A stretch of 64,000 nucleotides of DNA, taken from Nitrosovibrio sp. Nv17. GTDB lineage: Bacteria; Pseudomonadota; Gammaproteobacteria; Burkholderiales; Nitrosomonadaceae. Positions 1 to 64,000 of this stretch are shown here, piece by piece. The stretch's first letter is position 1. Each line of letters begins with the position of its first letter. The notes beneath the pieces were generated by a model that was not told the DNA's origin, did not search any database, and saw nothing but the letters and a program-made list of their open reading frames with translations. Where the stretch lies: the NCBI RefSeq assembly GCF_900119085.1, contig NZ_FPIQ01000007.1, positions 62,001 to 126,000 on the forward strand. The letters run 5' to 3'. A program made the position numbers and the translations under genes.

Positions 1-1553
1 GCAGCCGCAGTGCCTGTCTGATCCCCTTCGAGCATCGTCACCCAGCCCGGCCCCAAGTTTTCGGTCTTCGGCAGGATGTGTTCAACAGTGAATACGGGGC
101 GATCATTGGCGTCATGCGCCCACAGGTCGCGTTTGGTCTCGCGGGTTTGGTGTGTCTCTTCCAGCTTGCAAAGCATGAACCGCGTGGCGTCGTAATTCTC
201 TAGGTACACGTCGCCCTTGAGGCGCGACTCGCAAACATCCTGCGGGGCTGCCCGTGCCAGCAACCAATCACTGGCTTGCTGGATGAAGCCGTCCAGCGTC
301 GTGACCTCGCCACTGCGAATCCGCGTCAGCAAGTAGCCGACCAGTTCCATGAACATCGGGTCGAGTTCGCGGGTGGGCGGCATATCGGTGAGGTTGCGCC
401 AAAAGAACCACTTGGTGAGCAAAGTGGCCAGACGGCTCACTACATCACCCTCAGTCCATTTCTTGCTCTGCGCCACCTGGCTGGCCCACAGCAAGAATGC
501 GTAAGCCGGCGCGGCTCCCAGGCGCTGCAGGTCTTGCAAGGCCGCGGCGGTAGCGTCGCCCCATTCCGCGCGTGCAACCATGGGATTGAGCAGCGCCGAG
601 TAGGTCTTGCCCTTGGCCTGAAGCGCGCCGAACAGCCAGACCGGACGCTTGCGCAGCAGGGTGTCGTAGATGGAGATAAGGTTCGAGCGCGTGGCGCGTG
701 TGCAGCCTTTGACCTCGACCCGCTTGAGGTACTTGAACATGTTGTACAGCTGGCGCAGGAAGCGCTCCTGCACTGCTGGGTCGGGCAACAGGTCAATCAG
801 GTCTTTCCATTCGTCAAACGCCCGATCAATGCCATAGTCCGGGCGTTTATCCAACTCGGCTAGCAGGTTGTTCTTGATGATGTCGATGGCCGAGAGCGGG
901 ATGCCCCGGTTGTTGATCGTCTCGAAAAGCACAAAGGCATCCGAGTGGCTAGGCACCTCGATCTTGACCAGGATTGCCGCCTTCAGCTTATCCAGCAGCG
1001 CCAATGTTTGCTCGATACTCAGCGGCTGCAGGCGCTCGCGGAAATAGCTATACGCTTTGGCGATACGGCGGTTGCCGAAATAGCTCAGGCCCTTGGGCGC
1101 GGAGACTAGCTTCGGGAAGAGGTCACTCAGTACCTTCTGGAAGTCGGCCTTGTTCTGCGCCTGCTCGCTGGGCTCAAAACGCCACTGATTGGTCGACTTG
1201 ATAAAGAGCCGGTTCTTGAGGTTCACGATCTCGACATTGAAGTCGTCATCCGGGTCTGGATGGGCCTTCAGCCGGTCGTAGAGTGCGCAGAACAGCAGGC
1301 TGATGGTGGTGAAACGCTGCTGACCATCGATCAATTCCAAACGTCCTCCCGCCATCGAATCCTTCTGGTTGTTCACGCAGATGATTGAGCCTAGGAAATG
1401 TCCCTTGGGGGAATCTTCCAGATCATTGAACAGCGCCTCCCAGTCCCTCGGTTTCCACACGTACTCGCGCTGATACTTTGGGATAAAGAACCGCTGCGCA
1501 GCGTCCGGATTGAAGTAGTGGCTGACCGGGTAATCCTGAACACTGCTGATCAT
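1..1553 (-). CDS. DUF262/DUF1524 (GmrSD-like) nuclease, 3' end beyond window
   Basis: Partial gene running off the left edge; about 517 residues are readable without a stop or frameshift. The N-terminal half is a DUF262 domain (ParB/Srx-like NTPase fold): it starts FIPKYQREYVWK, carries the diagnostic IDGQQR motif near residue 80 and the FETINNRG block further on. The last visible residues contain FTVEHILPK, the start of the DUF1524 His-Me finger nuclease domain. This two-domain layout is that of GmrSD-type (type IV) restriction enzymes that cut modified phage DNA; the BREX-associated enzyme BrxU belongs to the same family. The ATG overlaps the pglX stop as ATGA, so it is translated with the BREX operon. 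Restriction of modified DNA would complement BREX, which acts on unmodified DNA; that role is inferred from family and position. Confidence 0.88.
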   Translation of the reverse strand, partial: MISSVQDYPVSHYFNPDAAQRFFIPKYQREYVWKPRDWEALFNDLEDSPKGHFLGSIICVNNQKDSMAGGRLELIDGQQRFTTISLLFCALYDRLKAHPDPDDDFNVEIVNLKNRLFIKSTNQWRFEPSEQAQNKADFQKVLSDLFPKLVSAPKGLSYFGNRRIAKAYSYFRERLQPLSIEQTLALLDKLKAAILVKIEVPSHSDAFVLFETINNRGIPLSAIDIIKNNLLAELDKRPDYGIDRAFDEWKDLIDLLPDPAVQERFLRQLYNMFKYLKRVEVKGCTRATRSNLISIYDTLLRKRPVWLFGALQAKGKTYSALLNPMVARAEWGDATAAALQDLQRLGAAPAYAFLLWASQVAQSKKWTEGDVVSRLATLLTKWFFWRNLTDMPPTRELDPMFMELVGYLLTRIRSGEVTTLDGFIQQASDWLLARAAPQDVCESRLKGDVYLENYDATRFMLCKLEETHQTRETKRDLWAHDANDRPVFTVEHILPKTENLGPGWVTMLEGDQTGTAA

Positions 1554-4500
1554 TCGTCGCCCCCAGCCTTCTTCTTACGTGCCTTTTTCGGAGCGGCCTC
1601 CGGCTCGATGTACAAATCCTCCAGGCCGTGCGCGATGGCGAGCGACTTGTCGGTGTTGCACTTCTCGCGCACGCGCTCGGGCCAGTAGTTCATGGCCAGG
1701 TGTGCCCAGTCGTAGTCGCCTTTTTGCAGCTTGGCCCAGGTGTCCTTAAGCACCTTCTGCCAGGGCTTGTGGCGGAACAGCGGCCACAGCGGCGCGGCGC
1801 TGATTTGCACGCCATCGTCGTGGTTGGGTTTATAGGTGGGCGTGAGCTTGAGTAGGGTGTCGCGCAGCTCGATCAGCTCCAGCTCAAAGGCTTGCAATGC
1901 CTCGAACTGTTTTTCGTCGTCGCGAGTGCGTGCCGAACCCTTGTTGCGCAACGCCGTCACATCAGCACCGACTTGTTTGAGCTTGGGTTCGACGAAGTCA
2001 TTGATCGCCGTGTACAGCGTCTGGCTACTGAGGCTGGGGTAATAGACCCACAGCGTATAACTGCCGGATGTCGTGCTCAGCGGCCAGTAAATAGGGGCCT
2101 TACGCTTGCTCTTTGTATATCGCCCGAAATGATCAGAGAAGAACTTGTTTTGGCCATTTACATATTGGCGTAACGAATCAGCACTCAATGCCTCAAGAAG
2201 TTCTTCTTCTATGGTATCGGAATGCTCTTTCCAGATGATCCTTATGGCTTCACGAATACGGGCGACCATGTCGTGACTGTTTCCCTCGTCATCAACCAGA
2301 ATCCCTAGATTGGCAATTTCCTGGGGATAATAAAAATGCGCACTCCAATCAAGAAGTGCCCCTGGAGGATGCGATGGCAAGGGAGCAAATAGTTCCTTGG
2401 GAGACAGCGCAGACTTTTCGCCTGTGGCAAATCGGATTTCCCACCTACCAAAAACGCATCCCACCAGATATGAAATTATTTGGGTGGCAATGTCATTCTG
2501 AGCCCCAGAAATTCCCCGACCCTCATCTTCTTCCTCGTTTTCACTTCCATCATCAGCCTCGTCTTCATCATTGCCATCAAGCGATTCCGCCAAGACTATT
2601 TTTTCTAGTTCCTTTGAGTCCACCTGGTAGGCTGAATCTACTAGCGCATCAATTTTTTCGAGTGAAGCCTGAATTGCTCGATTTGCTGAGTCACGGAGTG
2701 ACGACAACGATTCAGCCATCTCAGCTATCGATTTCTTTATGATGGGACTTACAAATAGTGCATCCCCTTCGGTGCGCTTGGAGAGCTCCATAATCTCGGA
2801 GATTGATCGCACTGCAGCATTATCAATATCTATAATCGTTTGCTTATCGAACTCTGCGAGCGGACAAGATTCGACAAGCCCAGTGTCATATTGCTTTGCA
2901 TTCGCCTGAAGGTTTATTAGTGCCCTGAAAAGACGGGCATTCATTAATCCAACAACGAAGGAAGGAGAGTGCTCCTCCAGTGGAAGGATAGCTGGCCCTT
3001 TCTCTCCAATTACGAAATCTGCCGGGAGAACGCGAACCCCGAAGTCCTTACACCTTCGTGAGTACGTTCCACCCGGCTTGTAGTAATGCACTGAAGCTTG
3101 CCTTGCTTGTGCGACTTGTCCGTTTACCTGTCGATTAACTTCGCAGACCTGTGAACCGTCTTTCTCCCAATTGAGCAGAAGGGGGAGATCCGAATAGAAG
3201 ACTGCATAGGAGCCGCCTTTAGATAACGAAACCCACTGCTTTCCTCTGCCAATTTTTTCAGGTGCGACTTCATGGCGAAGGCGAAGAAATCGAAAGTCAC
3301 TGAAAGATTTCATACCTTGCTTGGCGAGAAGAACCTGATCTCCCATGCGAGTTGGTTTTGAGAAAAGGCGAAGCGCTGAAGCCGGCAGGTTATAAAGGAT
3401 TTTTGATCGCGGAATGGTGCTATAAACCGCTCTGTCCACAACATAGCAGTGCGGAGAATTAGCGATATCGGAGGTGGCAACAGCTAAGTCGGCGGATTTG
3501 TCATCGTAAGATTTCCTATCGATCACGGCGAAGGCACTAGCTGGCCCCACTTGAGTGCAATTCAATGTATAGGCTGCAGACTGAACTGTCGCATCATCCA
3601 TCACAGGCCAGCCCAAGTCCAAAAGGCATTCAATTCTGGGCAGCACCCAGTTTGAGCGAAGACGTTCGAGTTTCTTGGTAATCAAGAGGGAGCGAGACGA
3701 AATAGCACCAACCCAGCCATTGCAGAGAGAAACAGCCCTAGAAACAAAACATGCATACAAGTCGACGTAGGCATCGGGATATGCCTTCTTCAACTGTTCA
3801 AAGTGGTCTCTGTTAGCCAAACCGAATGGGGGGTTCATTACAACCACATCGAACACTTCACGGCACAGATCAATAAGCCGCAGCCCTTGCAGCGCGTCCT
3901 GTGCAAACAGGCGTCCTTGATAAGTCGACCTCGCAGCCTGGGCAAATTCAGTGAGCGCTTCACGCAGACGTGCCTCTGCTTGCTGCCAGCTCTCCTGCTC
4001 CTGCTCAGCAAACAGACCAGTGCCTTTGCCCACATAAACCTGACGAATCAAGTTAGGTAACTCGCGTTCGACCTGGAGCAGCACGCCTAACTCCGGCAGG
4101 CCTTTGAGCATTTGCAGGGTCTTCTCAAACAACTCGGCGTCACGCTCGTCGAGATTGGCAGCAAACTGCTGGCGCAACTCTCGCTCAGCCGGTGGAGCAA
4201 TGGCGGCGACAACATGGCCGCGCCCAATCAGTGGGCGGTCTTTGACCTTGACTCCCGCATCGTGCCAGGCACGTTGCGCCCGCAGCCACAGCGCCAGCGA
4301 GGCGATCTGAGCGGCGCGCGGGTCGATGTCCACGCCGTAGATGTTGTGCTCGATGACCAGGCGCGGCACATCGCGTAGGAACGCTGCCTCGTCCTCGTAG
4401 GTCTGGCTCAGTGGCTTGAGCACTGCCTGGGGCTGGGTCGAAACATCGAGCGAGCCCGGGCCGTGCTGTTGTTCCCAGGCCCATGCCTCACGGTATATCT

Positions 4501-5428
4501 CGGCGAACAGATCGAAGGCATACAGACCAAAGTGCATGGAGCCGCAGGCCGGGTCCAGCAACTTGAGGGTGCGCGGGTCACGCAGCTTGGTGGCGGCTTG
4601 GGGCGTTTCGTCTGGCTTGACCAGCAGGTACTGGCAGCGGTCACGCAAACCCGTTTGTCCGCCGGTCGCGTTGAACCAGAGACGCCCGAGGGTGTTGTCC
4701 ACCAGAAACTCGACCACGTAGCGCGGCGTGAAGAACTGGTTGCGCACCGCCAGCTCGCGGCTGTTGCGCGGCGCCTGGCTGGCATCGCGCATGGCCTTGC
4801 GCTCTTCCTTGGAGTTGAAGTACTGGTAGATCCAGCCAATGGTTTCGTCCTCGCTCCACAGCGGGGCGATGTCGGCATCGTTGATCAGGTTCAGCACTTG
4901 CAGCAGCGCCGCCTCGCGCGGGAACAGGCGGCTCTGCGGTGAGTAGCGGTCGAACAGGCCTGGCAGGTCTTGGGCGAGTTCATCAAACACGCTGAACAGG
5001 TACACGCGGTAGGCATCGCCGGTTTCGCCCAGGCCGGTGCCGGCCAGGCGTGCGTAAAGCTGAAAGCCCTTGGCCTGGAAACCGTTGCCGACTGATTCGA
5101 CCAACAGACCCCGCGCCTCCGCCATGCGCAAGGCCGCCAAGCGGTTGAGCACCGTGAAGGCCTGCTCGCGCACGATGCGATCCAGCCCCTGCGTGGCGCT
5201 CATGTCGCCACTGGCGGTGTAGTGCGCCAGAGTGTCGCGGAGGATGCGGGCGGTTTCACGCTGGGCGTCGTTGATGTGGCGCAAGCTGGCCAGGTCAGCC
5301 ACGGTGCCCGCGTTCGGGTCCATGCCGTAATCGTTCTGGAGCTGGCGGGTGAATTCCTCTTCCAGCACCCGGCGCGCATCGTTGACGAAGCGCTGCAGGC
5401 GGTTTCTTGTTGTTTGGTCGAAAGCCAT
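1550..5428 (-). CDS. pglX: PglX, BREX adenine-specific DNA methyltransferase (type 6-like locus)
   Basis: A 1292-residue protein of the PglX/BrxX family, which methylates an adenine in a short non-palindromic motif and so marks self DNA for BREX. SAM-binding motif I is LLDPACGSMHFG near residues 290-301 and catalytic motif IV is NPPFG near 532-536. The N-terminal ~270 residues are the helical lead-in typical of the family, including QFFTPRYVVEFLV. A very acidic linker (runs of D and E) lies around residues 948-974 and the C-terminus is Lys-rich. I chose the ATG at 5428, ten bases after the helicase stop, because an in-frame ATG at 5491 would overlap the helicase by 53 bases. The DNA for roughly residues 510-1120 is clearly more AT-rich than both ends, which suggests an exchanged target-recognition region. 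Confidence 0.93.
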   Translation of the reverse strand: MAFDQTTRNRLQRFVNDARRVLEEEFTRQLQNDYGMDPNAGTVADLASLRHINDAQRETARILRDTLAHYTASGDMSATQGLDRIVREQAFTVLNRLAALRMAEARGLLVESVGNGFQAKGFQLYARLAGTGLGETGDAYRVYLFSVFDELAQDLPGLFDRYSPQSRLFPREAALLQVLNLINDADIAPLWSEDETIGWIYQYFNSKEERKAMRDASQAPRNSRELAVRNQFFTPRYVVEFLVDNTLGRLWFNATGGQTGLRDRCQYLLVKPDETPQAATKLRDPRTLKLLDPACGSMHFGLYAFDLFAEIYREAWAWEQQHGPGSLDVSTQPQAVLKPLSQTYEDEAAFLRDVPRLVIEHNIYGVDIDPRAAQIASLALWLRAQRAWHDAGVKVKDRPLIGRGHVVAAIAPPAERELRQQFAANLDERDAELFEKTLQMLKGLPELGVLLQVERELPNLIRQVYVGKGTGLFAEQEQESWQQAEARLREALTEFAQAARSTYQGRLFAQDALQGLRLIDLCREVFDVVVMNPPFGLANRDHFEQLKKAYPDAYVDLYACFVSRAVSLCNGWVGAISSRSLLITKKLERLRSNWVLPRIECLLDLGWPVMDDATVQSAAYTLNCTQVGPASAFAVIDRKSYDDKSADLAVATSDIANSPHCYVVDRAVYSTIPRSKILYNLPASALRLFSKPTRMGDQVLLAKQGMKSFSDFRFLRLRHEVAPEKIGRGKQWVSLSKGGSYAVFYSDLPLLLNWEKDGSQVCEVNRQVNGQVAQARQASVHYYKPGGTYSRRCKDFGVRVLPADFVIGEKGPAILPLEEHSPSFVVGLMNARLFRALINLQANAKQYDTGLVESCPLAEFDKQTIIDIDNAAVRSISEIMELSKRTEGDALFVSPIIKKSIAEMAESLSSLRDSANRAIQASLEKIDALVDSAYQVDSKELEKIVLAESLDGNDEDEADDGSENEEEDEGRGISGAQNDIATQIISYLVGCVFGRWEIRFATGEKSALSPKELFAPLPSHPPGALLDWSAHFYYPQEIANLGILVDDEGNSHDMVARIREAIRIIWKEHSDTIEEELLEALSADSLRQYVNGQNKFFSDHFGRYTKSKRKAPIYWPLSTTSGSYTLWVYYPSLSSQTLYTAINDFVEPKLKQVGADVTALRNKGSARTRDDEKQFEALQAFELELIELRDTLLKLTPTYKPNHDDGVQISAAPLWPLFRHKPWQKVLKDTWAKLQKGDYDWAHLAMNYWPERVREKCNTDKSLAIAHGLEDLYIEPEAAPKKARKKKAGGDE

Positions 5429-5438
5429 CAATCGATTC

Positions 5439-8153
5439 CTATTGTTCTGTGCCTGCTTGCTGTGAACCGGGCGCTTGCCAATCCTGGCCAAAGTGAGCGC
5501 GCAGGCTCTCGATGGCGGGCGGCAAAGCGCCGTCGCAGGTCACCCCCAGGTAAGTGGCAGCGCGTGTGGTACCCACGTACAGGTATTTGTCGAAAAGCGC
5601 TGGATGCAGTGCGGCGAGCTGGTCGATGCCAACGAAGAACACCGCTTCAAATTCCAGGCCCTTGATGTGCTGGATGTCGAACACGCGCACATTGCTTTCC
5701 TGGCCCACCGTTCGCCCATCCGATGCGATCACCGGTATGTTGTGCTCGGCCAAGGCGGCATTCAGCGCTTCTGCCACTGCGGGAACGTCGTCTTGGGAAT
5801 TTACAAAGATTGCGATGGACGGCAGTTGGCCGACGAAACGCTCGATCTCTCGGATGCGATCTGCCAGCCAACTGACCACGATTGCTGTGTCTGCGGCGTG
5901 CTCCAGGAGCGCGGGCGCGACGCCGCCACTGTCCACATGGGCGGGCAAGCTGGCATTCTGCTCGGTGCCGCCGACGGCGCGGATCATGGCGCGAGCGAGA
6001 TCGTTCAGTTGCTTGCTCTGCCGGTAGGATACGGTGATCTCTTTGATGTCGAAGTCGGCAAAGACCCACTTCATTTCGTCAGCAGATCGCGTGCCCCAAG
6101 TGGTCAGGCGTTGGTTGAAGTCGCCGCAGGCAAAGAACGAGCGCAGCCGTGAATGCGCCAGGGCAGCCATGCAGGCAAGCTGGATAGGTGAAAAGTCGGT
6201 CGCTTCATCCACCAAGACCTGGTTGCGGTAGTGCCCCAGGATGGGCTGGAGTGCCGACCAAGCGGGGCTGTCGATATCCCGCAGGACGTTAGGCCGGCTG
6301 ATCAGGTCGCCTGCGGCGCGCAGGATGGCGAGCAGCACAATGTCCAGTTCGAGCGGATGGATATCGCGGGCTTCGAAGCCTTCGTTGCGATACCAGTTCT
6401 CGGCTTGCTGGCGATCGCGCCGGAACGCGCGGTAGCGTTTCGGAATGCCGTCGAGATAGCGCTTGACCGGATTCACGAATCGGCGTGCGCTACTCTGCAC
6501 CAGCAGACTCGCACCCACACCGCCACGGTCGGTTTCCGTCAGGCCGCGATCGGCCAGCCACTCGATGATCTTGCCGTTGCGCGACGTCTTGCTGACCGTT
6601 CGCTTCGAGGCTGCGGCCCGCGCTTGGGCACGCACGGCTTGCATGTAAGCATTGAGAGCCGCGGCACGACCGGTGCGCGGTGTGGTGCTGTCTTCCTCCT
6701 CGTCGGCATCGAGGTCGTCTTGCTCATCGGCGTCGGTGGTCTGGACTTGTTGTAGGCCGTCGATAAAGCGTGCCAACTCATCCAGAAATGCCCGGTTGCG
6801 GTTGAGTTGAAGGTTGAGCGCGGCTTTGATCTTGCCGTCTGAAGCTTCCTTCAGGCTGTTGACGAGCGCCTGTACTTTGGGAATTTCGGCTGCCAGCGAT
6901 CCGAAGGTGGACGCCGACGCGCCATCACTGGCTTGCGTCAGGATACCGTGCAGCCGCTCACCCAGACTCTGGACTTCTGGCACCTTGGCCTCGCGGAGCA
7001 TGCTGGCCGCTTCATGCAGCTCTTGCACATAGGCGTTGCGCTGCCAAGTATTGAATTCGTCGAACCACTGAATCGGGCGCTCCAGCGCCTCCTCACTCAG
7101 ACTCGGCAGGCCGTCTTTCAGGACAAAGCTGCCGCCACCCGATGCGGTTCTGAGAACGCCGAAAGCGTTTCTGCCCAGTTCGCGCCGATAGTCCTGCCAG
7201 GTTTTGATGCGCTGATCGGACGCTGGAACGTCTTCACGAGCGAAAGCCTCCTTGAGGTACTGCTTGAGCAACTCGGTGGGCGTGAACATCAGCCAACTGT
7301 TGGCATGGACGGTGCCCTGGTTGGTAGCCACCATCTCGACCAAGCGCTGCTCACCTTCTTCCAGAAAGGCGGTGTCTAGCTTCTGGCCCAGGCGACGGAT
7401 TAGGGTCGTCGTCTTACCTGTGCCAGGTGGGCCAAGAATCAGCAAGCGCTTGTCGAGTGGAAGGCGGAAAATCTCATCCTGGTATTGATCCAGAACGGGC
7501 TGGTCGCGCAGCCCCATCTTGGTGATGACACTGCGACGCACGCCGTCAATGATGTTGGCCTTGACGGTTTCTTCATCCAGCAGTTGGCCCAAAAGGTCTT
7601 CAGTGACCTCTTCTCCAACAACTTCAGTCAACAGCGCCCGCAGCGACTCGATGGTGAGTGGGCCAAAGTGTTCGGCTTCCACTACGGTGCTGCGCGAATC
7701 CCAGCCGCTAGCCAGTGCTGAGGGTCGGAGTTGGGCGCGCTCTAGAACTTCGACGATATCGCCATTCGGCAGGGTGAACTCGGCACCCACTGACAGTGAA
7801 GCCAGGCGACCGACTGGCGCGCGATAGCTGGCCAGGTTGGGAAAGCCTGTTATCGGCGTAGTGCGGCAGATGTAGTACGTGCGCTCTTCACCTTCCTCGT
7901 CCGCGACGACAACACGAGCAATCGCTGGCTCCCTTTCCAGCACGGCATAACTGTCTCGGTTGGCCTGGTTAATTTGGTCGAGGCGCTGCGGGGTGGTGGA
8001 CGTCATGGTGTTGATGCTCGCCATGACATCGAAGTCGAGGGCTCGCCCATCGTGCAGCTTGCTTTTTGCAGCAGCAGCGATTCTGCCAAGCTGGGTCAGT
8101 GCTTCCTCTGCAAGGTGTTCGATGTGTTGCCTGGACTCTTTGGACACTTCCAT
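5439..8153 (-). CDS. UvrD-like superfamily 1 helicase in the BREX operon
   Basis: A 904-residue SF1 helicase. The first ~230 residues match no domain I recognise. Walker A is LGPPGTGKTTT (about 240-250); Walker B is LVDEATDFSP; a YRQS motif follows, and the C-terminal motifs V/VI are seen in IKGLEFEAVFF and YVGTTRA. The core is interrupted by a long helical insert between Walker A and B with an acidic stretch (DEQDDLDADEEED). It begins two bases after the brxC stop and ends ten bases before pglX, so it belongs to the operon. Canonical BREX loci have helicases brxHI or brxHII at the far end rather than a UvrD-like gene between brxC and pglX, so this is an accessory or variant component. Its substrate is unknown; a role in processing or unwinding invading DNA is inference. 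Confidence 0.85.
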   Translation of the reverse strand: MEVSKESRQHIEHLAEEALTQLGRIAAAAKSKLHDGRALDFDVMASINTMTSTTPQRLDQINQANRDSYAVLEREPAIARVVVADEEGEERTYYICRTTPITGFPNLASYRAPVGRLASLSVGAEFTLPNGDIVEVLERAQLRPSALASGWDSRSTVVEAEHFGPLTIESLRALLTEVVGEEVTEDLLGQLLDEETVKANIIDGVRRSVITKMGLRDQPVLDQYQDEIFRLPLDKRLLILGPPGTGKTTTLIRRLGQKLDTAFLEEGEQRLVEMVATNQGTVHANSWLMFTPTELLKQYLKEAFAREDVPASDQRIKTWQDYRRELGRNAFGVLRTASGGGSFVLKDGLPSLSEEALERPIQWFDEFNTWQRNAYVQELHEAASMLREAKVPEVQSLGERLHGILTQASDGASASTFGSLAAEIPKVQALVNSLKEASDGKIKAALNLQLNRNRAFLDELARFIDGLQQVQTTDADEQDDLDADEEEDSTTPRTGRAAALNAYMQAVRAQARAAASKRTVSKTSRNGKIIEWLADRGLTETDRGGVGASLLVQSSARRFVNPVKRYLDGIPKRYRAFRRDRQQAENWYRNEGFEARDIHPLELDIVLLAILRAAGDLISRPNVLRDIDSPAWSALQPILGHYRNQVLVDEATDFSPIQLACMAALAHSRLRSFFACGDFNQRLTTWGTRSADEMKWVFADFDIKEITVSYRQSKQLNDLARAMIRAVGGTEQNASLPAHVDSGGVAPALLEHAADTAIVVSWLADRIREIERFVGQLPSIAIFVNSQDDVPAVAEALNAALAEHNIPVIASDGRTVGQESNVRVFDIQHIKGLEFEAVFFVGIDQLAALHPALFDKYLYVGTTRAATYLGVTCDGALPPAIESLRAHFGQDWQAPGSQQAGTEQ

Positions 8154-8155
8154 CG

Positions 8156-11100
8156 TTAGCTCCCGCCCGTTCCTGGTTGATCACTGAGCACCAAAGACAC
8201 CTCGATCTCGGAGTAGAGGCCAAGCTGTACCTTGATTTCATTGAGCTGTTGGATCAACGCGTCGATGTCTGCGGCAGAGGTCATCTTCACTGGCACAGCG
8301 ATTGACTTGCTGAGTTTGGCCGGACCTTTCTCGCCAGTTTTGGCCCTCTCTTCCTCCATGCGCTGGCGCAGGCGTTCCTGGCCTTGACGCTGGATCGACC
8401 GCTTCAGATCGTCGAGAGTGCTGTTGATGTCATAGTCGCGTGCCAGCAGTTTCTTGAGTCCGGCCAGATCCTGCTGCGCTGCGAGCGTGAGCCCGTCCAG
8501 ACGATTCACGGCATTGCCACGCTCCTCCTGGGTGAGTTCTTCCCACTCGGGGATACGTTGCAGGTCTTCTACGCCTTCCTTCAAACGCAGCTTTTGCTGG
8601 TCTGAGAGCGTGATGACCGCATCGCGCACGCGGCTCTTCAAATGAGTGAGCTGTGAGTTGAAGTCTGCGGTGTGTTTGTAGAAATCTTCTTTGCCCAGGC
8701 GCTCCGACAGGGTTCCCAGGTCTTCGGCAAGTTCGCGGCGCAGCTCGCCTGGCACGCCGGTGTCCGGCAAGACTTCGATGTCGCGGCGATGGGCTTGCAA
8801 GTCGCGCAGGGTGACGTCAAGGCCGTTGTCCAGCACTCGTTTCACTTCCAGCGACCACTTGAGGTTGTCGTAAATGGCGGAGGTTTCGGCGCCCAGGCGC
8901 TGCGGAGCATCAGAGGCATCGGTGAACAGGACGTCGGCAATGTCCTGGTTCAAGGTGCGAATACGGTCACTGCCTGCCAACCCAAGGCCAACAAGCTTTT
9001 CGGCCAAGGAGCCGTAGTCGTGCTGAAAGCGTGGGAAGTGCTTCGTCGCCGCCTTGCTGATCTCTTGTTCCAGCGGAATCACCATGTCACCGATCAGTTC
9101 AGAGAGGCGCTCAGCCGCCCTGCCCAGGGTTTCGATGGATGGACGCTCGTCGCGAAGTGAAACACCGATTTGCTTGAACGAGTTGTTGTTTTTCAGGGCG
9201 TCGATCGCCTGCTGCCCAGCCGCCGTGACTTCACGCCCAGAGACTTTGAGCTTGATTTCACCGGCCATGAGCATGGCGGCCACGATGTAGCGTGTTGTAT
9301 CGGGTGACCAACCAAACGGGTCGCTGCCGAAGTCGTCAAGCAGACGCTTTCCATCGACCGTACCGCGCTTATCGATGTAGTCGCGGATGCTGATCATCGC
9401 CTTGTGACCGGTCTTGAACGAGGCGCGCCCCGCTACGGTTTGCACCAGTCTAAGCGGGTCCAGCGTGCTGCTGATGGCTGCGGGGTTGGCAATCTTCAGG
9501 AATTTCTCGGCGGTGTCGGTCCCGGCACGCACCGGCGCTTCGACATAACGGTCGAAGACTTGGTCTGCGACGTCTGCAAGCAGCTTCTTGGCGGCTTCCA
9601 GCAGGTCGGCGTTCAACGCCGATACGGCAGTGGCTTGGCCTCGAAATACGAACGAGCCAGCCTGCAGGGTTTGTTTGATCTTGCTCTGTAGTTGAGTCGC
9701 AAGCTTGGCGGCGCGATCAAGCTGGCCTGAGCAGTAGTCCTTGACCTCTTGGTCGGGCTCGTTGCGATGCAGCTCGGCGATGCGCTGGCAGCGGTAGATT
9801 TCATTTGCCAGGTCGTCGAGGTCGGCATTGGAGCGGGCCAGCAGACCAATGACATTGCGACCGGCGCGACTACGGGAGTCGTCCAGCATCCGATGCTTGG
9901 ATGTCTCGTAATCACTGGCAGGCACCAGTTCTACAACAGTCTGGATGGCATTGTTGTCACCAGTCAGGCTGGTGGTGGCGCTGCCAGCCTGGACTTTCAG
10001 GCCCGTTGCGACGGCCATAGTCCCGTGAAGGCTGACTCGGGGAAGCGGGTCGAAGGACTCGCGCAGCGCATCGTTGAAAATACGCTTCACATCGACGGTA
10101 CGCAGCGCAATGGCACCGCGCTCTTGTTCGATGTCACGCAATTTTTCACTGAGAAAGACCAAGCTGCCATCTTTCTCGCTCAGCGGCACATGCACGTCGC
10201 CAAGCATTTCCTCGACGGCCTTTTTGACCATGTCGAGTTGCGAAGGCGCGGTAACAGATGGGTGCATCAGGCTGGCGACGTTCTGCACCGAAACAGGCAG
10301 ATTACCCAGGATCTGCAGTACAGCGACGGACTTGGCGATGTCTTGATGGAGTTGCGAATCCGGGAAGCGAATCTGTACTTTGCCGACCGCCTGGTGGATG
10401 GACGTGAAGGCGCGGCGGATATCCTTTTCCAATTCGTCGTACAGGGTGACAGTGGTCGCCAGCCAGCCTACGGGCTGATCGGCCATTGCCTTGGAGCCAC
10501 CTTCGCCCTTCAAAACGTCCTGGATCACCTTGATCGCCGAGCGCAGACCGATGCCACCGGTCGATTTAGCCAGCGCACCCAGCAGGTGCAGCAAGATGTC
10601 AAAGTGCGCCGGCAAGAACGGGTACAGATTGGTGAAACTTTCTTTGCTGAAGTCCGCGTCGTAATACTTGGCGTCTTGCAGTTTGGTGTTGTGTCGCAGC
10701 GCTTGGCCGTGGGCATCGAACAGCTTGCCCAGTTCAGTCTCCCCCGTTGGCGATTTGCCGAGCAGGCGGCGGTAGCAAATCTCCTTGATGTCACTCGATT
10801 CAAGGTCAATCTGGATCGGGAAACGGTCCTTGAGTTTGTAGAGCTTGTCGGAGTTCAGTGCGGCGCGCGGGTCGTCCTCCGTTAGCGTCTGCTGCGCGGT
10901 AGAGATGATCCATGCCTTTCCGTCGCCCAGGCGCTTGAGATTCTTCGCCAGGCCATCGAGGTTGAGAATCAGGTTGTCGCGTGAGGCAACGTACTGTCCG
11001 ACTTCGTCGACGATGAAGATGGTGTTCTGCTTGCCGCTCTTTTCGCGAACGATGTCGATCATCTCCTGCACGCGCTGATCTTCGAACTGGAAGAACCCCT

Positions 11101-11797
11101 CGGTGCTGGACGAGAAGGACTTGGCTTCCGGGAAGAGTGCGGGATACATCTCGTGGGCGATTTTTGGGATCAGCCCGTCGATAGCCAATGGGTTGTTCTG
11201 CACGCGCGTCCAGGTTGCGCCTGGCAGCGCTTGGGCGATGCGATCGTGCAACTCGGGCGTTCGACCATCTTTCTCGACCATCCGCTCGAATGCGGTGACC
11301 TTGAGGTTGCGCGAGTAGCCAGCCCACTGCAGTACCTTGAAATAAAGAACGGTGGAGACATCCTCCATCGTGGCGCCGGCGAGCATTTCGCTGGCAAGGT
11401 CAAGCATGACCACCGCGGCCGGGAAACGCTTCGCGACAGTGGTGAGGAGCGCTCTTGTCTGCGGCTTGTGAAGACGGTCTTGCAGGTGGTTGATGAACGG
11501 CGTGCCGTCGATGGTGCGCTGATCATCGAACGCCAGGCCGAGGTACTTGGTGAACGAGCTCTTGCCCGAACCGTAGAAGCCAGAGACCCAAACACCCACT
11601 TCGTTTTCGCCACCGGATTCCATCGCGAGTTGCATGCGATCGAGGAGCTTGCGGAACTGCTCCTCGATGCTTTCGGTGACCACGTACTCGGAGATCTCGG
11701 CCTTGAGGCGACCTTCTTGCGAGGCGCCATAGGTGATAACCTTCTCGATGGTCCGGTAAATGTCCTTGCTTGGATCGAAGAGTGAGCGAATCGTCAT
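8156..11797 (-). CDS. brxC: BrxC, BREX P-loop ATPase
   Basis: A 1213-residue large P-loop protein of the BrxC family, a core BREX component needed for defence. The N-terminus MTIRSLFDPSKDIYR and the Walker A GFYGSGKSS (residues 73-81) are characteristic; IFIVDEVGQYV is the Walker B region. The long C-terminal half is helical with coiled-coil-like stretches. An in-frame ATG lies 63 bases upstream (11860) but would run into brxB; the ATG at 11797 gives the usual family N-terminus and 1213 residues, typical of type 1/6 BrxC. It sits 28 bases after brxB and 2 bases before the helicase gene. It is unrelated in sequence at first sight to the second, type 3 BrxC in this window, apart from the same general ATPase design. 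Confidence 0.94.
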   Translation of the reverse strand: MTIRSLFDPSKDIYRTIEKVITYGASQEGRLKAEISEYVVTESIEEQFRKLLDRMQLAMESGGENEVGVWVSGFYGSGKSSFTKYLGLAFDDQRTIDGTPFINHLQDRLHKPQTRALLTTVAKRFPAAVVMLDLASEMLAGATMEDVSTVLYFKVLQWAGYSRNLKVTAFERMVEKDGRTPELHDRIAQALPGATWTRVQNNPLAIDGLIPKIAHEMYPALFPEAKSFSSSTEGFFQFEDQRVQEMIDIVREKSGKQNTIFIVDEVGQYVASRDNLILNLDGLAKNLKRLGDGKAWIISTAQQTLTEDDPRAALNSDKLYKLKDRFPIQIDLESSDIKEICYRRLLGKSPTGETELGKLFDAHGQALRHNTKLQDAKYYDADFSKESFTNLYPFLPAHFDILLHLLGALAKSTGGIGLRSAIKVIQDVLKGEGGSKAMADQPVGWLATTVTLYDELEKDIRRAFTSIHQAVGKVQIRFPDSQLHQDIAKSVAVLQILGNLPVSVQNVASLMHPSVTAPSQLDMVKKAVEEMLGDVHVPLSEKDGSLVFLSEKLRDIEQERGAIALRTVDVKRIFNDALRESFDPLPRVSLHGTMAVATGLKVQAGSATTSLTGDNNAIQTVVELVPASDYETSKHRMLDDSRSRAGRNVIGLLARSNADLDDLANEIYRCQRIAELHRNEPDQEVKDYCSGQLDRAAKLATQLQSKIKQTLQAGSFVFRGQATAVSALNADLLEAAKKLLADVADQVFDRYVEAPVRAGTDTAEKFLKIANPAAISSTLDPLRLVQTVAGRASFKTGHKAMISIRDYIDKRGTVDGKRLLDDFGSDPFGWSPDTTRYIVAAMLMAGEIKLKVSGREVTAAGQQAIDALKNNNSFKQIGVSLRDERPSIETLGRAAERLSELIGDMVIPLEQEISKAATKHFPRFQHDYGSLAEKLVGLGLAGSDRIRTLNQDIADVLFTDASDAPQRLGAETSAIYDNLKWSLEVKRVLDNGLDVTLRDLQAHRRDIEVLPDTGVPGELRRELAEDLGTLSERLGKEDFYKHTADFNSQLTHLKSRVRDAVITLSDQQKLRLKEGVEDLQRIPEWEELTQEERGNAVNRLDGLTLAAQQDLAGLKKLLARDYDINSTLDDLKRSIQRQGQERLRQRMEEERAKTGEKGPAKLSKSIAVPVKMTSAADIDALIQQLNEIKVQLGLYSEIEVSLVLSDQPGTGGS

Positions 11798-11825
11798 AGA
11801 TTTGTCCCAGGATTCTTTTGTCTGT

Positions 11826-12401
11826 TCAGCCGCCAACGTGTACGGAGCGGTAATTTCCATCTTCCGGATAGAAGCCGAGAAATTTCAGGCGCGTTTTGCC
11901 GGTTCGCACGCCGGGGTAAAGAAAAATCGTCGGTAGGTGAAACTTGCCTTGAAGCTGGCTTTCGATAGCACCAATCCGCATGAACGGATGCAGTGCTTCT
12001 AGGTCAGTGACCAGCAAGAGCGTGTTCTGCTGTCCCTCCAGAGGCTGCAAGGCAGCCTCAAGCCGATTGAGCAAGCCGTTCTCTGTTGTCAGGATGTCCG
12101 CTAATGCCTTGTTGGTACGCGGCCAGTCCAGTGGTGCGGACTTGTCTTCCATCACGCAAAGTGTCCAGAATGGATCTTCTTTGAGCAAAGCCCAGATTTG
12201 CTCGACGATGGAGAAGGTATGCACGTCCCAGCCTTCCTGGTGCAGCTTGGCCACCCAGGCAGGCGTTTGTCGTTTCACTTCGAGAATTTGCTCTGGCGGG
12301 AAGACCAGGTAGTAGATCGGCTCGAAGCTCGCATGGCCGAGTTCCCGCCCATGCCGAATGCGCTCGCGCAATTCGTCAAAATCAGCTTTGATTGAGGACA
12401 T
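11826..12401 (-). CDS. brxB: BrxB (DUF1788)
   Basis: A 191-residue protein of the DUF1788/BrxB family, a small conserved BREX core protein of unresolved biochemical role. Family features visible: YYLVFPPEQIL near residue 30, repeated aromatic and acidic residues in the middle, and the C-terminal block LPTIFLYPGVRTGKTRLKFLGFY. Its start overlaps the end of brxA by 20 bases, showing translational coupling. Confidence 0.92.
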   Translation of the reverse strand: MSSIKADFDELRERIRHGRELGHASFEPIYYLVFPPEQILEVKRQTPAWVAKLHQEGWDVHTFSIVEQIWALLKEDPFWTLCVMEDKSAPLDWPRTNKALADILTTENGLLNRLEAALQPLEGQQNTLLLVTDLEALHPFMRIGAIESQLQGKFHLPTIFLYPGVRTGKTRLKFLGFYPEDGNYRSVHVGG

Positions 12402-13176
12402 CGCAGAGCGCCTCCATATCTGTTTTTTTCCAGCTGATGCGGATCACATCGCCAGCGGCCTGGACGATGAGCAACCCTTTCAGCGAGAGTCGTTTGATTT
12501 CCTCTAGCACGTCTTCGCGCGCCAGACCAAATAGTTTCCAGTCGTCGTGGATCAGCAGCGCGTTGTCGCTGATGCCGGAAAAATGCAGTTCGTAAACCAA
12601 GTAGGTGGCCACAGCTGGAGAAATACGGAACGGCAGGATGCGGCGACTCGTTCTCCGGCCTTGTTCGAGCATCCCATAGTCTGCACAGCAACCGGTCAGG
12701 TATCCCGAAACGTTCTGAATCATCGATTCTGACCAGTGTTTGGTCGTCAAGCCATTGCCGATGGCACGTTCAACAAAGATGCGGGCATCGGCATTAGTGA
12801 TCTGTGTGTATCCCCCTGCGTACTGAATCCAATAAACCTGACGGATGAAGTCTCCAAGTATCAAATTAGCTCGACTCGTAAAAACGAGCATGAGCTGCGT
12901 CAGGTCTGCAGTAGGAATCGTTTTGGCTAGTCGTTTGAGGTGTGCCGCCGGGGCGCCGGCTGCCACCAAGTAGCGAGGAGCAAAGCATTCAACGACGATG
13001 TTGCGCAACCGACGTGCGGTGACATTCGGGAATCGTCCCGACTCCAGTGCGACCTGATGTAGCTGATTTATCGTCATGCTAGACGACCATAGATCGAGCA
13101 GCGTTTTTGTCTCATCAACCAAGCCGAGCCCTGCCCCTAGTTGGCTCGTATAGAGCTTGTTGTAAGCCACGATCAC
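12382..13176 (-). CDS. brxA: BrxA (DUF1819)
   Basis: A 264-residue protein of the DUF1819/BrxA family, a small DNA-binding core component of BREX. It starts with GTG, and its start overlaps the brxE stop as GTGA. The N-terminal ETKTLLDLW and the block ADLTQLMLVFTSRANLILGDF fit the family. The C-terminal part (EDVLEEIKRLSLKGLLIVQAAGDVIRISW) has the look of a winged helix. Base composition (about half GC) is lower than in the core genome. Confidence 0.9.
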   Translation of the reverse strand: MIVAYNKLYTSQLGAGLGLVDETKTLLDLWSSSMTINQLHQVALESGRFPNVTARRLRNIVVECFAPRYLVAAGAPAAHLKRLAKTIPTADLTQLMLVFTSRANLILGDFIRQVYWIQYAGGYTQITNADARIFVERAIGNGLTTKHWSESMIQNVSGYLTGCCADYGMLEQGRRTSRRILPFRISPAVATYLVYELHFSGISDNALLIHDDWKLFGLAREDVLEEIKRLSLKGLLIVQAAGDVIRISWKKTDMEALCDVLNQS

Positions 13177-13673
13177 CCCAGCAGATATGGATAGGTTTTG
13201 GCGTCCTGTGTGAACGCCGACAGATAGGTTGCTGCGATGGCCTTCAGCGTATCGGTGGAATAGAGATCTTTGACGCTTCCGACCGCAGTTGGGCCCACTC
13301 TAAGCATGCATCCGGTGCCGGTCAAACGCGCCAACACATCAAGTGCTGCACCCTTGCTTTGCGGTGTCTGGCTGGAGAGTTCGTCTCCCTCATTACTTTG
13401 AACAGCTGCGTGCAGGTCTTGCTCGATTTCTTCGGGCAAACGGAACAGGTGGTAGCTCCCCACACTTAGATGCTCGTCATGCAGCCGCCTAGCTGCTTCT
13501 AACACCCCATGGTACTGAGCAAGGTGAGACGTCTTGGAAAAAGCAGGCTCCAGGAAAGGCTTGCTTGATGCGTCATAGAACGCTGTAGGCCACCATTCGC
13601 ACTGAGTACGCTCACCGAGGAAACCAATAAGCAAGCGCATATGTAAGAGAGTCAATAGGTAAGAGTCAGTCAT
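13173..13673 (-). CDS. brxE: BrxE, first gene of a type 6 BREX operon
   Basis: A 166-residue protein beginning MTDSYLLTLLHMRLLIGFLGE and containing HLSVGSYHLFRLPEEIEQ, which fits the BrxE family. BrxE is found upstream of brxA in type 6 BREX loci and is absent from type 1 loci, so this gene is the main reason for assigning type 6. It is the promoter-proximal gene: about 380 bases upstream separate its start from the IS remnant, and no other gene precedes it on this strand. Its biochemical role is not known. The ATG is preceded by a weak GAG-rich Shine-Dalgarno sequence. Confidence 0.8.
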   Translation of the reverse strand: MTDSYLLTLLHMRLLIGFLGERTQCEWWPTAFYDASSKPFLEPAFSKTSHLAQYHGVLEAARRLHDEHLSVGSYHLFRLPEEIEQDLHAAVQSNEGDELSSQTPQSKGAALDVLARLTGTGCMLRVGPTAVGSVKDLYSTDTLKAIAATYLSAFTQDAKTYPYLLG

Positions 13674-13706
13674 CTCATTTCTCGTTATTCATTTGTTAAG
13701 TACCCC

Positions 13707-13895
13707 TCATCTGTAGACATGGGGGGGTTGGTTTGAGACAAATACAAACTGATGCTTAATCCAACTATCAATGTCAGTGCGTGAAAACCTCCATGTGTCT
13801 CCGACTTTGAACGCAGGCATTTTTTTGGCCGCCGCGAGCCTGTAAATTGTTCGCTCGGTAACCTTCAAGTACTCCGCGACCTGCTTGAGCCTGCG
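13707..13895 (-). pseudogene. Truncated excisionase-type HTH protein (C-terminal part)
   Basis: A 62-codon open stretch with no start of its own. It encodes the end of a helix-turn-helix protein of the excisionase/MerR-like HTH_17 kind: VAEYLKVTERTIYRLAAAKK, then MPAFKVGDTWRFSRTDID and SWIKHQ. Complete members usually have about 15-20 more residues in front. Here the N-terminus is replaced by the tail of an IS3-family orfA, with an in-frame TAG (13896-13898) at the junction. Such genes are common near defence islands and integrative elements. It is almost certainly not translated as a functional protein. Confidence 0.7.
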
Positions 13896-14052
13896 CTACT
13901 CGCTGACGCCCAACTCTGCGACTTCTTCTTCCATGTGTAGAACGTGGCCTCCGACACGCCAAGCTGCCTGCACATACGACCACTGTCTTGCCGCTGTCGG
14001 TCAACCGCAGCGTGTAAACAATCTGCTCTTCCGTAAATCTCGACTTCTTCAT
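13896..14052 (-). pseudogene. IS3-family (IS407-like) transposase OrfA remnant
   Basis: The sequence begins with an intact start, MKKSRFTEEQIVYTLRLTDS, the N-terminus of OrfA in IS407-group IS3 elements. After GKTV the frame slips: CRQLGVSEATFYTWKKK is read in a second frame and LGVSE in a third, so at least two indels have broken it. The expected orfB and the leucine-zipper part of OrfA are absent. The GC-rich run near 14117-14133 upstream could be part of the old IS left end, but I cannot define the terminal repeat. It marks the boundary between the BREX island and the core genome at murI. Confidence 0.75.
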
Positions 14053-14257
14053 CGCTTCTCCTTGCCTCTGCAGGGCTTCGGGAAGCAATCCTACCTCCAG
14101 TTCTAACCTGTATCAATTTTCCGGGGGAACGTCACTGATCCAGCAACTGAGAAGAAGCCAGGCACAAAGTTCTCCGCCCTAGCATTACAGGATCTGCAGG
14201 TTTGAAGCACTCGGATCGAAAGGATGCTGGCTCGAGGAAAAGCCCGCTTGGCCGGCG

Positions 14258-15058
14258 CTAGGATACCGCAGTCACGTCGACCAGCCCTATGTCGGTCGCC
14301 ACCAATCCTTGATCGAAGAATTTGGATGCATTGGCAGCAAAACGCTCGGGATCGTCGGTTGCAAGTATCTTCACTTGGCCCTTTGTTCCCGTCATGCCTG
14401 AAAGCTGCAGGGCAGCCACTTCCCCGCTGTTGATGAGCGTGACCGATGGCCCCAAGATTTCCCTGAAGAGAGCTTCAAAAACAGGAAAATGCGTGCACCC
14501 CAGAATCAGCGTATCCGGCACTTCGGCTGTGTCGAATATGGGATCGAGATACTGGCGGATGGTCGCGGCGGCGATCGGGCCTGAGGACCAGCCTTCTTCC
14601 GCAAGCGCCACCAGCATCTGACAAGCCTGGGAGGATACCCTCACGCGAGGATCGATCTTTTTCAGTTCCTTTTCATATATGCCACTTCGAATCGTGCCGG
14701 GGGTGGCGATGACGCCGACATGCCCATTCCTGGTTTCCCGGACTGCCGCGGCTGCGGCCGGCCCAATCATGCCGATCACGGGCAGCGGAGCCGCCAGCGC
14801 GCGTACCGCATCCAGCGCATGCGTCGAGGCGGTATTGCAGGCGATCACGATGGCTTTGGGGTTGTAGTTCAGCAGAAATCTGCACAGATTCCGGCTGTAG
14901 CGCTGCACGGTTTCAGGGCTCTTGGTTCCGTAGGGCAGGCGCGCCGTATCGCCCAGATATACATAGGATTCCTGAGGGTACCGCCTTCTCAGCGCCTGGA
15001 GGACGCTCAATCCTCCGATACCGGAGTCGAATACAGCTACGGGAGAGAATGTTTCCAC
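14258..15058 (-). CDS. murI: Glutamate racemase
   Basis: A 266-residue cytoplasmic enzyme that interconverts L- and D-glutamate, supplying D-Glu for peptidoglycan. The family motifs are clear: VFDSGIGGLSVL at the N-terminus, YLGDTARLPYG, the first catalytic cysteine in ACNTAS (C74) and the second in GCTHFP (C188). Length is normal. It is the first core gene next to the left defence island, and reads toward it with about 205 bases between its stop and the IS remnant; I see no attachment site in that gap. Confidence 0.97.
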   Translation of the reverse strand: METFSPVAVFDSGIGGLSVLQALRRRYPQESYVYLGDTARLPYGTKSPETVQRYSRNLCRFLLNYNPKAIVIACNTASTHALDAVRALAAPLPVIGMIGPAAAAAVRETRNGHVGVIATPGTIRSGIYEKELKKIDPRVRVSSQACQMLVALAEEGWSSGPIAAATIRQYLDPIFDTAEVPDTLILGCTHFPVFEALFREILGPSVTLINSGEVAALQLSGMTGTKGQVKILATDDPERFAANASKFFDQGLVATDIGLVDVTAVS

Positions 15059-15133
15059 ATTGCATTGCTTGGGCCAGACGGCAGCACGGCCTGACCCGAA
15101 GATTAACGATGACGCCCCGATTCGGCGTGGATG

Positions 15134-15325
15134 CTATTTTTCCGCCAGAGACTGGCACTTATCAATGAATGCCTGCCGTTCGGCTTCACTGGTGAAATTC
15201 GGCAGTATTGCCTGCATGCCTGCGCCGGAACAGTTCGTCGAATTGACCTCGGGCGGGCCGTCGCCGCCGCAACTCGTCAAGATGGCACTCAGGGAAATGA
15301 TTACTGCAGCGTGTCTGGCCTTCAT
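15134..15325 (-). CDS. Small putative lipoprotein
   Basis: A 63-residue protein with a short lipoprotein signal: MKARHAAVIISLSAILTSC, where LTSC is the lipobox. The mature part has only ~44 residues and two more cysteines. A Shine-Dalgarno AGAGGA sits about 7 bases before the ATG. No family recognised. It lies 75 bases upstream of murI on the same strand and could be co-transcribed with it. Confidence 0.65.
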   Translation of the reverse strand: MKARHAAVIISLSAILTSCGGDGPPEVNSTNCSGAGMQAILPNFTSEAERQAFIDKCQSLAEK

Positions 15326-15865
15326 TCAATTTTCCTCTTTAAAAAACATCAATATGATGAAAGTTCCCGCAGATATGCGACGATGCATGATCGCTGGCCC
15401 GATTTAGCGGTACCCCAGGTGCCTTTGGAGAAACATCCCCTACTGCACTCATGGCGGTCGAGTCGCTTGCCACCCTTCCCACTGGCCACCCGTCTATGGA
15501 ATTCCTTCGAGAGGTGCTGGTCAAGGCATGGCTCCGCAGGCGTCCATTATACCGGCGAGTACAGGGTACAGGGCTGCCGATGCACTCCATTGGCCGCCCT
15601 GCCGATTCCCGGTGCTCAGCCGTTGTCAGGATGAAAGAGCGCCTGCGCACCTCTTTGGCCGATCGGAGAAAGCGGCACGGATTTTCGGCCAAATGGATGG
15701 GAAATGAAATGCACCCCATCGCATGGCGTTCTCCGAGAGACGATGGGTTGCGCTGCGCTCCGCCCATCCGGACTCCTACTGCGCGGCTCGCGCCTCGTCC
15801 CAGCTGAAATCCGTCACCGTCGCGAGCATGAAGCAAGTATTAGCAGGCTTTGGGAATTACCCGGA
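15326..15865. other. 540-bp stretch without a supported gene
   Basis: Several overlapping reading frames exist here on both strands but none has a recognisable domain, a good ribosome binding site or consistent codon use. The only structure I see is the palindromic unit listed separately at 15742-15768. Confidence 0.5.
15742..15768. repeat. REP-like palindromic unit
   Basis: An inverted repeat with arms GATGGG and CCCATC around the core TTGCGCTGCGCTCCG. This hairpin, with a GCGCTGCGC core and GATGGG/CCCATC arms, resembles extragenic palindromes that are dispersed in many beta- and gammaproteobacterial genomes. Only one copy is seen in this window. Confidence 0.45.
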
Positions 15866-16327
15866 TTATTTGCAGCTCTTGACGTCCTCGGTGACGGTAT
15901 CGCCGTTCTTGAGCACGATGGTCTGCCTGATTGTCTTGCATTCCTGGCCCTGCTGCGTCGCCTGCGTCGGGGAGACCACCTCGGCCTTGCCCTGCACGCC
16001 GTTGTCCGGGTTGCTGAAGGTCTGTGTCTGGTTCGTCTCGAAGGCCGCCTGCGATGCTTGTGACATCCTGTTCCTGTCACCTTCTTCCAGGTAGCCGGCG
16101 ATGGTGGTGCCGAGGTAGTAGCCTGCGAGGCTTCCGGCCACGGCGCCCGCCAGTCGGCCTGCCGTGCTGCTGCCGCCAAGCTGGTAGCCGAGGTAGCTGC
16201 CCGTCACGCTGCCGATCACGCCGCCGACGCGGCGAGAATCCCCGGTCTGACAGCCCGACAGGAATGCGATCAGCAGGGCGGCCACCGATCCTCTGACCCA
16301 TGTTCTCGTGAATATTGTGCGGTTCAT
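15866..16327 (-). CDS. Glycine-zipper outer-membrane lipoprotein
   Basis: A 153-residue lipoprotein. The signal peptide ends in the lipobox LSGC (near residue 24 of MNRTIFTRTWVRGS...). It is followed by a glycine-zipper 2TM segment with GxxxG spacing (GGVIGSVTGSYLGYQLGG, then AGAVAGSLAGYYLGTTIAGY), as in the rickettsial 17-kDa antigen and related envelope proteins, and a short soluble C-terminus with two cysteines. The ATG at 16327 was chosen because AAGGA lies 6 bases upstream and it begins the signal peptide; a longer frame to 16459 has no such site. Role: probably envelope integrity, inferred from the family. Confidence 0.78.
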   Translation of the reverse strand: MNRTIFTRTWVRGSVAALLIAFLSGCQTGDSRRVGGVIGSVTGSYLGYQLGGSSTAGRLAGAVAGSLAGYYLGTTIAGYLEEGDRNRMSQASQAAFETNQTQTFSNPDNGVQGKAEVVSPTQATQQGQECKTIRQTIVLKNGDTVTEDVKSCK

Positions 16328-16457
16328 GAGGGTTCCTTTATGCGAGAGGGTTCCAAAAGCGGGATGATACATGGAAATGCGGTTGACAGGTTTTCGTGCC
16401 GGAAGGTAAAGTCGCCTGCGGCGATTGCCGCCGTTTCCGTTCCATTTCGACCCTGCC

Positions 16458-16646
16458 ATGCGGATGAAAATGAAGAAAATGATCTGTACCGGGCTGGTGC
16501 TGGCGCTGTTGCCGGCGCTGTCCGGTTGCTGGTACGTGGCGGCGGGCGGGGTCGGAGCGTACGGCGGCTACAAGATGAAGGAGAAGGGTTACACGCTGCG
16601 TAATCCCGTCGTCAAGGAAAAGGGCGACAAGGAAGCGTCCGACTAG
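16458..16646 (+). CDS. Small putative lipoprotein
   Basis: A protein of about 60 residues with a lipoprotein signal MKKMICTGLVLALLPALSGC; the lipobox is LSGC. The mature peptide is Gly- and Lys-rich (VAAGGVGAYGGYKMKEKG). Possible starts are ATG at 16458, 16464 and 16470; the last gives the neatest signal peptide. It is divergent from the glycine-zipper gene. Function unknown. Confidence 0.6.
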   Translation: MRMKMKKMICTGLVLALLPALSGCWYVAAGGVGAYGGYKMKEKGYTLRNPVVKEKGDKEASD

Positions 16647-16673
16647 CACTTGGCTTGGCAAGCAGCTCGGGCC

Positions 16674-18125
16674 TCATTCCCGGAGGGCCTGCTTCCATTC
16701 CCCTGCCCGCCGGTGCGCCTCGGCCACCTGCTCCTGCGTCAGGAGTTTCTTCATGACTTCGCTGTTCAGCCGGGCGTCCTCGTAGCCCGCTGCGCTGGCC
16801 AGGTCGAACCATTTTTCCGCCTCGACCGGATCCCGCTCCACGCCGTTGCCGGCGTAGTGCATCACGCCCAGGTTGGTCAGGGCGCCCGGGTGTTCCTGCT
16901 TCGCCGCCTTGAGATACCAGGACAGGGCCTGCTCGTAGTTCTGGGCCACGCCGGTGCCGCTGTCATACTTGACCCCCAGGCTGTACTGAGCCTTGGCGTA
17001 GCCCTGCTCGGCTGCCTTGAGATACCACGCGAAGGCTGCCTGCTCGTCCCGGTGCACGCCGCGTCCCTCGTCGTAGCGCACGCCGAGGTTGTACTGGGCG
17101 TCCGCATCGCCCTGTTCGGCCGCCTTGCTGTACCATGATATCGCCTTGTGGTCGTCCTGGGCCACGCCGGTACCGGTCGCGTACATCACGCCCAGGTTGA
17201 ACTGCGCGGGTGCGTACCCGGCTTCCGCTGCCTTGCGGTACCAGGCCAGCGCTTCCTCGTTGCTGCGTGCGACGCCCCGGCCCCTGGCGTACAGGACGGC
17301 AAGCTTGAACTGCGCGCCGAGGTGCTTCTGCTCGGCAGCCTTGAGATACCAGAACGCCGCGCGCCGCTCATCCTGGGCCGTGCCTTGTGCGTTCGCGTAC
17401 GCCCGGCCCAGGCTGTACTGGGCGTCGGCGTTGCCCTGCTCCGCCGCCTTGCGGTACCAGGAGGCGGCCTCCAGATCGTTCTGCACCACGCCCCGGCCCT
17501 TGGCATACAGCACGCCAAGCGCATACTGCGCCTCCGCCAGGCCTTGCTCCGCCGCCTTGAGATACCAGGATGCGGCGGTCCCGTCGTCCTGCTCCACGCC
17601 CTGGCCCTTGAGATACATGAATCCCAGGATGGACTGCGCGGGAGGGTATCCCGTCTCGGCGGCCTTGCGGTACCATACGAGCGCCTCCCGGTAGTCCTGT
17701 TCCACGCCCTGGCCCTTGGCGTGCATGACGCCCAGATTGTAGAGCGCGACGGGGTGGCTGCGTTCGGCGGCCTTGCGGTACCACGCGAGCGCCTGCCGGT
17801 CGTCCTGCTCCACGCCCTGGCCCTTGAGGTGCATGAGTCCCAGCGCGACCTGGGCGGCCGCATCTCCCTGCTCGGCGGCCATGCGGTACCAGACGGCCGC
17901 CTGCGCCGGGTCCTGGGGCACGCCGCGGCCTCTGGCGTACATGACGCCCAGGTTGAACTGCGCGTCCGCATTGCCCTGCTGCGCCGCTTTCCTGAAGGAT
18001 TCCGCCGCCCTGGCGTGGTCGCCGTCGATCGCCGCCCGCATGCCGTCCTCGAAATCAGCGGCGGATACGCGCGGCACCAGGAACACCGCCAGCAGGCACG
18101 CCATCAGCAAGCGCTGCAGCATCAT
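16674..18125 (-). CDS. Secreted Sel1-repeat (TPR-like) protein
   Basis: A 483-residue protein with a cleavable signal peptide (MLQRLLMACLLAVFL, cut after VSA) followed by eleven near-uniform 36-residue Sel1-like repeats and a partial twelfth. The repeat consensus is AQYNLGVMYAKGRGVEQD then ALAWYRKAAEQG. Sel1 repeats form alpha/alpha solenoids that mediate protein contacts, so the likely role is a periplasmic scaffold or adaptor. Starts at 18125 or 18122 both fit. It lies 8 bases downstream of the lipoprotein gene 18134-18628, so the two are probably one operon. The repeats are conserved enough at DNA level to allow length change by recombination. Confidence 0.88.
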   Translation of the reverse strand: MMLQRLLMACLLAVFLVPRVSAADFEDGMRAAIDGDHARAAESFRKAAQQGNADAQFNLGVMYARGRGVPQDPAQAAVWYRMAAEQGDAAAQVALGLMHLKGQGVEQDDRQALAWYRKAAERSHPVALYNLGVMHAKGQGVEQDYREALVWYRKAAETGYPPAQSILGFMYLKGQGVEQDDGTAASWYLKAAEQGLAEAQYALGVLYAKGRGVVQNDLEAASWYRKAAEQGNADAQYSLGRAYANAQGTAQDERRAAFWYLKAAEQKHLGAQFKLAVLYARGRGVARSNEEALAWYRKAAEAGYAPAQFNLGVMYATGTGVAQDDHKAISWYSKAAEQGDADAQYNLGVRYDEGRGVHRDEQAAFAWYLKAAEQGYAKAQYSLGVKYDSGTGVAQNYEQALSWYLKAAKQEHPGALTNLGVMHYAGNGVERDPVEAEKWFDLASAAGYEDARLNSEVMKKLLTQEQVAEAHRRAGEWKQALRE

Positions 18126-18133
18126 CCCCGTCC

Positions 18134-18628
18134 TCACTTCTGTCCGGCCTGGTTCGAAGCGGCGGCGCACGCGGCCAGGCTTTCCCATGCGATGCCGCCT
18201 TCGTACTCGTTTCCCTTCACGGTGGCGAGCACCGAGTCGTCGTCGATTCTCTTGAGCATCAGGAGAAAGGAATAGCTGGGCCCGGTGTAGGGATGCGCCG
18301 CGTAGTCGAGGACCTTGACCACCGGTTTCTCCTGCACCCCCACGGCATCGGGATTGGTGGGCATGTTGCGCGGGTAGGTGCCCGGCAGCGCCCCCAGGGG
18401 AAAGGCGTATACTTCCGTGGCGTCGATGTCCGGGTACGAGCGCACCTCATATCCCAGCCCGCTGATGACCCAGCGGCTGTCGGCCTGGAGCCTGCCGATG
18501 GTACAGTCGGCCAGTGCCGCCCGGTTTCCCCCGAACCGGTCCGCATGACGCTGGGGCTTGTGCTGGAAAGTGCCGGAATTGGCACACGCCGATAGAAGGA
18601 GGGTTAGAATCGCGATCGGTATTTTCAT
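18134..18628 (-). CDS. Putative lipoprotein, 164 aa
   Basis: The signal is MKIPIAILTLLLSACANSG, with lipobox LSAC. The mature protein has two further cysteines in the body (ADCTIGRLQ and LAACAAAS) and a YPDIDATEVYAFPLG block. I do not recognise a family. Start at 18628 chosen because it begins the signal peptide; an upstream in-frame ATG at 18658 adds ten residues before it. It precedes the Sel1-repeat gene in the same operon. Confidence 0.65.
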   Translation of the reverse strand: MKIPIAILTLLLSACANSGTFQHKPQRHADRFGGNRAALADCTIGRLQADSRWVISGLGYEVRSYPDIDATEVYAFPLGALPGTYPRNMPTNPDAVGVQEKPVVKVLDYAAHPYTGPSYSFLLMLKRIDDDSVLATVKGNEYEGGIAWESLAACAAASNQAGQK

Positions 18629-18717
18629 GGTACTGGATAGGAGGGCCGGCGTCCGCATCGGTTCCCCGATCCGGGGCTGTGCCGATAGTCAGGCATGATA
18701 CTCAAGGATGCGCATAC

Positions 18718-19479
18718 GTGCAGAATTTTTCCAGGCGGCGTGCCGTTTCGCCGGATGAGCCGGATATCGAGCTGAGCGAGCAGGCGGGCGTGCGTGCACT
18801 GCACATGGGGGGTGGCTTTCTGGTGCAGAGCGCCATGCGGCTGTCCGCGCCCAACGACCTGGAATTGGTCTATACCCGCTGCATGATGGGCTTCATGCTG
18901 TTTCATCCCGATCCCGGGCAGATCCTGATGCTTGGCCTGGGGGGCGGATCGCTGGCCAAGTTCGCCTATCATCGGCTGCCGCAGTCGAAGATCACCGCAG
19001 TGGAGATCAGCCCCCGGGTGGTGGCGGTGGCGCGCAGCCACTTTTTCCTGCCGGAAGACGACGATCGCCTGCAGGTGGTCGTCGCGGAAGGCGGCGACTA
19101 TGTCGCCCGCCATCCCGCCAGCGCGGACGTGCTGATGGTAGACGGTTTCGACGGCGGCAGCCAGATGCCTGCGCTGTGCAGCCAGGCGTTCTACGACCAT
19201 GCCCGCGAGGCGCTCGGGAAGCGCGGTGTCATGGTGGTGAATCTGCTCAGCCGGGACAGGCGGCTGCAGGAGTACCTGGAGCGCATGGAGCGCAGCTTCG
19301 GCGGGCGCGTGTCGACCATGATGGCGGAGGTGCATGGCAACCTCGTCGCCTTTGCCTTCAAGCGCGATCCCGGCAGGCGGGCATGGGAGAGACTCGGGGA
19401 GCGCGCAGCCCGCCTGGAGGCGGAGTTCTCACTCCCGTTTCCGGAGTACGCGCGCAGGCTGCGCCGGAAAGGACCCTGA
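18718..19479 (+). CDS. Spermidine synthase-like methyltransferase-fold protein
   Basis: A 253-residue protein with the Rossmann core of polyamine aminopropyltransferases: LMLGLGGGSLAKFAYHRLP (motif I), ITAVEISPRVVAVAR with the acidic ribose-binding residue, and DVLMVDGFDGGSQ, the counterpart of the active-site Asp loop. The separate N-terminal beta domain is short, so it resembles the SpeE-like proteins common in betaproteobacteria rather than classical SpeE; the substrate cannot be stated. Start is GTG 18718, with AAGGA nine bases upstream. Longer in-frame extension upstream would overlap the divergent lipoprotein gene. Confidence 0.75.
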   Translation: MQNFSRRRAVSPDEPDIELSEQAGVRALHMGGGFLVQSAMRLSAPNDLELVYTRCMMGFMLFHPDPGQILMLGLGGGSLAKFAYHRLPQSKITAVEISPRVVAVARSHFFLPEDDDRLQVVVAEGGDYVARHPASADVLMVDGFDGGSQMPALCSQAFYDHAREALGKRGVMVVNLLSRDRRLQEYLERMERSFGGRVSTMMAEVHGNLVAFAFKRDPGRRAWERLGERAARLEAEFSLPFPEYARRLRRKGP

Positions 19480-19620
19480 GCCCGCGCCAGCCATCATGTC
19501 CACGGCTTTTGGGCGGTTCGCTGCGGGCGCTTTACCCGCCGTGCATGAAATGGTACAGTGGCGGCCATGAGGACCCGGCCGCTCCGGCCAGGCGGGAAGG
19601 ATGAAAGGGGGCATCAGATC

Positions 19621-19809
19621 ATGACCAAGCTGTACGAATCCGATCATACCCGCTTCATGCGCGAACTGTTCGAGAAGAATCCCCAGCTGGCGGATGCCCA
19701 GAGGGAGGCCCGCGCCATCTGGTGGGACAAGAAGCTGGACAGGGACGAGCGCAAGCGCTTCAAGGAATCGGCCGTACCGCAGAAAGCCTACGTCTACTTC
19801 GGCAAGTAG
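19621..19809 (+). CDS. DUF3460 family protein
   Basis: A 62-residue protein of the DUF3460 family, small acidic-basic cytosolic proteins largely confined to betaproteobacteria. Diagnostic stretches are YESDHTRFMRELFEKNP and WWDKKLDRDERKRFKES. The ATG at 19621 begins MTKLYESDHT. Function unknown. It is convergent with the thiolase gene. Confidence 0.82.
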   Translation: MTKLYESDHTRFMRELFEKNPQLADAQREARAIWWDKKLDRDERKRFKESAVPQKAYVYFGK

Positions 19810-19837
19810 GGCTTTCCTCCAGGTTTCACAACAGGCG

Positions 19838-21037
19838 TCACAGCGCCTCGAACACTCCCGCGGCACCCATTCCGGTACCCACGCACATCGTCACCATCCC
19901 GTACTTCCGGTGATGCCGGCGCAGGCCGTGCAGCAGCGTGGCCACGCGGATGGCGCCGGTTGCCCCCAGGGGATGGCCCAGGGCGATCGCGCCCCCCAGC
20001 GGATTGACGCGGGTGCGATCCAGTCCCAGGTCGTTGATCACCGCGAGGCTTTGCGCCGCGAACGCCTCGTTCAGTTCGATCCACTCCATGTCGTCCAGGC
20101 TCAGGCCGGTCTGTTGCAGTACCTTGGGGATCGCCTTGACGGGGCCGATACCCATGATTTCCGGCGGGACGCCGGCGACCGCGTACCCCACGAAGCGCCC
20201 GATGGGGGTGAGGCCGAAGCGCTTCAGTGCCGTTTCGCTGGCCACGATCACCGCACCCGCACCGTCGGACATCTGCGAGCTGTTGCCCGCCGTGACCGAG
20301 CCGCCGGCGGCGAACACGGGTTTCAGGGTGGCCAGTGTCCCCGGGTTGGTGCCGGGGCGCGGTCCTTCGTCGGCATCGCGCAGGACGGAGACGCTGCGCA
20401 CCTCATGCGCGGCCAGGTCCGGCCGCTTCTCCACCACGGGATAGGGGGCGATCTCCTGGCGGAATTCGCCACGCTCGGCCGCCGCCAGCGCCCGGGTGTG
20501 GCTCGTGACCGCGAACTCGTCCTGCGCCTCGCGGCTGACGTGCCAGCGCTGCGCCACCTTTTCCCCGGTGATGCCCATGCCATAGGCGATGGCGACATTC
20601 TCGTCGCGCGCGAAGATGGCCGGGTCCAGCGACATCTTGTTGCCGGTCATGGGAACCATGCTCATGCTTTCGGTTCCCGCGCCGATCATGACATCCGCTT
20701 CTCCCAGGCGGATGCGGTCGGCGGCGATCGCCACCGCCTGCAGTCCCGAGGCGCAGAAGCGGTTGATGGTCATGCCGGGCACGCTGTCCGGCAGGCCGGC
20801 CAGCAGCAGCCCGATGCGCGCCACGTTCATGCCCTGCTCCGCCTCCGGCATGGCGCATCCGGCGACGACGTCGTCGACGGCGGCCGGGTCAAGCCCCTCG
20901 CATTGCGCCATCGCCGCCTTCAGCACGTGCGCCAGCATGTCGTCCGGGCGCACCGTCCTGAACATGCCGCGGGGGGCCTTCCCCACGGGGGTGCGCACCG
21001 CGGCGACGATGTAGGCGTCCTGGGTCTGCTTGGTCAT
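19838..21037 (-). CDS. fadA: Acetyl-CoA acyltransferase (thiolase), beta-oxidation
   Basis: A 399-residue thiolase that cleaves 3-ketoacyl-CoA to acetyl-CoA and a shortened acyl-CoA. The three catalytic regions are present: nucleophile C95 in NRFCASG, H355 in GHPLGATGA and C385 in CVGTGMGA. Length is normal for the family. It starts nine bases after the stop of the dehydrogenase/hydratase fusion gene, the usual fad pairing, and is the last gene of the cluster. Whether it prefers long or medium chains cannot be told. Confidence 0.93.
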   Translation of the reverse strand: MTKQTQDAYIVAAVRTPVGKAPRGMFRTVRPDDMLAHVLKAAMAQCEGLDPAAVDDVVAGCAMPEAEQGMNVARIGLLLAGLPDSVPGMTINRFCASGLQAVAIAADRIRLGEADVMIGAGTESMSMVPMTGNKMSLDPAIFARDENVAIAYGMGITGEKVAQRWHVSREAQDEFAVTSHTRALAAAERGEFRQEIAPYPVVEKRPDLAAHEVRSVSVLRDADEGPRPGTNPGTLATLKPVFAAGGSVTAGNSSQMSDGAGAVIVASETALKRFGLTPIGRFVGYAVAGVPPEIMGIGPVKAIPKVLQQTGLSLDDMEWIELNEAFAAQSLAVINDLGLDRTRVNPLGGAIALGHPLGATGAIRVATLLHGLRRHHRKYGMVTMCVGTGMGAAGVFEAL

Positions 21038-21046
21038 GGTGGTCTC

Positions 21047-23587
21047 CTAGTTTCTGAGCGGCTTTCCCGTCTTCAGGGTATGCGCCACGCGCGCCTGGGT
21101 CTTTTCGGTGGCCAGCAGTTCGATGAACGCGATCCGTTCCAGTTCCAGGAACCAGTCCTCGTCGACCAGGCTGCCCGGTGTCAGGTCGCCGCCGCACATG
21201 ACGTGCGCGATCTTGCCGGCGATCAGGTAGTCGTGCTCGGAGATGAAGCGGCCTTCCAGCATGTTGACGAGCATGCCCTTCAGGGTGGCGATACCGGTGG
21301 AGCCTGCCACCGGAATGCCCACGGTGCGCAGCGGCGGTCGGTAGCCGGCCTGGTCCAGCGCTGCGGCCTGCGCCAGAGCGGCGTGGAGCAGTTCGAAGCG
21401 GTTCATCACCACCGGATCGGCGCGGCGCAGGTAGCCCAGTTCCTTCGCATGCTCGGCGCTCTTTCCCAGTTGCGCGGTGGCCACGCTCTGGAAATACCGT
21501 TTCAGCAGCGGGAAGGGATCGCCCTCCACCGCTTCCTGGGCGGCGCGCAATGCCAGCTCCTTGCATCCGCCCCCCGCCGGCAGCAGGCCCACGCCGGCTT
21601 CCACCAGGCCGATGTAGCTTTCCATCGTCGCCACGGCGCGATCGCAGTGCATCACGAATTCGCAGCCGCCGCCCAGCGCCAGTCCGTCCACGGCGGCCAC
21701 GGTGGGGATCGACGAATACCTGAGCTCCTGAGAGACCTGCTGGAACTGGGCCACCATGGCCTCCACCTCAGCCAGTTTGCCCGCCATCAGGGCGTCGGCG
21801 AGGTTGAGGCTGCGCGCCGCCTTGAGCACCACGGACTGCGCTTTCTTCCTGAGCTTCTTCGCCAGGACGTCGAGGGTGGAGGGCGGCTCGCCGCCTTTCG
21901 GCCGCTCCGTGGCCTTCTGCAGGTTGGCGCCCGCCGAGAAAGGCGGCTCGGTCTGCCAGATCACCAGCCCGCGCCAGTTGCGTTCCGCCTCTTCGATGGC
22001 GGCCTGCATGCCGTCGAGCACGTCGCTGCCGATGGTGTGCATCTTGCTCTTGAAGCTGAGCACGGCGATACCGTCCCCCTTTCCGCGATCGCCTCCGCCG
22101 ACGTGCCACATGCGTACCGCGTCGGTCTCGAGGATGGTGCTGCCGTACTGCGTCGCCTCCCCCAGGAGCCGATCCGGGAAAAGCTGGCACCGGTACACCG
22201 CCAGCCGCGAGCGCGGCTGGAAGGCATCCGCGGCCGGAGCGTAGGAGCCCTGCGCCCGGTGCACCCCCGCGGTTTCGTCTGCGGCGACGTCCCTCTGCTT
22301 CGCCTGCCCCACCCGCCACACCCACTCGGGTAGCGGCGTGGCGTCCATGCTCCTGCCGGCGGCGATGTCCTCGCCGATCCATGCGGCGACCTCGTTCCAG
22401 CCCGCACCCTGCCAGGTTTCGAACGGCCCCTGGTTCCATCCGAACCCCCAGCGCATGGCGAAGTCCAGGTCGCGCGCGTTGCCGGCGATCGTTGCGAGGT
22501 GTACTGCGCAGTAGTGGAACAGGTCGCGGAACACGGCCCACAGGAACTGGGCCTGGGGATGCGGAAGGGTGCGCAGCGCCGCGAGCGTCTGCGCCGGGTC
22601 CTTACGCCGAAGCACCTCCCCGACGGTGTCGTCGACCGGCGCGCCCGATGGCCGGTACGCCTGCGTGGCGGGATCGAGCACGAATATCTCCCCGTCCTTC
22701 TTCTCGTAGACGCCGCGCCGGCTTTTCTGCCCCAGCGCTCCCTGTTCGATCAGTGTCCGTAGCCAGCCGGGCACCACGAAGTAGCGGTGCCAGGGATCGT
22801 CCGGCAGGGCGTCGCGCATGGTCTCGATCACGTGCGCGAGGATGTCCAGGCCCACCACGTCGGCCGTGCGGAACGTCGCGCTCTTGGGGCGCCCGATCAG
22901 GGGGCCGGTCAGCGCGTCGACGAGGTCGAACCCAAGACCGAGACGGTGCGCGTGGTGCGCGCTGGCGAGGGTGGAGAAGACACCGATGCGGTTGGCGATG
23001 AAATTGGGCGTATCCTTCGCGCGCACCACCCCCTTGCCGAGGCGGGTCACCAGGAACTGTTCCAGGGCGTCGAGCAGCACCGGATCGCTTGCCGCGCAGG
23101 GGATCAACTCCACCAGGTGCATGTAGCGCGGCGGATTGAAGAAGTGGATGCCGCAGAAGCGGGGGCGCAGGCTGTCGGGGATGGCGCGGGCCAGGTTTTC
23201 GATGGAAAGGCCGGAAGTATTGCTGGCGAAGAGGGTGCGTTCTCCCAGATGAGGGGCCACTTGCGCGTACAGTTCGGTTTTCCAGTCCATGCGCTCGGAG
23301 ATGGCCTCGATCACGAGGTCGCAGTCGCGCAGCCGCTCCAGATGCTGGGCATAGTTGGCGGGCTGGATGAAGGCCGCCCTGGCCGGAAGGGAGAGTGCGG
23401 CGGGCTCCCGCTTCTTCAGCCCCTCGATCGCTTTGACAACAGGGCTGCTCGGATCGGATCCTTCGGCGGGGAGTTCGAACAGCAGCGTTTCCACGTCGGC
23501 GTTGACCAGATGCGCGGCGATCTGCGCTCCCATGACGCCGGCGCCAAGAACGGCGGCCTTGCGCACCCTGAATGTATCGTGAGCCAA
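21047..23587 (-). CDS. 3-hydroxyacyl-CoA dehydrogenase / enoyl-CoA hydratase fusion
   Basis: A ~846-residue bifunctional beta-oxidation enzyme. The N-terminal half is the NAD-dependent 3-hydroxyacyl-CoA dehydrogenase: Rossmann motif AAVLGAGVMGAQIAAH, ASNTSGLSIE and the catalytic block GIHFFNPPRYMHLVE. The C-terminal half is a crotonase: AVDGLALGGGCEFVMHCDRA with the oxyanion loop. This order is the reverse of E. coli FadB (hydratase first) and is known from betaproteobacterial fad clusters. Start: TTG at 23587 has AGGAG six bases upstream and gives LAHDTFRVRK; an ATG at 23614 overlaps the thioesterase stop as ATGA but lacks a spaced Shine-Dalgarno. The open frame extends much further upstream but only antisense-like shadow sequence lies there. 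Confidence 0.9.
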   Translation of the reverse strand: MAHDTFRVRKAAVLGAGVMGAQIAAHLVNADVETLLFELPAEGSDPSSPVVKAIEGLKKREPAALSLPARAAFIQPANYAQHLERLRDCDLVIEAISERMDWKTELYAQVAPHLGERTLFASNTSGLSIENLARAIPDSLRPRFCGIHFFNPPRYMHLVELIPCAASDPVLLDALEQFLVTRLGKGVVRAKDTPNFIANRIGVFSTLASAHHAHRLGLGFDLVDALTGPLIGRPKSATFRTADVVGLDILAHVIETMRDALPDDPWHRYFVVPGWLRTLIEQGALGQKSRRGVYEKKDGEIFVLDPATQAYRPSGAPVDDTVGEVLRRKDPAQTLAALRTLPHPQAQFLWAVFRDLFHYCAVHLATIAGNARDLDFAMRWGFGWNQGPFETWQGAGWNEVAAWIGEDIAAGRSMDATPLPEWVWRVGQAKQRDVAADETAGVHRAQGSYAPAADAFQPRSRLAVYRCQLFPDRLLGEATQYGSTILETDAVRMWHVGGGDRGKGDGIAVLSFKSKMHTIGSDVLDGMQAAIEEAERNWRGLVIWQTEPPFSAGANLQKATERPKGGEPPSTLDVLAKKLRKKAQSVVLKAARSLNLADALMAGKLAEVEAMVAQFQQVSQELRYSSIPTVAAVDGLALGGGCEFVMHCDRAVATMESYIGLVEAGVGLLPAGGGCKELALRAAQEAVEGDPFPLLKRYFQSVATAQLGKSAEHAKELGYLRRADPVVMNRFELLHAALAQAAALDQAGYRPPLRTVGIPVAGSTGIATLKGMLVNMLEGRFISEHDYLIAGKIAHVMCGGDLTPGSLVDEDWFLELERIAFIELLATEKTQARVAHTLKTGKPLRN

Positions 23588-23610
23588 TGCTGTCTCCTGT
23601 TCGATCTGGA

Positions 23611-24027
23611 TCATTCCCCGGGAACTGCCCGCGGCCTGCGGTGTTCGTCGACTGCCACGTAGGTCAGCACGGCTTCCGTGACCTTGATGCAGATTTCCTC
23701 TCCGCCCTGCCGCAGCCCGCGCTGGGCGTAGACGACGACGTCCACCGTGATCGAGCTGCGCCCGACCTTGACGATGTCGGCATAGAAGCTCACCACATCG
23801 CCAACGAACACCGGCTGCTTGAACACGAACGAATTGACCGCCACGGTGACCACGCGTCCGCGGGCGCGGCGTATCGCCGGAAGGCTGCCCGCGATGTCCA
23901 CCTGCGCCATGATCCAGCCGCCGAACACGTCCCCCGCATAATTGGTATCGGTGGGCATGGGCACCAGGCGCAGGATCGGCTCGCGCCCTTCCGGCAGCAA
24001 GTCGCAAGACCGGGGTGAATCGCTCAT
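23611..24027 (-). CDS. Acyl-CoA thioesterase (hotdog fold)
   Basis: A 138-residue YciA-like acyl-CoA hydrolase. The motif PMPTDTNYAGDVFGGWIMAQ, with the catalytic Asp in the N-x-x-GD-x-FGG signature, is clear, followed by VVTVAVNSFVFKQPVFVGD. It would release free fatty acids from CoA and balance CoA pools. Start overlaps the stop of the ligase gene as ATGA, so it is translationally coupled to it. Confidence 0.88.
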   Translation of the reverse strand: MSDSPRSCDLLPEGREPILRLVPMPTDTNYAGDVFGGWIMAQVDIAGSLPAIRRARGRVVTVAVNSFVFKQPVFVGDVVSFYADIVKVGRSSITVDVVVYAQRGLRQGGEEICIKVTEAVLTYVAVDEHRRPRAVPGE

Positions 24028-25844
24028 GCCGGCACCTTCTGGTACAGCCAGTCCACTTCGGCCTGGTAGCGTTCCAGCACCCGGTTTCGGCGCAGTTTCA
24101 GGGTGGGGGTGAGCAGGCCGTTGTCGATCGTCCACGGCTCCGGCGACAGCGCCACACGGTAAACCTTGGCGTATCCTGGGAAGCCGCTGATCTGGCGTGC
24201 GATTCGCTGCAGGAGCATTTCCTCCAGATTCCGGTCGTGCGCCAGCCGGCGCCAGTCGGCGTCCAGGCCGCGCTGCTTGGCTGCCTCTTCCCACTGCGCG
24301 GAATCCAGGACCGCCAGCACACCCAGGTACGAGCGCCCCTCGCCGACCAGCATCGCCTGTTCGAACAACGGATCGCGCAGGATCGCCGCTTCCATGTCGG
24401 CAGGCGGGATCTTTTCCCCGGTGGACATGACGATGATTTCCTTGAGGCGGCCAGTGATGGTGATGGTGCCGCGTGCGTCGATACGGGCGATATCCCCGGA
24501 ATTGAGCCACCCATCGGGTGCCAGCACGGCCCGGGTGGCTTCCGGATTGTTCCAGTAGCCCAGCATCACGTTGGGGCCGCGTATCAGCAGCGCGTCGTGC
24601 TCGCCCAGCCTGACCTCCACACCCGGGATCGGCCGTCCCACGGTGCCCGGCACGTTGTCGTCGAAGGTATTGCTGCTGACCACGGGACTGCTTTCGGTCA
24701 TGCCATAGCCCTGTAGGAGCGGCAAGCCCAGGCCGATGAACACGCGGGAAATCTCGGCCGACAGGGCCGCGCCGCCGCTCATCGCGCCACGCAGCCGCCC
24801 TCCCAGCCGGGCCATCACCTTCCTCGCTACCAGTGCTTCCAGCAGCGGCCACAGCAGGTGCGCGGGCCGCCAGCCACCGCGGCCCTGGCGGCGTTCGAAG
24901 CGTCCGAAGCCGATCTCGACCGTCAGCTCGAACAGCAGGCGGCCGATGCCCGGTCCGCTCGCGAGATTGTCGCGCACACCCGCATACACCCGCTCGTAGA
25001 TTCGGGGAACCGAGACCAGGATGGTGGGGCGGACGGTCAGCAGGTCCTCGGCAAGCTGCTGGATCGAGCGGGCATAGGCGACTGTGGCGCCGCACATCAT
25101 GGGGACGTAGTAGCCGGCCGTGCGTTCGAAGGCGTGCGACAGGGGCAGGAATGACAGCAGCAGATCCTGCCGGGACAGCGGCGCGACCCACGTGCAGCCG
25201 AAGGCATTGGTGAGGATGTTGTGGTGGCTCAGCATTACTCCCTTGGGGCGTCCGGACGTACCGGAGGTATAAATGATGGTTGCCAGCTGGTGCGGATCGT
25301 TGTCGACCTGTGGCAGCTCTACGGCCCGTTCCGGCAGCCATGCGTGCATCGCCCGCACGCGGTCGTCGCCGGTCTCGCCGGGACTGCTCTGTATCGTCAC
25401 CACGCGCACCAGGCCGTCGAGGGGAATGCCGCTTCCAGCAAGCGCGCGCCACTGGGCAAGCTCCTCCAGCAGCAGCACTCTGGCCCCGGCATCGGACAGC
25501 ACGTAGGCCGCATTCTCCGGGCGGTCGGCGGTATAGAGCGGCACGACCACCAGTCCCATCCTCAGGGCAGCGTGCTCGAACATCACCCATTCGGGGCAGT
25601 TTCTCAGCATCACCGCCACCCTGTCGCCGCGGGCGAGGCCTTCCCGCGAAAGCGCCGCCTGCCAGCGCGAGATACCCTCGTCCGTCTGCTTCCAGGTGAG
25701 ATCGCGCCACCTCCCGCTCGAGCGCTCGTAGTCGCGGTAAGCGACGCCATCCGGCGAACGTCGCATCCGCTCCCTGAACAGGCCGTCCAGCGTGCCGGCG
25801 GTCTCCACCGGAATGATGTCCGTTTGTTCCCGCTGCCTGCTCAT
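24024..25844 (-). CDS. AMP-dependent long-chain fatty-acid-CoA ligase
   Basis: A 606-residue adenylate-forming enzyme activating fatty acids to acyl-CoA. The P-loop motif YTSGTSGRPKGV is at 192-203; QGYGMTESSP is the A5 motif, and the hinge/A8 region is WLNSGDIARID followed by TGRLKEIIVMSTGEKI. The form with a long N-terminus and the FERTAGYY motif is that of the AMP-dependent synthetase group used in long-chain activation. It lies between fadE and the thioesterase in the fad cluster. Confidence 0.9.
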   Translation of the reverse strand: MSRQREQTDIIPVETAGTLDGLFRERMRRSPDGVAYRDYERSSGRWRDLTWKQTDEGISRWQAALSREGLARGDRVAVMLRNCPEWVMFEHAALRMGLVVVPLYTADRPENAAYVLSDAGARVLLLEELAQWRALAGSGIPLDGLVRVVTIQSSPGETGDDRVRAMHAWLPERAVELPQVDNDPHQLATIIYTSGTSGRPKGVMLSHHNILTNAFGCTWVAPLSRQDLLLSFLPLSHAFERTAGYYVPMMCGATVAYARSIQQLAEDLLTVRPTILVSVPRIYERVYAGVRDNLASGPGIGRLLFELTVEIGFGRFERRQGRGGWRPAHLLWPLLEALVARKVMARLGGRLRGAMSGGAALSAEISRVFIGLGLPLLQGYGMTESSPVVSSNTFDDNVPGTVGRPIPGVEVRLGEHDALLIRGPNVMLGYWNNPEATRAVLAPDGWLNSGDIARIDARGTITITGRLKEIIVMSTGEKIPPADMEAAILRDPLFEQAMLVGEGRSYLGVLAVLDSAQWEEAAKQRGLDADWRRLAHDRNLEEMLLQRIARQISGFPGYAKVYRVALSPEPWTIDNGLLTPTLKLRRNRVLERYQAEVDWLYQKVPA

Positions 25845-25889
25845 GGATTGCTCCTGCCCCCGGGTTCGAGAAGATCCGGCACGATGGGC

Positions 25890-28262
25890 TCAGCCCGCCG
25901 TTCCGGGTGCGGCCGTTCCGGCATCCGCTTGCGTTTCGTTGCCGAAGTCCGGCGCGAAGTCGTCCACCATGACGACACGGCGGCGCAGCGTCTCCATTTT
26001 TCCCATCAGCTCCAGCTCCTGGGTTGTGATAACCCGCTGCTTCAGGGCGGCTGCGATCTTCTCTTCCCGCTGGGCCGGAACCCGCCCCGCCTTGACTGCC
26101 GCGCGCAGTTTGGTCTCCACCGCTTCGCTGACGACCGCACACTGCAGCGCCTGCTCCAGGATACCCAGTGGCTCGTCGGCCGACTGCGGCAGATAGATGC
26201 CGGCAGTCAGGCGGTCTCGCGCCTCTCCCGGCGCCAACATCAGCCCGGCCACCTGATGGTCGAGCCGGTCGGAGGGGGGGGAGAACGGTTTTCCCCAGGG
26301 AAAGACGAGGAATCGGAGCAGCCGTGCCGTGATGGCTCCCACGGGGAAATTGCTCAGCAGGCCGTCGAAGGCCTCCTGCATGCGATAGAACGCATCCCGA
26401 ACCGACCAATGCAGCAGTGGCAGGTCGGCGGCGGGCCGTCCGTCGTTCTCGAAGCGCTTCAGGGCCGCGGAGCACAGGTAGAGCATGCTCAGGATGTCTC
26501 CCAGGCGGGCCGAGAGGCGCTCCCTGCGTTTCAGGGTCCCCCCCAGGATGAGCAGGGACAGGTCGGCGAGCAGGGCGAAGGCGGCGGAGAAGCGGGTCAG
26601 CTGGCTGTAGTAGCCATGGGCTTCCGGGGCCACGTTGCCGGGAGCCCGGGCGAGGTGGCCGCCGGTCAATCCGTGCAGCAGGGAGCGCAAGCCGTTACCG
26701 ATGCTGAAGACGAGATGTCCCGTCAGTGCGCGGTCGAACTCCACCGAGGCGCGTACCGGATCGCTGTCGGCGGCAGCGTGGATTTCCTTGAGCACGTAGG
26801 GATGGCAGCGTATCGCGCCCTGGCCGAAGATGATCATGTTGCGGGTCAGGATGTTGGCGCCCTCCACCGTGATGCTGACGGGGATCTGCTGGTACGTGCG
26901 CGCCAGGTAGTTGTTCGGTCCCATGCAGATGCCCTTGCCGCCGTGGATGTCCATCGCATCGTTGACGGCCTGGCGCCCGCGTTCGGTCAGATGGTACTTG
27001 ACGATGGCCGAGATTACCGCGGGTTTCTCGCCCAGATCCACCGCACCCGCCGTCATCACGCGCGCCGCATCCATCATGTAGGTATTGCCGCCGATGCGCG
27101 CCAGAGCTTCTTCCACGCCCTCGAAGCGACCGATCGGCACCCCGAATTGCGCTCGTACCCTGCCGTAGGCACCGCTGCTGCGTGCTGCCAGCTTGGCTGC
27201 GCCGGTGCTGGTGGCGGGCAGGGAAATCGCGCGACCGGCAGCCAGACAGTTCATCAGCATGCGCCAGCCGCAGCCGACGCCGCTGCGTCCGCCGATCACC
27301 CACTCCATCGGTACGAACACCTCCTTGCCGGAATTGGGGCCGTTCTGGAACGCAGCGTCGAGCGGGAAATGGCGGCGCCCGATCTTGACACCCGGCGTGT
27401 CGGTGGGAATCAGCGCCAGGGTGATGCCGAGATCCTCCTTGTCTCCCAGCAGCCCCTCCGGGTCCCGGAGCCGGAACGCGAGTCCCAGCAGGGTGGCCAC
27501 CGGACCCAGGGTGATGTAGCGCTTTTCCCAGGTGACCCGCATGCCCAGGACGTCGCGCTGGCCGTCGTATTCGCCACGGCAGACGATGCCGAGGTCCGGG
27601 ATTGCGCCCGCGTCCGAGCCCGCATCCGGTCCAGTGAGGGCGAAGCAGGGTATTTCCTGCCCTTTCGCCAGGCGCGGCAGGTAGTGATTCTTCTGTTCGT
27701 CCGTACCGTAGTGCAACAGCAGTTCGGCCGGCCCCAGGGAATTCGGCACCATCACCGACACCGCCGCCGTGCCGCTGCGCGAACCGAGCTTCATCACGAC
27801 CTCGGAGTGTGCCAGCGCCGAGAAGCCGTGGCCGCCATACTGCCTGGGGATGATCATGCCGAAAAAGCCGTTGTCCCGGATGAACTGCCATGCGTACGGG
27901 GGCAGATCGTGCAGTTCGCGCGTGATGTGCCATTCGTCCAGCATGGCACACAGCTGTTCCACCGGCCCGGCCAGAAATGATCTTTCTTCCACGCTCAGCG
28001 CCGGCTTGGGGTAGGCCAGCAGCTTGTTCCAGTCGGGCGAGCCGCTGAAAAGGCTGCCGTCCCACCATACGGATCCGGCATCCAGCGCCTCCTGCTCGGT
28101 CTGCGAGATGCTCGGCAGGATTTTGCGGAATACTTTCAGCAGATGGTTCGATACCAGCATGCGCCGCAGCGGGGCCAGGAAGAATACCGTACCGGCGACG
28201 GCGGCCAGGAGCAGCAGCGCCGAGGTGATCAAGGCAGACGCTCCGCCCGGATCGCGATCCAT
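25890..28262 (-). CDS. fadE: Acyl-CoA dehydrogenase, FadE type
   Basis: A 790-residue acyl-CoA dehydrogenase of the FadE/DUF1974 type, which does the first FAD-linked oxidation of acyl-CoA. It has one or two N-terminal membrane segments (ALITSALLLLAAVAGTVFFL), the dehydrogenase body (IPRQYGGHGFSALAHSEVV; FALTGPDAGSDAGAIPD; MDIHGGKGICMGPNNYLAR) and a long C-terminal DUF1974 domain. Length is close to that of E. coli FadE. It is the first gene of the fad cluster, 45 bases ahead of the ligase. Confidence 0.93.
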   Translation of the reverse strand: MDRDPGGASALITSALLLLAAVAGTVFFLAPLRRMLVSNHLLKVFRKILPSISQTEQEALDAGSVWWDGSLFSGSPDWNKLLAYPKPALSVEERSFLAGPVEQLCAMLDEWHITRELHDLPPYAWQFIRDNGFFGMIIPRQYGGHGFSALAHSEVVMKLGSRSGTAAVSVMVPNSLGPAELLLHYGTDEQKNHYLPRLAKGQEIPCFALTGPDAGSDAGAIPDLGIVCRGEYDGQRDVLGMRVTWEKRYITLGPVATLLGLAFRLRDPEGLLGDKEDLGITLALIPTDTPGVKIGRRHFPLDAAFQNGPNSGKEVFVPMEWVIGGRSGVGCGWRMLMNCLAAGRAISLPATSTGAAKLAARSSGAYGRVRAQFGVPIGRFEGVEEALARIGGNTYMMDAARVMTAGAVDLGEKPAVISAIVKYHLTERGRQAVNDAMDIHGGKGICMGPNNYLARTYQQIPVSITVEGANILTRNMIIFGQGAIRCHPYVLKEIHAAADSDPVRASVEFDRALTGHLVFSIGNGLRSLLHGLTGGHLARAPGNVAPEAHGYYSQLTRFSAAFALLADLSLLILGGTLKRRERLSARLGDILSMLYLCSAALKRFENDGRPAADLPLLHWSVRDAFYRMQEAFDGLLSNFPVGAITARLLRFLVFPWGKPFSPPSDRLDHQVAGLMLAPGEARDRLTAGIYLPQSADEPLGILEQALQCAVVSEAVETKLRAAVKAGRVPAQREEKIAAALKQRVITTQELELMGKMETLRRRVVMVDDFAPDFGNETQADAGTAAPGTAG

Positions 28263-28297
28263 CGCAAGGTCATGTCATGCATGCGGCCATCCGGATA

Positions 28298-28663
28298 TCA
28301 GTCGTCCTCGACCGTGCCGCCGCTGCCCAGCGTCAGCTTGTTCTCCACCTTCCTGGCGCCTTCCGCCATCCAGGCGAGCATGACGACGCGATCCATCTGT
28401 TCCTGGCTGTTCACGTAGCCGCTGAGCAGGATTTCGCCGTTACTGGCCTCGATTTTCACGTTCAGGTTGCTGACGCTCGGGTCGGCACGCAACGCCGCGT
28501 GTATACTGCTCGCGAGCGAGGTATCGTCGATGGCTGCGCCTTCGGGAGGGGTTATCCAGGATTCATGCACTTTCTCTTCCGGCTTGGTGCATCCGGTAGC
28601 GGCGATGGCGCTCATCAGCGCCATCGCCAGGATCAGTTTTCTGCATCTACACCCATCGTTCAT
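28298..28663 (-). CDS. BON-domain lipoprotein
   Basis: A 121-residue protein: lipoprotein signal ending in ATGC, then a single BON domain (SLASSIHAALRADPSVSNLNVKIEASNGEILLSGYV shape, here in residues ~48-115). BON domains bind phospholipid or envelope surfaces, as in OsmY. The start overlaps the end of miaA by 17 bases on the same strand, so it is co-transcribed with it. Confidence 0.82.
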   Translation of the reverse strand: MNDGCRCRKLILAMALMSAIAATGCTKPEEKVHESWITPPEGAAIDDTSLASSIHAALRADPSVSNLNVKIEASNGEILLSGYVNSQEQMDRVVMLAWMAEGARKVENKLTLGSGGTVEDD

Positions 28664-29672
28664 GCTTTTCCTCCCAGTTGAAGGTTGATCGAAACCTGAC
28701 GGCCAGGCCCGCGTTGCGCAGATATTCCCGCACCTGCGACGGCAAATCCTCCTCCAGGCAGTCGAACGTCTGCACGTTCTTCATCGGGCGCAGCCAGGTC
28801 AGTTGGCGCTTGGCCAGTTGTCTCGTGGCGACTATGGCCATGTCGCGCATGGCTTCCAGGCCGACTTCATCGTCCAGGTACATCCGTACCTGCCGATACC
28901 CGACGCAGCGCATGGAAGGGCTGGCGTCATTCAGACGAAATTTATCACGGATTGTGCGGACTTCGTCGACCAATCCTCGTTCCAGCATCCGGTCGAAGCG
29001 TTGCGCGATGCGTCGATGCAGCATGTGGCGGTCGCCCGGGTTCAGAATCATGCGGATCGGATGGTAGGGGAAGCGGGCATGCCTGGGTTGATCCAGGATT
29101 TTCGACATCGGCTTTCCGGTGAGATGGCACACTTCCAGCGCGCGCTGGATGCGCTGGCTGTCCGTGGGCCGAATGCGCGCTGCGCTGGCCGGGTCGAGCC
29201 GTTGCAGTTCGGCGTGCAGTGCGGGCCAGCCGTTCGCCTCCGCCCGCTCCTCGATGTGCGTGCGCAGGCCGCCGTCGGCGGCAGGAAGCGGGGACAGGCC
29301 CTCCAGCAGCGCACGGAAGTAGAGCATGGTGCCGCCGACCAGCAGCGGTATGTTGCCTCGTCCAGTGATTTCCCGCATCGCGATCCGCGCGTGCTCCGTG
29401 AACCGGGCTGCCGAGTAGTGCTCGTGCGGGTCGATCAGATCGACGAGGTGGTGGGGGACCGCCGCCATGGAGCGTGCATCGGGCTTGGCGGTGCCGATGT
29501 CCATGTGGCGATAGACCTGCGCCGAGTCCACGCTCACGATCTCCACCGGCAGGTAGCCGGCAATGTCGAGCGCGATACCGCTTTTTCCGGTGGCGGTAGG
29601 CCCCATGAGGAAAATTGCGGGCGGGCGGACAGCCGAATCGTGCCCGGGGGACGGCACGTTCCCGGCATTCAT
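28647..29672 (-). CDS. miaA: tRNA dimethylallyltransferase
   Basis: A 341-residue enzyme that transfers a dimethylallyl group to A37 of tRNAs reading UNN codons. Visible motifs: P-loop MGPTATGKSG, SVDSAQVYRHMDIGTAKP, and the tRNA-binding region ASPSMRCVGYRQ with RQLAKRQLTWLR. Start ATG 29672 is preceded in frame by GTG 29678; either is possible. Downstream the BON-lipoprotein gene overlaps its end. Confidence 0.96.
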   Translation of the reverse strand: MNAGNVPSPGHDSAVRPPAIFLMGPTATGKSGIALDIAGYLPVEIVSVDSAQVYRHMDIGTAKPDARSMAAVPHHLVDLIDPHEHYSAARFTEHARIAMREITGRGNIPLLVGGTMLYFRALLEGLSPLPAADGGLRTHIEERAEANGWPALHAELQRLDPASAARIRPTDSQRIQRALEVCHLTGKPMSKILDQPRHARFPYHPIRMILNPGDRHMLHRRIAQRFDRMLERGLVDEVRTIRDKFRLNDASPSMRCVGYRQVRMYLDDEVGLEAMRDMAIVATRQLAKRQLTWLRPMKNVQTFDCLEEDLPSQVREYLRNAGLAVRFRSTFNWEEKHERWV

Positions 29673-29803
29673 GACCACGCGGGACGGACGTCGCGCCGAT
29701 GCGGATCAGGGCCCGGGCGGCGCGTTCGATTGCGTGGCAAGCACCGGTTTTTTCGGTTAGAATCCGATTTTCCGCGCCGGCTTCCCGATCCCGATACGAC
29801 CCC

Positions 29804-30946
29804 ATGATTCTCGTCCTGAGTCCGAACACCCGGACCGACAGCGCCGAATACAGGCAATTGATGGCGCATCTGGCCGGCCTGACCGGTATCGCCACGCGCG
29901 TGCACAACGAGGTGGGCATCGAGCAGACGCTCACGGAAGTCTATCTGATCGGCAATACCAAGGCTCTGCCGGTGGAGGAAATGCGGAACCTTCCGTGTGT
30001 CGAGCAGGTGGTCCGGGTTTCGGAGGAATACCGGGTTCTGGGGCGGCACCACGATGACCACCGGTCGACTCATTTCGATTACAACGGCGTGCGTTTCGGT
30101 CAGGATACCCTTCATGTGTTCGCCGGCCTGTGTGCGGTCGATACCCTGGAGCATGTAGAATCGATGATGGCGGCATTGCGCGACAACGGCCAGGTGTGTA
30201 CGCGCATGGGCGCCTACAAGCCGCGCACCAGTCCGTACTCCTTCCAGGGGCATGGCAAGGCCTGCCTCCCGTACGTGTTCGAGCTTGCCGGAAAGTATGG
30301 CATCAAAGTCATCGCCATGGAAGTCACTCACGAGTCCCACGTCGAGGAAATCCGGGATGCCCTGTTCCGCACAGGCAATGCCACCGGTGTGATGCTTCAG
30401 ATCGGCACGCGCAATACCCAGAATTTCGAGTTGCTGAAGATCGTCGGGCGCCAGCAGGATTTTCCCGTGCTGATCAAGCGCGGTTTCGGCATCACCCTGG
30501 ACGAGTCGCTGAATGCGGCGGAATACCTCGCCTCCGAAGGGAATCGCAAGGTTGTCTTCGGCCTGCGCGGCATGAAGACCAACATGGGGGATCCGCACCG
30601 CAACTTCGTGGATTTTTCCCACGTGCCAGTGGTGAGGCGGCTGACGCGCATGCCGGTCTGCATCGATCCCTCGCATTCGGTCGGGTTGCGGGCGTCGTCG
30701 CCGGACGGCATCCTGGATATCCTGCACGTGACGGCCCAGGGCGTGATCGCGGGCGCCAACATGGTACTGGTGGATTTTCATCCGGTGCCGAGCAAGGCGC
30801 TGGTGGACGGACCGCAGGCGCTGCTGCTCAAGGAATTGCCGCTTTTCCTGGAAGACATCCGTATCGCGCGGGCCGCGTACGAGCAGCGTGCCGCCCTCGC
30901 CAGACGCCACCAGGAGGCGGAGCTGCAGCCCGTATCGCAGCCATAG
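29804..30946 (+). CDS. aroF: 3-deoxy-7-phosphoheptulonate synthase (AroF-like, class I beta)
   Basis: A 380-residue DAHP synthase catalysing condensation of PEP and erythrose-4-phosphate, first step of the shikimate pathway. An N-terminal ferredoxin-like regulatory region (about 1-90) is followed by the TIM barrel with [25 protein letters not shown] and CIDPSHSVG, as in the Bacillus/Thermotoga-type short enzymes. The sequence departs from most members at the usual CRGCR-like residues, so feedback control is not predictable. Start ATG 29804; the open frame continues upstream but is antisense to miaA. Confidence 0.85.
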
Positions 30947-31118
30947 CGTCTCTCCGGCATCCGTCCTGTGCCATTCGTCGATTCCAGGCCGGCGCGCGCG
31001 AACCCTGCATCGGGGATGGCGGATTGAAGGTACACTAGCAAAGGAGCACACATTGGAACAGACACTGTATCGGCGTCCTGATGGAAGGAGCATGAACGAT
31101 TTACAGGGAGAGCAGCCC

Positions 31119-32063
31119 ATGATCAAGGTATTGCTCGCCAATCCCAGGGGGTTCTGCGCCGGCGTGGATCGCGCCATCGAGATCGTCGAGCGGGCGCTGG
31201 CGATGCACGGTGCGCCGATCTATGTGCGCCACGAGGTGGTGCACAACCGCTTCGTGGTCGAGAACCTGGAGAAAAAGGGGGCGGTGTTCGTCGAGAATCT
31301 CGACGAGGTTCCAGTCGGCAGCATCCTCATTTTCAGTGCGCACGGCGTTTCCCACGCGGTTCGCCGGGAGGCCGAGGCGCAGCAGTTCAAGGTGTTCGAC
31401 GCCACCTGTCCGCTGGTGACCAAGGTTCACATCGAGGTCGCCAGGATGCGCGAGCAGGGCAGGGAGATCATCATGATCGGGCATCTGGGCCATCCGGAAG
31501 TGGAGGGCACCATGGGCCAGGCGGAAGGGGACGGTCCGCGCATGTACCTGGTGGAAACGGAGCAGGATGTCGAGGCCCTGCAGGTCGAGGATCCGGGTCA
31601 TCTGGCCTACGTCACCCAAACGACCCTCTCGGTGGACGACGCCACGCGCGTGATCAACGCCCTGAAGAAACGCTTTCCGACGATCGTCGGTCCGAAGAAG
31701 GATGACATCTGCTACGCCACCCAGAATCGCCAGGATGCGGTCAAGATGATGGTGAAGCAGTGCGACCTGGTGATCGTGGTGGGCTCCCCCAACAGTTCCA
31801 ATTCCAATCGCTTGTGCGAGGTGGCGCGCAATGCCGGTGTGGCGGCCTTCATGATCGACCGTGCCGAGCAGCTGCAGGAGGTCTGGCTGGAGGATAAGCA
31901 TCGCATCGGCATCACCGCCGGTGCCTCCGCGCCGGAGGTGCTGGTGCAGGAGGTCATCGCCCGTCTCAGGCAGATCGGGGCGGAACAGGCCGGCCGGGAG
32001 GTGGTGGTGGAGGAGCTCAGCGGCGTGGTGGAGTCAGTCGTGTTTCCCCTGCCCAAGAACTGA
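31119..32063 (+). CDS. ispH: 4-hydroxy-3-methylbut-2-enyl diphosphate reductase
   Basis: A 314-residue [4Fe-4S] enzyme of the non-mevalonate isoprenoid pathway. The first cluster ligand is in [15 protein letters not shown] (C13), the second in DATCPLV, the third in [11 protein letters not shown]; the substrate-binding SPNSSNSNR motif is also present. ATG 31119 has GGGAG eight bases upstream; the ATG at 31092 has its AAGGAG only one base away and is less likely. Confidence 0.95.
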
Positions 32064-32209
32064 CGCAGCAGATTCCGTGGGGGCGGGCGATATCGCAGTC
32101 TGCAGGCCATTGCCGGCTGCGCGCGCCAGTTGATGTCATCATCATATTTTCGGATGCTTCCGGGGCCGGTGTTCAGGCTGTTCCATGGCGGCCAGCTGCC
32201 GCGATATTG

Positions 32210-32734
32210 ATGCAGCATATTTTTGAAAAAGCCCGGAAGATTCGTGTGGTGGCGTTCGACGTGGATGGCGTGCTGACGGATGGAAGCCTCTATCTCACGG
32301 ATGGCGGCGAGGAGATCAAGGCTTTCAACAGCCTTGACGGCCATGGCATCAAGATGATCAAGGCGACCGGGGTCAAGGTCGCCCTCATCACCGGTCGGCA
32401 GTCCCGTTGTGTGGAGCTGAAGGCGCGGGACTGGGGAATCACGCTCCTCTACCAGGGCGCCAAGAAGAAACTGCCTGCGTTCGAGGCCCTGCTGCGCGAG
32501 GTGGACCTCGATGCCTCCGCCTGTGCCTACGCGGGGGACGACCTGATCGATCTTCCTGTGCTGCTGCGCTGTGGCCTGAGCATCTGCGTCCCGGCCGCGC
32601 CCGCATTGGTGAAGAAGCACGCGCACTACGTCACGCGTGCCGAAGGCGGACGCGGTGCAGCGCGCGAGATCTGCGAGCTGATCATGCAGGCCCAGGATAC
32701 GCTGGACGCCCACCTGGCGACCTATCTGGAATGA
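32210..32734 (+). CDS. kdsC: 3-deoxy-D-manno-octulosonate 8-phosphate phosphatase
   Basis: A 174-residue HAD phosphatase of the C0 type. The nucleophile motif is AFDVDGVLTDG (D17 and D19), motif II is LITGR and motif III AGDDLIDLPVL. It makes free KDO for lipid A core. It heads the LPS-transport cluster and its stop overlaps the lptC start as ATGA. The arabinose-5-phosphate isomerase gene kdsD, often just upstream, is not here. TTG 32207 is an alternative start. Confidence 0.94.
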   Translation: MQHIFEKARKIRVVAFDVDGVLTDGSLYLTDGGEEIKAFNSLDGHGIKMIKATGVKVALITGRQSRCVELKARDWGITLLYQGAKKKLPAFEALLREVDLDASACAYAGDDLIDLPVLLRCGLSICVPAAPALVKKHAHYVTRAEGGRGAAREICELIMQAQDTLDAHLATYLE

Positions 32735-33306
32735 TCGTCAGGCTGCAGTCCAGGTATTCCCTCCTGCTGCTCACCCTGCTGGTGGTGCTGCTGTACTGGA
32801 TAAGCCGCTCGGCGCAACTGCCTTCCCGCATCCAGGACGAGAATGCCCGTTCCGCCTTGCCCGACTATATACTGGAAGACTTTTCGGCAATGCGCACGAA
32901 CCGCGACGGGGTGACGCGCCATCTGCTGTCCGCGAAGCGGATGGTGCACTATTCGGACGGCGATGTCACCGACCTGGAGTTCCCTGTCTTTTTCGACACG
33001 GAGCCTGGAAAGCCGCCGTTGCGCGTGGATGCGAACCGGGCGAGGATGACCGCCGACGGCAAGGATGTCCAGTTGACGGACAACGTCAGGATCCTGCGCA
33101 GCGCCAGCGACAAGCGTGGAGAGACCATCATGACCACCGATTTCCTGCACTTTTTCCCTGACGAGGGCATCGCCAGGACAGATCGCCCCGTGGTGATCAC
33201 CGAGGCCAATGCCGTCGTCAGGGCGATCGGCATGGAGATCGACAACCGCACCCAGGTCACCCGTCTGCTGTCGCAGGTCAAGGTCGTCCATGCCAAGGCG
33301 CGCTGA
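32731..33306 (+). CDS. lptC: LPS export protein LptC
   Basis: A 191-residue bitopic inner-membrane protein with one N-terminal transmembrane helix (LLLLTLLVVLLYWISR) and a periplasmic LptC/OstA-like jellyroll domain (YILEDFSAMRTNRDGV; MTTDFLHFFPDEG). It passes LPS from LptBFG to LptA. It overlaps kdsC by four bases and is followed directly by lptA. Confidence 0.92.
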   Translation: MIVRLQSRYSLLLLTLLVVLLYWISRSAQLPSRIQDENARSALPDYILEDFSAMRTNRDGVTRHLLSAKRMVHYSDGDVTDLEFPVFFDTEPGKPPLRVDANRARMTADGKDVQLTDNVRILRSASDKRGETIMTTDFLHFFPDEGIARTDRPVVITEANAVVRAIGMEIDNRTQVTRLLSQVKVVHAKAR

Positions 33307-33316
33307 TCGGCGCGGC

Positions 33317-33865
33317 ATGGAGCCGGCATCGATGGGCGAACATACCTTCCGGTCGGCCTTGCTGCTTGTCGTCATGGTGGCAGGCGCGCCGTTCATGCCG
33401 CAGGCGCGGGCCGAGCGCGCGGATCGCGACAAGCCCATTCATCTCGAAGCGGATCAAGCGACGGTGCAGGATGCCAACAAGCTGGCCACCTTCATCGGGA
33501 ACGTGGTGTTCACCCAGGGTACGCTCGTCATCCACGCGGACAAGATGATCGTGAAGAAGGACGCCGAGGGGTTCCAGTACGCCACCGCGTTCGGCAATCT
33601 CGCCAGCTTCCGGCAGAAGCGTGATGGCAAGGACGATTACATCGAGGGCTGGGGCGAGCGGATGGAGTACGACGGCAAGGTCGACCGGCTGCAGCTCTTC
33701 AGGAAGGCCAGGTTGAGGAGAGGGCACGATGAAGTTCACGGGGACTACATTTCCTACGACTCCATCAATGAATTCTTTCAGGTCACGAGCAACAATGGCG
33801 CCAACACCCAGACGCATGCCGACGGTCGGGTTCGCGCGGTGATCCAGCCGAAGCAGAAAGAGTAG
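33317..33865 (+). CDS. lptA: LPS transport periplasmic protein LptA
   Basis: A 182-residue periplasmic protein with a signal peptide (cut near QARA) and an OstA-like domain: [35 protein letters not shown]. It forms the periplasmic bridge for LPS. Starts at 33290, 33317 and 33332 are in frame; 33317 gives a short n-region and follows the lptC stop by ten bases. Confidence 0.92.
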
Positions 33866-33915
33866 GGTATGAAGGATGGGGTACCATCGCGACGCCATCC
33901 CGAGGGCCGCCGGGC

Positions 33916-34638
33916 GTGAGTGAATTAAGGGCGGACAACCTGAAAAAACGCTACAAGTCCCGCACGGTGGTGCAGGACGTCTCGCTGTCCGTCCGCAGCG
34001 GAGAGGTGGTGGGTTTGCTCGGACCCAACGGTGCCGGAAAGACCACCTGCTTCTACATGATGGTGGGCCTCGTGCCGCTGGATGGTGGTCGCATCCACCT
34101 GGACGAGCGCGACCTGACCCTGCTGCCGATCCATCAGCGGGCGCGCCTGGGCCTGAGCTACCTGCCACAGGAAGCATCGATCTTCCGGCGGTTGTCCGTT
34201 TCCGACAACATCCGGGCGGTTCTGGAACTGAAGGGCTATTCGGTCGAGGAAATACAGCAGCGCCTGGAGAATCTGCTGCATGACCTGCACATCAGCCACA
34301 TTCGTACCAGCCAGGGCATCAGCCTGTCGGGTGGGGAGCGCCGGCGTGTGGAAATCGCGCGGGCGCTAGCCACGCAGCCGCGGTTCATCCTGCTGGATGA
34401 GCCGTTCGCCGGGGTGGATCCTATCGCCGTGCTGGACATCCAGAAGATCATCGGCTTTCTAAGAGAGCGCGGCATCGGCGTACTCATCACCGATCACAAC
34501 GTGAGGGAAACGCTGGGAATCTGCGATCGGGCCTACATCATCAGCGACGGTACCGTGCTGGCCAGCGGTAACCCCGACGAAATCATCTATAATGAGGACG
34601 TGAGAAAGGTATATCTGGGAGAACATTTCAGGTTGTGA
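33916..34638 (+). CDS. lptB: LPS export ABC transporter ATP-binding protein LptB
   Basis: A 240-residue cytoplasmic ABC ATPase: Walker [10 protein letters not shown] (36-44), signature [15 protein letters not shown], Walker [14 protein letters not shown] and H-loop TDHNVRE. It drives LPS extraction with LptFG. The start is GTG 33916. It stands 60 bases upstream of rpoN, the usual arrangement. Confidence 0.96.
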
Positions 34639-34698
34639 AAGTATAGATTCACTGAACCGCCTCATGGTGATCCGGTTGGGCTGCTGTTTTTTCATATC

Positions 34699-36165
34699 AT
34701 GAAACCCACTCTTCAGTTCAAACTCTCCCAGCACCTGGCGCTCACTCCCCAACTGCAGCAGTCCATACGGCTGCTCCAGCTTTCCACCGTCGAGCTGGGG
34801 CAGGAGATCGAACGCATCGTGCAGGAAAATCCCCTGCTTGAACTGGATGATGGGCCGGGGCAGAGTCTGGCGGAGTATGCATCGGATGCACAGGACGGCC
34901 TCCCGGAATCGCTGGGTCCAGGAGGCGCCGACACCGCCGCGGCGGAGATGCCCGATGCCGCGAACGGTCTCGACGTAGACGCCCGCTTTTCCGAGGAATC
35001 GGGGTGGTCGGTCGAAGACGGCCGCTCCCACGAGGCGCGCGACGAAGACGATGAGCGCGACTTTTCCCAGCAGGCTGCGGAGTCGCTCAGCCTGCGCGAG
35101 CACCTCAACATGCAGCTCAGCCTGAGCCAGATCAGCGAGCGCGACAGGCGCATCGCGGGCCTGCTGATCGACAGCCTGGACGAGGATGGCTACCTCGTTC
35201 AGGATCTCGGGGAGCTTGTCGCCCTGCTGCCGTCGGAACTGGAGATCGACATCGACGCGCTGCACATCGCGCTCGGCTATCTGCAGCACCTCGATCCGCC
35301 CGGGGTGGGCGCGCGCAACCTGAGCGAGTGCCTGGCCCTGCAGTTGCGTGCGCTGCCGGGGGACACGCCGTTTCTCGACCGCGCCCTGCTGCTGGTGGAG
35401 CATCATCTGGACAGCCTGGCGTCGCGGGATTTCGCCGCCATCAAGAGGCTGCTGTGTTGCGACGACGAATGCCTGCGCTCCATCCAGCAGCTCGTCGTTC
35501 GCCTGAATCCCAGGCCTGGCATGGCATTCAGCTCCTCGGTGGCCCGCTACGTCATTCCGGACGTGGTCGTGACGAAGGTTCGCGGCACGTGGGTGGCCAG
35601 CCTGAATCCCGAAGCGATGCCGCGCCTGCGGATCAACCATCTTTACGCCGATATTCTCAAGCGCAGCCAGGATGATTCCACGCGGCAGCTGGTGAACCGG
35701 CTGCACGAGGCGAAATGGTTCATCAAGAATATACAGCAGCGCTTCGATACCATCCTGAAGGTCTCCTCCGCCATCGTCGAACGCCAGCGCCAGTTTTTCG
35801 AGCACGGTGCGGTCGCCATGCGTCCCCTGGTGCTGAGGGAGATCGCGGAGGTGCTCGATCTGCATGAGTCCACCATTTCGCGGGTAACCACCCAGAAGTT
35901 CATGCGCACCCCTCGGGGCATATTCGAACTGAAGTATTTCTTCGGCAGCCACGTAGCGACCGAAGCGGGCGGCGCCTGCTCGGCGACCGCGATCCGGGCG
36001 CTGATCAAGCAGATGATCAGTACGGAAAATGCCAGAAAGCCGCTGAGCGACAGCCAGATCTCGGAGATCCTGGGACAGCAGGGCATCGTCGTGGCTCGCC
36101 GTACCGTCGCAAAGTACCGGGAGTCGATCCAGATTCCCCCCGTCAATCTTCGCAAATCGTTCTAA
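34699..36165 (+). CDS. rpoN: RNA polymerase sigma-54 factor
   Basis: A 488-residue sigma-54. The N-terminal activator-interacting region is Gln/Leu-rich (MKPTLQFKLSQHLALTPQL), followed by an acidic linker, the core-binding domain, the HTH (LHESTISRVTTQKFMRTPRG) and the C-terminal RpoN box ARRTVAKYRE (466-475) that contacts the -24 element. Followed after 18 bases by hpf. Confidence 0.97.
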   Translation: MKPTLQFKLSQHLALTPQLQQSIRLLQLSTVELGQEIERIVQENPLLELDDGPGQSLAEYASDAQDGLPESLGPGGADTAAAEMPDAANGLDVDARFSEESGWSVEDGRSHEARDEDDERDFSQQAAESLSLREHLNMQLSLSQISERDRRIAGLLIDSLDEDGYLVQDLGELVALLPSELEIDIDALHIALGYLQHLDPPGVGARNLSECLALQLRALPGDTPFLDRALLLVEHHLDSLASRDFAAIKRLLCCDDECLRSIQQLVVRLNPRPGMAFSSSVARYVIPDVVVTKVRGTWVASLNPEAMPRLRINHLYADILKRSQDDSTRQLVNRLHEAKWFIKNIQQRFDTILKVSSAIVERQRQFFEHGAVAMRPLVLREIAEVLDLHESTISRVTTQKFMRTPRGIFELKYFFGSHVATEAGGACSATAIRALIKQMISTENARKPLSDSQISEILGQQGIVVARRTVAKYRESIQIPPVNLRKSF

Positions 36166-36183
36166 CTCAACCCAGGAGACATG

Positions 36184-36516
36184 ATGAATCTCAACCTTAC
36201 CGGTCACCACGTGGAAGTCACCCCTGCCTTGCGCGACTACGTTACCACGAAAATGAGCAGGATCACGCGTCACTTCGATCACATCATTGACGTCAGCGTC
36301 ATCCTGTCGGTAGAGAAGCTCAAGCAGAAAGCCGAGGCCAACGTACACGTGAAAGGTAGGGATATCTTCGTCGAAACCGACAGCGCCGACATGTACGCGT
36401 CGATAGACAACCTGGTCGACAAGCTCGACCGGCAGATTCTCCGCCACAAGGAAAAAGGCGAGAGCCGCCGCAACGGCGGCGCGCTCAGGAGCCAGGAGAC
36501 GGACCAACTGGATTAG
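36184..36516 (+). CDS. hpf: Ribosome hibernation promoting factor (short HPF)
   Basis: A 110-residue protein of the HPF/RaiA family that stabilises inactive 100S ribosomes. Typical blocks: LTGHHVEVTPALRDYVTTK, and VETDSADMYASIDNLVDKLDRQ. Only the N-terminal S30AE domain is present, so it is the short form. AGGAG lies five bases before ATG 36184; an ATG at 36181 is too close to it. Confidence 0.94.
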   Translation: MNLNLTGHHVEVTPALRDYVTTKMSRITRHFDHIIDVSVILSVEKLKQKAEANVHVKGRDIFVETDSADMYASIDNLVDKLDRQILRHKEKGESRRNGGALRSQETDQLD

Positions 36517-36569
36517 CCGCGTTTCAGCGCAATCCGGGAACCCATTTGCTCACATCGCACCCCAAGTCC

Positions 36570-37565
36570 ATGTCACGCATCGACGTCACCCAGTTGTTCG
36601 AAGAAAAGCGGGAAAAATTGTCCCTGGTGTGGGAGGCGGGCAGGGAGGGCGGCGGCCGGCAGATCGACGAGCGCGCCGTCGCCGCCTCGACCCAGGGGAT
36701 CATCGGCCATCTCAACTTCATCCATCCCAACTGGATACAGGTGCTGAGCGATCCCGAGGCCGACTACCTGGATCGGCTCGATGCGGCCATCCTGCGGCAG
36801 AATATGGAGAGGCTTGCGCAAAGCAACCTGTGGTGCATCATCGTGACCGGCGGTGCATCCGTGCCGGATGCAATCAGGACCTTCGCGGACACAATGGGCA
36901 TTCCCCTGTTCTCCTCGCCCTATCCCAGCCTGGAGGTGATCTGGCTGCTGCGGCCCTATCTCGGGCGCGCGCTGGCGCCTTTCATCAGCCTGCACGGAGT
37001 CCTGCTGGACGTCCTGGGGCTGGGCGTCATGATCACCGGTGAGAGCGGCGTGGGCAAGAGCGAACTGGCGCTGGAACTGGTGAGCAGGGGACATGGTCTG
37101 GTCGCGGACGACGTGGTGGAGCTGCATCGCATCGCCCCCGAGACTCTGGAGGGGCAATGCCCGCCGATGCTGCGTGATTTTCTCGAGGTGCGCGGACTGG
37201 GGATGCTGAACATCCGCACCATCTTCGGCGAGACCGCAGTACGCCGCAAGAAGAACATGAAGCTCATCGTGCATCTGCAAAAGCCCAGCATGGACATCAA
37301 TTCCATGGAGCGGTTGCCGCTCGGGGACGTCACCGAGAGCATACTGGACGTCAGCGTCCGCAAAGTCATCATCCCCGTCGCCGCCGGACGCAACCTGGCC
37401 GTGCTGGTGGAGGCGGCGGTGCGCAATTACGTCCTGCAGCTACGGGGGATCGACAGTGCCGGGGAATTCCTGGCACGCCATCAGCGGGAAATGGAAAGCC
37501 GCGAAAATACCGGCAATCCGCAGCATCACTCCGATCCGGGGAATCCGGAAAACAAGTGCAGCTGA
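36570..37565 (+). CDS. hprK: HPr kinase/phosphorylase
   Basis: A 331-residue bifunctional kinase/phosphorylase acting on Ser of HPr. The P-loop is GESGVGKS (157-164) and the signature [15 protein letters not shown] is present. In betaproteobacteria hprK commonly sits by rpoN-hpf, often with ptsN between; no ptsN is found here. The start is ATG 36570. The rapZ start lies within its last codons. Confidence 0.94.
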
Positions 37566-38410
37566 TCGTCATCAGCGGTCTTGCCGGTTCCGGCAAGAGC
37601 ATCGCCCTGACCGCCCTGGAGGACAGCGGCTACTACTGCGTGGACAATCTGCCGGCAAGCCTGCTGCTGGAAGTCACGCTCTACCTCAAGAGGTCGGCGC
37701 ACGACCGGGTGGCGGTCAGCATCGATGCCCGCAGCCGCGAGACCCTGCCCTTGCTGCCGCAACAGCTGGCCGACCTGAGGCGCCAGGGCATCGACGTGCA
37801 CCTGCTGTTCCTGGAAGCCAAGACGTACACCCTGGTCAAGCGCTTTTCCGAGACCCGCCGCCGCCATCCGCTGAGCGACGACCATTCGACGCTGCCGGAA
37901 TCCATCCAGATGGAACGCGAGATGCTGCGCGAAGTGCGCAACCTCGCCAGCCGCATCGACACCAGCGACCTGAGCGCGAGCGCGCTGCGCGCATGGGTGC
38001 GGGATTTCATCGGCCTCAATCCGGCGAACCTCACGCTCCTGTTCCAGTCCTTCGGCTTCAAGCACGGAATTCCGCTGGACTCCGACATGGTATACGATGT
38101 CCGCTGCCTTCCCAATCCGCACTACGAGATGCGCCTGCGGCCGCTCACCGGGCGGGATGGGCCGGTGATCGAATACCTGGACGAGAATGCCGACGTCAAT
38201 CGCATGTTCGGCGACATCCGGGCGTTCATCGAAGGATGGTTGCCATGCTTCATCCGCGACAGCCGCAGCTACCTGACCGTCGCCATCGGCTGCACCGGCG
38301 GGCGCCATCGCTCGGTCTACTTCGTGGAGCGGCTGGCGCGCCATTTCGCGGCGAATACCCAGATTCTCGTGCGCCACCGGGAGCTGGACCATCCTGAATC
38401 CGCGGACTGA
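37556..38410 (+). CDS. rapZ: RNase adapter protein RapZ
   Basis: A 284-residue P-loop protein of the YvcJ/RapZ family, which in E. coli binds small RNAs and guides RNase E to control GlmS levels. Walker A is GLAGSGKS (8-15); the C-terminal block is [16 protein letters not shown] with the family's phosphate-binding site. GTG 37556 is the start; it overlaps hprK by ten bases. Confidence 0.95.
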
Positions 38411-38480
38411 GGAGACCGGCGATGCTCCCCTTGCGCGACGATCCCGTAACCCGGCGCGTTTCCCTGTCCTCGACCGAGAC

Positions 38481-39107
38481 ATGAGCACAACGAAAACCAT
38501 CACCCTGGCCTTCACCGGCGCCTCCGGCATGCCCTACGGCGTGCGCCTGCTGGAGCTGCTGCTGGCCGGCGGCCATCGCGTCTATCTGTTGTATTCCCAG
38601 GCGGCGCAGATCGTGGCGCAGCAGGAAATGCAGCTGACGCTGCCGTCGCGTCCCCGTGAAACGGAAGAATTGTTTTCCCGCCGCTATGGCGCCGCCGCGG
38701 GCCAGCTGCGCGTGTTCGGACGGGAGGAATGGTTCGCACCGGTGGCCTCCGGCTCCAGCCCGGCCGATGCCATGGTCGTCTGTCCCTGCACCATGGGGAC
38801 GCTCGCCGCCATCGCCTCGGGGCTCAGCCAGAAGCTGATCGAGCGCGCCGCCGACGTCACGCTCAAGGAAAATCGCAAGCTCATCCTGGTGCCGCGCGAG
38901 ACCCCCTTCTCCGCGCTGCATCTGGAGAACATGCTCCGGCTCGCGCGCAGCGGTGCCATCATCCTGCCCGCCAATCCCGGCTTCTACCACCATCCCGCGA
39001 ACGTGCAGGACGTGGTGGACTTCATCGTGGCGCGCGTGCTGGACCACCTGGACGTGGCGCACGACCTGATGCCGCGCTGGGGGACGGAGTCCGAATCCGG
39101 CGACTGA
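38481..39107 (+). CDS. ubiX: Flavin prenyltransferase UbiX
   Basis: A 208-residue enzyme that prenylates FMN to the cofactor of UbiD in ubiquinone synthesis. Family motifs: LAFTGASGMPYGVRLLE (FMN phosphate site), MVVCPCTMGTLAAIASG and LVPRETPFSALHLENML. Seventy bases after rapZ on the same strand; it is convergent with the cyclo-ligase gene. Confidence 0.95.
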   Translation: MSTTKTITLAFTGASGMPYGVRLLELLLAGGHRVYLLYSQAAQIVAQQEMQLTLPSRPRETEELFSRRYGAAAGQLRVFGREEWFAPVASGSSPADAMVVCPCTMGTLAAIASGLSQKLIERAADVTLKENRKLILVPRETPFSALHLENMLRLARSGAIILPANPGFYHHPANVQDVVDFIVARVLDHLDVAHDLMPRWGTESESGD

Positions 39108-39124
39108 CATACTGCCACCTTCCG

Positions 39125-39760
39125 CTATCTTGCGGCCTGCCCTCGTGCGCAGTCTGCGGCCGCAAGCGCAACCAGGCCTTCCGGCGTGACCTGGCGGATC
39201 CCGGCCTCGGTCACGACGTAATCCATGGCAATGTCATGTGATTGGGGGTGGACACTGTCCAGCTTCTGAATCTCGAAGGCCACCCCGATCGCCAGCGGCC
39301 GCCGCCCTGCAACGGCGGAGGCGGCCAGGGTGCGGTCGAAATAGCCGCCCCCGTAGCCGAGCCGGAAGCCCAGCCGGTCGAAGCCCACCATGGGCAGCAG
39401 CAGCGCGTCGACTTCCACCGCCTCGGCGTCGTCGGGTACCGGGATACCGTAGGCCCCCGGCTTCATGGCCGCACTTGCCCGCCATTCGCGAAAGCGCAGG
39501 GCTCCTCCTTTCCGCACGACTTCCGGCAGCGCCAGGATGGTCCCGCCTGCGCGGAAGTGCTCCATCGCCGGCCGCGGATCGTATTCCCCGCGATGAGGCC
39601 AGTAGCCGCCCACCACGCGATGCTTCCCCATGGGGAAGCCCTCCCGCAGCAGGCGCGTGATCGCTGTGCTCCAGCACAGGCGCTCGGTTTCCGGCACCGA
39701 TTCCCTCAACGCCAGCAGTTCCTCGCGCCGCTGCTTCCTCCAGTCCTGCCAGTCATCCAT
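39125..39760 (-). CDS. 5-formyltetrahydrofolate cyclo-ligase
   Basis: A 211-residue MTHFS-family enzyme converting 5-formyl-THF to 5,10-methenyl-THF with ATP. Clear motifs: WKKQ-like RKQRREELLAL at the start, GGYWPHRGEYDPRPAM, and LGYGGGYFDRTLA, the nucleotide/folate loop. Start ATG 39760 was chosen by homology; it overlaps the mutY end by eight bases. Confidence 0.93.
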   Translation of the reverse strand: MDDWQDWRKQRREELLALRESVPETERLCWSTAITRLLREGFPMGKHRVVGGYWPHRGEYDPRPAMEHFRAGGTILALPEVVRKGGALRFREWRASAAMKPGAYGIPVPDDAEAVEVDALLLPMVGFDRLGFRLGYGGGYFDRTLAASAVAGRRPLAIGVAFEIQKLDSVHPQSHDIAMDYVVTEAGIRQVTPEGLVALAAADCARGQAAR

Positions 39761-40862
39761 GCGATTGCTCCGCCTGCGCGCGTCCCGGCGGCCCGAGTCG
39801 CAGGAGCAGCGTCCGGGCCGGCGCCGGAATGGCCGCGGCCAGCGCATCGTCCAGCGTCATCCAGCGGGCTTCGTCCCGCATCGCCGCCGGGGGCGCGGAA
39901 ACGACCCGCAGTGGCTGCGGATGAATGCGCAGCTTGAAGTGCGTGAAGACATGGTCCAGCGGCGCCCCCTGCCCCATGTGCCCCAAGGGCGACACCTCCA
40001 GGCCGAAGTGCCGGATGCAGTAGGCGGCAGCGTCGCCATCCACCGGCATCTCGGGAAAGCACCACAATCCGCCCCAGATCCCTGTGGCCGGTCGCTTCCG
40101 CAGCAGCACCTTGTCCTGCATCCTCAGCATCAGCATGGCGGTTTCCCGCTCCGGCAATGCCCTGCGGGGCCGGGGAGCGGGGATCTGCGCCACGCGCTCC
40201 TCCCGCAGGGCCATGCAGTCCTGCCGCAGCGGGCACGCAGCGCAGCGCGGCCGGGCGCGGGTGCAGACGGTCGCGCCCAGATCCATCAGCGCCTGGGTAT
40301 AGACCGCCATCGCCTCCGGGCCGGCATCCGCCGGCAGCAGCGCCTCGGCCTGCCGCCACAGCAGCGCCTCGTTTCCTTTCTCGCCGGGATAGCCCTCCAG
40401 CCCAAGGTGGCGCGCGAGCACGCGCTTGACGTTGCCGTCGAGTATGGCGCGGCGCTCACCGTAGGCGAACGCCGCGATGGCGGCAGCGGTGGAGCGCCCG
40501 ATGCCGGGAAGCTGCTGCAGGGCTTCGGCGCTGCGCGGAAAGACGCCGCTGTGGTCCGTGGCGACCACCTGGGCCGCGCGATGCAGGTTCCTGCCGCGCG
40601 AGTAGTATCCCAGCCCGCTCCACAGTGCCAGGACCTCGTCGATGCCGGTCGCGGCCAGGCTCGCGACGTCGGGAAAGCGTTCCAGGAACCGCAGGTAATA
40701 GGGGATGACGGTGCCGACCTGCGTCTGCTGCAGCATGACCTCGGACAGCCATATGGCATACGGGTCGCGCACGCCCTGCCATGGCAGGTTGCGACGGCCG
40801 TGGAGCTTCTGCCAGCGTATCAGCCTGGCGGAAAAGGTGGGGAGGTCCGGCGCCGGCGTCAT
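39753..40862 (-). CDS. mutY: A/G-specific adenine glycosylase MutY
   Basis: A 369-residue base-excision enzyme that removes adenine opposite 8-oxoG. The catalytic Glu is E41 in LSEVMLQQTQV, the helix-hairpin-helix is LPGIGRSTAAAI, the catalytic Asp is in ILDGNVKRVLAR, and the [4Fe-4S] ligands are C-x6-C-x2-C-x5-C in VCTRARPRCAACPLRQDC. The C-terminal MutT-like domain for 8-oxoG recognition is present. Start overlaps the AsmA-like stop as ATGA. Confidence 0.96.
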   Translation of the reverse strand: MTPAPDLPTFSARLIRWQKLHGRRNLPWQGVRDPYAIWLSEVMLQQTQVGTVIPYYLRFLERFPDVASLAATGIDEVLALWSGLGYYSRGRNLHRAAQVVATDHSGVFPRSAEALQQLPGIGRSTAAAIAAFAYGERRAILDGNVKRVLARHLGLEGYPGEKGNEALLWRQAEALLPADAGPEAMAVYTQALMDLGATVCTRARPRCAACPLRQDCMALREERVAQIPAPRPRRALPERETAMLMLRMQDKVLLRKRPATGIWGGLWCFPEMPVDGDAAAYCIRHFGLEVSPLGHMGQGAPLDHVFTHFKLRIHPQPLRVVSAPPAAMRDEARWMTLDDALAAAIPAPARTLLLRLGPPGRAQAEQSHG

Positions 40863-42364
40863 GGCGCGGCTTGCAGTTCCAGCTTCACGTTGGAAGACCT
40901 GAAACCGGCGCTCGTCAGCGTGCCGATGCGGATCGAGCCGCGCATCCGGGAATTTCGCAGCAGAGGCGTGTCCAGCAATGCTTCCAGGGATGGGTTCTCC
41001 GCGCTTCCCGTCCGTCCCGGCGGAGTTCGCGGATCGGGCAGGAAACGGTCGATGTCCAGCCGGTCGATCTGCGCGTCGATTTCCAGGTCCGGTTCCGAAA
41101 AGCCCGTGGCCGTGAGCCGGGCGATGGCGTTGCTTCCCATGGCCTTGCCTGCAAGATGGATCTGCATCCGCTGCCGTTCGTTTTCCAGGATGGCGTTGCC
41201 CTGGAGCTCGCCGTCGAGACCGCCGGGCACGTCCGGCCCCTCCGCATGAATCCTGGCGGAGAGGTCGGGAAGCTCCAGGCGGCGGGCATCCACGCTGCCG
41301 CGCAGCGGCGAGGCCAGCGTCGCCACGATGCGGCGCTCCCCGAACCGGGATTCGAGCCCGAGAGTCAGCGCATCGCTGCGGAAATCGCCGGGTGTGCCGC
41401 TCAGATCGGAGAGGGTAATCTCAGCATTTCCATTGTCCGGCGGATTCGCGGAATCGGCGGCTTTCACGTTCGCCTTCAACAGTCCGCTGGCGAGCCCGCC
41501 GTCGACCAGGCTCAGGTGCGGTATCTCCAGCCTGACGTCGACGTGGCGGCTGCCCTGCGCACCGGTGATGTCCAGCGCCATCCCGTCCGCCGCGAATCCG
41601 CCGCTCGACGAATGAAGGCCGGCGTGGCCGCTGGCGCGCATCGTGATGGGATCGGCGCCGCCCATGCTTCCCGTGGCTTCCAGTTCGAGGCCGTCGACCC
41701 TGTAGGATGCATCGGCGCCGGCCGCCAGCCCGAATCCCAGGCGAACGTCCACCACATCGGGCCGGCCGGATCGTACAGCCTGGAACGACAGACTGACGGC
41801 ATGCCGGGCCGCCTCCGCCTCGGAGGAGCCGGAGCGGCGTTCGATCCGCGCATCCAGACGACCTAGCGTATATTCCCGTTCGCTCGGCTCGTCGCGCAGG
41901 ACGAGAGTCGCTCCTTCCACCCGCGCGTCGTCGAGGTCGAGTTCGAAGGGCGGCGGCTCATCACCCGACGCGAGCAGATCGTCCACGTTCGTGCGGCCGT
42001 CGCGAAAGCGCACCAGCCGTGCCTGCAGGCCGCGGATGGCGATGCCATCCACCACGACCTTCCCGCGAAGCAACGGCACCAGGGCAAGGGATGCATGGAT
42101 GCGTTCCACCCTCGCGAACTCCACGTCATCCTCATGCTCGCTCAGCGAGACGGCATGCATGGCCACCCCGGGGCGGGGGAAAAAGGACAACGCGATGTGG
42201 CCCCCGATCCCGAGGTTGCGCCGCTGCTTCTCCTTGACCAGTTGGATGACCAATGGCTTGTAGGCGTTGGGATCGACGATGAACGCGAGGAGGATCGCCA
42301 GGCAGGCGAGCAGGAATGCAGCGGCTGCGGATGCGATCAGCGCGTATCGGAGATACGGATTCAT
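40859..42364 (-). CDS. AsmA family protein
   Basis: A 501-residue protein with one N-terminal transmembrane helix (YALIASAAAAFLLACLAILLAFIV), the AsmA signature DPNAYKPLVIQLV, and a long beta-rich periplasmic part. AsmA-like proteins are bridge-like lipid-transfer candidates between the membranes. It is somewhat shorter than E. coli AsmA (about 617). It is the first gene of an operon with mutY and the cyclo-ligase. Confidence 0.88.
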   Translation of the reverse strand: MNPYLRYALIASAAAAFLLACLAILLAFIVDPNAYKPLVIQLVKEKQRRNLGIGGHIALSFFPRPGVAMHAVSLSEHEDDVEFARVERIHASLALVPLLRGKVVVDGIAIRGLQARLVRFRDGRTNVDDLLASGDEPPPFELDLDDARVEGATLVLRDEPSEREYTLGRLDARIERRSGSSEAEAARHAVSLSFQAVRSGRPDVVDVRLGFGLAAGADASYRVDGLELEATGSMGGADPITMRASGHAGLHSSSGGFAADGMALDITGAQGSRHVDVRLEIPHLSLVDGGLASGLLKANVKAADSANPPDNGNAEITLSDLSGTPGDFRSDALTLGLESRFGERRIVATLASPLRGSVDARRLELPDLSARIHAEGPDVPGGLDGELQGNAILENERQRMQIHLAGKAMGSNAIARLTATGFSEPDLEIDAQIDRLDIDRFLPDPRTPPGRTGSAENPSLEALLDTPLLRNSRMRGSIRIGTLTSAGFRSSNVKLELQAAP

Positions 42365-42505
42365 GGCCGGGGCGGGATGGCATGGACGAAGAGAGCGGCG
42401 TCCGATACAGATTGATTTAAAAGATAATCAATTCCAAAGCTGCCTTGGGTAGGGGGTGCATCGTGAGCCGATTCGTGCGTGCACCCGAATCGTTCCGGCA
42501 TCCTC

Positions 42506-42925
42506 TCAATCGACCGGGCAGCTCAGGAACGCTGCCGGGGTCAGTATCTCGATCCCATGGAAAGGATGCAGTTCCAGGAGGTCGTGATCTCCCGTCAGGA
42601 TTGTCTGCGCTTCGCCGCTCAACGCCACGTCGAGGAATTTGTCGTCCTTCGGATCTCTGCACGCGGCGATCCTCTGAGTGACGGAAATCACCCGAACGAT
42701 GCCACCGAGCAGACGCAGGAAATGCTGCCGGTCCTCGCGCGAGACATAGCGGTCGAATCTGGTCCGGAAAAGTGCGTCGCTCAACTCCGTCAGCGTTTCC
42801 TCTGACATCAGGGGAATGCCCCATGAGAGTCCGTGATCCACAGCCCTGGCTGCCGTATCGCCTGGCATGAGCAGGCGGTTGATCCAGAGATTGGTGTCGA
42901 TCACCAGCTTGCGATCAGCCCTCAC
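42506..42925 (-). CDS. PIN-domain toxin of a toxin-antitoxin pair
   Basis: A 139-residue PIN-family RNase of the COG1569 type. Conserved acidic residues are D10 in VIDTNLWINRLL, the Glu/Asp in the EETLTELSDAL region, and DPKDDKFLDVAL, with a final TGDHDLL. Such toxins cleave RNA when the antitoxin is degraded. Its start overlaps the antitoxin stop by 11 bases; the pair sits at the edge of the second defence island. Confidence 0.86.
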   Translation of the reverse strand: MRADRKLVIDTNLWINRLLMPGDTAARAVDHGLSWGIPLMSEETLTELSDALFRTRFDRYVSREDRQHFLRLLGGIVRVISVTQRIAACRDPKDDKFLDVALSGEAQTILTGDHDLLELHPFHGIEILTPAAFLSCPVD

Positions 42926-43166
42926 TGCTCAGCAAATCTTTCAGCACCTCTGCCGTCATGCCGGCTTCCCGCGCCTTGGCGCCGGCGCGATCGCTGAAAC
43001 GCCGGAACTCGGCCACGTTCAGATTGACCAGGCGCTCGTATTCGTCCATCGACATCACCACGGCCACGTCCCGTTTCTGACGTTGAATGATGACGGGCTC
43101 GCGCCGGACGGCCTCGATGATCTCTGCCAAGCCCTGCCTGGCTTCACTCGCTGTTACGGTACGCAT
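42915..43166 (-). CDS. Phd/YefM-type antitoxin
   Basis: An 83-residue Phd/YefM-fold antitoxin. N-terminal DNA-binding part: TVTASEARQGLAEIIEAVRREPVIIQRQ; SMDEYERLVNL follows. The C-terminal tail is the probable toxin-binding part. It precedes the PIN toxin and is expected to repress its own promoter; a suitable inverted repeat is upstream. Confidence 0.86.
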   Translation of the reverse strand: MRTVTASEARQGLAEIIEAVRREPVIIQRQKRDVAVVMSMDEYERLVNLNVAEFRRFSDRAGAKAREAGMTAEVLKDLLSSEG

Positions 43167-43185
43167 ATATCACCTTTGTAAATTT

Positions 43186-43200
43186 TGTACGTATTGTACA
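43186..43200. promoter_or_regulatory. Inverted repeat upstream of the antitoxin gene
   Basis: TGTAC-N5-GTACA lies 20 bases upstream of the antitoxin start, in an AT-rich stretch. Phd-type antitoxins commonly bind GTAC-containing palindromes at their own promoter, so this is a candidate autoregulatory operator. Inference from position and symmetry. Confidence 0.45.
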
Positions 43201-43275
43201 TTATTTATGGTTGCGGCCAACGCGCTGGCACGCCGTCTGCAGGGTGACGTGCGGAAAGTCTTTTGAAAATCCAAG

Positions 43276-43297
43276 TGGAGCGGGTGAAGGGAATCGA
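43276..43297 (-). other. tRNA-Gly 3'-end fragment, candidate attachment-site scar
   Basis: On the minus strand these 22 bases read as the T-loop 3' side and acceptor end of a tRNA-Gly, finishing TTCCCTTCACCCGCTCCA with CCA. No anticodon arm or 5' half is found on either side, so it is not a tRNA gene. Integrative elements of the tyrosine-recombinase kind often insert at the 3' end of tRNA-Gly and leave such a copy at the far end of the island. It stands between the TA pair and the region leading to the type 3 BREX genes. Confidence 0.5.
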
Positions 43298-43475
43298 TCC
43301 AATCATTCAACCCATTGATTAATAACGGGTTTCCCCAGTTCGGATGTCCGGTTTGGGCCATAAATGATACCAGTTTTGCCCTCCTGATGGATAGATGCAT
43401 CCACTGCTGTCTTAGGGCAGCCACGGGCAGCCACTGAGTTGTGTGCCCAGTGACTTGTTCCTAAGCGAAGTGGTA

Positions 43476-44117
43476 TCAGGCGCCCTGAGCTTGTGCTACA
43501 TGCAGCGCTCTGCGTTCGAACCGTTCGGAAACAGGGTTCGCTTGCCCCTGGGGCCTATGCAGGTGCGTCACGATTTCGTGGGAACCGTCGTCCAGTGGTC
43601 GCATGCTGACTCCCCATCCATGGGCGTGCTTGATACGCGATTGTGCGGATACCCCAACACCGTAGCCGGCAGAAACCCATAGCGCCATCATCTCGAAGGA
43701 AGTGACGTACTGAAGATTCTGCTGGTCAGCCGCCTGGAGCGAGAGCAGCCGACGATCCAGCGAAGAACACGCCTCATCCCTCCAGCGAAAGATCGGGTAG
43801 TTCTGGAGGTCGGTGATGGTGAGCGATGCCTGATCAAGCAAGGGAAACCGCAGCGGCATCGCAACGGCCATGTGCTCAATCCACAAGGACTGGGTTTCCA
43901 GGGCTGGATCACTCGCTCCTTGAAGCGACATTCCCACGTCGTAGCGGCCTTCACGAAGTCCATCAAGCAGCTCGTCACCTGCCACCTCAGAGAACGCGAT
44001 GCTGACCTCTGGTTCTTCCGCTCGTTGCAGCGCGAGCAGCGCCGAGAGCTGAGATGACGATACGCCTGGCGCTATCGCAAGCCTAAGCTGGGCGGGTTGG
44101 CTGGTGATGTTGTCCAC
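43476..44117 (-). CDS. LysR-type effector-binding domain without HTH
   Basis: A 213-residue protein that corresponds to residues ~90 to the end of a LysR regulator: LRLAIAPGVSSSQLSALLAL, the EVAGDELLDGLREGRYDVGM block, and ADQQNLQYVTSFEMMALWVSAGYGVGV. The N-terminal winged HTH is absent, and the 120 bases upstream to the XRE gene cannot hold it. Either a decayed gene or a stand-alone ligand sensor. It resembles in layout the complete LysR gene 1 kb downstream (44584-45474), suggesting related origin. Confidence 0.7.
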   Translation of the reverse strand: MDNITSQPAQLRLAIAPGVSSSQLSALLALQRAEEPEVSIAFSEVAGDELLDGLREGRYDVGMSLQGASDPALETQSLWIEHMAVAMPLRFPLLDQASLTITDLQNYPIFRWRDEACSSLDRRLLSLQAADQQNLQYVTSFEMMALWVSAGYGVGVSAQSRIKHAHGWGVSMRPLDDGSHEIVTHLHRPQGQANPVSERFERRALHVAQAQGA

Positions 44118-44180
44118 GGAGAACCTACAGAAGCGACGAAGCAGGTCAAGGGCAAACCAGCATCATAGTAAAGAGAGAAG

Positions 44181-44203
44181 TTTAACGTCTATATATTTAA
44201 CGT
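44181..44203. promoter_or_regulatory. Direct-repeat pair TTTAACGT upstream of the XRE gene
   Basis: TTTAACGT occurs at 44181-44188 and 44196-44203, fifteen bases apart, in the AT-rich divergent region between the LysR-like fragment and the XRE gene. Repeats at this spacing are a typical layout for a dimeric HTH regulator, so this may be an operator for the XRE protein. Inference. Confidence 0.35.
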
Positions 44204-44238
44204 GGTTAATTTAAGAGGATTATTTGACGCTTCTGTTG

Positions 44239-44544
44239 ATGCAGAAGCTTACTATTCAGCCAGGTCGTCCACCTGGCACACCCACATATGAATCCGAACC
44301 AGCATTAGCTTTCGGGCGGGCCGTGCGTGCCGCTCGCGTCGCGCAAGGGGTCGCTCAAGACGACTTTGCGTATCAGGCGGGAATATCGCGTTCGCACATG
44401 GGCAAGATCGAACGCGGGGAGCATGTGCCGACGCTGCCTTTGATATTGAAAATTGCTGCCGCACTCGGGATAAGCGCCAGCGAATTGATGGCAGCGACTG
44501 AAAAGAACCTCAGCGCTGGCAGTGAGCCGCAAGATTCACCATAG
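44239..44544 (+). CDS. XRE-family helix-turn-helix regulator
   Basis: A 101-residue Cro/CI-like protein. The HTH is AFGRAVRAARVAQGVAQDDFAY through AGISRSHMGKIERGEHVPTL. ATG 44239 was chosen; the TTG at 44224 is an alternative in the same frame. No catalytic or ligand domain follows. Probably controls itself or neighbouring island genes; target unknown. Confidence 0.8.
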   Translation: MQKLTIQPGRPPGTPTYESEPALAFGRAVRAARVAQGVAQDDFAYQAGISRSHMGKIERGEHVPTLPLILKIAAALGISASELMAATEKNLSAGSEPQDSP

Positions 44545-44583
44545 CGGCCGCGAACTTCAATTACGGCACTTGTTGCCGCCGGA

Positions 44584-45474
44584 TCAGTCGTCCGAGTGTG
44601 CGCGTAGGCGTGCGATGAACCGCTCCACCGATGCCGGCAAGCCTTCGCCGGCAGGTCGTAGCAAGTAGGTCGTGATGACTGCGGAATCCATGGCCAGAGG
44701 GCGGATCACCACGTCGGGGCGCAGGCACGCCGCGATCCTGGTTTCGGTGATGAAGCCTACCCCGTAGCCGGCACCGACCAGGGTGAGCATCATGTCCAAT
44801 GACGACACGTGCTCGGCGACGTCGGGTGGACGCTCCAAAGGCCGCAGCAGCCGCGCCAGTTCACGATGGTAGCCTTCGCATGCCTGCGGGTCACATAAGA
44901 CCAGTGGGTAGATCGCAAGCTGATGCAGCGGAACAGCCTTGTGTGAAAGTAAAGGATGCCGGGCGGGCACGGCTACCACCAGCGGATCGTGCCAGAGTGG
45001 CTCGGTAACGATGTCGTCGCCGACTTCCGCCGTGTGCGCAAACCCGATCGAGAAGTCACCTGAGCGCAAACCACGCAACTGATCGGCCAACGGCACTTCG
45101 GACAGGCGAATCTCGATCTCCGGCTCTTCCTCGCGGCAGCGGGCCAGGAGGGCCGACAGCCTGGGATCGATTGCGCCGTCGGACACGGCGATGCGAAGGC
45201 TTCCGCTCAAGCCCGCAGCGACCGCCCGGACGTTCTCCTGAGCCTGTTTGAGGACGGCGAACACCCTGCGCACATCTTGCAGGAACGTTGCACCCGCTTC
45301 GGTCAGTACCGTGCCTCGGCGGTTGCGCTCGAAGAGCACCACGCCCAGGTCATCCTCAAGCTCTTTGATGGCGCGGGACAAGGGTGGCTGTTCGATATGC
45401 AGGCGCTCTGCGGCCCGTGTGAAGTGCAGCTCTTCTGCGAGAGCCACAAAGCAGCGAAGGTGTCGCAGTTCCAT
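44584..45474 (-). CDS. LysR-family transcriptional regulator
   Basis: A complete 296-residue LTTR: winged HTH (MELRHLRCFVALAEELHFTRAAERLHIEQPPLSRAIKELE), linker helix and effector-binding domain (SGSLRIAVSDGAIDPRLSALLA to the end). No target gene sits beside it on either strand to suggest a regulon; it is convergent with the XRE gene, and divergent from the WYL regulator of the BREX locus. Confidence 0.9.
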   Translation of the reverse strand: MELRHLRCFVALAEELHFTRAAERLHIEQPPLSRAIKELEDDLGVVLFERNRRGTVLTEAGATFLQDVRRVFAVLKQAQENVRAVAAGLSGSLRIAVSDGAIDPRLSALLARCREEEPEIEIRLSEVPLADQLRGLRSGDFSIGFAHTAEVGDDIVTEPLWHDPLVVAVPARHPLLSHKAVPLHQLAIYPLVLCDPQACEGYHRELARLLRPLERPPDVAEHVSSLDMMLTLVGAGYGVGFITETRIAACLRPDVVIRPLAMDSAVITTYLLRPAGEGLPASVERFIARLRAHSDD

Positions 45475-45753
45475 GGGCCGTGCTCCTGTTCCGTATCAGC
45501 GATCTATTCGCACCAGCTCTCGTCCGCAGTGACCTGCTGGATGCACGTCCAGTCCACGTCACTCCTGGCGCGCTGCGCTGGACTGAAGCGCCTGCCAGTC
45601 CACGCAGGATCACTCATTTGCATCTCAAAAATGGTTATCATAATGCAGCTAACTAGTGAATCAACTTAGATTTATAGACGTCTTTCCACGCAGACCATAT
45701 ACTTTCTGCAGAAATTTACACGAGCATTCGCTAACCCGAATGAGCCAGTCAGG
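45475..45753. promoter_or_regulatory. Intergenic control region of the type 3 BREX operon
   Basis: A 279-bp divergent region between the LysR gene and the WYL regulator. It is AT-richer near the BREX side and contains a 12-bp perfect palindrome TTTCTGCAGAAA at 45703-45714 and an 8-bp one, AGACGTCT, at 45676-45683. A possible promoter TTGCAT (45618-45623) with CATAAT (45639-45644) has a short 15-base spacer. BREX-linked WYL proteins (BrxR) bind inverted repeats ahead of their own gene, so the palindromes are candidate operators. Confidence 0.4.
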
Positions 45754-46668
45754 ATGCCCCACCAACAGCTTGCCGATCTCACCCAGCCACAGCGTGACCG
45801 TCTCGCGTTCGTGGAATTGCGTCTGCGCTTCATTGGGGAGATGCGCCGCCAGGACTTGGTCGCGCGTTTTGGTATCCAGTCCGCTGCCGCGTCCAGGGAC
45901 CTGGCGCTGTACAAGGACTTGGCTCCGGGCAATATCGACTACGACGGCAAAGGCAAGTTCTACGTCCTGGGTTCGAGCTTCCAGCCGATCTTCGATTTCC
46001 CACCCGAGCGAGTGTTGTCGTGGCTGACCCAGGGGTTTGGCGACGGTGAACCGATGCACATCAAGGCGTGGGTGGCCAGCGAGAGCCCGTCCCGGCTCAC
46101 TCACCCTGACCTAACAATCTTGGCGAGCGTCACTCGGGCCATTCATTACGAGTGCCCGCTCGGCATCGAGTACCACTCCATCTCCAGCGGTCGCACCGCG
46201 CGGGAGATCGTCCCGTTCGCGCTGATCGACAACGGCCTGCGCTGGCACGTCCGCGCCTTCGACCGCAAATCGCAGGAGTTCCGCGATTTCGTCCTCACCC
46301 GGATCAAGCGCCCTGTGGTGCGCAAGGGGCAGCCCGTAGAGTCCCACGAGATGAGCGGTCAAGACATCCAGTGGACCCGGATTGTCGAGCTGGAGCTGGT
46401 TCCTCATCCCGACCAGCCACGGCCAGAAATCACCGAAATGGACTACGGCATGCAGGGTGGTGCACTGCACATGAAGCTGCGCGCCGCCACGGCGGGCTAC
46501 ATCCTGCGCAAATGGAGTGTGGACTGCTCCCCCGACCATCGCCTGCGCGGCCCGGAGTACCGGCTTTGGTTGAAGGACCATCTGGCGATCTACGGCGTGC
46601 GCAATGCGGTGCTGGCGCCGGGTTACCGCTCCCCTGATCAACAACGGCTCGAAGCCGAGATGGACTGA
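45754..46668 (+). CDS. WYL-domain regulator of the BREX locus (BrxR/CapW-like)
   Basis: A 304-residue protein with an N-terminal winged HTH (RQDLVARFGIQSAAASRDLALYKDLAPG), a WYL domain (GIEYHSISSGRTAREIVPFALIDNGLRWHVRAFDRK) and a C-terminal WCX-like part. This layout is that of BrxR and CapW, repressors that head BREX, CBASS and other defence operons and are thought to sense phage-derived ligands through the WYL domain. It is the first gene before brxF, 10 bases apart. Binding of operators upstream is inferred. Confidence 0.88.
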   Translation: MPHQQLADLTQPQRDRLAFVELRLRFIGEMRRQDLVARFGIQSAAASRDLALYKDLAPGNIDYDGKGKFYVLGSSFQPIFDFPPERVLSWLTQGFGDGEPMHIKAWVASESPSRLTHPDLTILASVTRAIHYECPLGIEYHSISSGRTAREIVPFALIDNGLRWHVRAFDRKSQEFRDFVLTRIKRPVVRKGQPVESHEMSGQDIQWTRIVELELVPHPDQPRPEITEMDYGMQGGALHMKLRAATAGYILRKWSVDCSPDHRLRGPEYRLWLKDHLAIYGVRNAVLAPGYRSPDQQRLEAEMD

Positions 46669-46678
46669 TGGGATAAGC

Positions 46679-47146
46679 ATGCTCGCAAAACTCGAACGAC
46701 TCATCAGCGAAATTGGCGACCTCAACAGCAAGTTGATCCTGCTGGTCGGCTCCAGCCGCAGTGGCAAAACCCAACTGCTGCGCCAGCTCGGCAACAAGCT
46801 CAACATCGAGCCACTCAACGTCGGCCTGGAACTGGGGCGCCGATTGGCCGCCACGCCGAACAACAAGCGCGGCTTCTCGGCAGGCGAACTGCTGCGTGAG
46901 ATTGCGCTGCTTGAAACATTCGGGGAACGAGGCGAAGCCCCGCTGCTGCTCGACAATCTTGAGTTGCTGTTCGAGCCCAGCCTACAGATCAACCCGCTTG
47001 ACCTCGTCAGGCGGCTGGCTCACTCCAGGCGCGTCGTGGCCGTTTGGCCTGGCGAGTTGCGCGGTGATCGGCTGATTTATGCCGACATGAGCCATCCAGA
47101 ACATCGTGACTACAGCCAGGACGGCGTGGTCGTACTCGAAATTTGA
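46679..47146 (+). CDS. brxF: BrxF, type 3 BREX P-loop protein
   Basis: A 155-residue small ATPase. Walker A is LLVGSSRSGKTQLL (residues 21-34), Walker B is in LLLDNLELLFEPS. BrxF is restricted to type 3 BREX and lies just before the large brxC, as here. ATG 46679 is at the WYL gene's end with a GGGATAAGC lead; the brxC TTG frame starts inside its last codons, but the likely brxC ATG is 36 bases on. Confidence 0.88.
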   Translation: MLAKLERLISEIGDLNSKLILLVGSSRSGKTQLLRQLGNKLNIEPLNVGLELGRRLAATPNNKRGFSAGELLREIALLETFGERGEAPLLLDNLELLFEPSLQINPLDLVRRLAHSRRVVAVWPGELRGDRLIYADMSHPEHRDYSQDGVVVLEI

Positions 47147-47181
47147 CCGAATTAACGAAAACTGCGGGAAGAGAAAAGCAT

Positions 47182-50100
47182 ATGGGCACGAACATGAAAT
47201 ACGGAGATCTGATCCAATTCGAGCAGATCGAATCAGTGATCCAACTGCTCGATGCCGGGCGCCCGGACGAGGCCAAGAAGCTCGTCGCGACCTACGTCAT
47301 CTCCGATGACATGGCCGAGCGAATCTCCAAGCTCATGGTTCCCCAGCTCAGTTTCGAGGATTCGGTCGATCACAAAGGCGTGCTGATCGTCGGCAACTAC
47401 GGCACCGGTAAGTCGCACTTGATGTCGGTGCTGTCGCTGGTGGCAGAAGACGCCGCTTATGCGCCGATGATTCGCCACCCCAAGGTCGCCGAGGCGGTTG
47501 CCTCCATCGCAGGAAAATTCAAGGTTCTTCGCATCGAGGTGGGCGGCCTGGAAATGCCGCTACGCCAGGTCATCACCCAGCAGCTTGAGCGCTTCCTCGG
47601 CAAGCTGGGCGTCAGCTACAGCTTCCCGGCGGCAGATCAGGAACTCAACAACAAAGAGTCTCTTGAAGAAATGATGGCCGCCTTCCATGAGGTCTACCCA
47701 GACCAAGGCCTGTTGCTGGTGGTTGACGAGTTCCTGGAATACCTGCAGTCGCGCAAGGACAACGAACTGATTCGCGACTTGGCCATCCTGCGGCAGATCG
47801 GTGAAATCACTAAACATCTCAAGTTCCGCTTTGTCGCTGGCGTGCAGGAAGCCATCTTCGACAGCGTGCGCTTCCAACATGTGGCCGACAGCATGCGCCG
47901 GGTCAACGAGCGTTTCACCCAAATCCTGATCGACCGCCAGGATGTCAGCTTCGTCGTCTCCGCGCGTCTTCTCAAGAAGACCGCTGACCAGCAAAACAAA
48001 ATCCGCGAATACCTCACGCCGTTCGCCAAGTTCTACGGCTCCATGAACGAGCGGATGGACGAGTACGTGCGGCTGTTCCCGGTTCACCCGGACTACCTGA
48101 AGACCTTCGAGCAGATCCACTTCACCGAGAAGCGTGGCGCGCTCAAGACCATCGAGGCCGCCATGCTGGCCATCCTCGATCAGGAAGTGCCCGCCGACAA
48201 GCCGCTGTTCATCAGCTACGAAAGCTTCTGGAACACGATCAAGGCCAACTCGGTCTTGCGCGCCGACCCCAACATCAAGGAGGTGATGCGCGTCTCCGAA
48301 GTGCTGGAGTCACGCGTGCAGCAAGCCTTCACACGGCCAACCTACAAGGCCATGGCGCTGCGCGTCATCAACGCACTGGCCGTGCACCGCTTGACCACCG
48401 GCGGCGACATCCACGTGCCCATTGGCCCCACGGCCGCCGAACTGCGCGATGCCCTGTGCCTGTTCCAGCCAGGCGTGGAGGACATGCCCGGCGATCCGGC
48501 CGAGAACCTGCTGTCGATGGTGCAAACCGTGATGCGGGAGGTGCTCAAGACCGTCAACGGTCAGTTCATCTCCAAGGCACCTGACACCGAGCAGTACTAC
48601 CTCGACCTCAAGAAGGACATCGATTACGACGCGCAGATCGAAAAGCGTGCCGAAGCCCTGTCCGACGACGCTCTGGACCGCGCCTATTACAGCGCCATCA
48701 AAGCACTGATGGAGTGCAGCGACGACCTGCGCTACCCCGGCTTCCAAATCTGGCAGTACCAGATCGAGTGGCAGGAGCGCCGCGTCGAGCGCATGGGCTA
48801 CCTGTTCTTTGGTGCCCCGAATGACCGGCCCACGGCACAGCCCGAACGCGACTTCTACATCTACTTCATCCAGCCCTTCGACCGGCCGAAGTTCAGCGAC
48901 GCCAACCTGGCGGACGAGGTGTTCTTCCGACTGAAGTCCCCCGACGAAGACTACAAGCGCTACCTGTCCCAATACGCGGCGGCATTGGACTTGGCGTCCA
49001 CCGCCAGCGGTGGCGCGAAGGCCGTTTATCTGTCCAAAGCCCAGGACTCGCTGCGGTCCATGAGCAAGTGGCTGCAAGAAAAGCAGATGACCGCATTCGA
49101 GGTCACCTATCAGGGCAAGACCAAGACGCTGCAGGATTGGGCCAAGGGCGTGTCCCTGCGCGAACGGGCACGCTTGGGGCCGGAGGAGCGCATCAACTTC
49201 CGTGACGTGGTGAACATCGTCTCTGGCCTGGCACTGGGCCAGCGCTTTGCCGACATCGCGCCCGAATACCCCACGTTCTCGGTGCTGGTCACCGAGGCCA
49301 ACCGCAAGCAATTGGTGGGCAATGCGCTGCGCGCACTGGCAGGCGGAACGCGCACCAAGGATGCCGCAGCCGTTCTCGATGCTCTGGAGCTGCTCGATGG
49401 CGACCGCGTTGACCCCGCCAACTCCCGCTACGCGCAAGAGGTGCTGAACCGCCTCAAGGCCAAAGGCCACGGTCAGGTGCTCAACCGCAATGAACTGCTG
49501 TCGGGCTCGTCCGACATCGAATATTTTGCGCCGCTCAAGTACCGGCTGGAACCCGATCTGCTGGTCACCGTGCTGGGCGGCCTGGTCTATTCCGGCGAAC
49601 TTGTGCTGTCGATCACCGGCGACAAGATCGACTCCGGCAAGCTGGCCCAGTTGGCTGAACGCTCGCTGGAGGAACTCAAGCAGTTCAAGCACGTCGAGGC
49701 ACCCAAGGAGGTCAACCTCACCGTGCTGCGCACCTTGTTCGAGCTGCTCGATCTGCCGTCCGGCCTGGCTCAGAAGGCCAGCCAAGGCGACACCGAACCC
49801 GTCGTCAAGCTGCAAGAGAAGGTCAGCGCGCTGGTGCCGCGCGTGCTCAAGGCCGGCTCCGACCTGCAGCAAGGCAAGCTCGGCTTCTGGGGCCAGAACC
49901 TGCTGCGCGAAGAAGAAGCCAAAGACTGGTACGCCCGACTGGATTCGCTGAAAAAGTTCACCGAATCGCTGACGCCGTACAACACCGTCGGCAAGCTCAA
50001 GAACCTGCGCGTCACGCCGGACGATCTGGACAGCCAGAAGAAGAATCTGGAAATCCTCGCCGCCGTCGAGCGCCTGCTCGAACTGGTGGCCGATCTGGGC

Positions 50101-50922
50101 AGCACAGCCTCTTACCTCTCCCAGGCCGAAATGGTGCTGCCCACCGATCACCCGTGGGTGAAGCAAGCCGAGGCAGCCCGCAAAACCCTGCAAGACAAGC
50201 TGAGCCAGGACCGCACCGCCGAGCACGCTTCTGAATACCGGCAAACGCTGGGCCAGCTCAAGAAGGACTACATCACCGCCTACATCGCCAGCCACAGCAA
50301 GGCACGGCTGGGCGTGGCCGAAGACAAGACCCGCAATGCCCTGCGCCGTGACGAGCGCCTGCTGGCGCTGCGCGTATTGGCCGGCGTGTCGTTGATGCCC
50401 ACCAGCCAGCTCACCGCCTTCGAAGAGTCCCTCAACGGCCTGAAGAGCTGCTCCTCGCTGGATGAGCCAACGCTGGTCACGGCTGCCGTCTGCCCGCACT
50501 GCCAGTTCCGCCCCTCCGCCGAGCAACTGGAACTGCTGCCCGCCGCCAACCGACTGCACAAGCTGGACGATGACCTGGACGAATTGCTGGCCAACTGGCA
50601 GCAAACCCTGCTGGAGAACCTGGAAGACCCGTTCACCCAGGAGAGCCTGGGCCTGTTGCCTGCAGCAAGCAAAAAACTGATCGACGCCTTCCTGGCCTCA
50701 CGCACGCTACCAGCCCCCTTGACCCAGGAGTTCGCTAACGCCGTGCAAGAGGCGCTGTCGGGACTGGAAAAGATCGAGGTCAAGAGCGACGAGATCAAGC
50801 AGGCGTTGCTGCAAGGTGGTTCGCCCGCCACCCCGGACGACCTGCGCAAGCGCTTCGACGCGCTCATCAGCGACCGCAGCAAAGGCAAAGATGCCAGCAA
50901 GCTGCGGTTTGTTGTGGAGTGA
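47182..50922 (+). CDS. brxC: BrxC-type large ATPase of type 3 BREX (DUF6079)
   Basis: A 1246-residue P-loop protein: Walker A is VLIVGNYGTGKSHLM (Gly71-His79) and Walker B LLLVVDEFLEYL (~177-188). A long helical C-terminal region includes a CPHC half-zinc site near the end (VTAAVCPHCQFRP). The N-terminus FEQIESVIQLLDAGRPDEAKKLV fits DUF6079, the BrxC counterpart of type 3 loci. ATG 47182 was chosen with GAAGAG upstream; a TTG at 47143 overlapping brxF is also in frame. Confidence 0.9.
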   Translation: MGTNMKYGDLIQFEQIESVIQLLDAGRPDEAKKLVATYVISDDMAERISKLMVPQLSFEDSVDHKGVLIVGNYGTGKSHLMSVLSLVAEDAAYAPMIRHPKVAEAVASIAGKFKVLRIEVGGLEMPLRQVITQQLERFLGKLGVSYSFPAADQELNNKESLEEMMAAFHEVYPDQGLLLVVDEFLEYLQSRKDNELIRDLAILRQIGEITKHLKFRFVAGVQEAIFDSVRFQHVADSMRRVNERFTQILIDRQDVSFVVSARLLKKTADQQNKIREYLTPFAKFYGSMNERMDEYVRLFPVHPDYLKTFEQIHFTEKRGALKTIEAAMLAILDQEVPADKPLFISYESFWNTIKANSVLRADPNIKEVMRVSEVLESRVQQAFTRPTYKAMALRVINALAVHRLTTGGDIHVPIGPTAAELRDALCLFQPGVEDMPGDPAENLLSMVQTVMREVLKTVNGQFISKAPDTEQYYLDLKKDIDYDAQIEKRAEALSDDALDRAYYSAIKALMECSDDLRYPGFQIWQYQIEWQERRVERMGYLFFGAPNDRPTAQPERDFYIYFIQPFDRPKFSDANLADEVFFRLKSPDEDYKRYLSQYAAALDLASTASGGAKAVYLSKAQDSLRSMSKWLQEKQMTAFEVTYQGKTKTLQDWAKGVSLRERARLGPEERINFRDVVNIVSGLALGQRFADIAPEYPTFSVLVTEANRKQLVGNALRALAGGTRTKDAAAVLDALELLDGDRVDPANSRYAQEVLNRLKAKGHGQVLNRNELLSGSSDIEYFAPLKYRLEPDLLVTVLGGLVYSGELVLSITGDKIDSGKLAQLAERSLEELKQFKHVEAPKEVNLTVLRTLFELLDLPSGLAQKASQGDTEPVVKLQEKVSALVPRVLKAGSDLQQGKLGFWGQNLLREEEAKDWYARLDSLKKFTESLTPYNTVGKLKNLRVTPDDLDSQKKNLEILAAVERLLELVADLGSTASYLSQAEMVLPTDHPWVKQAEAARKTLQDKLSQDRTAEHASEYRQTLGQLKKDYITAYIASHSKARLGVAEDKTRNALRRDERLLALRVLAGVSLMPTSQLTAFEESLNGLKSCSSLDEPTLVTAAVCPHCQFRPSAEQLELLPAANRLHKLDDDLDELLANWQQTLLENLEDPFTQESLGLLPAASKKLIDAFLASRTLPAPLTQEFANAVQEALSGLEKIEVKSDEIKQALLQGGSPATPDDLRKRFDALISDRSKGKDASKLRFVVE

Positions 50923-50955
50923 AGGCAACTCAGGACTATATAGAGGGCGACAGAT

Positions 50956-52911
50956 ATGAAGCTAATAAAAATCCAAGCTATCAACTTCCGATCTGTTGAA
51001 GACAGCGGCGAATTCCAGATCGGCGATCTGACATGCCTTGTCGGAAAGAATGAGGCGGGAAAGACCGCGATATTACATGCCATCCAAGGTATTGCCCCTT
51101 CTGATGGTGATTATGCATACGACAAGACGCGGGACTACCCGCGCCGATATTTAAGCAAATTCCAGGAGCGTCATCCCAATGGGGAATCTCCGGTTGCCAA
51201 AAGCTGGTGGCAACTGGAGGGTGATGACATCGAAGCCCTGGAAGATCTTCTAGGAGCAGATGTTCTAGAAAAAACCGAAGTGATCATCACCAGTTATATC
51301 GGTCGCGGAAATACCTGGAGCATTCCGCTTAACGAAGAGGAGTGCATTCGCAAGCTTCAGGCGCGCCACGGTCTGAATGCCAAAGAAAAAGGTGACATCA
51401 AGCAGGCCAAGACAATAAAGGATGCCTTGGCAGTACTTAAAGCGCTGACCGAGCGGTCAGAAGCACAGACTGCATTCATGCAAGCCATTGAGAAATTCCG
51501 TGACGGAAATCCGGTGCTTGCCGCTATTGATCTTCTCAACAAGCAAAAGCTGACTTTTTTCTATACTTCTCACTTTGAACGGATGTCAGGTGAAATATCC
51601 CTGAATCAACTTGCTGCGGACAAGAAAAGTGGAAAGATCAGCTCTGGAGACAAGATATTTCTCGACTTTCTAGAGTATGCGGGTACGACCATAGAAGAAC
51701 TCCGTGATGCTGCAAAGCACGAAGAACTGGTAGCCCAGTGCGAAGGGGCATCCAACGACATCACTGATGAAATCTTCGAGTTCTGGAGCCAGAACGATGC
51801 CCTGGCCATCAAAATTGAAATTAACGAAGGGAGGCCCAATGATCCTCCCCCGTTCAACAGCGGGAAAATCGCAAAAATTCGGATAGAAAACAAGCATCAT
51901 CGCGTGACGGTGCCTTTGTCTGAACGAAGCGCAGGTTTTGTTTGGTTTTTCTCCTTTTTGGCGCAATTCAAGCAGCTCAAAAAATCTGCCGGCAAAGCCA
52001 TCATACTTCTTGATGAGCCGGGCCTGACGCTTCATGGCAAAGCTCAATCCGATCTTCTGCGGTATATCGAAGAGCGAATTCTGCCCGAGCACCAGGTTAT
52101 CTACACCACGCACTCACCATTCATGGTGCCAGCTCAGCGTCTGGAGGATGTCCGTGTTGTCGAAGACGTTATCGACTACCGTGATCCACGTCGCCCCATA
52201 GTAAAAGGGACGAAGGTCTCCGCTGACGTTCTTTCCGTTGACAAGGACACACTTTTCCCGCTGCAGGCCCACCTCGGTTACGAAATCACTCAGTCCCTAT
52301 TTGTTGGCCAAAACTGTCTATTGGTCGAGGGTCCATCCGATGTGGTTTATTTGCAAGTGGTATCGAGAGCATTGCAAGCCAGAGGAAGAGCTGGCTTGGA
52401 TGAGCGCTGGACTATTTGCCCTACCGGCGGCCTGGATAAGGTGTGGTCTTTCTCGTCGCTCTTCCGAGGCAATAACCTGAATATCGCTGTGCTGTGCGAT
52501 TATGGCAAAGGCGATAAGAATAAAGTTGAGAGACTTCGGCAAAGCCAGATTCTGAAATCTGAGAGAGTGCTAACGACATCTGATTTCACGGAAAAAACTG
52601 AAAGCGATGTCGAGGATTTATTCGATAGCACTTTCTATTGCGCTTTGGTTAACCAAGCGCTAGGACTCAAGGAAGGTGAAATCACAGCCGAGAAAGCCGT
52701 AGCCGCGGATCAGAGTACATGCCGTATCGTCAAGCAGGTGGAGGCGCTGTGTCGAACACTGCCTGCTGACACACTGGACTTCGGCCATTATGTTCCTGCC
52801 GATTACTTGATGAGAAACCCTCAGATTCTTGATGGAGACAGTGAGCCAGTTACTGGAACATTGGATTGCTTTGAGAAGGTATTCAAAGCGTTGAATGGTT
52901 TTTTGGATTAG
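50956..52911 (+). CDS. OLD-family ATP-dependent endonuclease inserted in BREX operon
   Basis: A 651-residue OLD-type protein: an SMC/ABC-like ATPase half with Walker A LVGKNEAGKTAIL (30-37), signature region SERSAGFVWFFSF, Walker B IILLDEPGLTLH, followed by a TOPRIM nuclease half starting LLVEGPSDVVYL with the acidic CDYGKGDKNK. OLD nucleases are found in Gabija (with a UvrD helicase), retron and BREX-associated contexts. No partner helicase follows. The DNA is markedly AT-richer than brxC before it, with rare-codon-like use (ATA, AAA, TTA), pointing to a separate origin and insertion between brxC and pglX. Confidence 0.85.
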   Translation: MKLIKIQAINFRSVEDSGEFQIGDLTCLVGKNEAGKTAILHAIQGIAPSDGDYAYDKTRDYPRRYLSKFQERHPNGESPVAKSWWQLEGDDIEALEDLLGADVLEKTEVIITSYIGRGNTWSIPLNEEECIRKLQARHGLNAKEKGDIKQAKTIKDALAVLKALTERSEAQTAFMQAIEKFRDGNPVLAAIDLLNKQKLTFFYTSHFERMSGEISLNQLAADKKSGKISSGDKIFLDFLEYAGTTIEELRDAAKHEELVAQCEGASNDITDEIFEFWSQNDALAIKIEINEGRPNDPPPFNSGKIAKIRIENKHHRVTVPLSERSAGFVWFFSFLAQFKQLKKSAGKAIILLDEPGLTLHGKAQSDLLRYIEERILPEHQVIYTTHSPFMVPAQRLEDVRVVEDVIDYRDPRRPIVKGTKVSADVLSVDKDTLFPLQAHLGYEITQSLFVGQNCLLVEGPSDVVYLQVVSRALQARGRAGLDERWTICPTGGLDKVWSFSSLFRGNNLNIAVLCDYGKGDKNKVERLRQSQILKSERVLTTSDFTEKTESDVEDLFDSTFYCALVNQALGLKEGEITAEKAVAADQSTCRIVKQVEALCRTLPADTLDFGHYVPADYLMRNPQILDGDSEPVTGTLDCFEKVFKALNGFLD

Positions 52912-52926
52912 ACAGGACGCGGTTCC

Positions 52927-53046
52927 GTGAATCTAATGCGCCTGACCACCTCCAACAAGTCGCATTCGTGGCAGCAACGCTACATGCTCACCGACGCGGG
53001 CATGCAGCTCAAGCTGCTGCACGAACAACAACAGGCCGCGCCATGA
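52927..53046 (+). pseudogene. 39-codon remnant ending in a winged-helix wing
   Basis: A short GTG-started frame, [19 protein letters not shown]-like, with DAGMQLK following. The pattern S[11 protein letters not shown] matches the last strand-turn-strand of the winged helix that ends many Fic and AlbA-type ATP-binding proteins, so it may be the 3' scrap of such a gene left behind when the Abi-like gene was inserted. Its stop overlaps the ATG of that gene as ATGA. A functional micro-protein is not excluded. Confidence 0.45.
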
Positions 53047-53792
53047 ACACCTCCGTCAACTGGATAGCGGCATACAACCAGCTATTTTCCTTGTTGGACA
53101 GGAAAGACACCCCGGCTTACCACAGCGGCGGGGATTTTCTGCGCATCGTGCAACAGGTCGATCCCGGCTCACCCAGCTACAACCAGCTCATTCCCCTGAG
53201 GCAGCAGCAAGGCAAGAGCACATCCCGCAAAGACTATTACTGGGATGTGATTCGCGAGCTACCTGAGCAGCAACGGTTCCAGTTGTTCAGATTGTTCATT
53301 GATGTGCTTGAACCCCACGCCAAGAACGAGGTGGATGCCATCAGAGGCATCGTTTTTGGCGGCGGCTATGCAGTGCCAACCACCGTGGTTCCCGTCGATC
53401 TCTGGAACTCGGAAAAACTGAACAACAGCCTCAAGGACATTGACCGAGCCGTTGATGCTCACCACTACAACCGCGCAACGACGCTGAGCTACACCTGCCT
53501 TGAGGGACTCTACAAAGCCTACGTGCGCAAGCACGTCCCCGATCAGGCCGCACTGACGGACTTGATGCCCTTATGCAAAGTGGTGAAGGACGACATCATC
53601 AAGAAACTTCAGGCGCAAGGCCCGTTTCCTGTCGAGATCGTCAACGCCATGCCGACGTTGACCAACGCGATTGCAAATTCAAGAAACGGCTTCAGCGAAT
53701 CTCACTTTGGCGGCGACTCTCAACGGTGGCTTGCCGTCTTTGCCCGTGATCTGACCAATTCCATCGGGCGTCTCATGCTCAATTTCATGTGA
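53043..53792 (+). CDS. Abortive-infection-type protein (Abi_C-like C-terminus)
   Basis: A 249-residue protein. The C-terminal ~100 residues ([21 protein letters not shown], then [33 protein letters not shown]) fit the Abi_C domain of abortive-infection family proteins, which carries an R-N-x-x-G-x-x-H-like HEPN-type motif: here [14 protein letters not shown]-like nucleases cleave RNA. The N-terminal part is unassigned. ATG 53043 was chosen; the frame extends 25 codons upstream over the previous scrap. Located between the OLD gene and pglX in the type 3 BREX operon. Confidence 0.7.
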
Positions 53793-53799
53793 GGCGAGC

Positions 53800-53919
53800 A
53801 TGACGAAGACGTTGCCAATGAACCTGAAACTCAAACGCAAGGAAATCTGTTTCCTGCCGAATGCAAACGCCCAACTTTGCGCCGTTGAATGTGGCGGGGA
53901 GCGATACGAACATGAATGA
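53800..53919 (+). CDS. Possible leader peptide overlapping pglX start
   Basis: A 39-codon frame MTKTLPMNLKLKRKEICFL followed by a Cys-containing tail. It begins seven bases after the Abi-like stop and ends inside the pglX start (ATGAATGA), a position expected of a translational coupler. No homology known to me and the length is near chance, so it is uncertain. Confidence 0.25.
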   Translation: MTKTLPMNLKLKRKEICFLPNANAQLCAVECGGERYEHE

Positions 53920-56647
53920 CCTGCTCAGTAATCACGACAAAAAAGCCACCGGCCCCGTCGAATGCCTCGGCCAAACCTTCGCCAGTGACGACGCCCGGCG
54001 CGATCACTACCTCAAGCTGCTGGCCGAAAAGCTGCAAGCCCCAGCATTCCGCCAGCAGGAAGGTTTCCCGCAAGGCACGGACGAAGCCATCCTCGCCATG
54101 TCCGATCCGCCGTATTACACCGCCTGCCCGAACCCGTGGCTGGCGGAGTTTGTGGCGCACTACGGCAAGCCCTATGACTCGGCGGTGAAATACAGCCGCG
54201 AGCCGTTTGTGGCTGACGTTAGTGAGGGGAAAAACGACCCCATCTACAACGCGCACAGCTACCACACGAAAGTGCCACACAAGGCAATCATGAGGTACCT
54301 GGCGCACTACACCTCGCAAAACGACGTGGTGCTTGATGGATTCTGCGGTACTGGAATGACTGGAGTCGCCAATGCACACGTTGGTGGCGGTAGAACTACG
54401 ATTCTCGTCGATCTTTCTCCAGTAGCGACGTTCATTGCAAAAAACCTGAACGGCTCTCTCGATTCCATCGCCTTCATGGATGCAGCGAACTCAATTGTTT
54501 CGGAGATCAAAAAGGAGAACCAGAATCTCTACCTCACCTCTCATACAGGTTGGCGAGTACGGGATCGGAAGTCTGTTGAGCACAAGCAATACCAACACCC
54601 CGGAGAACAGAAGGGTGAAGTGGAGTTTATGCTTTATTCGGATGTCGTGGCTTGCCCGAACTGCGGCTCTCAACATTCTTTTTACTCCATTGCCGTGGAC
54701 GAGATTGAGGATTCGTTGCGTTCGGAACTGAAATGCCCCGAGTGCGGTGCGGCAGCACGAGAAGCGGCTTGGGATTCGGTTTATGAGACCGTGATTGATC
54801 CTCTGCTAGATGTCCCACACAAGCAGGTCAAGATTGTTCCTGTTTTAATCAACTATTCGATAGGAACCAGCCGCTACGAAAAAATCCCTGACGAAGCCGA
54901 TCTTTCGGCCATCCAAGACAGTGAAAGAAACGCTCGGCTGTCCGGGTTTCCGATTGTTGAGTTGATAGCCGGGAAGGAAACTCAACGAAATGCTTCGCGT
55001 GGCATTACCTATCTTCATCACTTCTTCACGCCGAGGGAGCTTTACGCTGTCTCTTTGCTTCTCAAAAAAATTAGAACTAGAAAATCTGAGTCCATCGGGC
55101 AGGCGTTGCTGTTTGCACTCACTGCGTGCCTCCCCTATGCGTCGAGGATGAGGAGGTTCCGTGCTGACAGGAAAGGCGGTGGACCTCTATCTGGAACCTT
55201 GTACGTAGGATCATTGATAACCCCACCAAACGTTCTTAGTTCATTTCTAAGAAATGCGGAGACCATCGCGGGTAGCCTGTCATATCAGAGAGGAGTTCCA
55301 CGAAATAGCATCATTTCAACTCAAAGTGCCACATCGCTGTTCCAAGTTCCCGGCGAGTGCATTGACTACATCTTCGTTGATCCTCCGTTCGGTGCGAATT
55401 TCGACTATTCAGAGTTGAACTTCTTCTGGGAGGGATTGCTTGGTGTCGTAACCAGTCAGTCGTCGGAAGCGATCGTCAGTTCATCTCAAGCAAAGCAGCT
55501 TGATGACTACCGGAAATTACTGATTGCGTCGTTCAAGGAGTTTTATCGTGTCTTGAAACCGGGCCGGTGGATAACGGTCGAGTTCTCCAACACGCAGGCG
55601 GCTGTTTGGAACGCAATCCAGACCTCGTTGCAGGAGGCCGGGTTTGTGGTGGCGAACGTGTCTGCTTTGGACAAGAAGCAAGGAAGCTTCAAAGCCGTCA
55701 TGACTACCACAGCGGTCAAACAAGACCTCGTGATTTCTGCCTACAAGCCCAACGGCGGGCTGGAGCAGCGATTCGCAGAGCGTGGCGCAACGCCGGAATC
55801 CGCGTGGGACTTTGTGCAGACCCACTTGAAGCAGCTTCCGGTCGTGAAGGTCAGGGGCGGCGAGCTGGAATTCGTTGCCGAACGCGATCCGCGCATCCTG
55901 TTCGACCGGATGGTGGCGTGGTTCGTGCGGCACAGCGCGCCCGTGCCGCTTTCCAGTCAGGAGTTTCAAGACGGCCTGCGCAGCCGCTTCCCCGACCGCG
56001 ACGGCATGGTCTTTCTGCCGGAGCAAGTCACCGAATACGACAAGAAGCGCGCGCAGACCGCGCAAGCGCCGCAGATGGAGCTGTTCGTCTCCGACGAGCG
56101 CAGCGCCATCGACTGGGCGGCGGACTACCTGAAGGCGCGGCCTTCTACCTATCAGGACATCCACCCGGAGTTCATCAAGCAATTGGGCGCGGGCTGGAAG
56201 AAGCACGAAACCCGCCCGGAACTCTCCGCGCTGCTGGAAGCCAACTTCCTGCGCTATGACGGCACGGGCGAAGTGCCCAGCCAGATTCACCGCTACCTTT
56301 CCTCCAACTACCACGACCTGCGCAGCCTGGAGAAGAACGATCCGCGCCTGATTGCCAAGGCGCAAGACCGCTGGTATGTACCCGACCCGAACAAGGCGCA
56401 GGACTTGGAGAAGAAGCGCGAGAAGGCGCTGCTGAAGGAGTTTGAGACCTACAAGGCGCTCACAGTCCGCAAGATCAAGGAATCGCGCCTGGAAGTGCTG
56501 CGCGCCGGTTTCCGCGATGCGTGGGCCAGGAAGGACTACGCCACCATCCTCGCCATCGCCCACAAGCTGCCGGACGAAACCCTGCAAGAAGACGAAAAGC
56601 TGCTCACCCTGTACGACATGGCGCTGACGCGCAGCGAGGAAAACTGA
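53912..56647 (+). CDS. pglX: PglX-type DNA methyltransferase of type 3 BREX
   Basis: A 911-residue DNA methyltransferase, the pglXI gene of the type 3 locus. Motifs are in the beta-like order: SDPPYYT (64-70), then LDGFCGTGMTG (motif I, to ~151), a four-cysteine zinc ribbon (CPNC at 248-251, CPEC at 275-278), and a second catalytic-type DPPFGANFDYSE near 490. No recognisable similarity in layout to the other pglX here; the family is that of DUF1156-like anti-phage methylases. ATG 53912 has GGGGAG ten bases upstream; ATG 53861 is an alternative. The central DNA (about 54.3-55.6 kb) is AT-richer than both ends. It marks host DNA and may take part in defence. Confidence 0.9.
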   Translation: MNDLLSNHDKKATGPVECLGQTFASDDARRDHYLKLLAEKLQAPAFRQQEGFPQGTDEAILAMSDPPYYTACPNPWLAEFVAHYGKPYDSAVKYSREPFVADVSEGKNDPIYNAHSYHTKVPHKAIMRYLAHYTSQNDVVLDGFCGTGMTGVANAHVGGGRTTILVDLSPVATFIAKNLNGSLDSIAFMDAANSIVSEIKKENQNLYLTSHTGWRVRDRKSVEHKQYQHPGEQKGEVEFMLYSDVVACPNCGSQHSFYSIAVDEIEDSLRSELKCPECGAAAREAAWDSVYETVIDPLLDVPHKQVKIVPVLINYSIGTSRYEKIPDEADLSAIQDSERNARLSGFPIVELIAGKETQRNASRGITYLHHFFTPRELYAVSLLLKKIRTRKSESIGQALLFALTACLPYASRMRRFRADRKGGGPLSGTLYVGSLITPPNVLSSFLRNAETIAGSLSYQRGVPRNSIISTQSATSLFQVPGECIDYIFVDPPFGANFDYSELNFFWEGLLGVVTSQSSEAIVSSSQAKQLDDYRKLLIASFKEFYRVLKPGRWITVEFSNTQAAVWNAIQTSLQEAGFVVANVSALDKKQGSFKAVMTTTAVKQDLVISAYKPNGGLEQRFAERGATPESAWDFVQTHLKQLPVVKVRGGELEFVAERDPRILFDRMVAWFVRHSAPVPLSSQEFQDGLRSRFPDRDGMVFLPEQVTEYDKKRAQTAQAPQMELFVSDERSAIDWAADYLKARPSTYQDIHPEFIKQLGAGWKKHETRPELSALLEANFLRYDGTGEVPSQIHRYLSSNYHDLRSLEKNDPRLIAKAQDRWYVPDPNKAQDLEKKREKALLKEFETYKALTVRKIKESRLEVLRAGFRDAWARKDYATILAIAHKLPDETLQEDEKLLTLYDMALTRSEEN

Positions 56648-56648
56648 C

Positions 56649-57701
56649 ATGGCCAAGCGCCCTGCCCAGCGTGATCAGGCCGTGTCGCTGCTGCCCGTGC
56701 CCGAAGGCTACGCACGGTGGCTGGAGGAGCTGAAAAGCCGCATCCACACGGCGCAGCAACGCGCCGCGCTGGCTGTCAACCGGGAGCTGGTGCTGCTGTA
56801 CTGGCAGATTGGCCGCGACATCCTGCAACGGCAAGCCGCGCAGGGTTGGGGCAGCAAGGTCATCGAGCGGCTGGCGCACGATTTACGGGTGACATTTCCG
56901 GGCATGAAGGGGTTTTCACGCGCCAACCTGATGTACATGCGGGCGTTTGCCGAGGCGTGGCCGGATGCCGAAATTGTCCAACAGGCTGTTGGACAATTGC
57001 CCTGGGGCCACAACCTGGTGCTGCTGACCAAACTGAAAACGCAGGACATGCGCCTGGCCTATGCACAGGCGGCCATCGAGCACGGCTGGTCGCGCAATGT
57101 CTTGAACATTCACATCGAAACCCGGCGGCTGGAGCGCAGCGGCCAGGCCATCACCAACTTTGTGGAACGCCTGCCCATGCCGGGCAGCGACTTGGCTCAG
57201 CAGTCGCTCAAAGACCCTTACCTGTTCGATTTCCTCGATGTGGGCAGCGAGGCCGACGAACGCGAGATCGAGTCGGCGCTGGTCAAGCACATCACCCAGT
57301 TTCTGCTGGAGCTGGGCGCAGGCTTTGCCTTTGTCGGGCGTCAGGTGCATCTTGAAGTGGGTGGCGATGACTTCTTCATCGACTTGCTGTTCTATCACCT
57401 CAAGCTGCGCTGCTATGTGGTCATCGAGCTGAAGGCCGAGAAGTTCAAGCCTGAGCATCTGGGGCAGTTGAGCTTTTACATCACGGCGGTGGATCGGCAG
57501 GTCAAGGCCGAACAGGACGCGCCCACCATCGGCTTGCTGTTGTGCAAGAGCAAGAACGAAGTGGTGGCCGAATACGCCTTGGGCGACACATCCCAGCCCA
57601 TGGGCGTGGCCGAATACAAATTGCTGGAATCCTTGCCCAAGGAGCTGCAAACCAATCTGCCCAGCATTGAGCAGATCGAACGGGAACTGGGCAAGCCATG
57701 A
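56649..57701 (+). CDS. DUF1016 (YhcG-like) PD-(D/E)xK nuclease
   Basis: A 350-residue protein: N-terminal DUF1016 winged/helical region (RELVLLYWQIGRDIL; FSRANLMYMRAFAEAW), and a C-terminal PD-(D/E)xK nuclease with FIDLLFYH (D245) and VVIELKAEKFKPEH (E260, K262). YhcG/RpnC-like proteins are found in mobile and restriction contexts. It follows pglX by one base and overlaps the next frame as ATGA. A BREX nuclease proper has not been defined, so an embedded nuclease is worth noting. Confidence 0.88.
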   Translation: MAKRPAQRDQAVSLLPVPEGYARWLEELKSRIHTAQQRAALAVNRELVLLYWQIGRDILQRQAAQGWGSKVIERLAHDLRVTFPGMKGFSRANLMYMRAFAEAWPDAEIVQQAVGQLPWGHNLVLLTKLKTQDMRLAYAQAAIEHGWSRNVLNIHIETRRLERSGQAITNFVERLPMPGSDLAQQSLKDPYLFDFLDVGSEADEREIESALVKHITQFLLELGAGFAFVGRQVHLEVGGDDFFIDLLFYHLKLRCYVVIELKAEKFKPEHLGQLSFYITAVDRQVKAEQDAPTIGLLLCKSKNEVVAEYALGDTSQPMGVAEYKLLESLPKELQTNLPSIEQIERELGKP

Positions 57702-58062
57702 TCAGACAGTTCGATACCGGCACCACCCAGCAAGCCCGCGCAGTGGCCGACCATCTGGTACGGCAGCAGTTGCTTGATCGGCTCGGCGAGAACCAGTTTC
57801 AGGCCCGCGAGGCGATTCGCCAGCGCTTTGCCCAGGAGGCGCAAGCGCAGGCCAGGGATCAAGCCGGGGCCAAGTCGGGGCTAAGTCGGGACCAAGTTGG
57901 GCCTAAGTCGGGGCTCAGTGCCGAGCAGCAGGCATTGTTGGCCCAGATGACCGATGAACACGATGTTGCCACCTTGATGCAGTGGGTTGGTCGCCGCAAC
58001 AGCAGCAAGCAGCGCTATCGCCTGACTGCACAAGGCAGAGCGCTGCGTGATGAGGCGGGTCA

Positions 58063-58066
<4 letters not shown>
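57698..58066 (+). CDS. Winged-helix tail of a Fic/AlbA-like protein, truncated
   Basis: A 122-residue frame: helical N-part rich in Gln and Arg, then a tandem 11-residue repeat (KSGLSRDQVG, then KSGLSAEQQA) and a short end, SSKQRYRLTAQGRAL. The repeat and the RY-R-LT-x-x-G wing are known from the C-termini of Fic-type and AlbA_2 ATP-binding proteins, where a winged helix follows GTKSG-like repeats. The enzymatic N-terminal part is missing and one wing helix seems deleted. Despite this it keeps ATGA overlaps on both sides, so the operon still translates through it. Confidence 0.5.
57862..57916 (+). repeat. Short in-frame tandem repeat inside the winged-helix scrap
   Basis: AAGTCGGGGCTAAG and AAGTCGGGGCTCAG stand 33 bases apart, giving two copies of an 11-residue unit (KSGLSxxQ). 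Slippage-prone and characteristic of this protein class. Confidence 0.55.
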
Positions 58067-60872
<2,806 letters not shown>

Positions 60873-60876
<4 letters not shown>

Positions 60877-62888
60877 GCCTGTGGACGGAGCGCATCCTTC
60901 AGCCTTTCACCGCCGATCTCACCCGGCTGTGGGTGGCGTGCGACCCCGACGATGTACTGCTGGACGAAAAGCTGTTGTCTGAGCTGCGCAGCCGGGGCTT
61001 CGAGCTGATGCTGTACGAAGACCCGTTTGCCTTCCGTGCGGAGTACGAAGAGCGCTATCGCGCCGCATGGGATCGGGGTGAACCGGGACCTGCGCCTTCG
61101 CTGGTTTTGCATTTGCGCAGTGCCGATGCGAACGCCTTGCCGTGGGACATCGTGCATCACGGGCGAGTAGTTCGGCTCAGTCTTGCTGAAATTTTCCCCA
61201 GGCTGGCATACAGCGCGGTGCAGCAAGTCGAGCCGGAGCATTTTGCCGAGCTGTTTCACGCCCATCAGACTGAGTTGCAGTCGGCTCGGGGCGAGAACGA
61301 GTCGAAGGACTTCATCCTTGAACACGTTTACCAGCTTGCGCCGAGGTCGATTCGCAACCCGGTGGATTTCTGGCGCGAGCTGCTGCGAATGCACTTCGCC
61401 AACCGTTCGTTGCCACCTCTGTTCGCCCAGCACGCGGCAAGCATCATTCAAGGCAAGGGCTTGTTTGCGGATTTTCCCGTTGCCACATGGCTGACGTCCA
61501 AGAGTGCACTGCTGCGCGTAGTGCAGGATGCGTGGTATCGCTACCTGTCGAAATTGGGGCTGGATGGCACTCGTACAGGGGAGCCGCCGCCACCTGACTA
61601 TGTGGCGAAGATCGAGATTCCATTCGACCATTCCGATGTGCAGGTGCTGGTTGATTCCATGTTTCTCGACGGCAGCTTGCATCCGCTGGCGGTTCACAGC
61701 GTTCCCGCACGGATACCGAGTTGGGTCAAGGCCGGGGTCATCCAGGACCCGACGGCGTTGCAGGCCTTGGTGCTCAAAGGCATCGATGGCCTGATCGAGG
61801 CAACGCCAACGGCAGCTTCTTCGCACAAGGACTGGAGCGAGTTCGCCAAGCGCTACGGTGAGGTCCTGACCCGCACGCATGGTCTGCCAGGCAAGGAAGG
61901 CAGCGAGCATTTTCCGGCCATTCGAGACCGTATCAAGACCCTGCAGGCGCGGTCAGACGAGCATCTGCAAGCCTGGGTGGCCGCCAAGCATTACGCCGAC
62001 CTGATCCTGCAACCAGTGACCAAAGGCCCGGTGATGGTGCACCACGTACCGCGTTTTTTGCGGCATCGGCGGTCCGCCGGGGAAACCAAGTTGGCCTTGC
62101 TGGTTTTCGACGGGCTGGCCTTCGACCAGTGGGTGCAGATTCGCGAGCAACTGGTCGCCACTACAAAGCGATTCGCGTTTGACGAGGGAACCGCATTCGC
62201 ATGGTTGCCGACGGTGACATCGGTGTCGCGCCAGGCGTTGTTCTCTGGCCTGAAGCCGCGTGAGTTCGAGGATTCCATCGACCGCACGGACAAAGAGGAA
62301 TCCTTGTGGAAGACGTTCTGGCAGAACGAAGGCGTCAACCCCAACGAGGTGATGTATCGACGCGCACTGCGCCAGAGCAATCAACTCGACGGGCTGGAAG
62401 CAGCGTTGCTTGACCAGCATCCGAAGGTGGTGGGCCTGGTCATCGACGAGGTGGACGAGCGGCTCCACAAGGAGCGATCCAAGAAAGACGTGGCGATGTG
62501 GATCGGCAACTGGCTGGGGAGCGGCTTCGTTGACCGGCTGTTTTCGATGCTGCTGGACAAGGGCTATCACATCTACCTGACGGCGGACCATGGCAACGTG
62601 GAAGCCACTGGCGTTGGCAGGCCCAACCAGGGCGTGATTGCCGAAACGCGCGGCGAGCGTGTGCGGGTTTACCGGAGTGAGCCATTGCTGATTGATTCAG
62701 CAGCGGCCTATCCCAATACCGTCCGCTTGGACGTTGCAGGTCTTCCCGCGAACTTCATGCCGCTGTTCGCAGGCGGGCGGACAGCCTTTGTGCCGGAGGG
62801 CGACCAAGTGGTCGTCCACGGCGGGGTTTCGGTCGAAGAACTGATCGTACCCTTTGTGAAAGTCAGTTATTTGATAGGTAACGAATGA
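60873..62888 (+). CDS. pglZ: PglZ, BREX phosphatase-fold protein
   Basis: A 671-residue member of the PglZ family. The alkaline-phosphatase-like domain occupies the C-terminal half: LLVFDGLAFDQW (catalytic Asp/Ser site region near 411), WLPTVTSVSRQALFSG, and YLTADHGNVEATG (Asp-His metal site near 570). PglZ is the signature protein of all BREX types. ATGA overlaps with brxHII and brxA. Confidence 0.93.
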
Positions 62889-63607
62889 ACGCATCAGCCC
62901 CAAAAATTGGCTTTGATCGGTTCATTCAGCTTGATTGGGCAGCCGCAGCACTGAACGTTCGTGCAGGTGCGGCTGGGCTAGATGATCTGAATGCACTGCT
63001 CGACGCCAGCGAGCTTGGCGTGGAAGCCAAGAAGAAAACCCGCACCGTACTGAACCGGCTGTGGCTGGAGCCGCGCGCCGAACTGGTCGATTACGTCGAT
63101 CGCGGCGTGGCCATCCACAAGGCACAGCCGGACATTCCGGTAGCGGCGCTGTGCTGGGGCACGGCCGTGGCAACCTATCCGTTCTTTGGCAAGGTGGCCG
63201 AACTGGTGGGGCGCCTGTCCGCCATTCAAGGCGATTGTGCTTCCGCCGAGGTGCACCGGCGCATGAGTGAAACCTACGGCGAGCGCGAAGGCACCCGTCG
63301 CATGACCAACATGGTCATCCAGAGCCAGGCGAGCTGGGGGGCAGTTAAGCGGGTCGAGAAAGGTAAGCGAGTCATTCGGCTTGCGCCAACCGTCATCGAC
63401 AACGACGAACTCACGGCATGGCTGATCGAGGCGACAGTGCGCTACTCCGGCAAGCCTGTTTCCCTGCCCAGCCTGCAATCGCTGCCAGTGCTGTTTCCGT
63501 TCACCCTGACACAGCCACTGGGCTACGTGGTGTCGAACAGTGCGAGCCTGAGCCTTCGTGCGGAAGGACCGAGTAACCAGTTCGTGGCGCTGCGCAGCAT
63601 GGTATGA
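62885..63607 (+). CDS. brxA: BrxA-like protein, last gene of type 3 BREX
   Basis: A 240-residue protein in the position of brxA, the last gene of type 3 loci. A DUF1819-like C-terminal winged helix is suggested by MVIQSQASWGAVKRVEKGKR. Similarity to the left-hand BrxA is not obvious by eye, so the name relies partly on position after pglZ. ATGA overlap with pglZ. Confidence 0.75.
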   Translation: MNASAPKIGFDRFIQLDWAAAALNVRAGAAGLDDLNALLDASELGVEAKKKTRTVLNRLWLEPRAELVDYVDRGVAIHKAQPDIPVAALCWGTAVATYPFFGKVAELVGRLSAIQGDCASAEVHRRMSETYGEREGTRRMTNMVIQSQASWGAVKRVEKGKRVIRLAPTVIDNDELTAWLIEATVRYSGKPVSLPSLQSLPVLFPFTLTQPLGYVVSNSASLSLRAEGPSNQFVALRSMV

Positions 63608-63674
63608 GGTGAGTTGCTTGCATCTGAGACTCTGCGTGCCAAACCGCGTGGTGAAAACGGAAACATGAAAGAAC

Positions 63675-64000
63675 ATGGACAGAATCGGAATCGATACTTG
63701 GGCAAATATCAGCGCGGAAGGTTGGAATTCGCTCGTTCTGGGTAACGGTGCCAGCATCGCCATCCACAAGGAGTTTGCATATCCAACTCTCCACGGCGTT
63801 GCCGACGCAAAAGGGTTACTCGCAACCACCGCGCCAATTTTCGCCAAGCTCGGAACGACTGACTTCGAGCATGTTCTGCTTGCATGCTGGTACGCGGAGC
63901 ACGTCAACGTCGCCTTGGGAAGCCCGTCTGCCGATATCTCTGCGGCTTATGGTGAAGTGCGCACGGCATTGATCGAAGCTGTGCACAGTGTGCATCCGGT
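63675..64000 (+). CDS. DUF4917 (SIR2-like) protein, 3' part beyond window
   Basis: The first 108 codons of a gene running off the right edge. The start, GWNSLVLGNGASIAIHKEF and SYPTLHGVA-like AYPTLHGVADA, fits DUF4917 proteins, a SIR2-related fold found in defence islands where NAD depletion is a common action. It follows brxA by 67 bases and so may be a separate defence gene or the next operon member. Confidence 0.7.
   Translation, partial: MDRIGIDTWANISAEGWNSLVLGNGASIAIHKEFAYPTLHGVADAKGLLATTAPIFAKLGTTDFEHVLLACWYAEHVNVALGSPSADISAAYGEVRTALIEAVHSVHP

Follow-up and report, generated by a model that had tools for sequence, protein, structure and literature searches.

Variable defence cargo and Schlafen gene remnants in a type 3 BREX operon of Nitrosovibrio sp. 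Nv17

Among the effectors described within core BREX loci, Rakesh and Krishnan (2026) list proteins of the TOPRIM/OLD, Schlafen, HEPN and PD-(D/E)XK families, and these nested effectors have been proposed to act as a second, suicidal backup layer (PMC12839542). The concept of nested backup effectors in BREX is therefore already in print, and in its main-text passages that paper does not describe remnants of displaced Schlafens, two slots flanking pglX, or replacement among close relatives (PMC12839542). In Salmonella D23580, the PARIS genes ariAB are embedded in a type I BREX operon (PMC11341690). Nested BREX effectors have thus been catalogued, and their coming and going is less clear.

The DNA analysed here is a stretch of 64,000 nucleotides from Nitrosovibrio sp. 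Nv17 (hereafter the window), which carries a complete type 3 BREX gene set in one operon: brxF, brxC (DUF6079), pglXI, brxH, type-3 pglZ and brxA. The gene order is brxF-brxC-(OLD-scrap-small gene)-pglXI-(YhcG-ORF122)-brxH-pglZ-brxA (Table 1). The assignment to type 3, made in the original prediction, is upheld by matches to BREX_3_BrxF, DUF6079 BrxC, PglXI, a BrxH-family helicase, BREX_PglZ_3 and BrxA, and the operon is predicted to confer methylation and phage exclusion. The brxC start is probably 47194, because homology starts at residue 18. The PADLOC description of the helicase is BrxHI, though the model name is BrxHI|BrxHII, and a WYL gene is also present 5' of brxF in two other loci (L031 and L033). 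A DUF6079 match was detected in 2 of the 12 genomes searched of the window's taxonomic family, with BrxC only 47-51% identical, and therefore the operon was probably acquired by transfer. Promoter-like sites number 8 in 18.6 kb versus 5.0 (sd 2.4) expected, and the cargo has no clear promoter of its own; two such sites on the + strand are located inside the OLD gene (51815-51843 and 52766-52794). No Rfam family reached its gathering score in 50800-54100.

Table 1. Features of the type 3 BREX operon and its cargo in the window
Feature	Coordinates	Strand	Evidence or remark
WYL-domain regulator	45754..46668	+	Upstream of operon; Pfam WYL E=2.5e-11, above cut-off
brxF (type 3 BREX)	46604..47146	+	NF033453 BREX_3_BrxF 166.6 bits, cut-off 50
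brxC (DUF6079 ATPase)	47143..50922	+	PF19557 1935 bits; PADLOC BrxC
OLD-family ABC ATPase (cargo), 651 aa, Toprim-like domain at C-terminus	50956..52911	+	AAA_15 E=4e-22
Scrap (tail 1): last 36 codons of lost Schlafen (SLFN_AlbA_2) gene, with stop	52936..53046	+	Match to L076 Schlafen end
Small protein, 249 aa, perhaps HEPN-like	53043..53792	+	98% identical copy in L076
pglXI methyltransferase	53912..56647 (ORF listed from 53861)	+	PADLOC PglXI 1223 bits
YhcG/DUF1016 PD-(D/E)XK nuclease, PDC-S02, second-slot cargo	56649..57701	+	PF06250 E=4.6e-65; PADLOC PDC-S02 551 bits
ORF122 (tail 2), 3' remnant of second Schlafen gene	57698..58066	+	Schlafen HMM 445-566; L040 match
brxH helicase	58063..60876	+	PADLOC BrxHI|BrxHII 1459 bits
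pglZ (type 3)	60873..62888	+	NF033449 BREX_PglZ_3 730 bits, cut-off 250
brxA	62885..63607	+	PADLOC BrxA 234 bits

The original prediction placed an AT-rich OLD gene, a scrap and an Abi_C-like gene between brxC and pglX. The OLD gene is an intact ORF with a GC content of 0.488 and GC3 of 0.517 (0.615 and 0.827 in brxC), and both the scrap and the small gene follow it. The best PADLOC match of the OLD protein is AriA (E=6.6e-24, ATPase part, 1-391), followed by Old (E=1.2e-22). Walker A, Walker B and the H-loop are kept in the ATPase head, where G35, K36, E354 and H386 are invariant in 10 sequences. OLD-like_TOPRIM was matched at E=8e-4 with 20.3 bits, below the Pfam cut-off of 23.2. The AF2 model (pLDDT 84.0) gave the OLD nuclease 6p74 as the best Foldseek match and then GajA, both nearly end-to-end, and the VIA-align comparison yielded Z 16.6 with a high rmsd of 11.9 for 398 residues over 2-651; its list has no Toprim-only match, an absence that carries no weight. 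As modelled, the C-terminal Toprim domain fold is present despite the sub-cut-off Pfam score and the high rmsd. Toprim domains are marked by two motifs, Glu-Gly and DxD. In the window protein E458-G459 and D515 are kept; all 13 aligned sequences of the subfamily lack the second Asp of DxD (L132 has Glu there; the more distant L139 was excluded from this alignment). Outside the subfamily the motif is DYD in the outgroup L114 and DSD in L139. Since the Toprim score falls below cut-off and the second Asp is absent, nuclease activity of the OLD protein is not to be assumed.

The OLD gene is 86% identical to a gene of L073, there too directly 3' of brxC, and the homology between the two loci spans 50815-52906. 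Its changes are biased to synonymous sites (pN 0.079/pS 0.78). One relative is carried by a plasmid on which no BREX gene is annotated nearer than 8 kb, further relatives occur in viral contigs, and the plasmid DNA matches to the slot (6 records) all fall inside the OLD gene; E. coli genomes, searched in "distant" mode, gave no match to 50923-53911.

Sequence comparison identifies the scrap as the end of a Schlafen gene: lying in frame 3' of the OLD stop codon, it matches positions 579-611 of the 611-position Schlafen HMM (E=1e-4), is 75% identical in amino acids to the L076 Schlafen end, and groups with L076 in the site-1 Schlafen clade. The join between OLD and tail 1 lies within 52907-52936, and from 52937 to 54280 the window and L076 share 93% DNA identity. 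The stop codon of tail 1 overlaps the small-gene start (ATGA). Ten nonsynonymous and two synonymous changes separate tail 1 from L076, and as these are only 12 changes, mostly towards the 5' end, local recombination is possible; against L047 dN/dS is 0.27.

For the small gene, ATG 53043 is the most likely start. The alternative GTG 52968 was rejected because the L076 Schlafen stop overlaps ATG 53043, the stretch in question being in L076 the Schlafen 3' end in another frame. The L076 copy, directly after the Schlafen gene, is the sole other intact copy found, and G491 has a broken N-terminal remnant of a relative. The Abi_C label fared poorly: at E<=1 Pfam gave HEPN alone (E=0.12, 13.0 bits versus a cut-off of 22), with no match to Abi_C, in a search whose HMMER filters can lose weak matches, and none to DUF4276. 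HEPN RNases carry the motif R-x4-6-H. The small protein has R214-NGFSES-H221 (R214-x6-H221), identical in L076; its AF2 model is all-helical and of low confidence (pLDDT 50.6), and with this poor model no Foldseek match was obtained at E<=0.001. The small protein is perhaps HEPN-like. Comparison with L076 gave 6.5 nonsynonymous to 24.5 synonymous changes (dN/dS 0.07, pN 0.011/pS 0.146), a ratio different from that of the adjacent tail (Fisher P about 2e-4 to 4e-4), and this comparison covers the time both before and after Schlafen loss. Matches to the small protein were found in 2 of 398 genomes searched by phylum and in 6 of 399 searched by order, the window's own included in each (four of the six, at E 0.006-0.035, were judged chance), and in 1 of 40 genomes of another set, which is the L076 genome. 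No relative was found among plasmids at E<=1e-3 (one irrelevant match at E=8) or phages at E<=1, or among nine pattern stretches in viral contigs.

Beyond the segment named in the original prediction, a similar arrangement is present between pglX and brxH, occupied by the YhcG/PDC-S02 gene and ORF122. The YhcG gene has a 95% identical counterpart in the same slot of L038 (dN/dS 0.06; pN 0.030/pS 0.362). ORF122 is an in-frame Schlafen 3' remnant with an internal deletion and ATGA overlaps at both ends; its alignment with the L040 Schlafen of site 2 covers 120 residues at 79% identity, and the two group in a clade of which 6 of 9 members are at site 2 (site 2 was scored in 56 of the 80 loci surveyed). 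The SLFN_AlbA_2 domain is absent from both scraps, which match HMM positions 579-611 and 445-566 of 611 only, and by their sequences the two derive from two different Schlafens.

To compare brxC-pglX intervals, 88 loci were searched and eight without pglX within the stretch were excluded (L002, L004, L043, L090, L091, L092, L102 and L113). The remaining 80 consist of the window, 5 of 7 plasmid records and 74 of 80 genome contigs, the contigs being the best 80 of 428 confirmed BrxC relatives, so that the survey is a non-random sample of the closest relatives by rank plus plasmids. The gap ranges from 35 to 6,993 bp. It is empty in 25 loci; 23 hold a Schlafen gene, 8 PD-T7-3 and 5 AriA-like genes, and the rest have other contents. 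A Schlafen gene was counted where a single frame covered >=400 of the 611 HMM positions, with L055, where it is split between frames, and L096, where it is in two pieces, still included. There are 26 distinct content labels, where remnants, "empty" and "other" (8 of 80 loci) each count as labels, and neither Pfam nor PADLOC gave a name for cargo families c7, c9 (chance-level Pfam matches only) and c17. Contents vary widely even at BrxC identity of >=90%: pairs with BrxC 90-95% identical share the same contents in 5 of 70 cases, three of them empty in both (one further pair with both loci "other" was excluded), and pairs at >=95% in 4 of 11; L042 and L046 have BrxC 98.7% identical and different contents. 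The eight loci with BrxC >=90% identical to that of the window hold PD-T7-3, a 244-aa gene, SIR2+HerA (two loci), AriA/AriB, or nothing (three loci). OLD and the small gene each occur in 2 of the 80 loci, and together in the window alone. As judged by sequence comparison, the interval is a variable cargo slot for defence genes, and OLD and the small gene are two separate arrivals. The cargo site of the original prediction is thereby borne out; its joining of OLD and Abi into one autonomous abortive module is not. Contents vary across the 80 loci, the eight close ones included, so that conservation of the pair in all type 3 loci, which would have spoken against the cargo reading, was not seen.

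We propose that the brxC-pglX gap serves as an exchange slot for defence genes that would be read with the operon. The most likely ancestor had a Schlafen gene with the small gene behind it, an arrangement kept in L076; OLD would have arrived directly after brxC, and the Schlafen gene would have been lost but for its last 36 codons, presumably in that order. The pglX-brxH gap appears to have had a similar past, there with a YhcG nuclease next to what is left of another Schlafen. OLD may sense DNA under the control of ATP, with the Toprim domain as its effector; it would be expressed with BREX, answer its own trigger and form a second layer against phage DNA that has got past restriction by PglX/PglZ. 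For the small protein, a HEPN-type RNase or RNA binder is the probable identity; it would first have worked next to the Schlafen, and it is still under selection. An abortive outcome is conceivable for either protein. The slot history and the second-layer roles, taken together, are in our judgement likely. The variability of the cargo, the separate occurrence of its genes, their synonymous excess and the Schlafen identity of the scraps come from comparison of sequences.

A joint two-gene abortive module, with OLD as sensor ATPase and the small protein as toxin, is suggested by their neighbouring positions and shared orientation within the operon and by the various nucleases with which OLD-type ATPases are paired in BREX operons elsewhere (PMC12839542). 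It is nevertheless very unlikely: each gene occurs without the other in one locus and with it in 1 of 80, a Schlafen remnant separates them, and 12 stretches around OLD relatives (10 genomic, 20 kb; 2 from plasmids) contain no small-gene match at E<=1e-4, the sole match in that search being L140, included for its small-gene remnant. Still less credible, to the point of being negligible, is a role of either protein as a core part of type 3 BREX; both genes do lie within the operon, but the rarity of each and the 25 empty slots refute it. The cargo genes might instead be decaying passengers without current function, since two neighbouring remnants and the broken relative in G491 tell that genes in these slots do decay. 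We regard this too as improbable, because the frames of OLD, the small gene and YhcG are uninterrupted and their changes strongly biased to synonymous sites, and OLD retains Walker A, Walker B, the H-loop and the Toprim Glu.

A rather better case, though still a doubtful one, can be made for functional Schlafen tails, whose ATGA overlaps would couple translation to the next gene or which would dock cargo to BREX. The overlaps of tail 1 with the small gene and of ORF122 at both ends fit this reading, as do the open frame of ORF122 despite its in-frame deletion and an AriB-like gene of L078 that continues in frame into a Schlafen C-terminal stretch. However, no constraint on the protein is seen in tail 1 when it is compared with L076, both remnants miss part of the C-terminal domain, the L078 tail is split between two frames, and frames this long and divergent may stay open by chance. 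Equally tentative is an extension of the exchange-slot account, in which type 3 BREX would have two cargo docks (brxC-pglX and pglX-brxH) with their own resident Schlafen lineages, newcomers replacing the body and leaving a 3' end that keeps the translation-coupling stop/start overlap. If true, BREX would be an operon-level cassette platform whose effectors are swapped without disturbing the core.

A single operon here records two events, each partly erased, and other states are preserved in L076, L073, L047, L040, L038 and L078; turnover and any role of the tails and overlaps are therefore directly testable. Neighbouring cargo genes need not be a functional pair, which calls for caution in naming defence systems by adjacency. 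Among the known systems, PARIS in D23580 resembles the window in having an OLD-class ATPase system within a BREX operon (PMC11341690); that operon is type I and PARIS is a two-gene AriA/AriB system, whereas the window OLD is encoded by one gene and includes a C-terminal domain of its own, and no DUF4276 AriB match was obtained at E<=1 for the protein that follows. Thermus OLD (6p74) and Gabija GajA share with the window protein an ABC ATPase followed by Toprim, but in the window the Toprim is a variant without the second Asp of DxD, and the OLD gene is followed by the Schlafen scrap, the small gene and pglX instead of an adjoining GajB-type helicase. Both scraps match the C-terminal part of bacterial Schlafens (SLFN_AlbA_2 + HATPase_c_4 + Fic-like_C, as in L033), of which the window keeps only 36 and 122 codons. 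To the published nested effectors of BREX, the paired Schlafen scars add detail.

The type 3 BREX operon is complete in the window, on the + strand, and the OLD gene in its brxC-pglX gap is an intact ORF of 651 aa. Its GC content (0.488) is clearly below that of brxC (0.615), in agreement with the original reading of an AT-rich OLD gene between brxC and pglX; the values for pglX and the small gene (0.558 and 0.545) fall in between. The BrxC protein shares 93-94% identity with loci titled Comamonas, Achromobacter and Atopomonas and only 47-51% with the two BrxC found in its own taxonomic family, which suggests that the operon was acquired by transfer. A 39-codon open frame lies between the small gene and pglX, its end overlapping the pglX start; the surrounding DNA is common to the window and the comparison locus L076. 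A further operon in the window is BREX-like and of a different type; it encodes BrxA, BrxC (with BREX_BrxC_wHTH), a UvrD-like helicase and a PglX-like methylase of the Eco57I type, again with an extra gene between brxC and the methylase gene.

Features of the type 3 BREX operon and the BREX-like operon in the window
Feature	Coordinates	Strand	Remark
Type 3 BREX operon	45754-63607	+	WYL regulator, brxF, brxC (DUF6079), OLD, scrap, small gene, pglXI, YhcG, ORF122, brxH, pglZ, brxA
OLD	50956-52911	+	brxC-pglX gap
Scrap (tail 1)	52936-53046	+	brxC-pglX gap
Small gene	53043-53792	+	brxC-pglX gap
Open frame	53800-53919		39 codons
pglXI	from 53912	+	
YhcG	56649-57701	+	pglX-brxH gap
ORF122 (tail 2)	57698-58066	+	pglX-brxH gap
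Second BREX-like operon	1550-13176	-	another type

Loci were gathered by BrxC alignment, 80 of them from species genomes (the best 80 of 428 BrxC relatives), and a survey set of 80 loci with brxC and pglX both in view was drawn from the fetched genome loci, five plasmid loci and the window. The brxC-pglX gap is a variable slot: its length ranges from 35 to 6,993 bp, it holds no gene in 25 of the 80 loci, and a Schlafen gene (counted if at least 400 of 611 HMM positions were covered) is found in 23. Other occupants are PD-T7-3 (8 loci), AriA-like (5), a HATPase protein (5), SIR2 plus HerA (4), OLD (2), the small gene (2) and a YhcG-like gene (1); these counts overlap because some loci carry several genes. 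Among locus pairs at 90-95% BrxC identity, content was the same in 5 of the 70 scored, three of the five being empty-empty, and at 95% identity or more in 4 of 11. Reading this interval as a cargo site, as originally proposed, agrees with such variation. Of the 80 loci, 56 allowed scoring of the pglX-brxH gap, which was empty in 35 of them; in L061 this gap is filled by a transposase with an rve integrase core (14980-16032). In two loci, L085 and L089, the brxC span contains stop codons in a single-frame reading and is perhaps frameshifted, decaying or misassembled.

The further proposal, that OLD and the Abi-like small gene make up one module, did not hold. By gene content the two do not form a pair, since the window alone among the 80 loci carries both: L073 has an OLD gene (86% identical) directly 3' of brxC, with SIR2 and HerA genes after it, and L076 has the small gene (98% identical) directly 3' of a full Schlafen gene. 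OLD relatives were present in 10 genomes beyond the window's own (398 searched, E<=1e-30), in 8 viral contigs, on a Caballeronia plasmid and on an Acidovorax plasmid (L119:1-9971), where the gene lies downstream of a helicase-DUF1156-DUF499 system with one short gene between. None of the 12 context-checked stretches around OLD relatives matched brxC, pglX or the small gene (E<=1e-4), and part of brxH was matched in one, L119. L140 has a broken piece of the N-terminal part of the small gene, spread over two frames (approximately 9921-10060), directly 3' of a 646-aa protein that by eye resembles the HATPase-type protein of several BREX slots.

By its sequence, the scrap is the scar of a Schlafen gene. 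In frame past the OLD stop, 36 codons (52936-53043) match the C-terminus of the Schlafen proteins of this slot (75% identity to that of L076; HMM positions 579-611 of 611). DNA homology with L073 stops at 52906 and that with L076 begins at 52937, continuing at 93% identity across the small gene and on into pglX, and thus the join between OLD and tail falls within about 30 bp. The tail stop codon overlaps an ATG of the small gene, which therefore likely starts at 53043.

The second slot repeats this pattern, to judge from its alignments. ORF122 matches the C-terminal part of another Schlafen, nearest to that between pglX and brxH in L040 (79% identity across 120 aligned residues), and has lost an internal stretch without a change of frame. 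It adjoins the YhcG nuclease gene, which is 95% identical to a gene in the same slot of L038; there a short Schlafen-like remnant, not reported by the HMM search, lies on the opposite side of YhcG. In a quick Schlafen tree without support values, tails 1 and 2, both short, fall in separate Schlafen clades, and the clade holding ORF122 occupies the pglX-brxH gap in 6 of 9 loci; L047 carries both Schlafens, each full-length. In L078 (8554-9485) an AriB-like gene runs in frame into a Schlafen C-terminus just before pglX, the end of that Schlafen stretch being in another frame.

Counted between the window and L076, nonsynonymous and synonymous differences number 6.5 and 24.5 in the small gene and 10 and 2 in the tail (Fisher P ~2e-4 to 4e-4, rounded counts), whereas the intact tail has 4 and 11 between L076 and L047. 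The tail, consistent with neutrality in the window-L076 comparison (P=0.74), thus appears to have degenerated and the small gene to have been retained, although the ratio of 0.27 for the window tail against L047 speaks against decay. ORF122, with a ratio of 0.21 against L040 (intact control 0.075), is by this measure relaxed in part only. A strong excess of synonymous change is likewise seen in OLD and YhcG, although the synonymous sites of OLD are saturated (pS 0.78).

The small protein is predicted, at low confidence, to be all-helical and matches the HEPN profile only weakly (E=0.12); it contains an R-x6-H motif, of the form (R-x4-6-H) that is typical of HEPN RNases. For the OLD structure model (pLDDT 84.0) the best matches are the OLD nuclease of Thermus and GajA of Gabija, nearly full-length albeit at high rmsd, and the top VIA-align rows were the ATPase heads of SMC, Rad50 and PtuA. 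All 10 sequences compared keep Walker A, Walker B, the H-loop and the Toprim Glu-Gly unchanged, but the second Asp of the Toprim DxD is absent in 13 of 13 aligned OLD-subfamily members (Glu in L132) and present in the outgroup L114 and the distant L139; nuclease action is therefore likely, if unproven. In the layered defence proposed here BREX would act first, OLD and YhcG would be effectors each triggered independently, and the small protein may be a former Schlafen companion.

Among the papers listed in a search of openly accessible journal articles, no title or abstract opening dealt with Schlafen remnants in BREX. Rakesh and Krishnan (PMC12839542) describe BREX operons as carrying backup effectors, OLD/TOPRIM, Schlafen and HEPN proteins and other nucleases, and PMC11341690 reports a Salmonella type I BREX with an embedded PARIS system. 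Nested BREX effectors are thus already known, and the present locus is of that kind, adding a better-than-usual record of cargo replacement.
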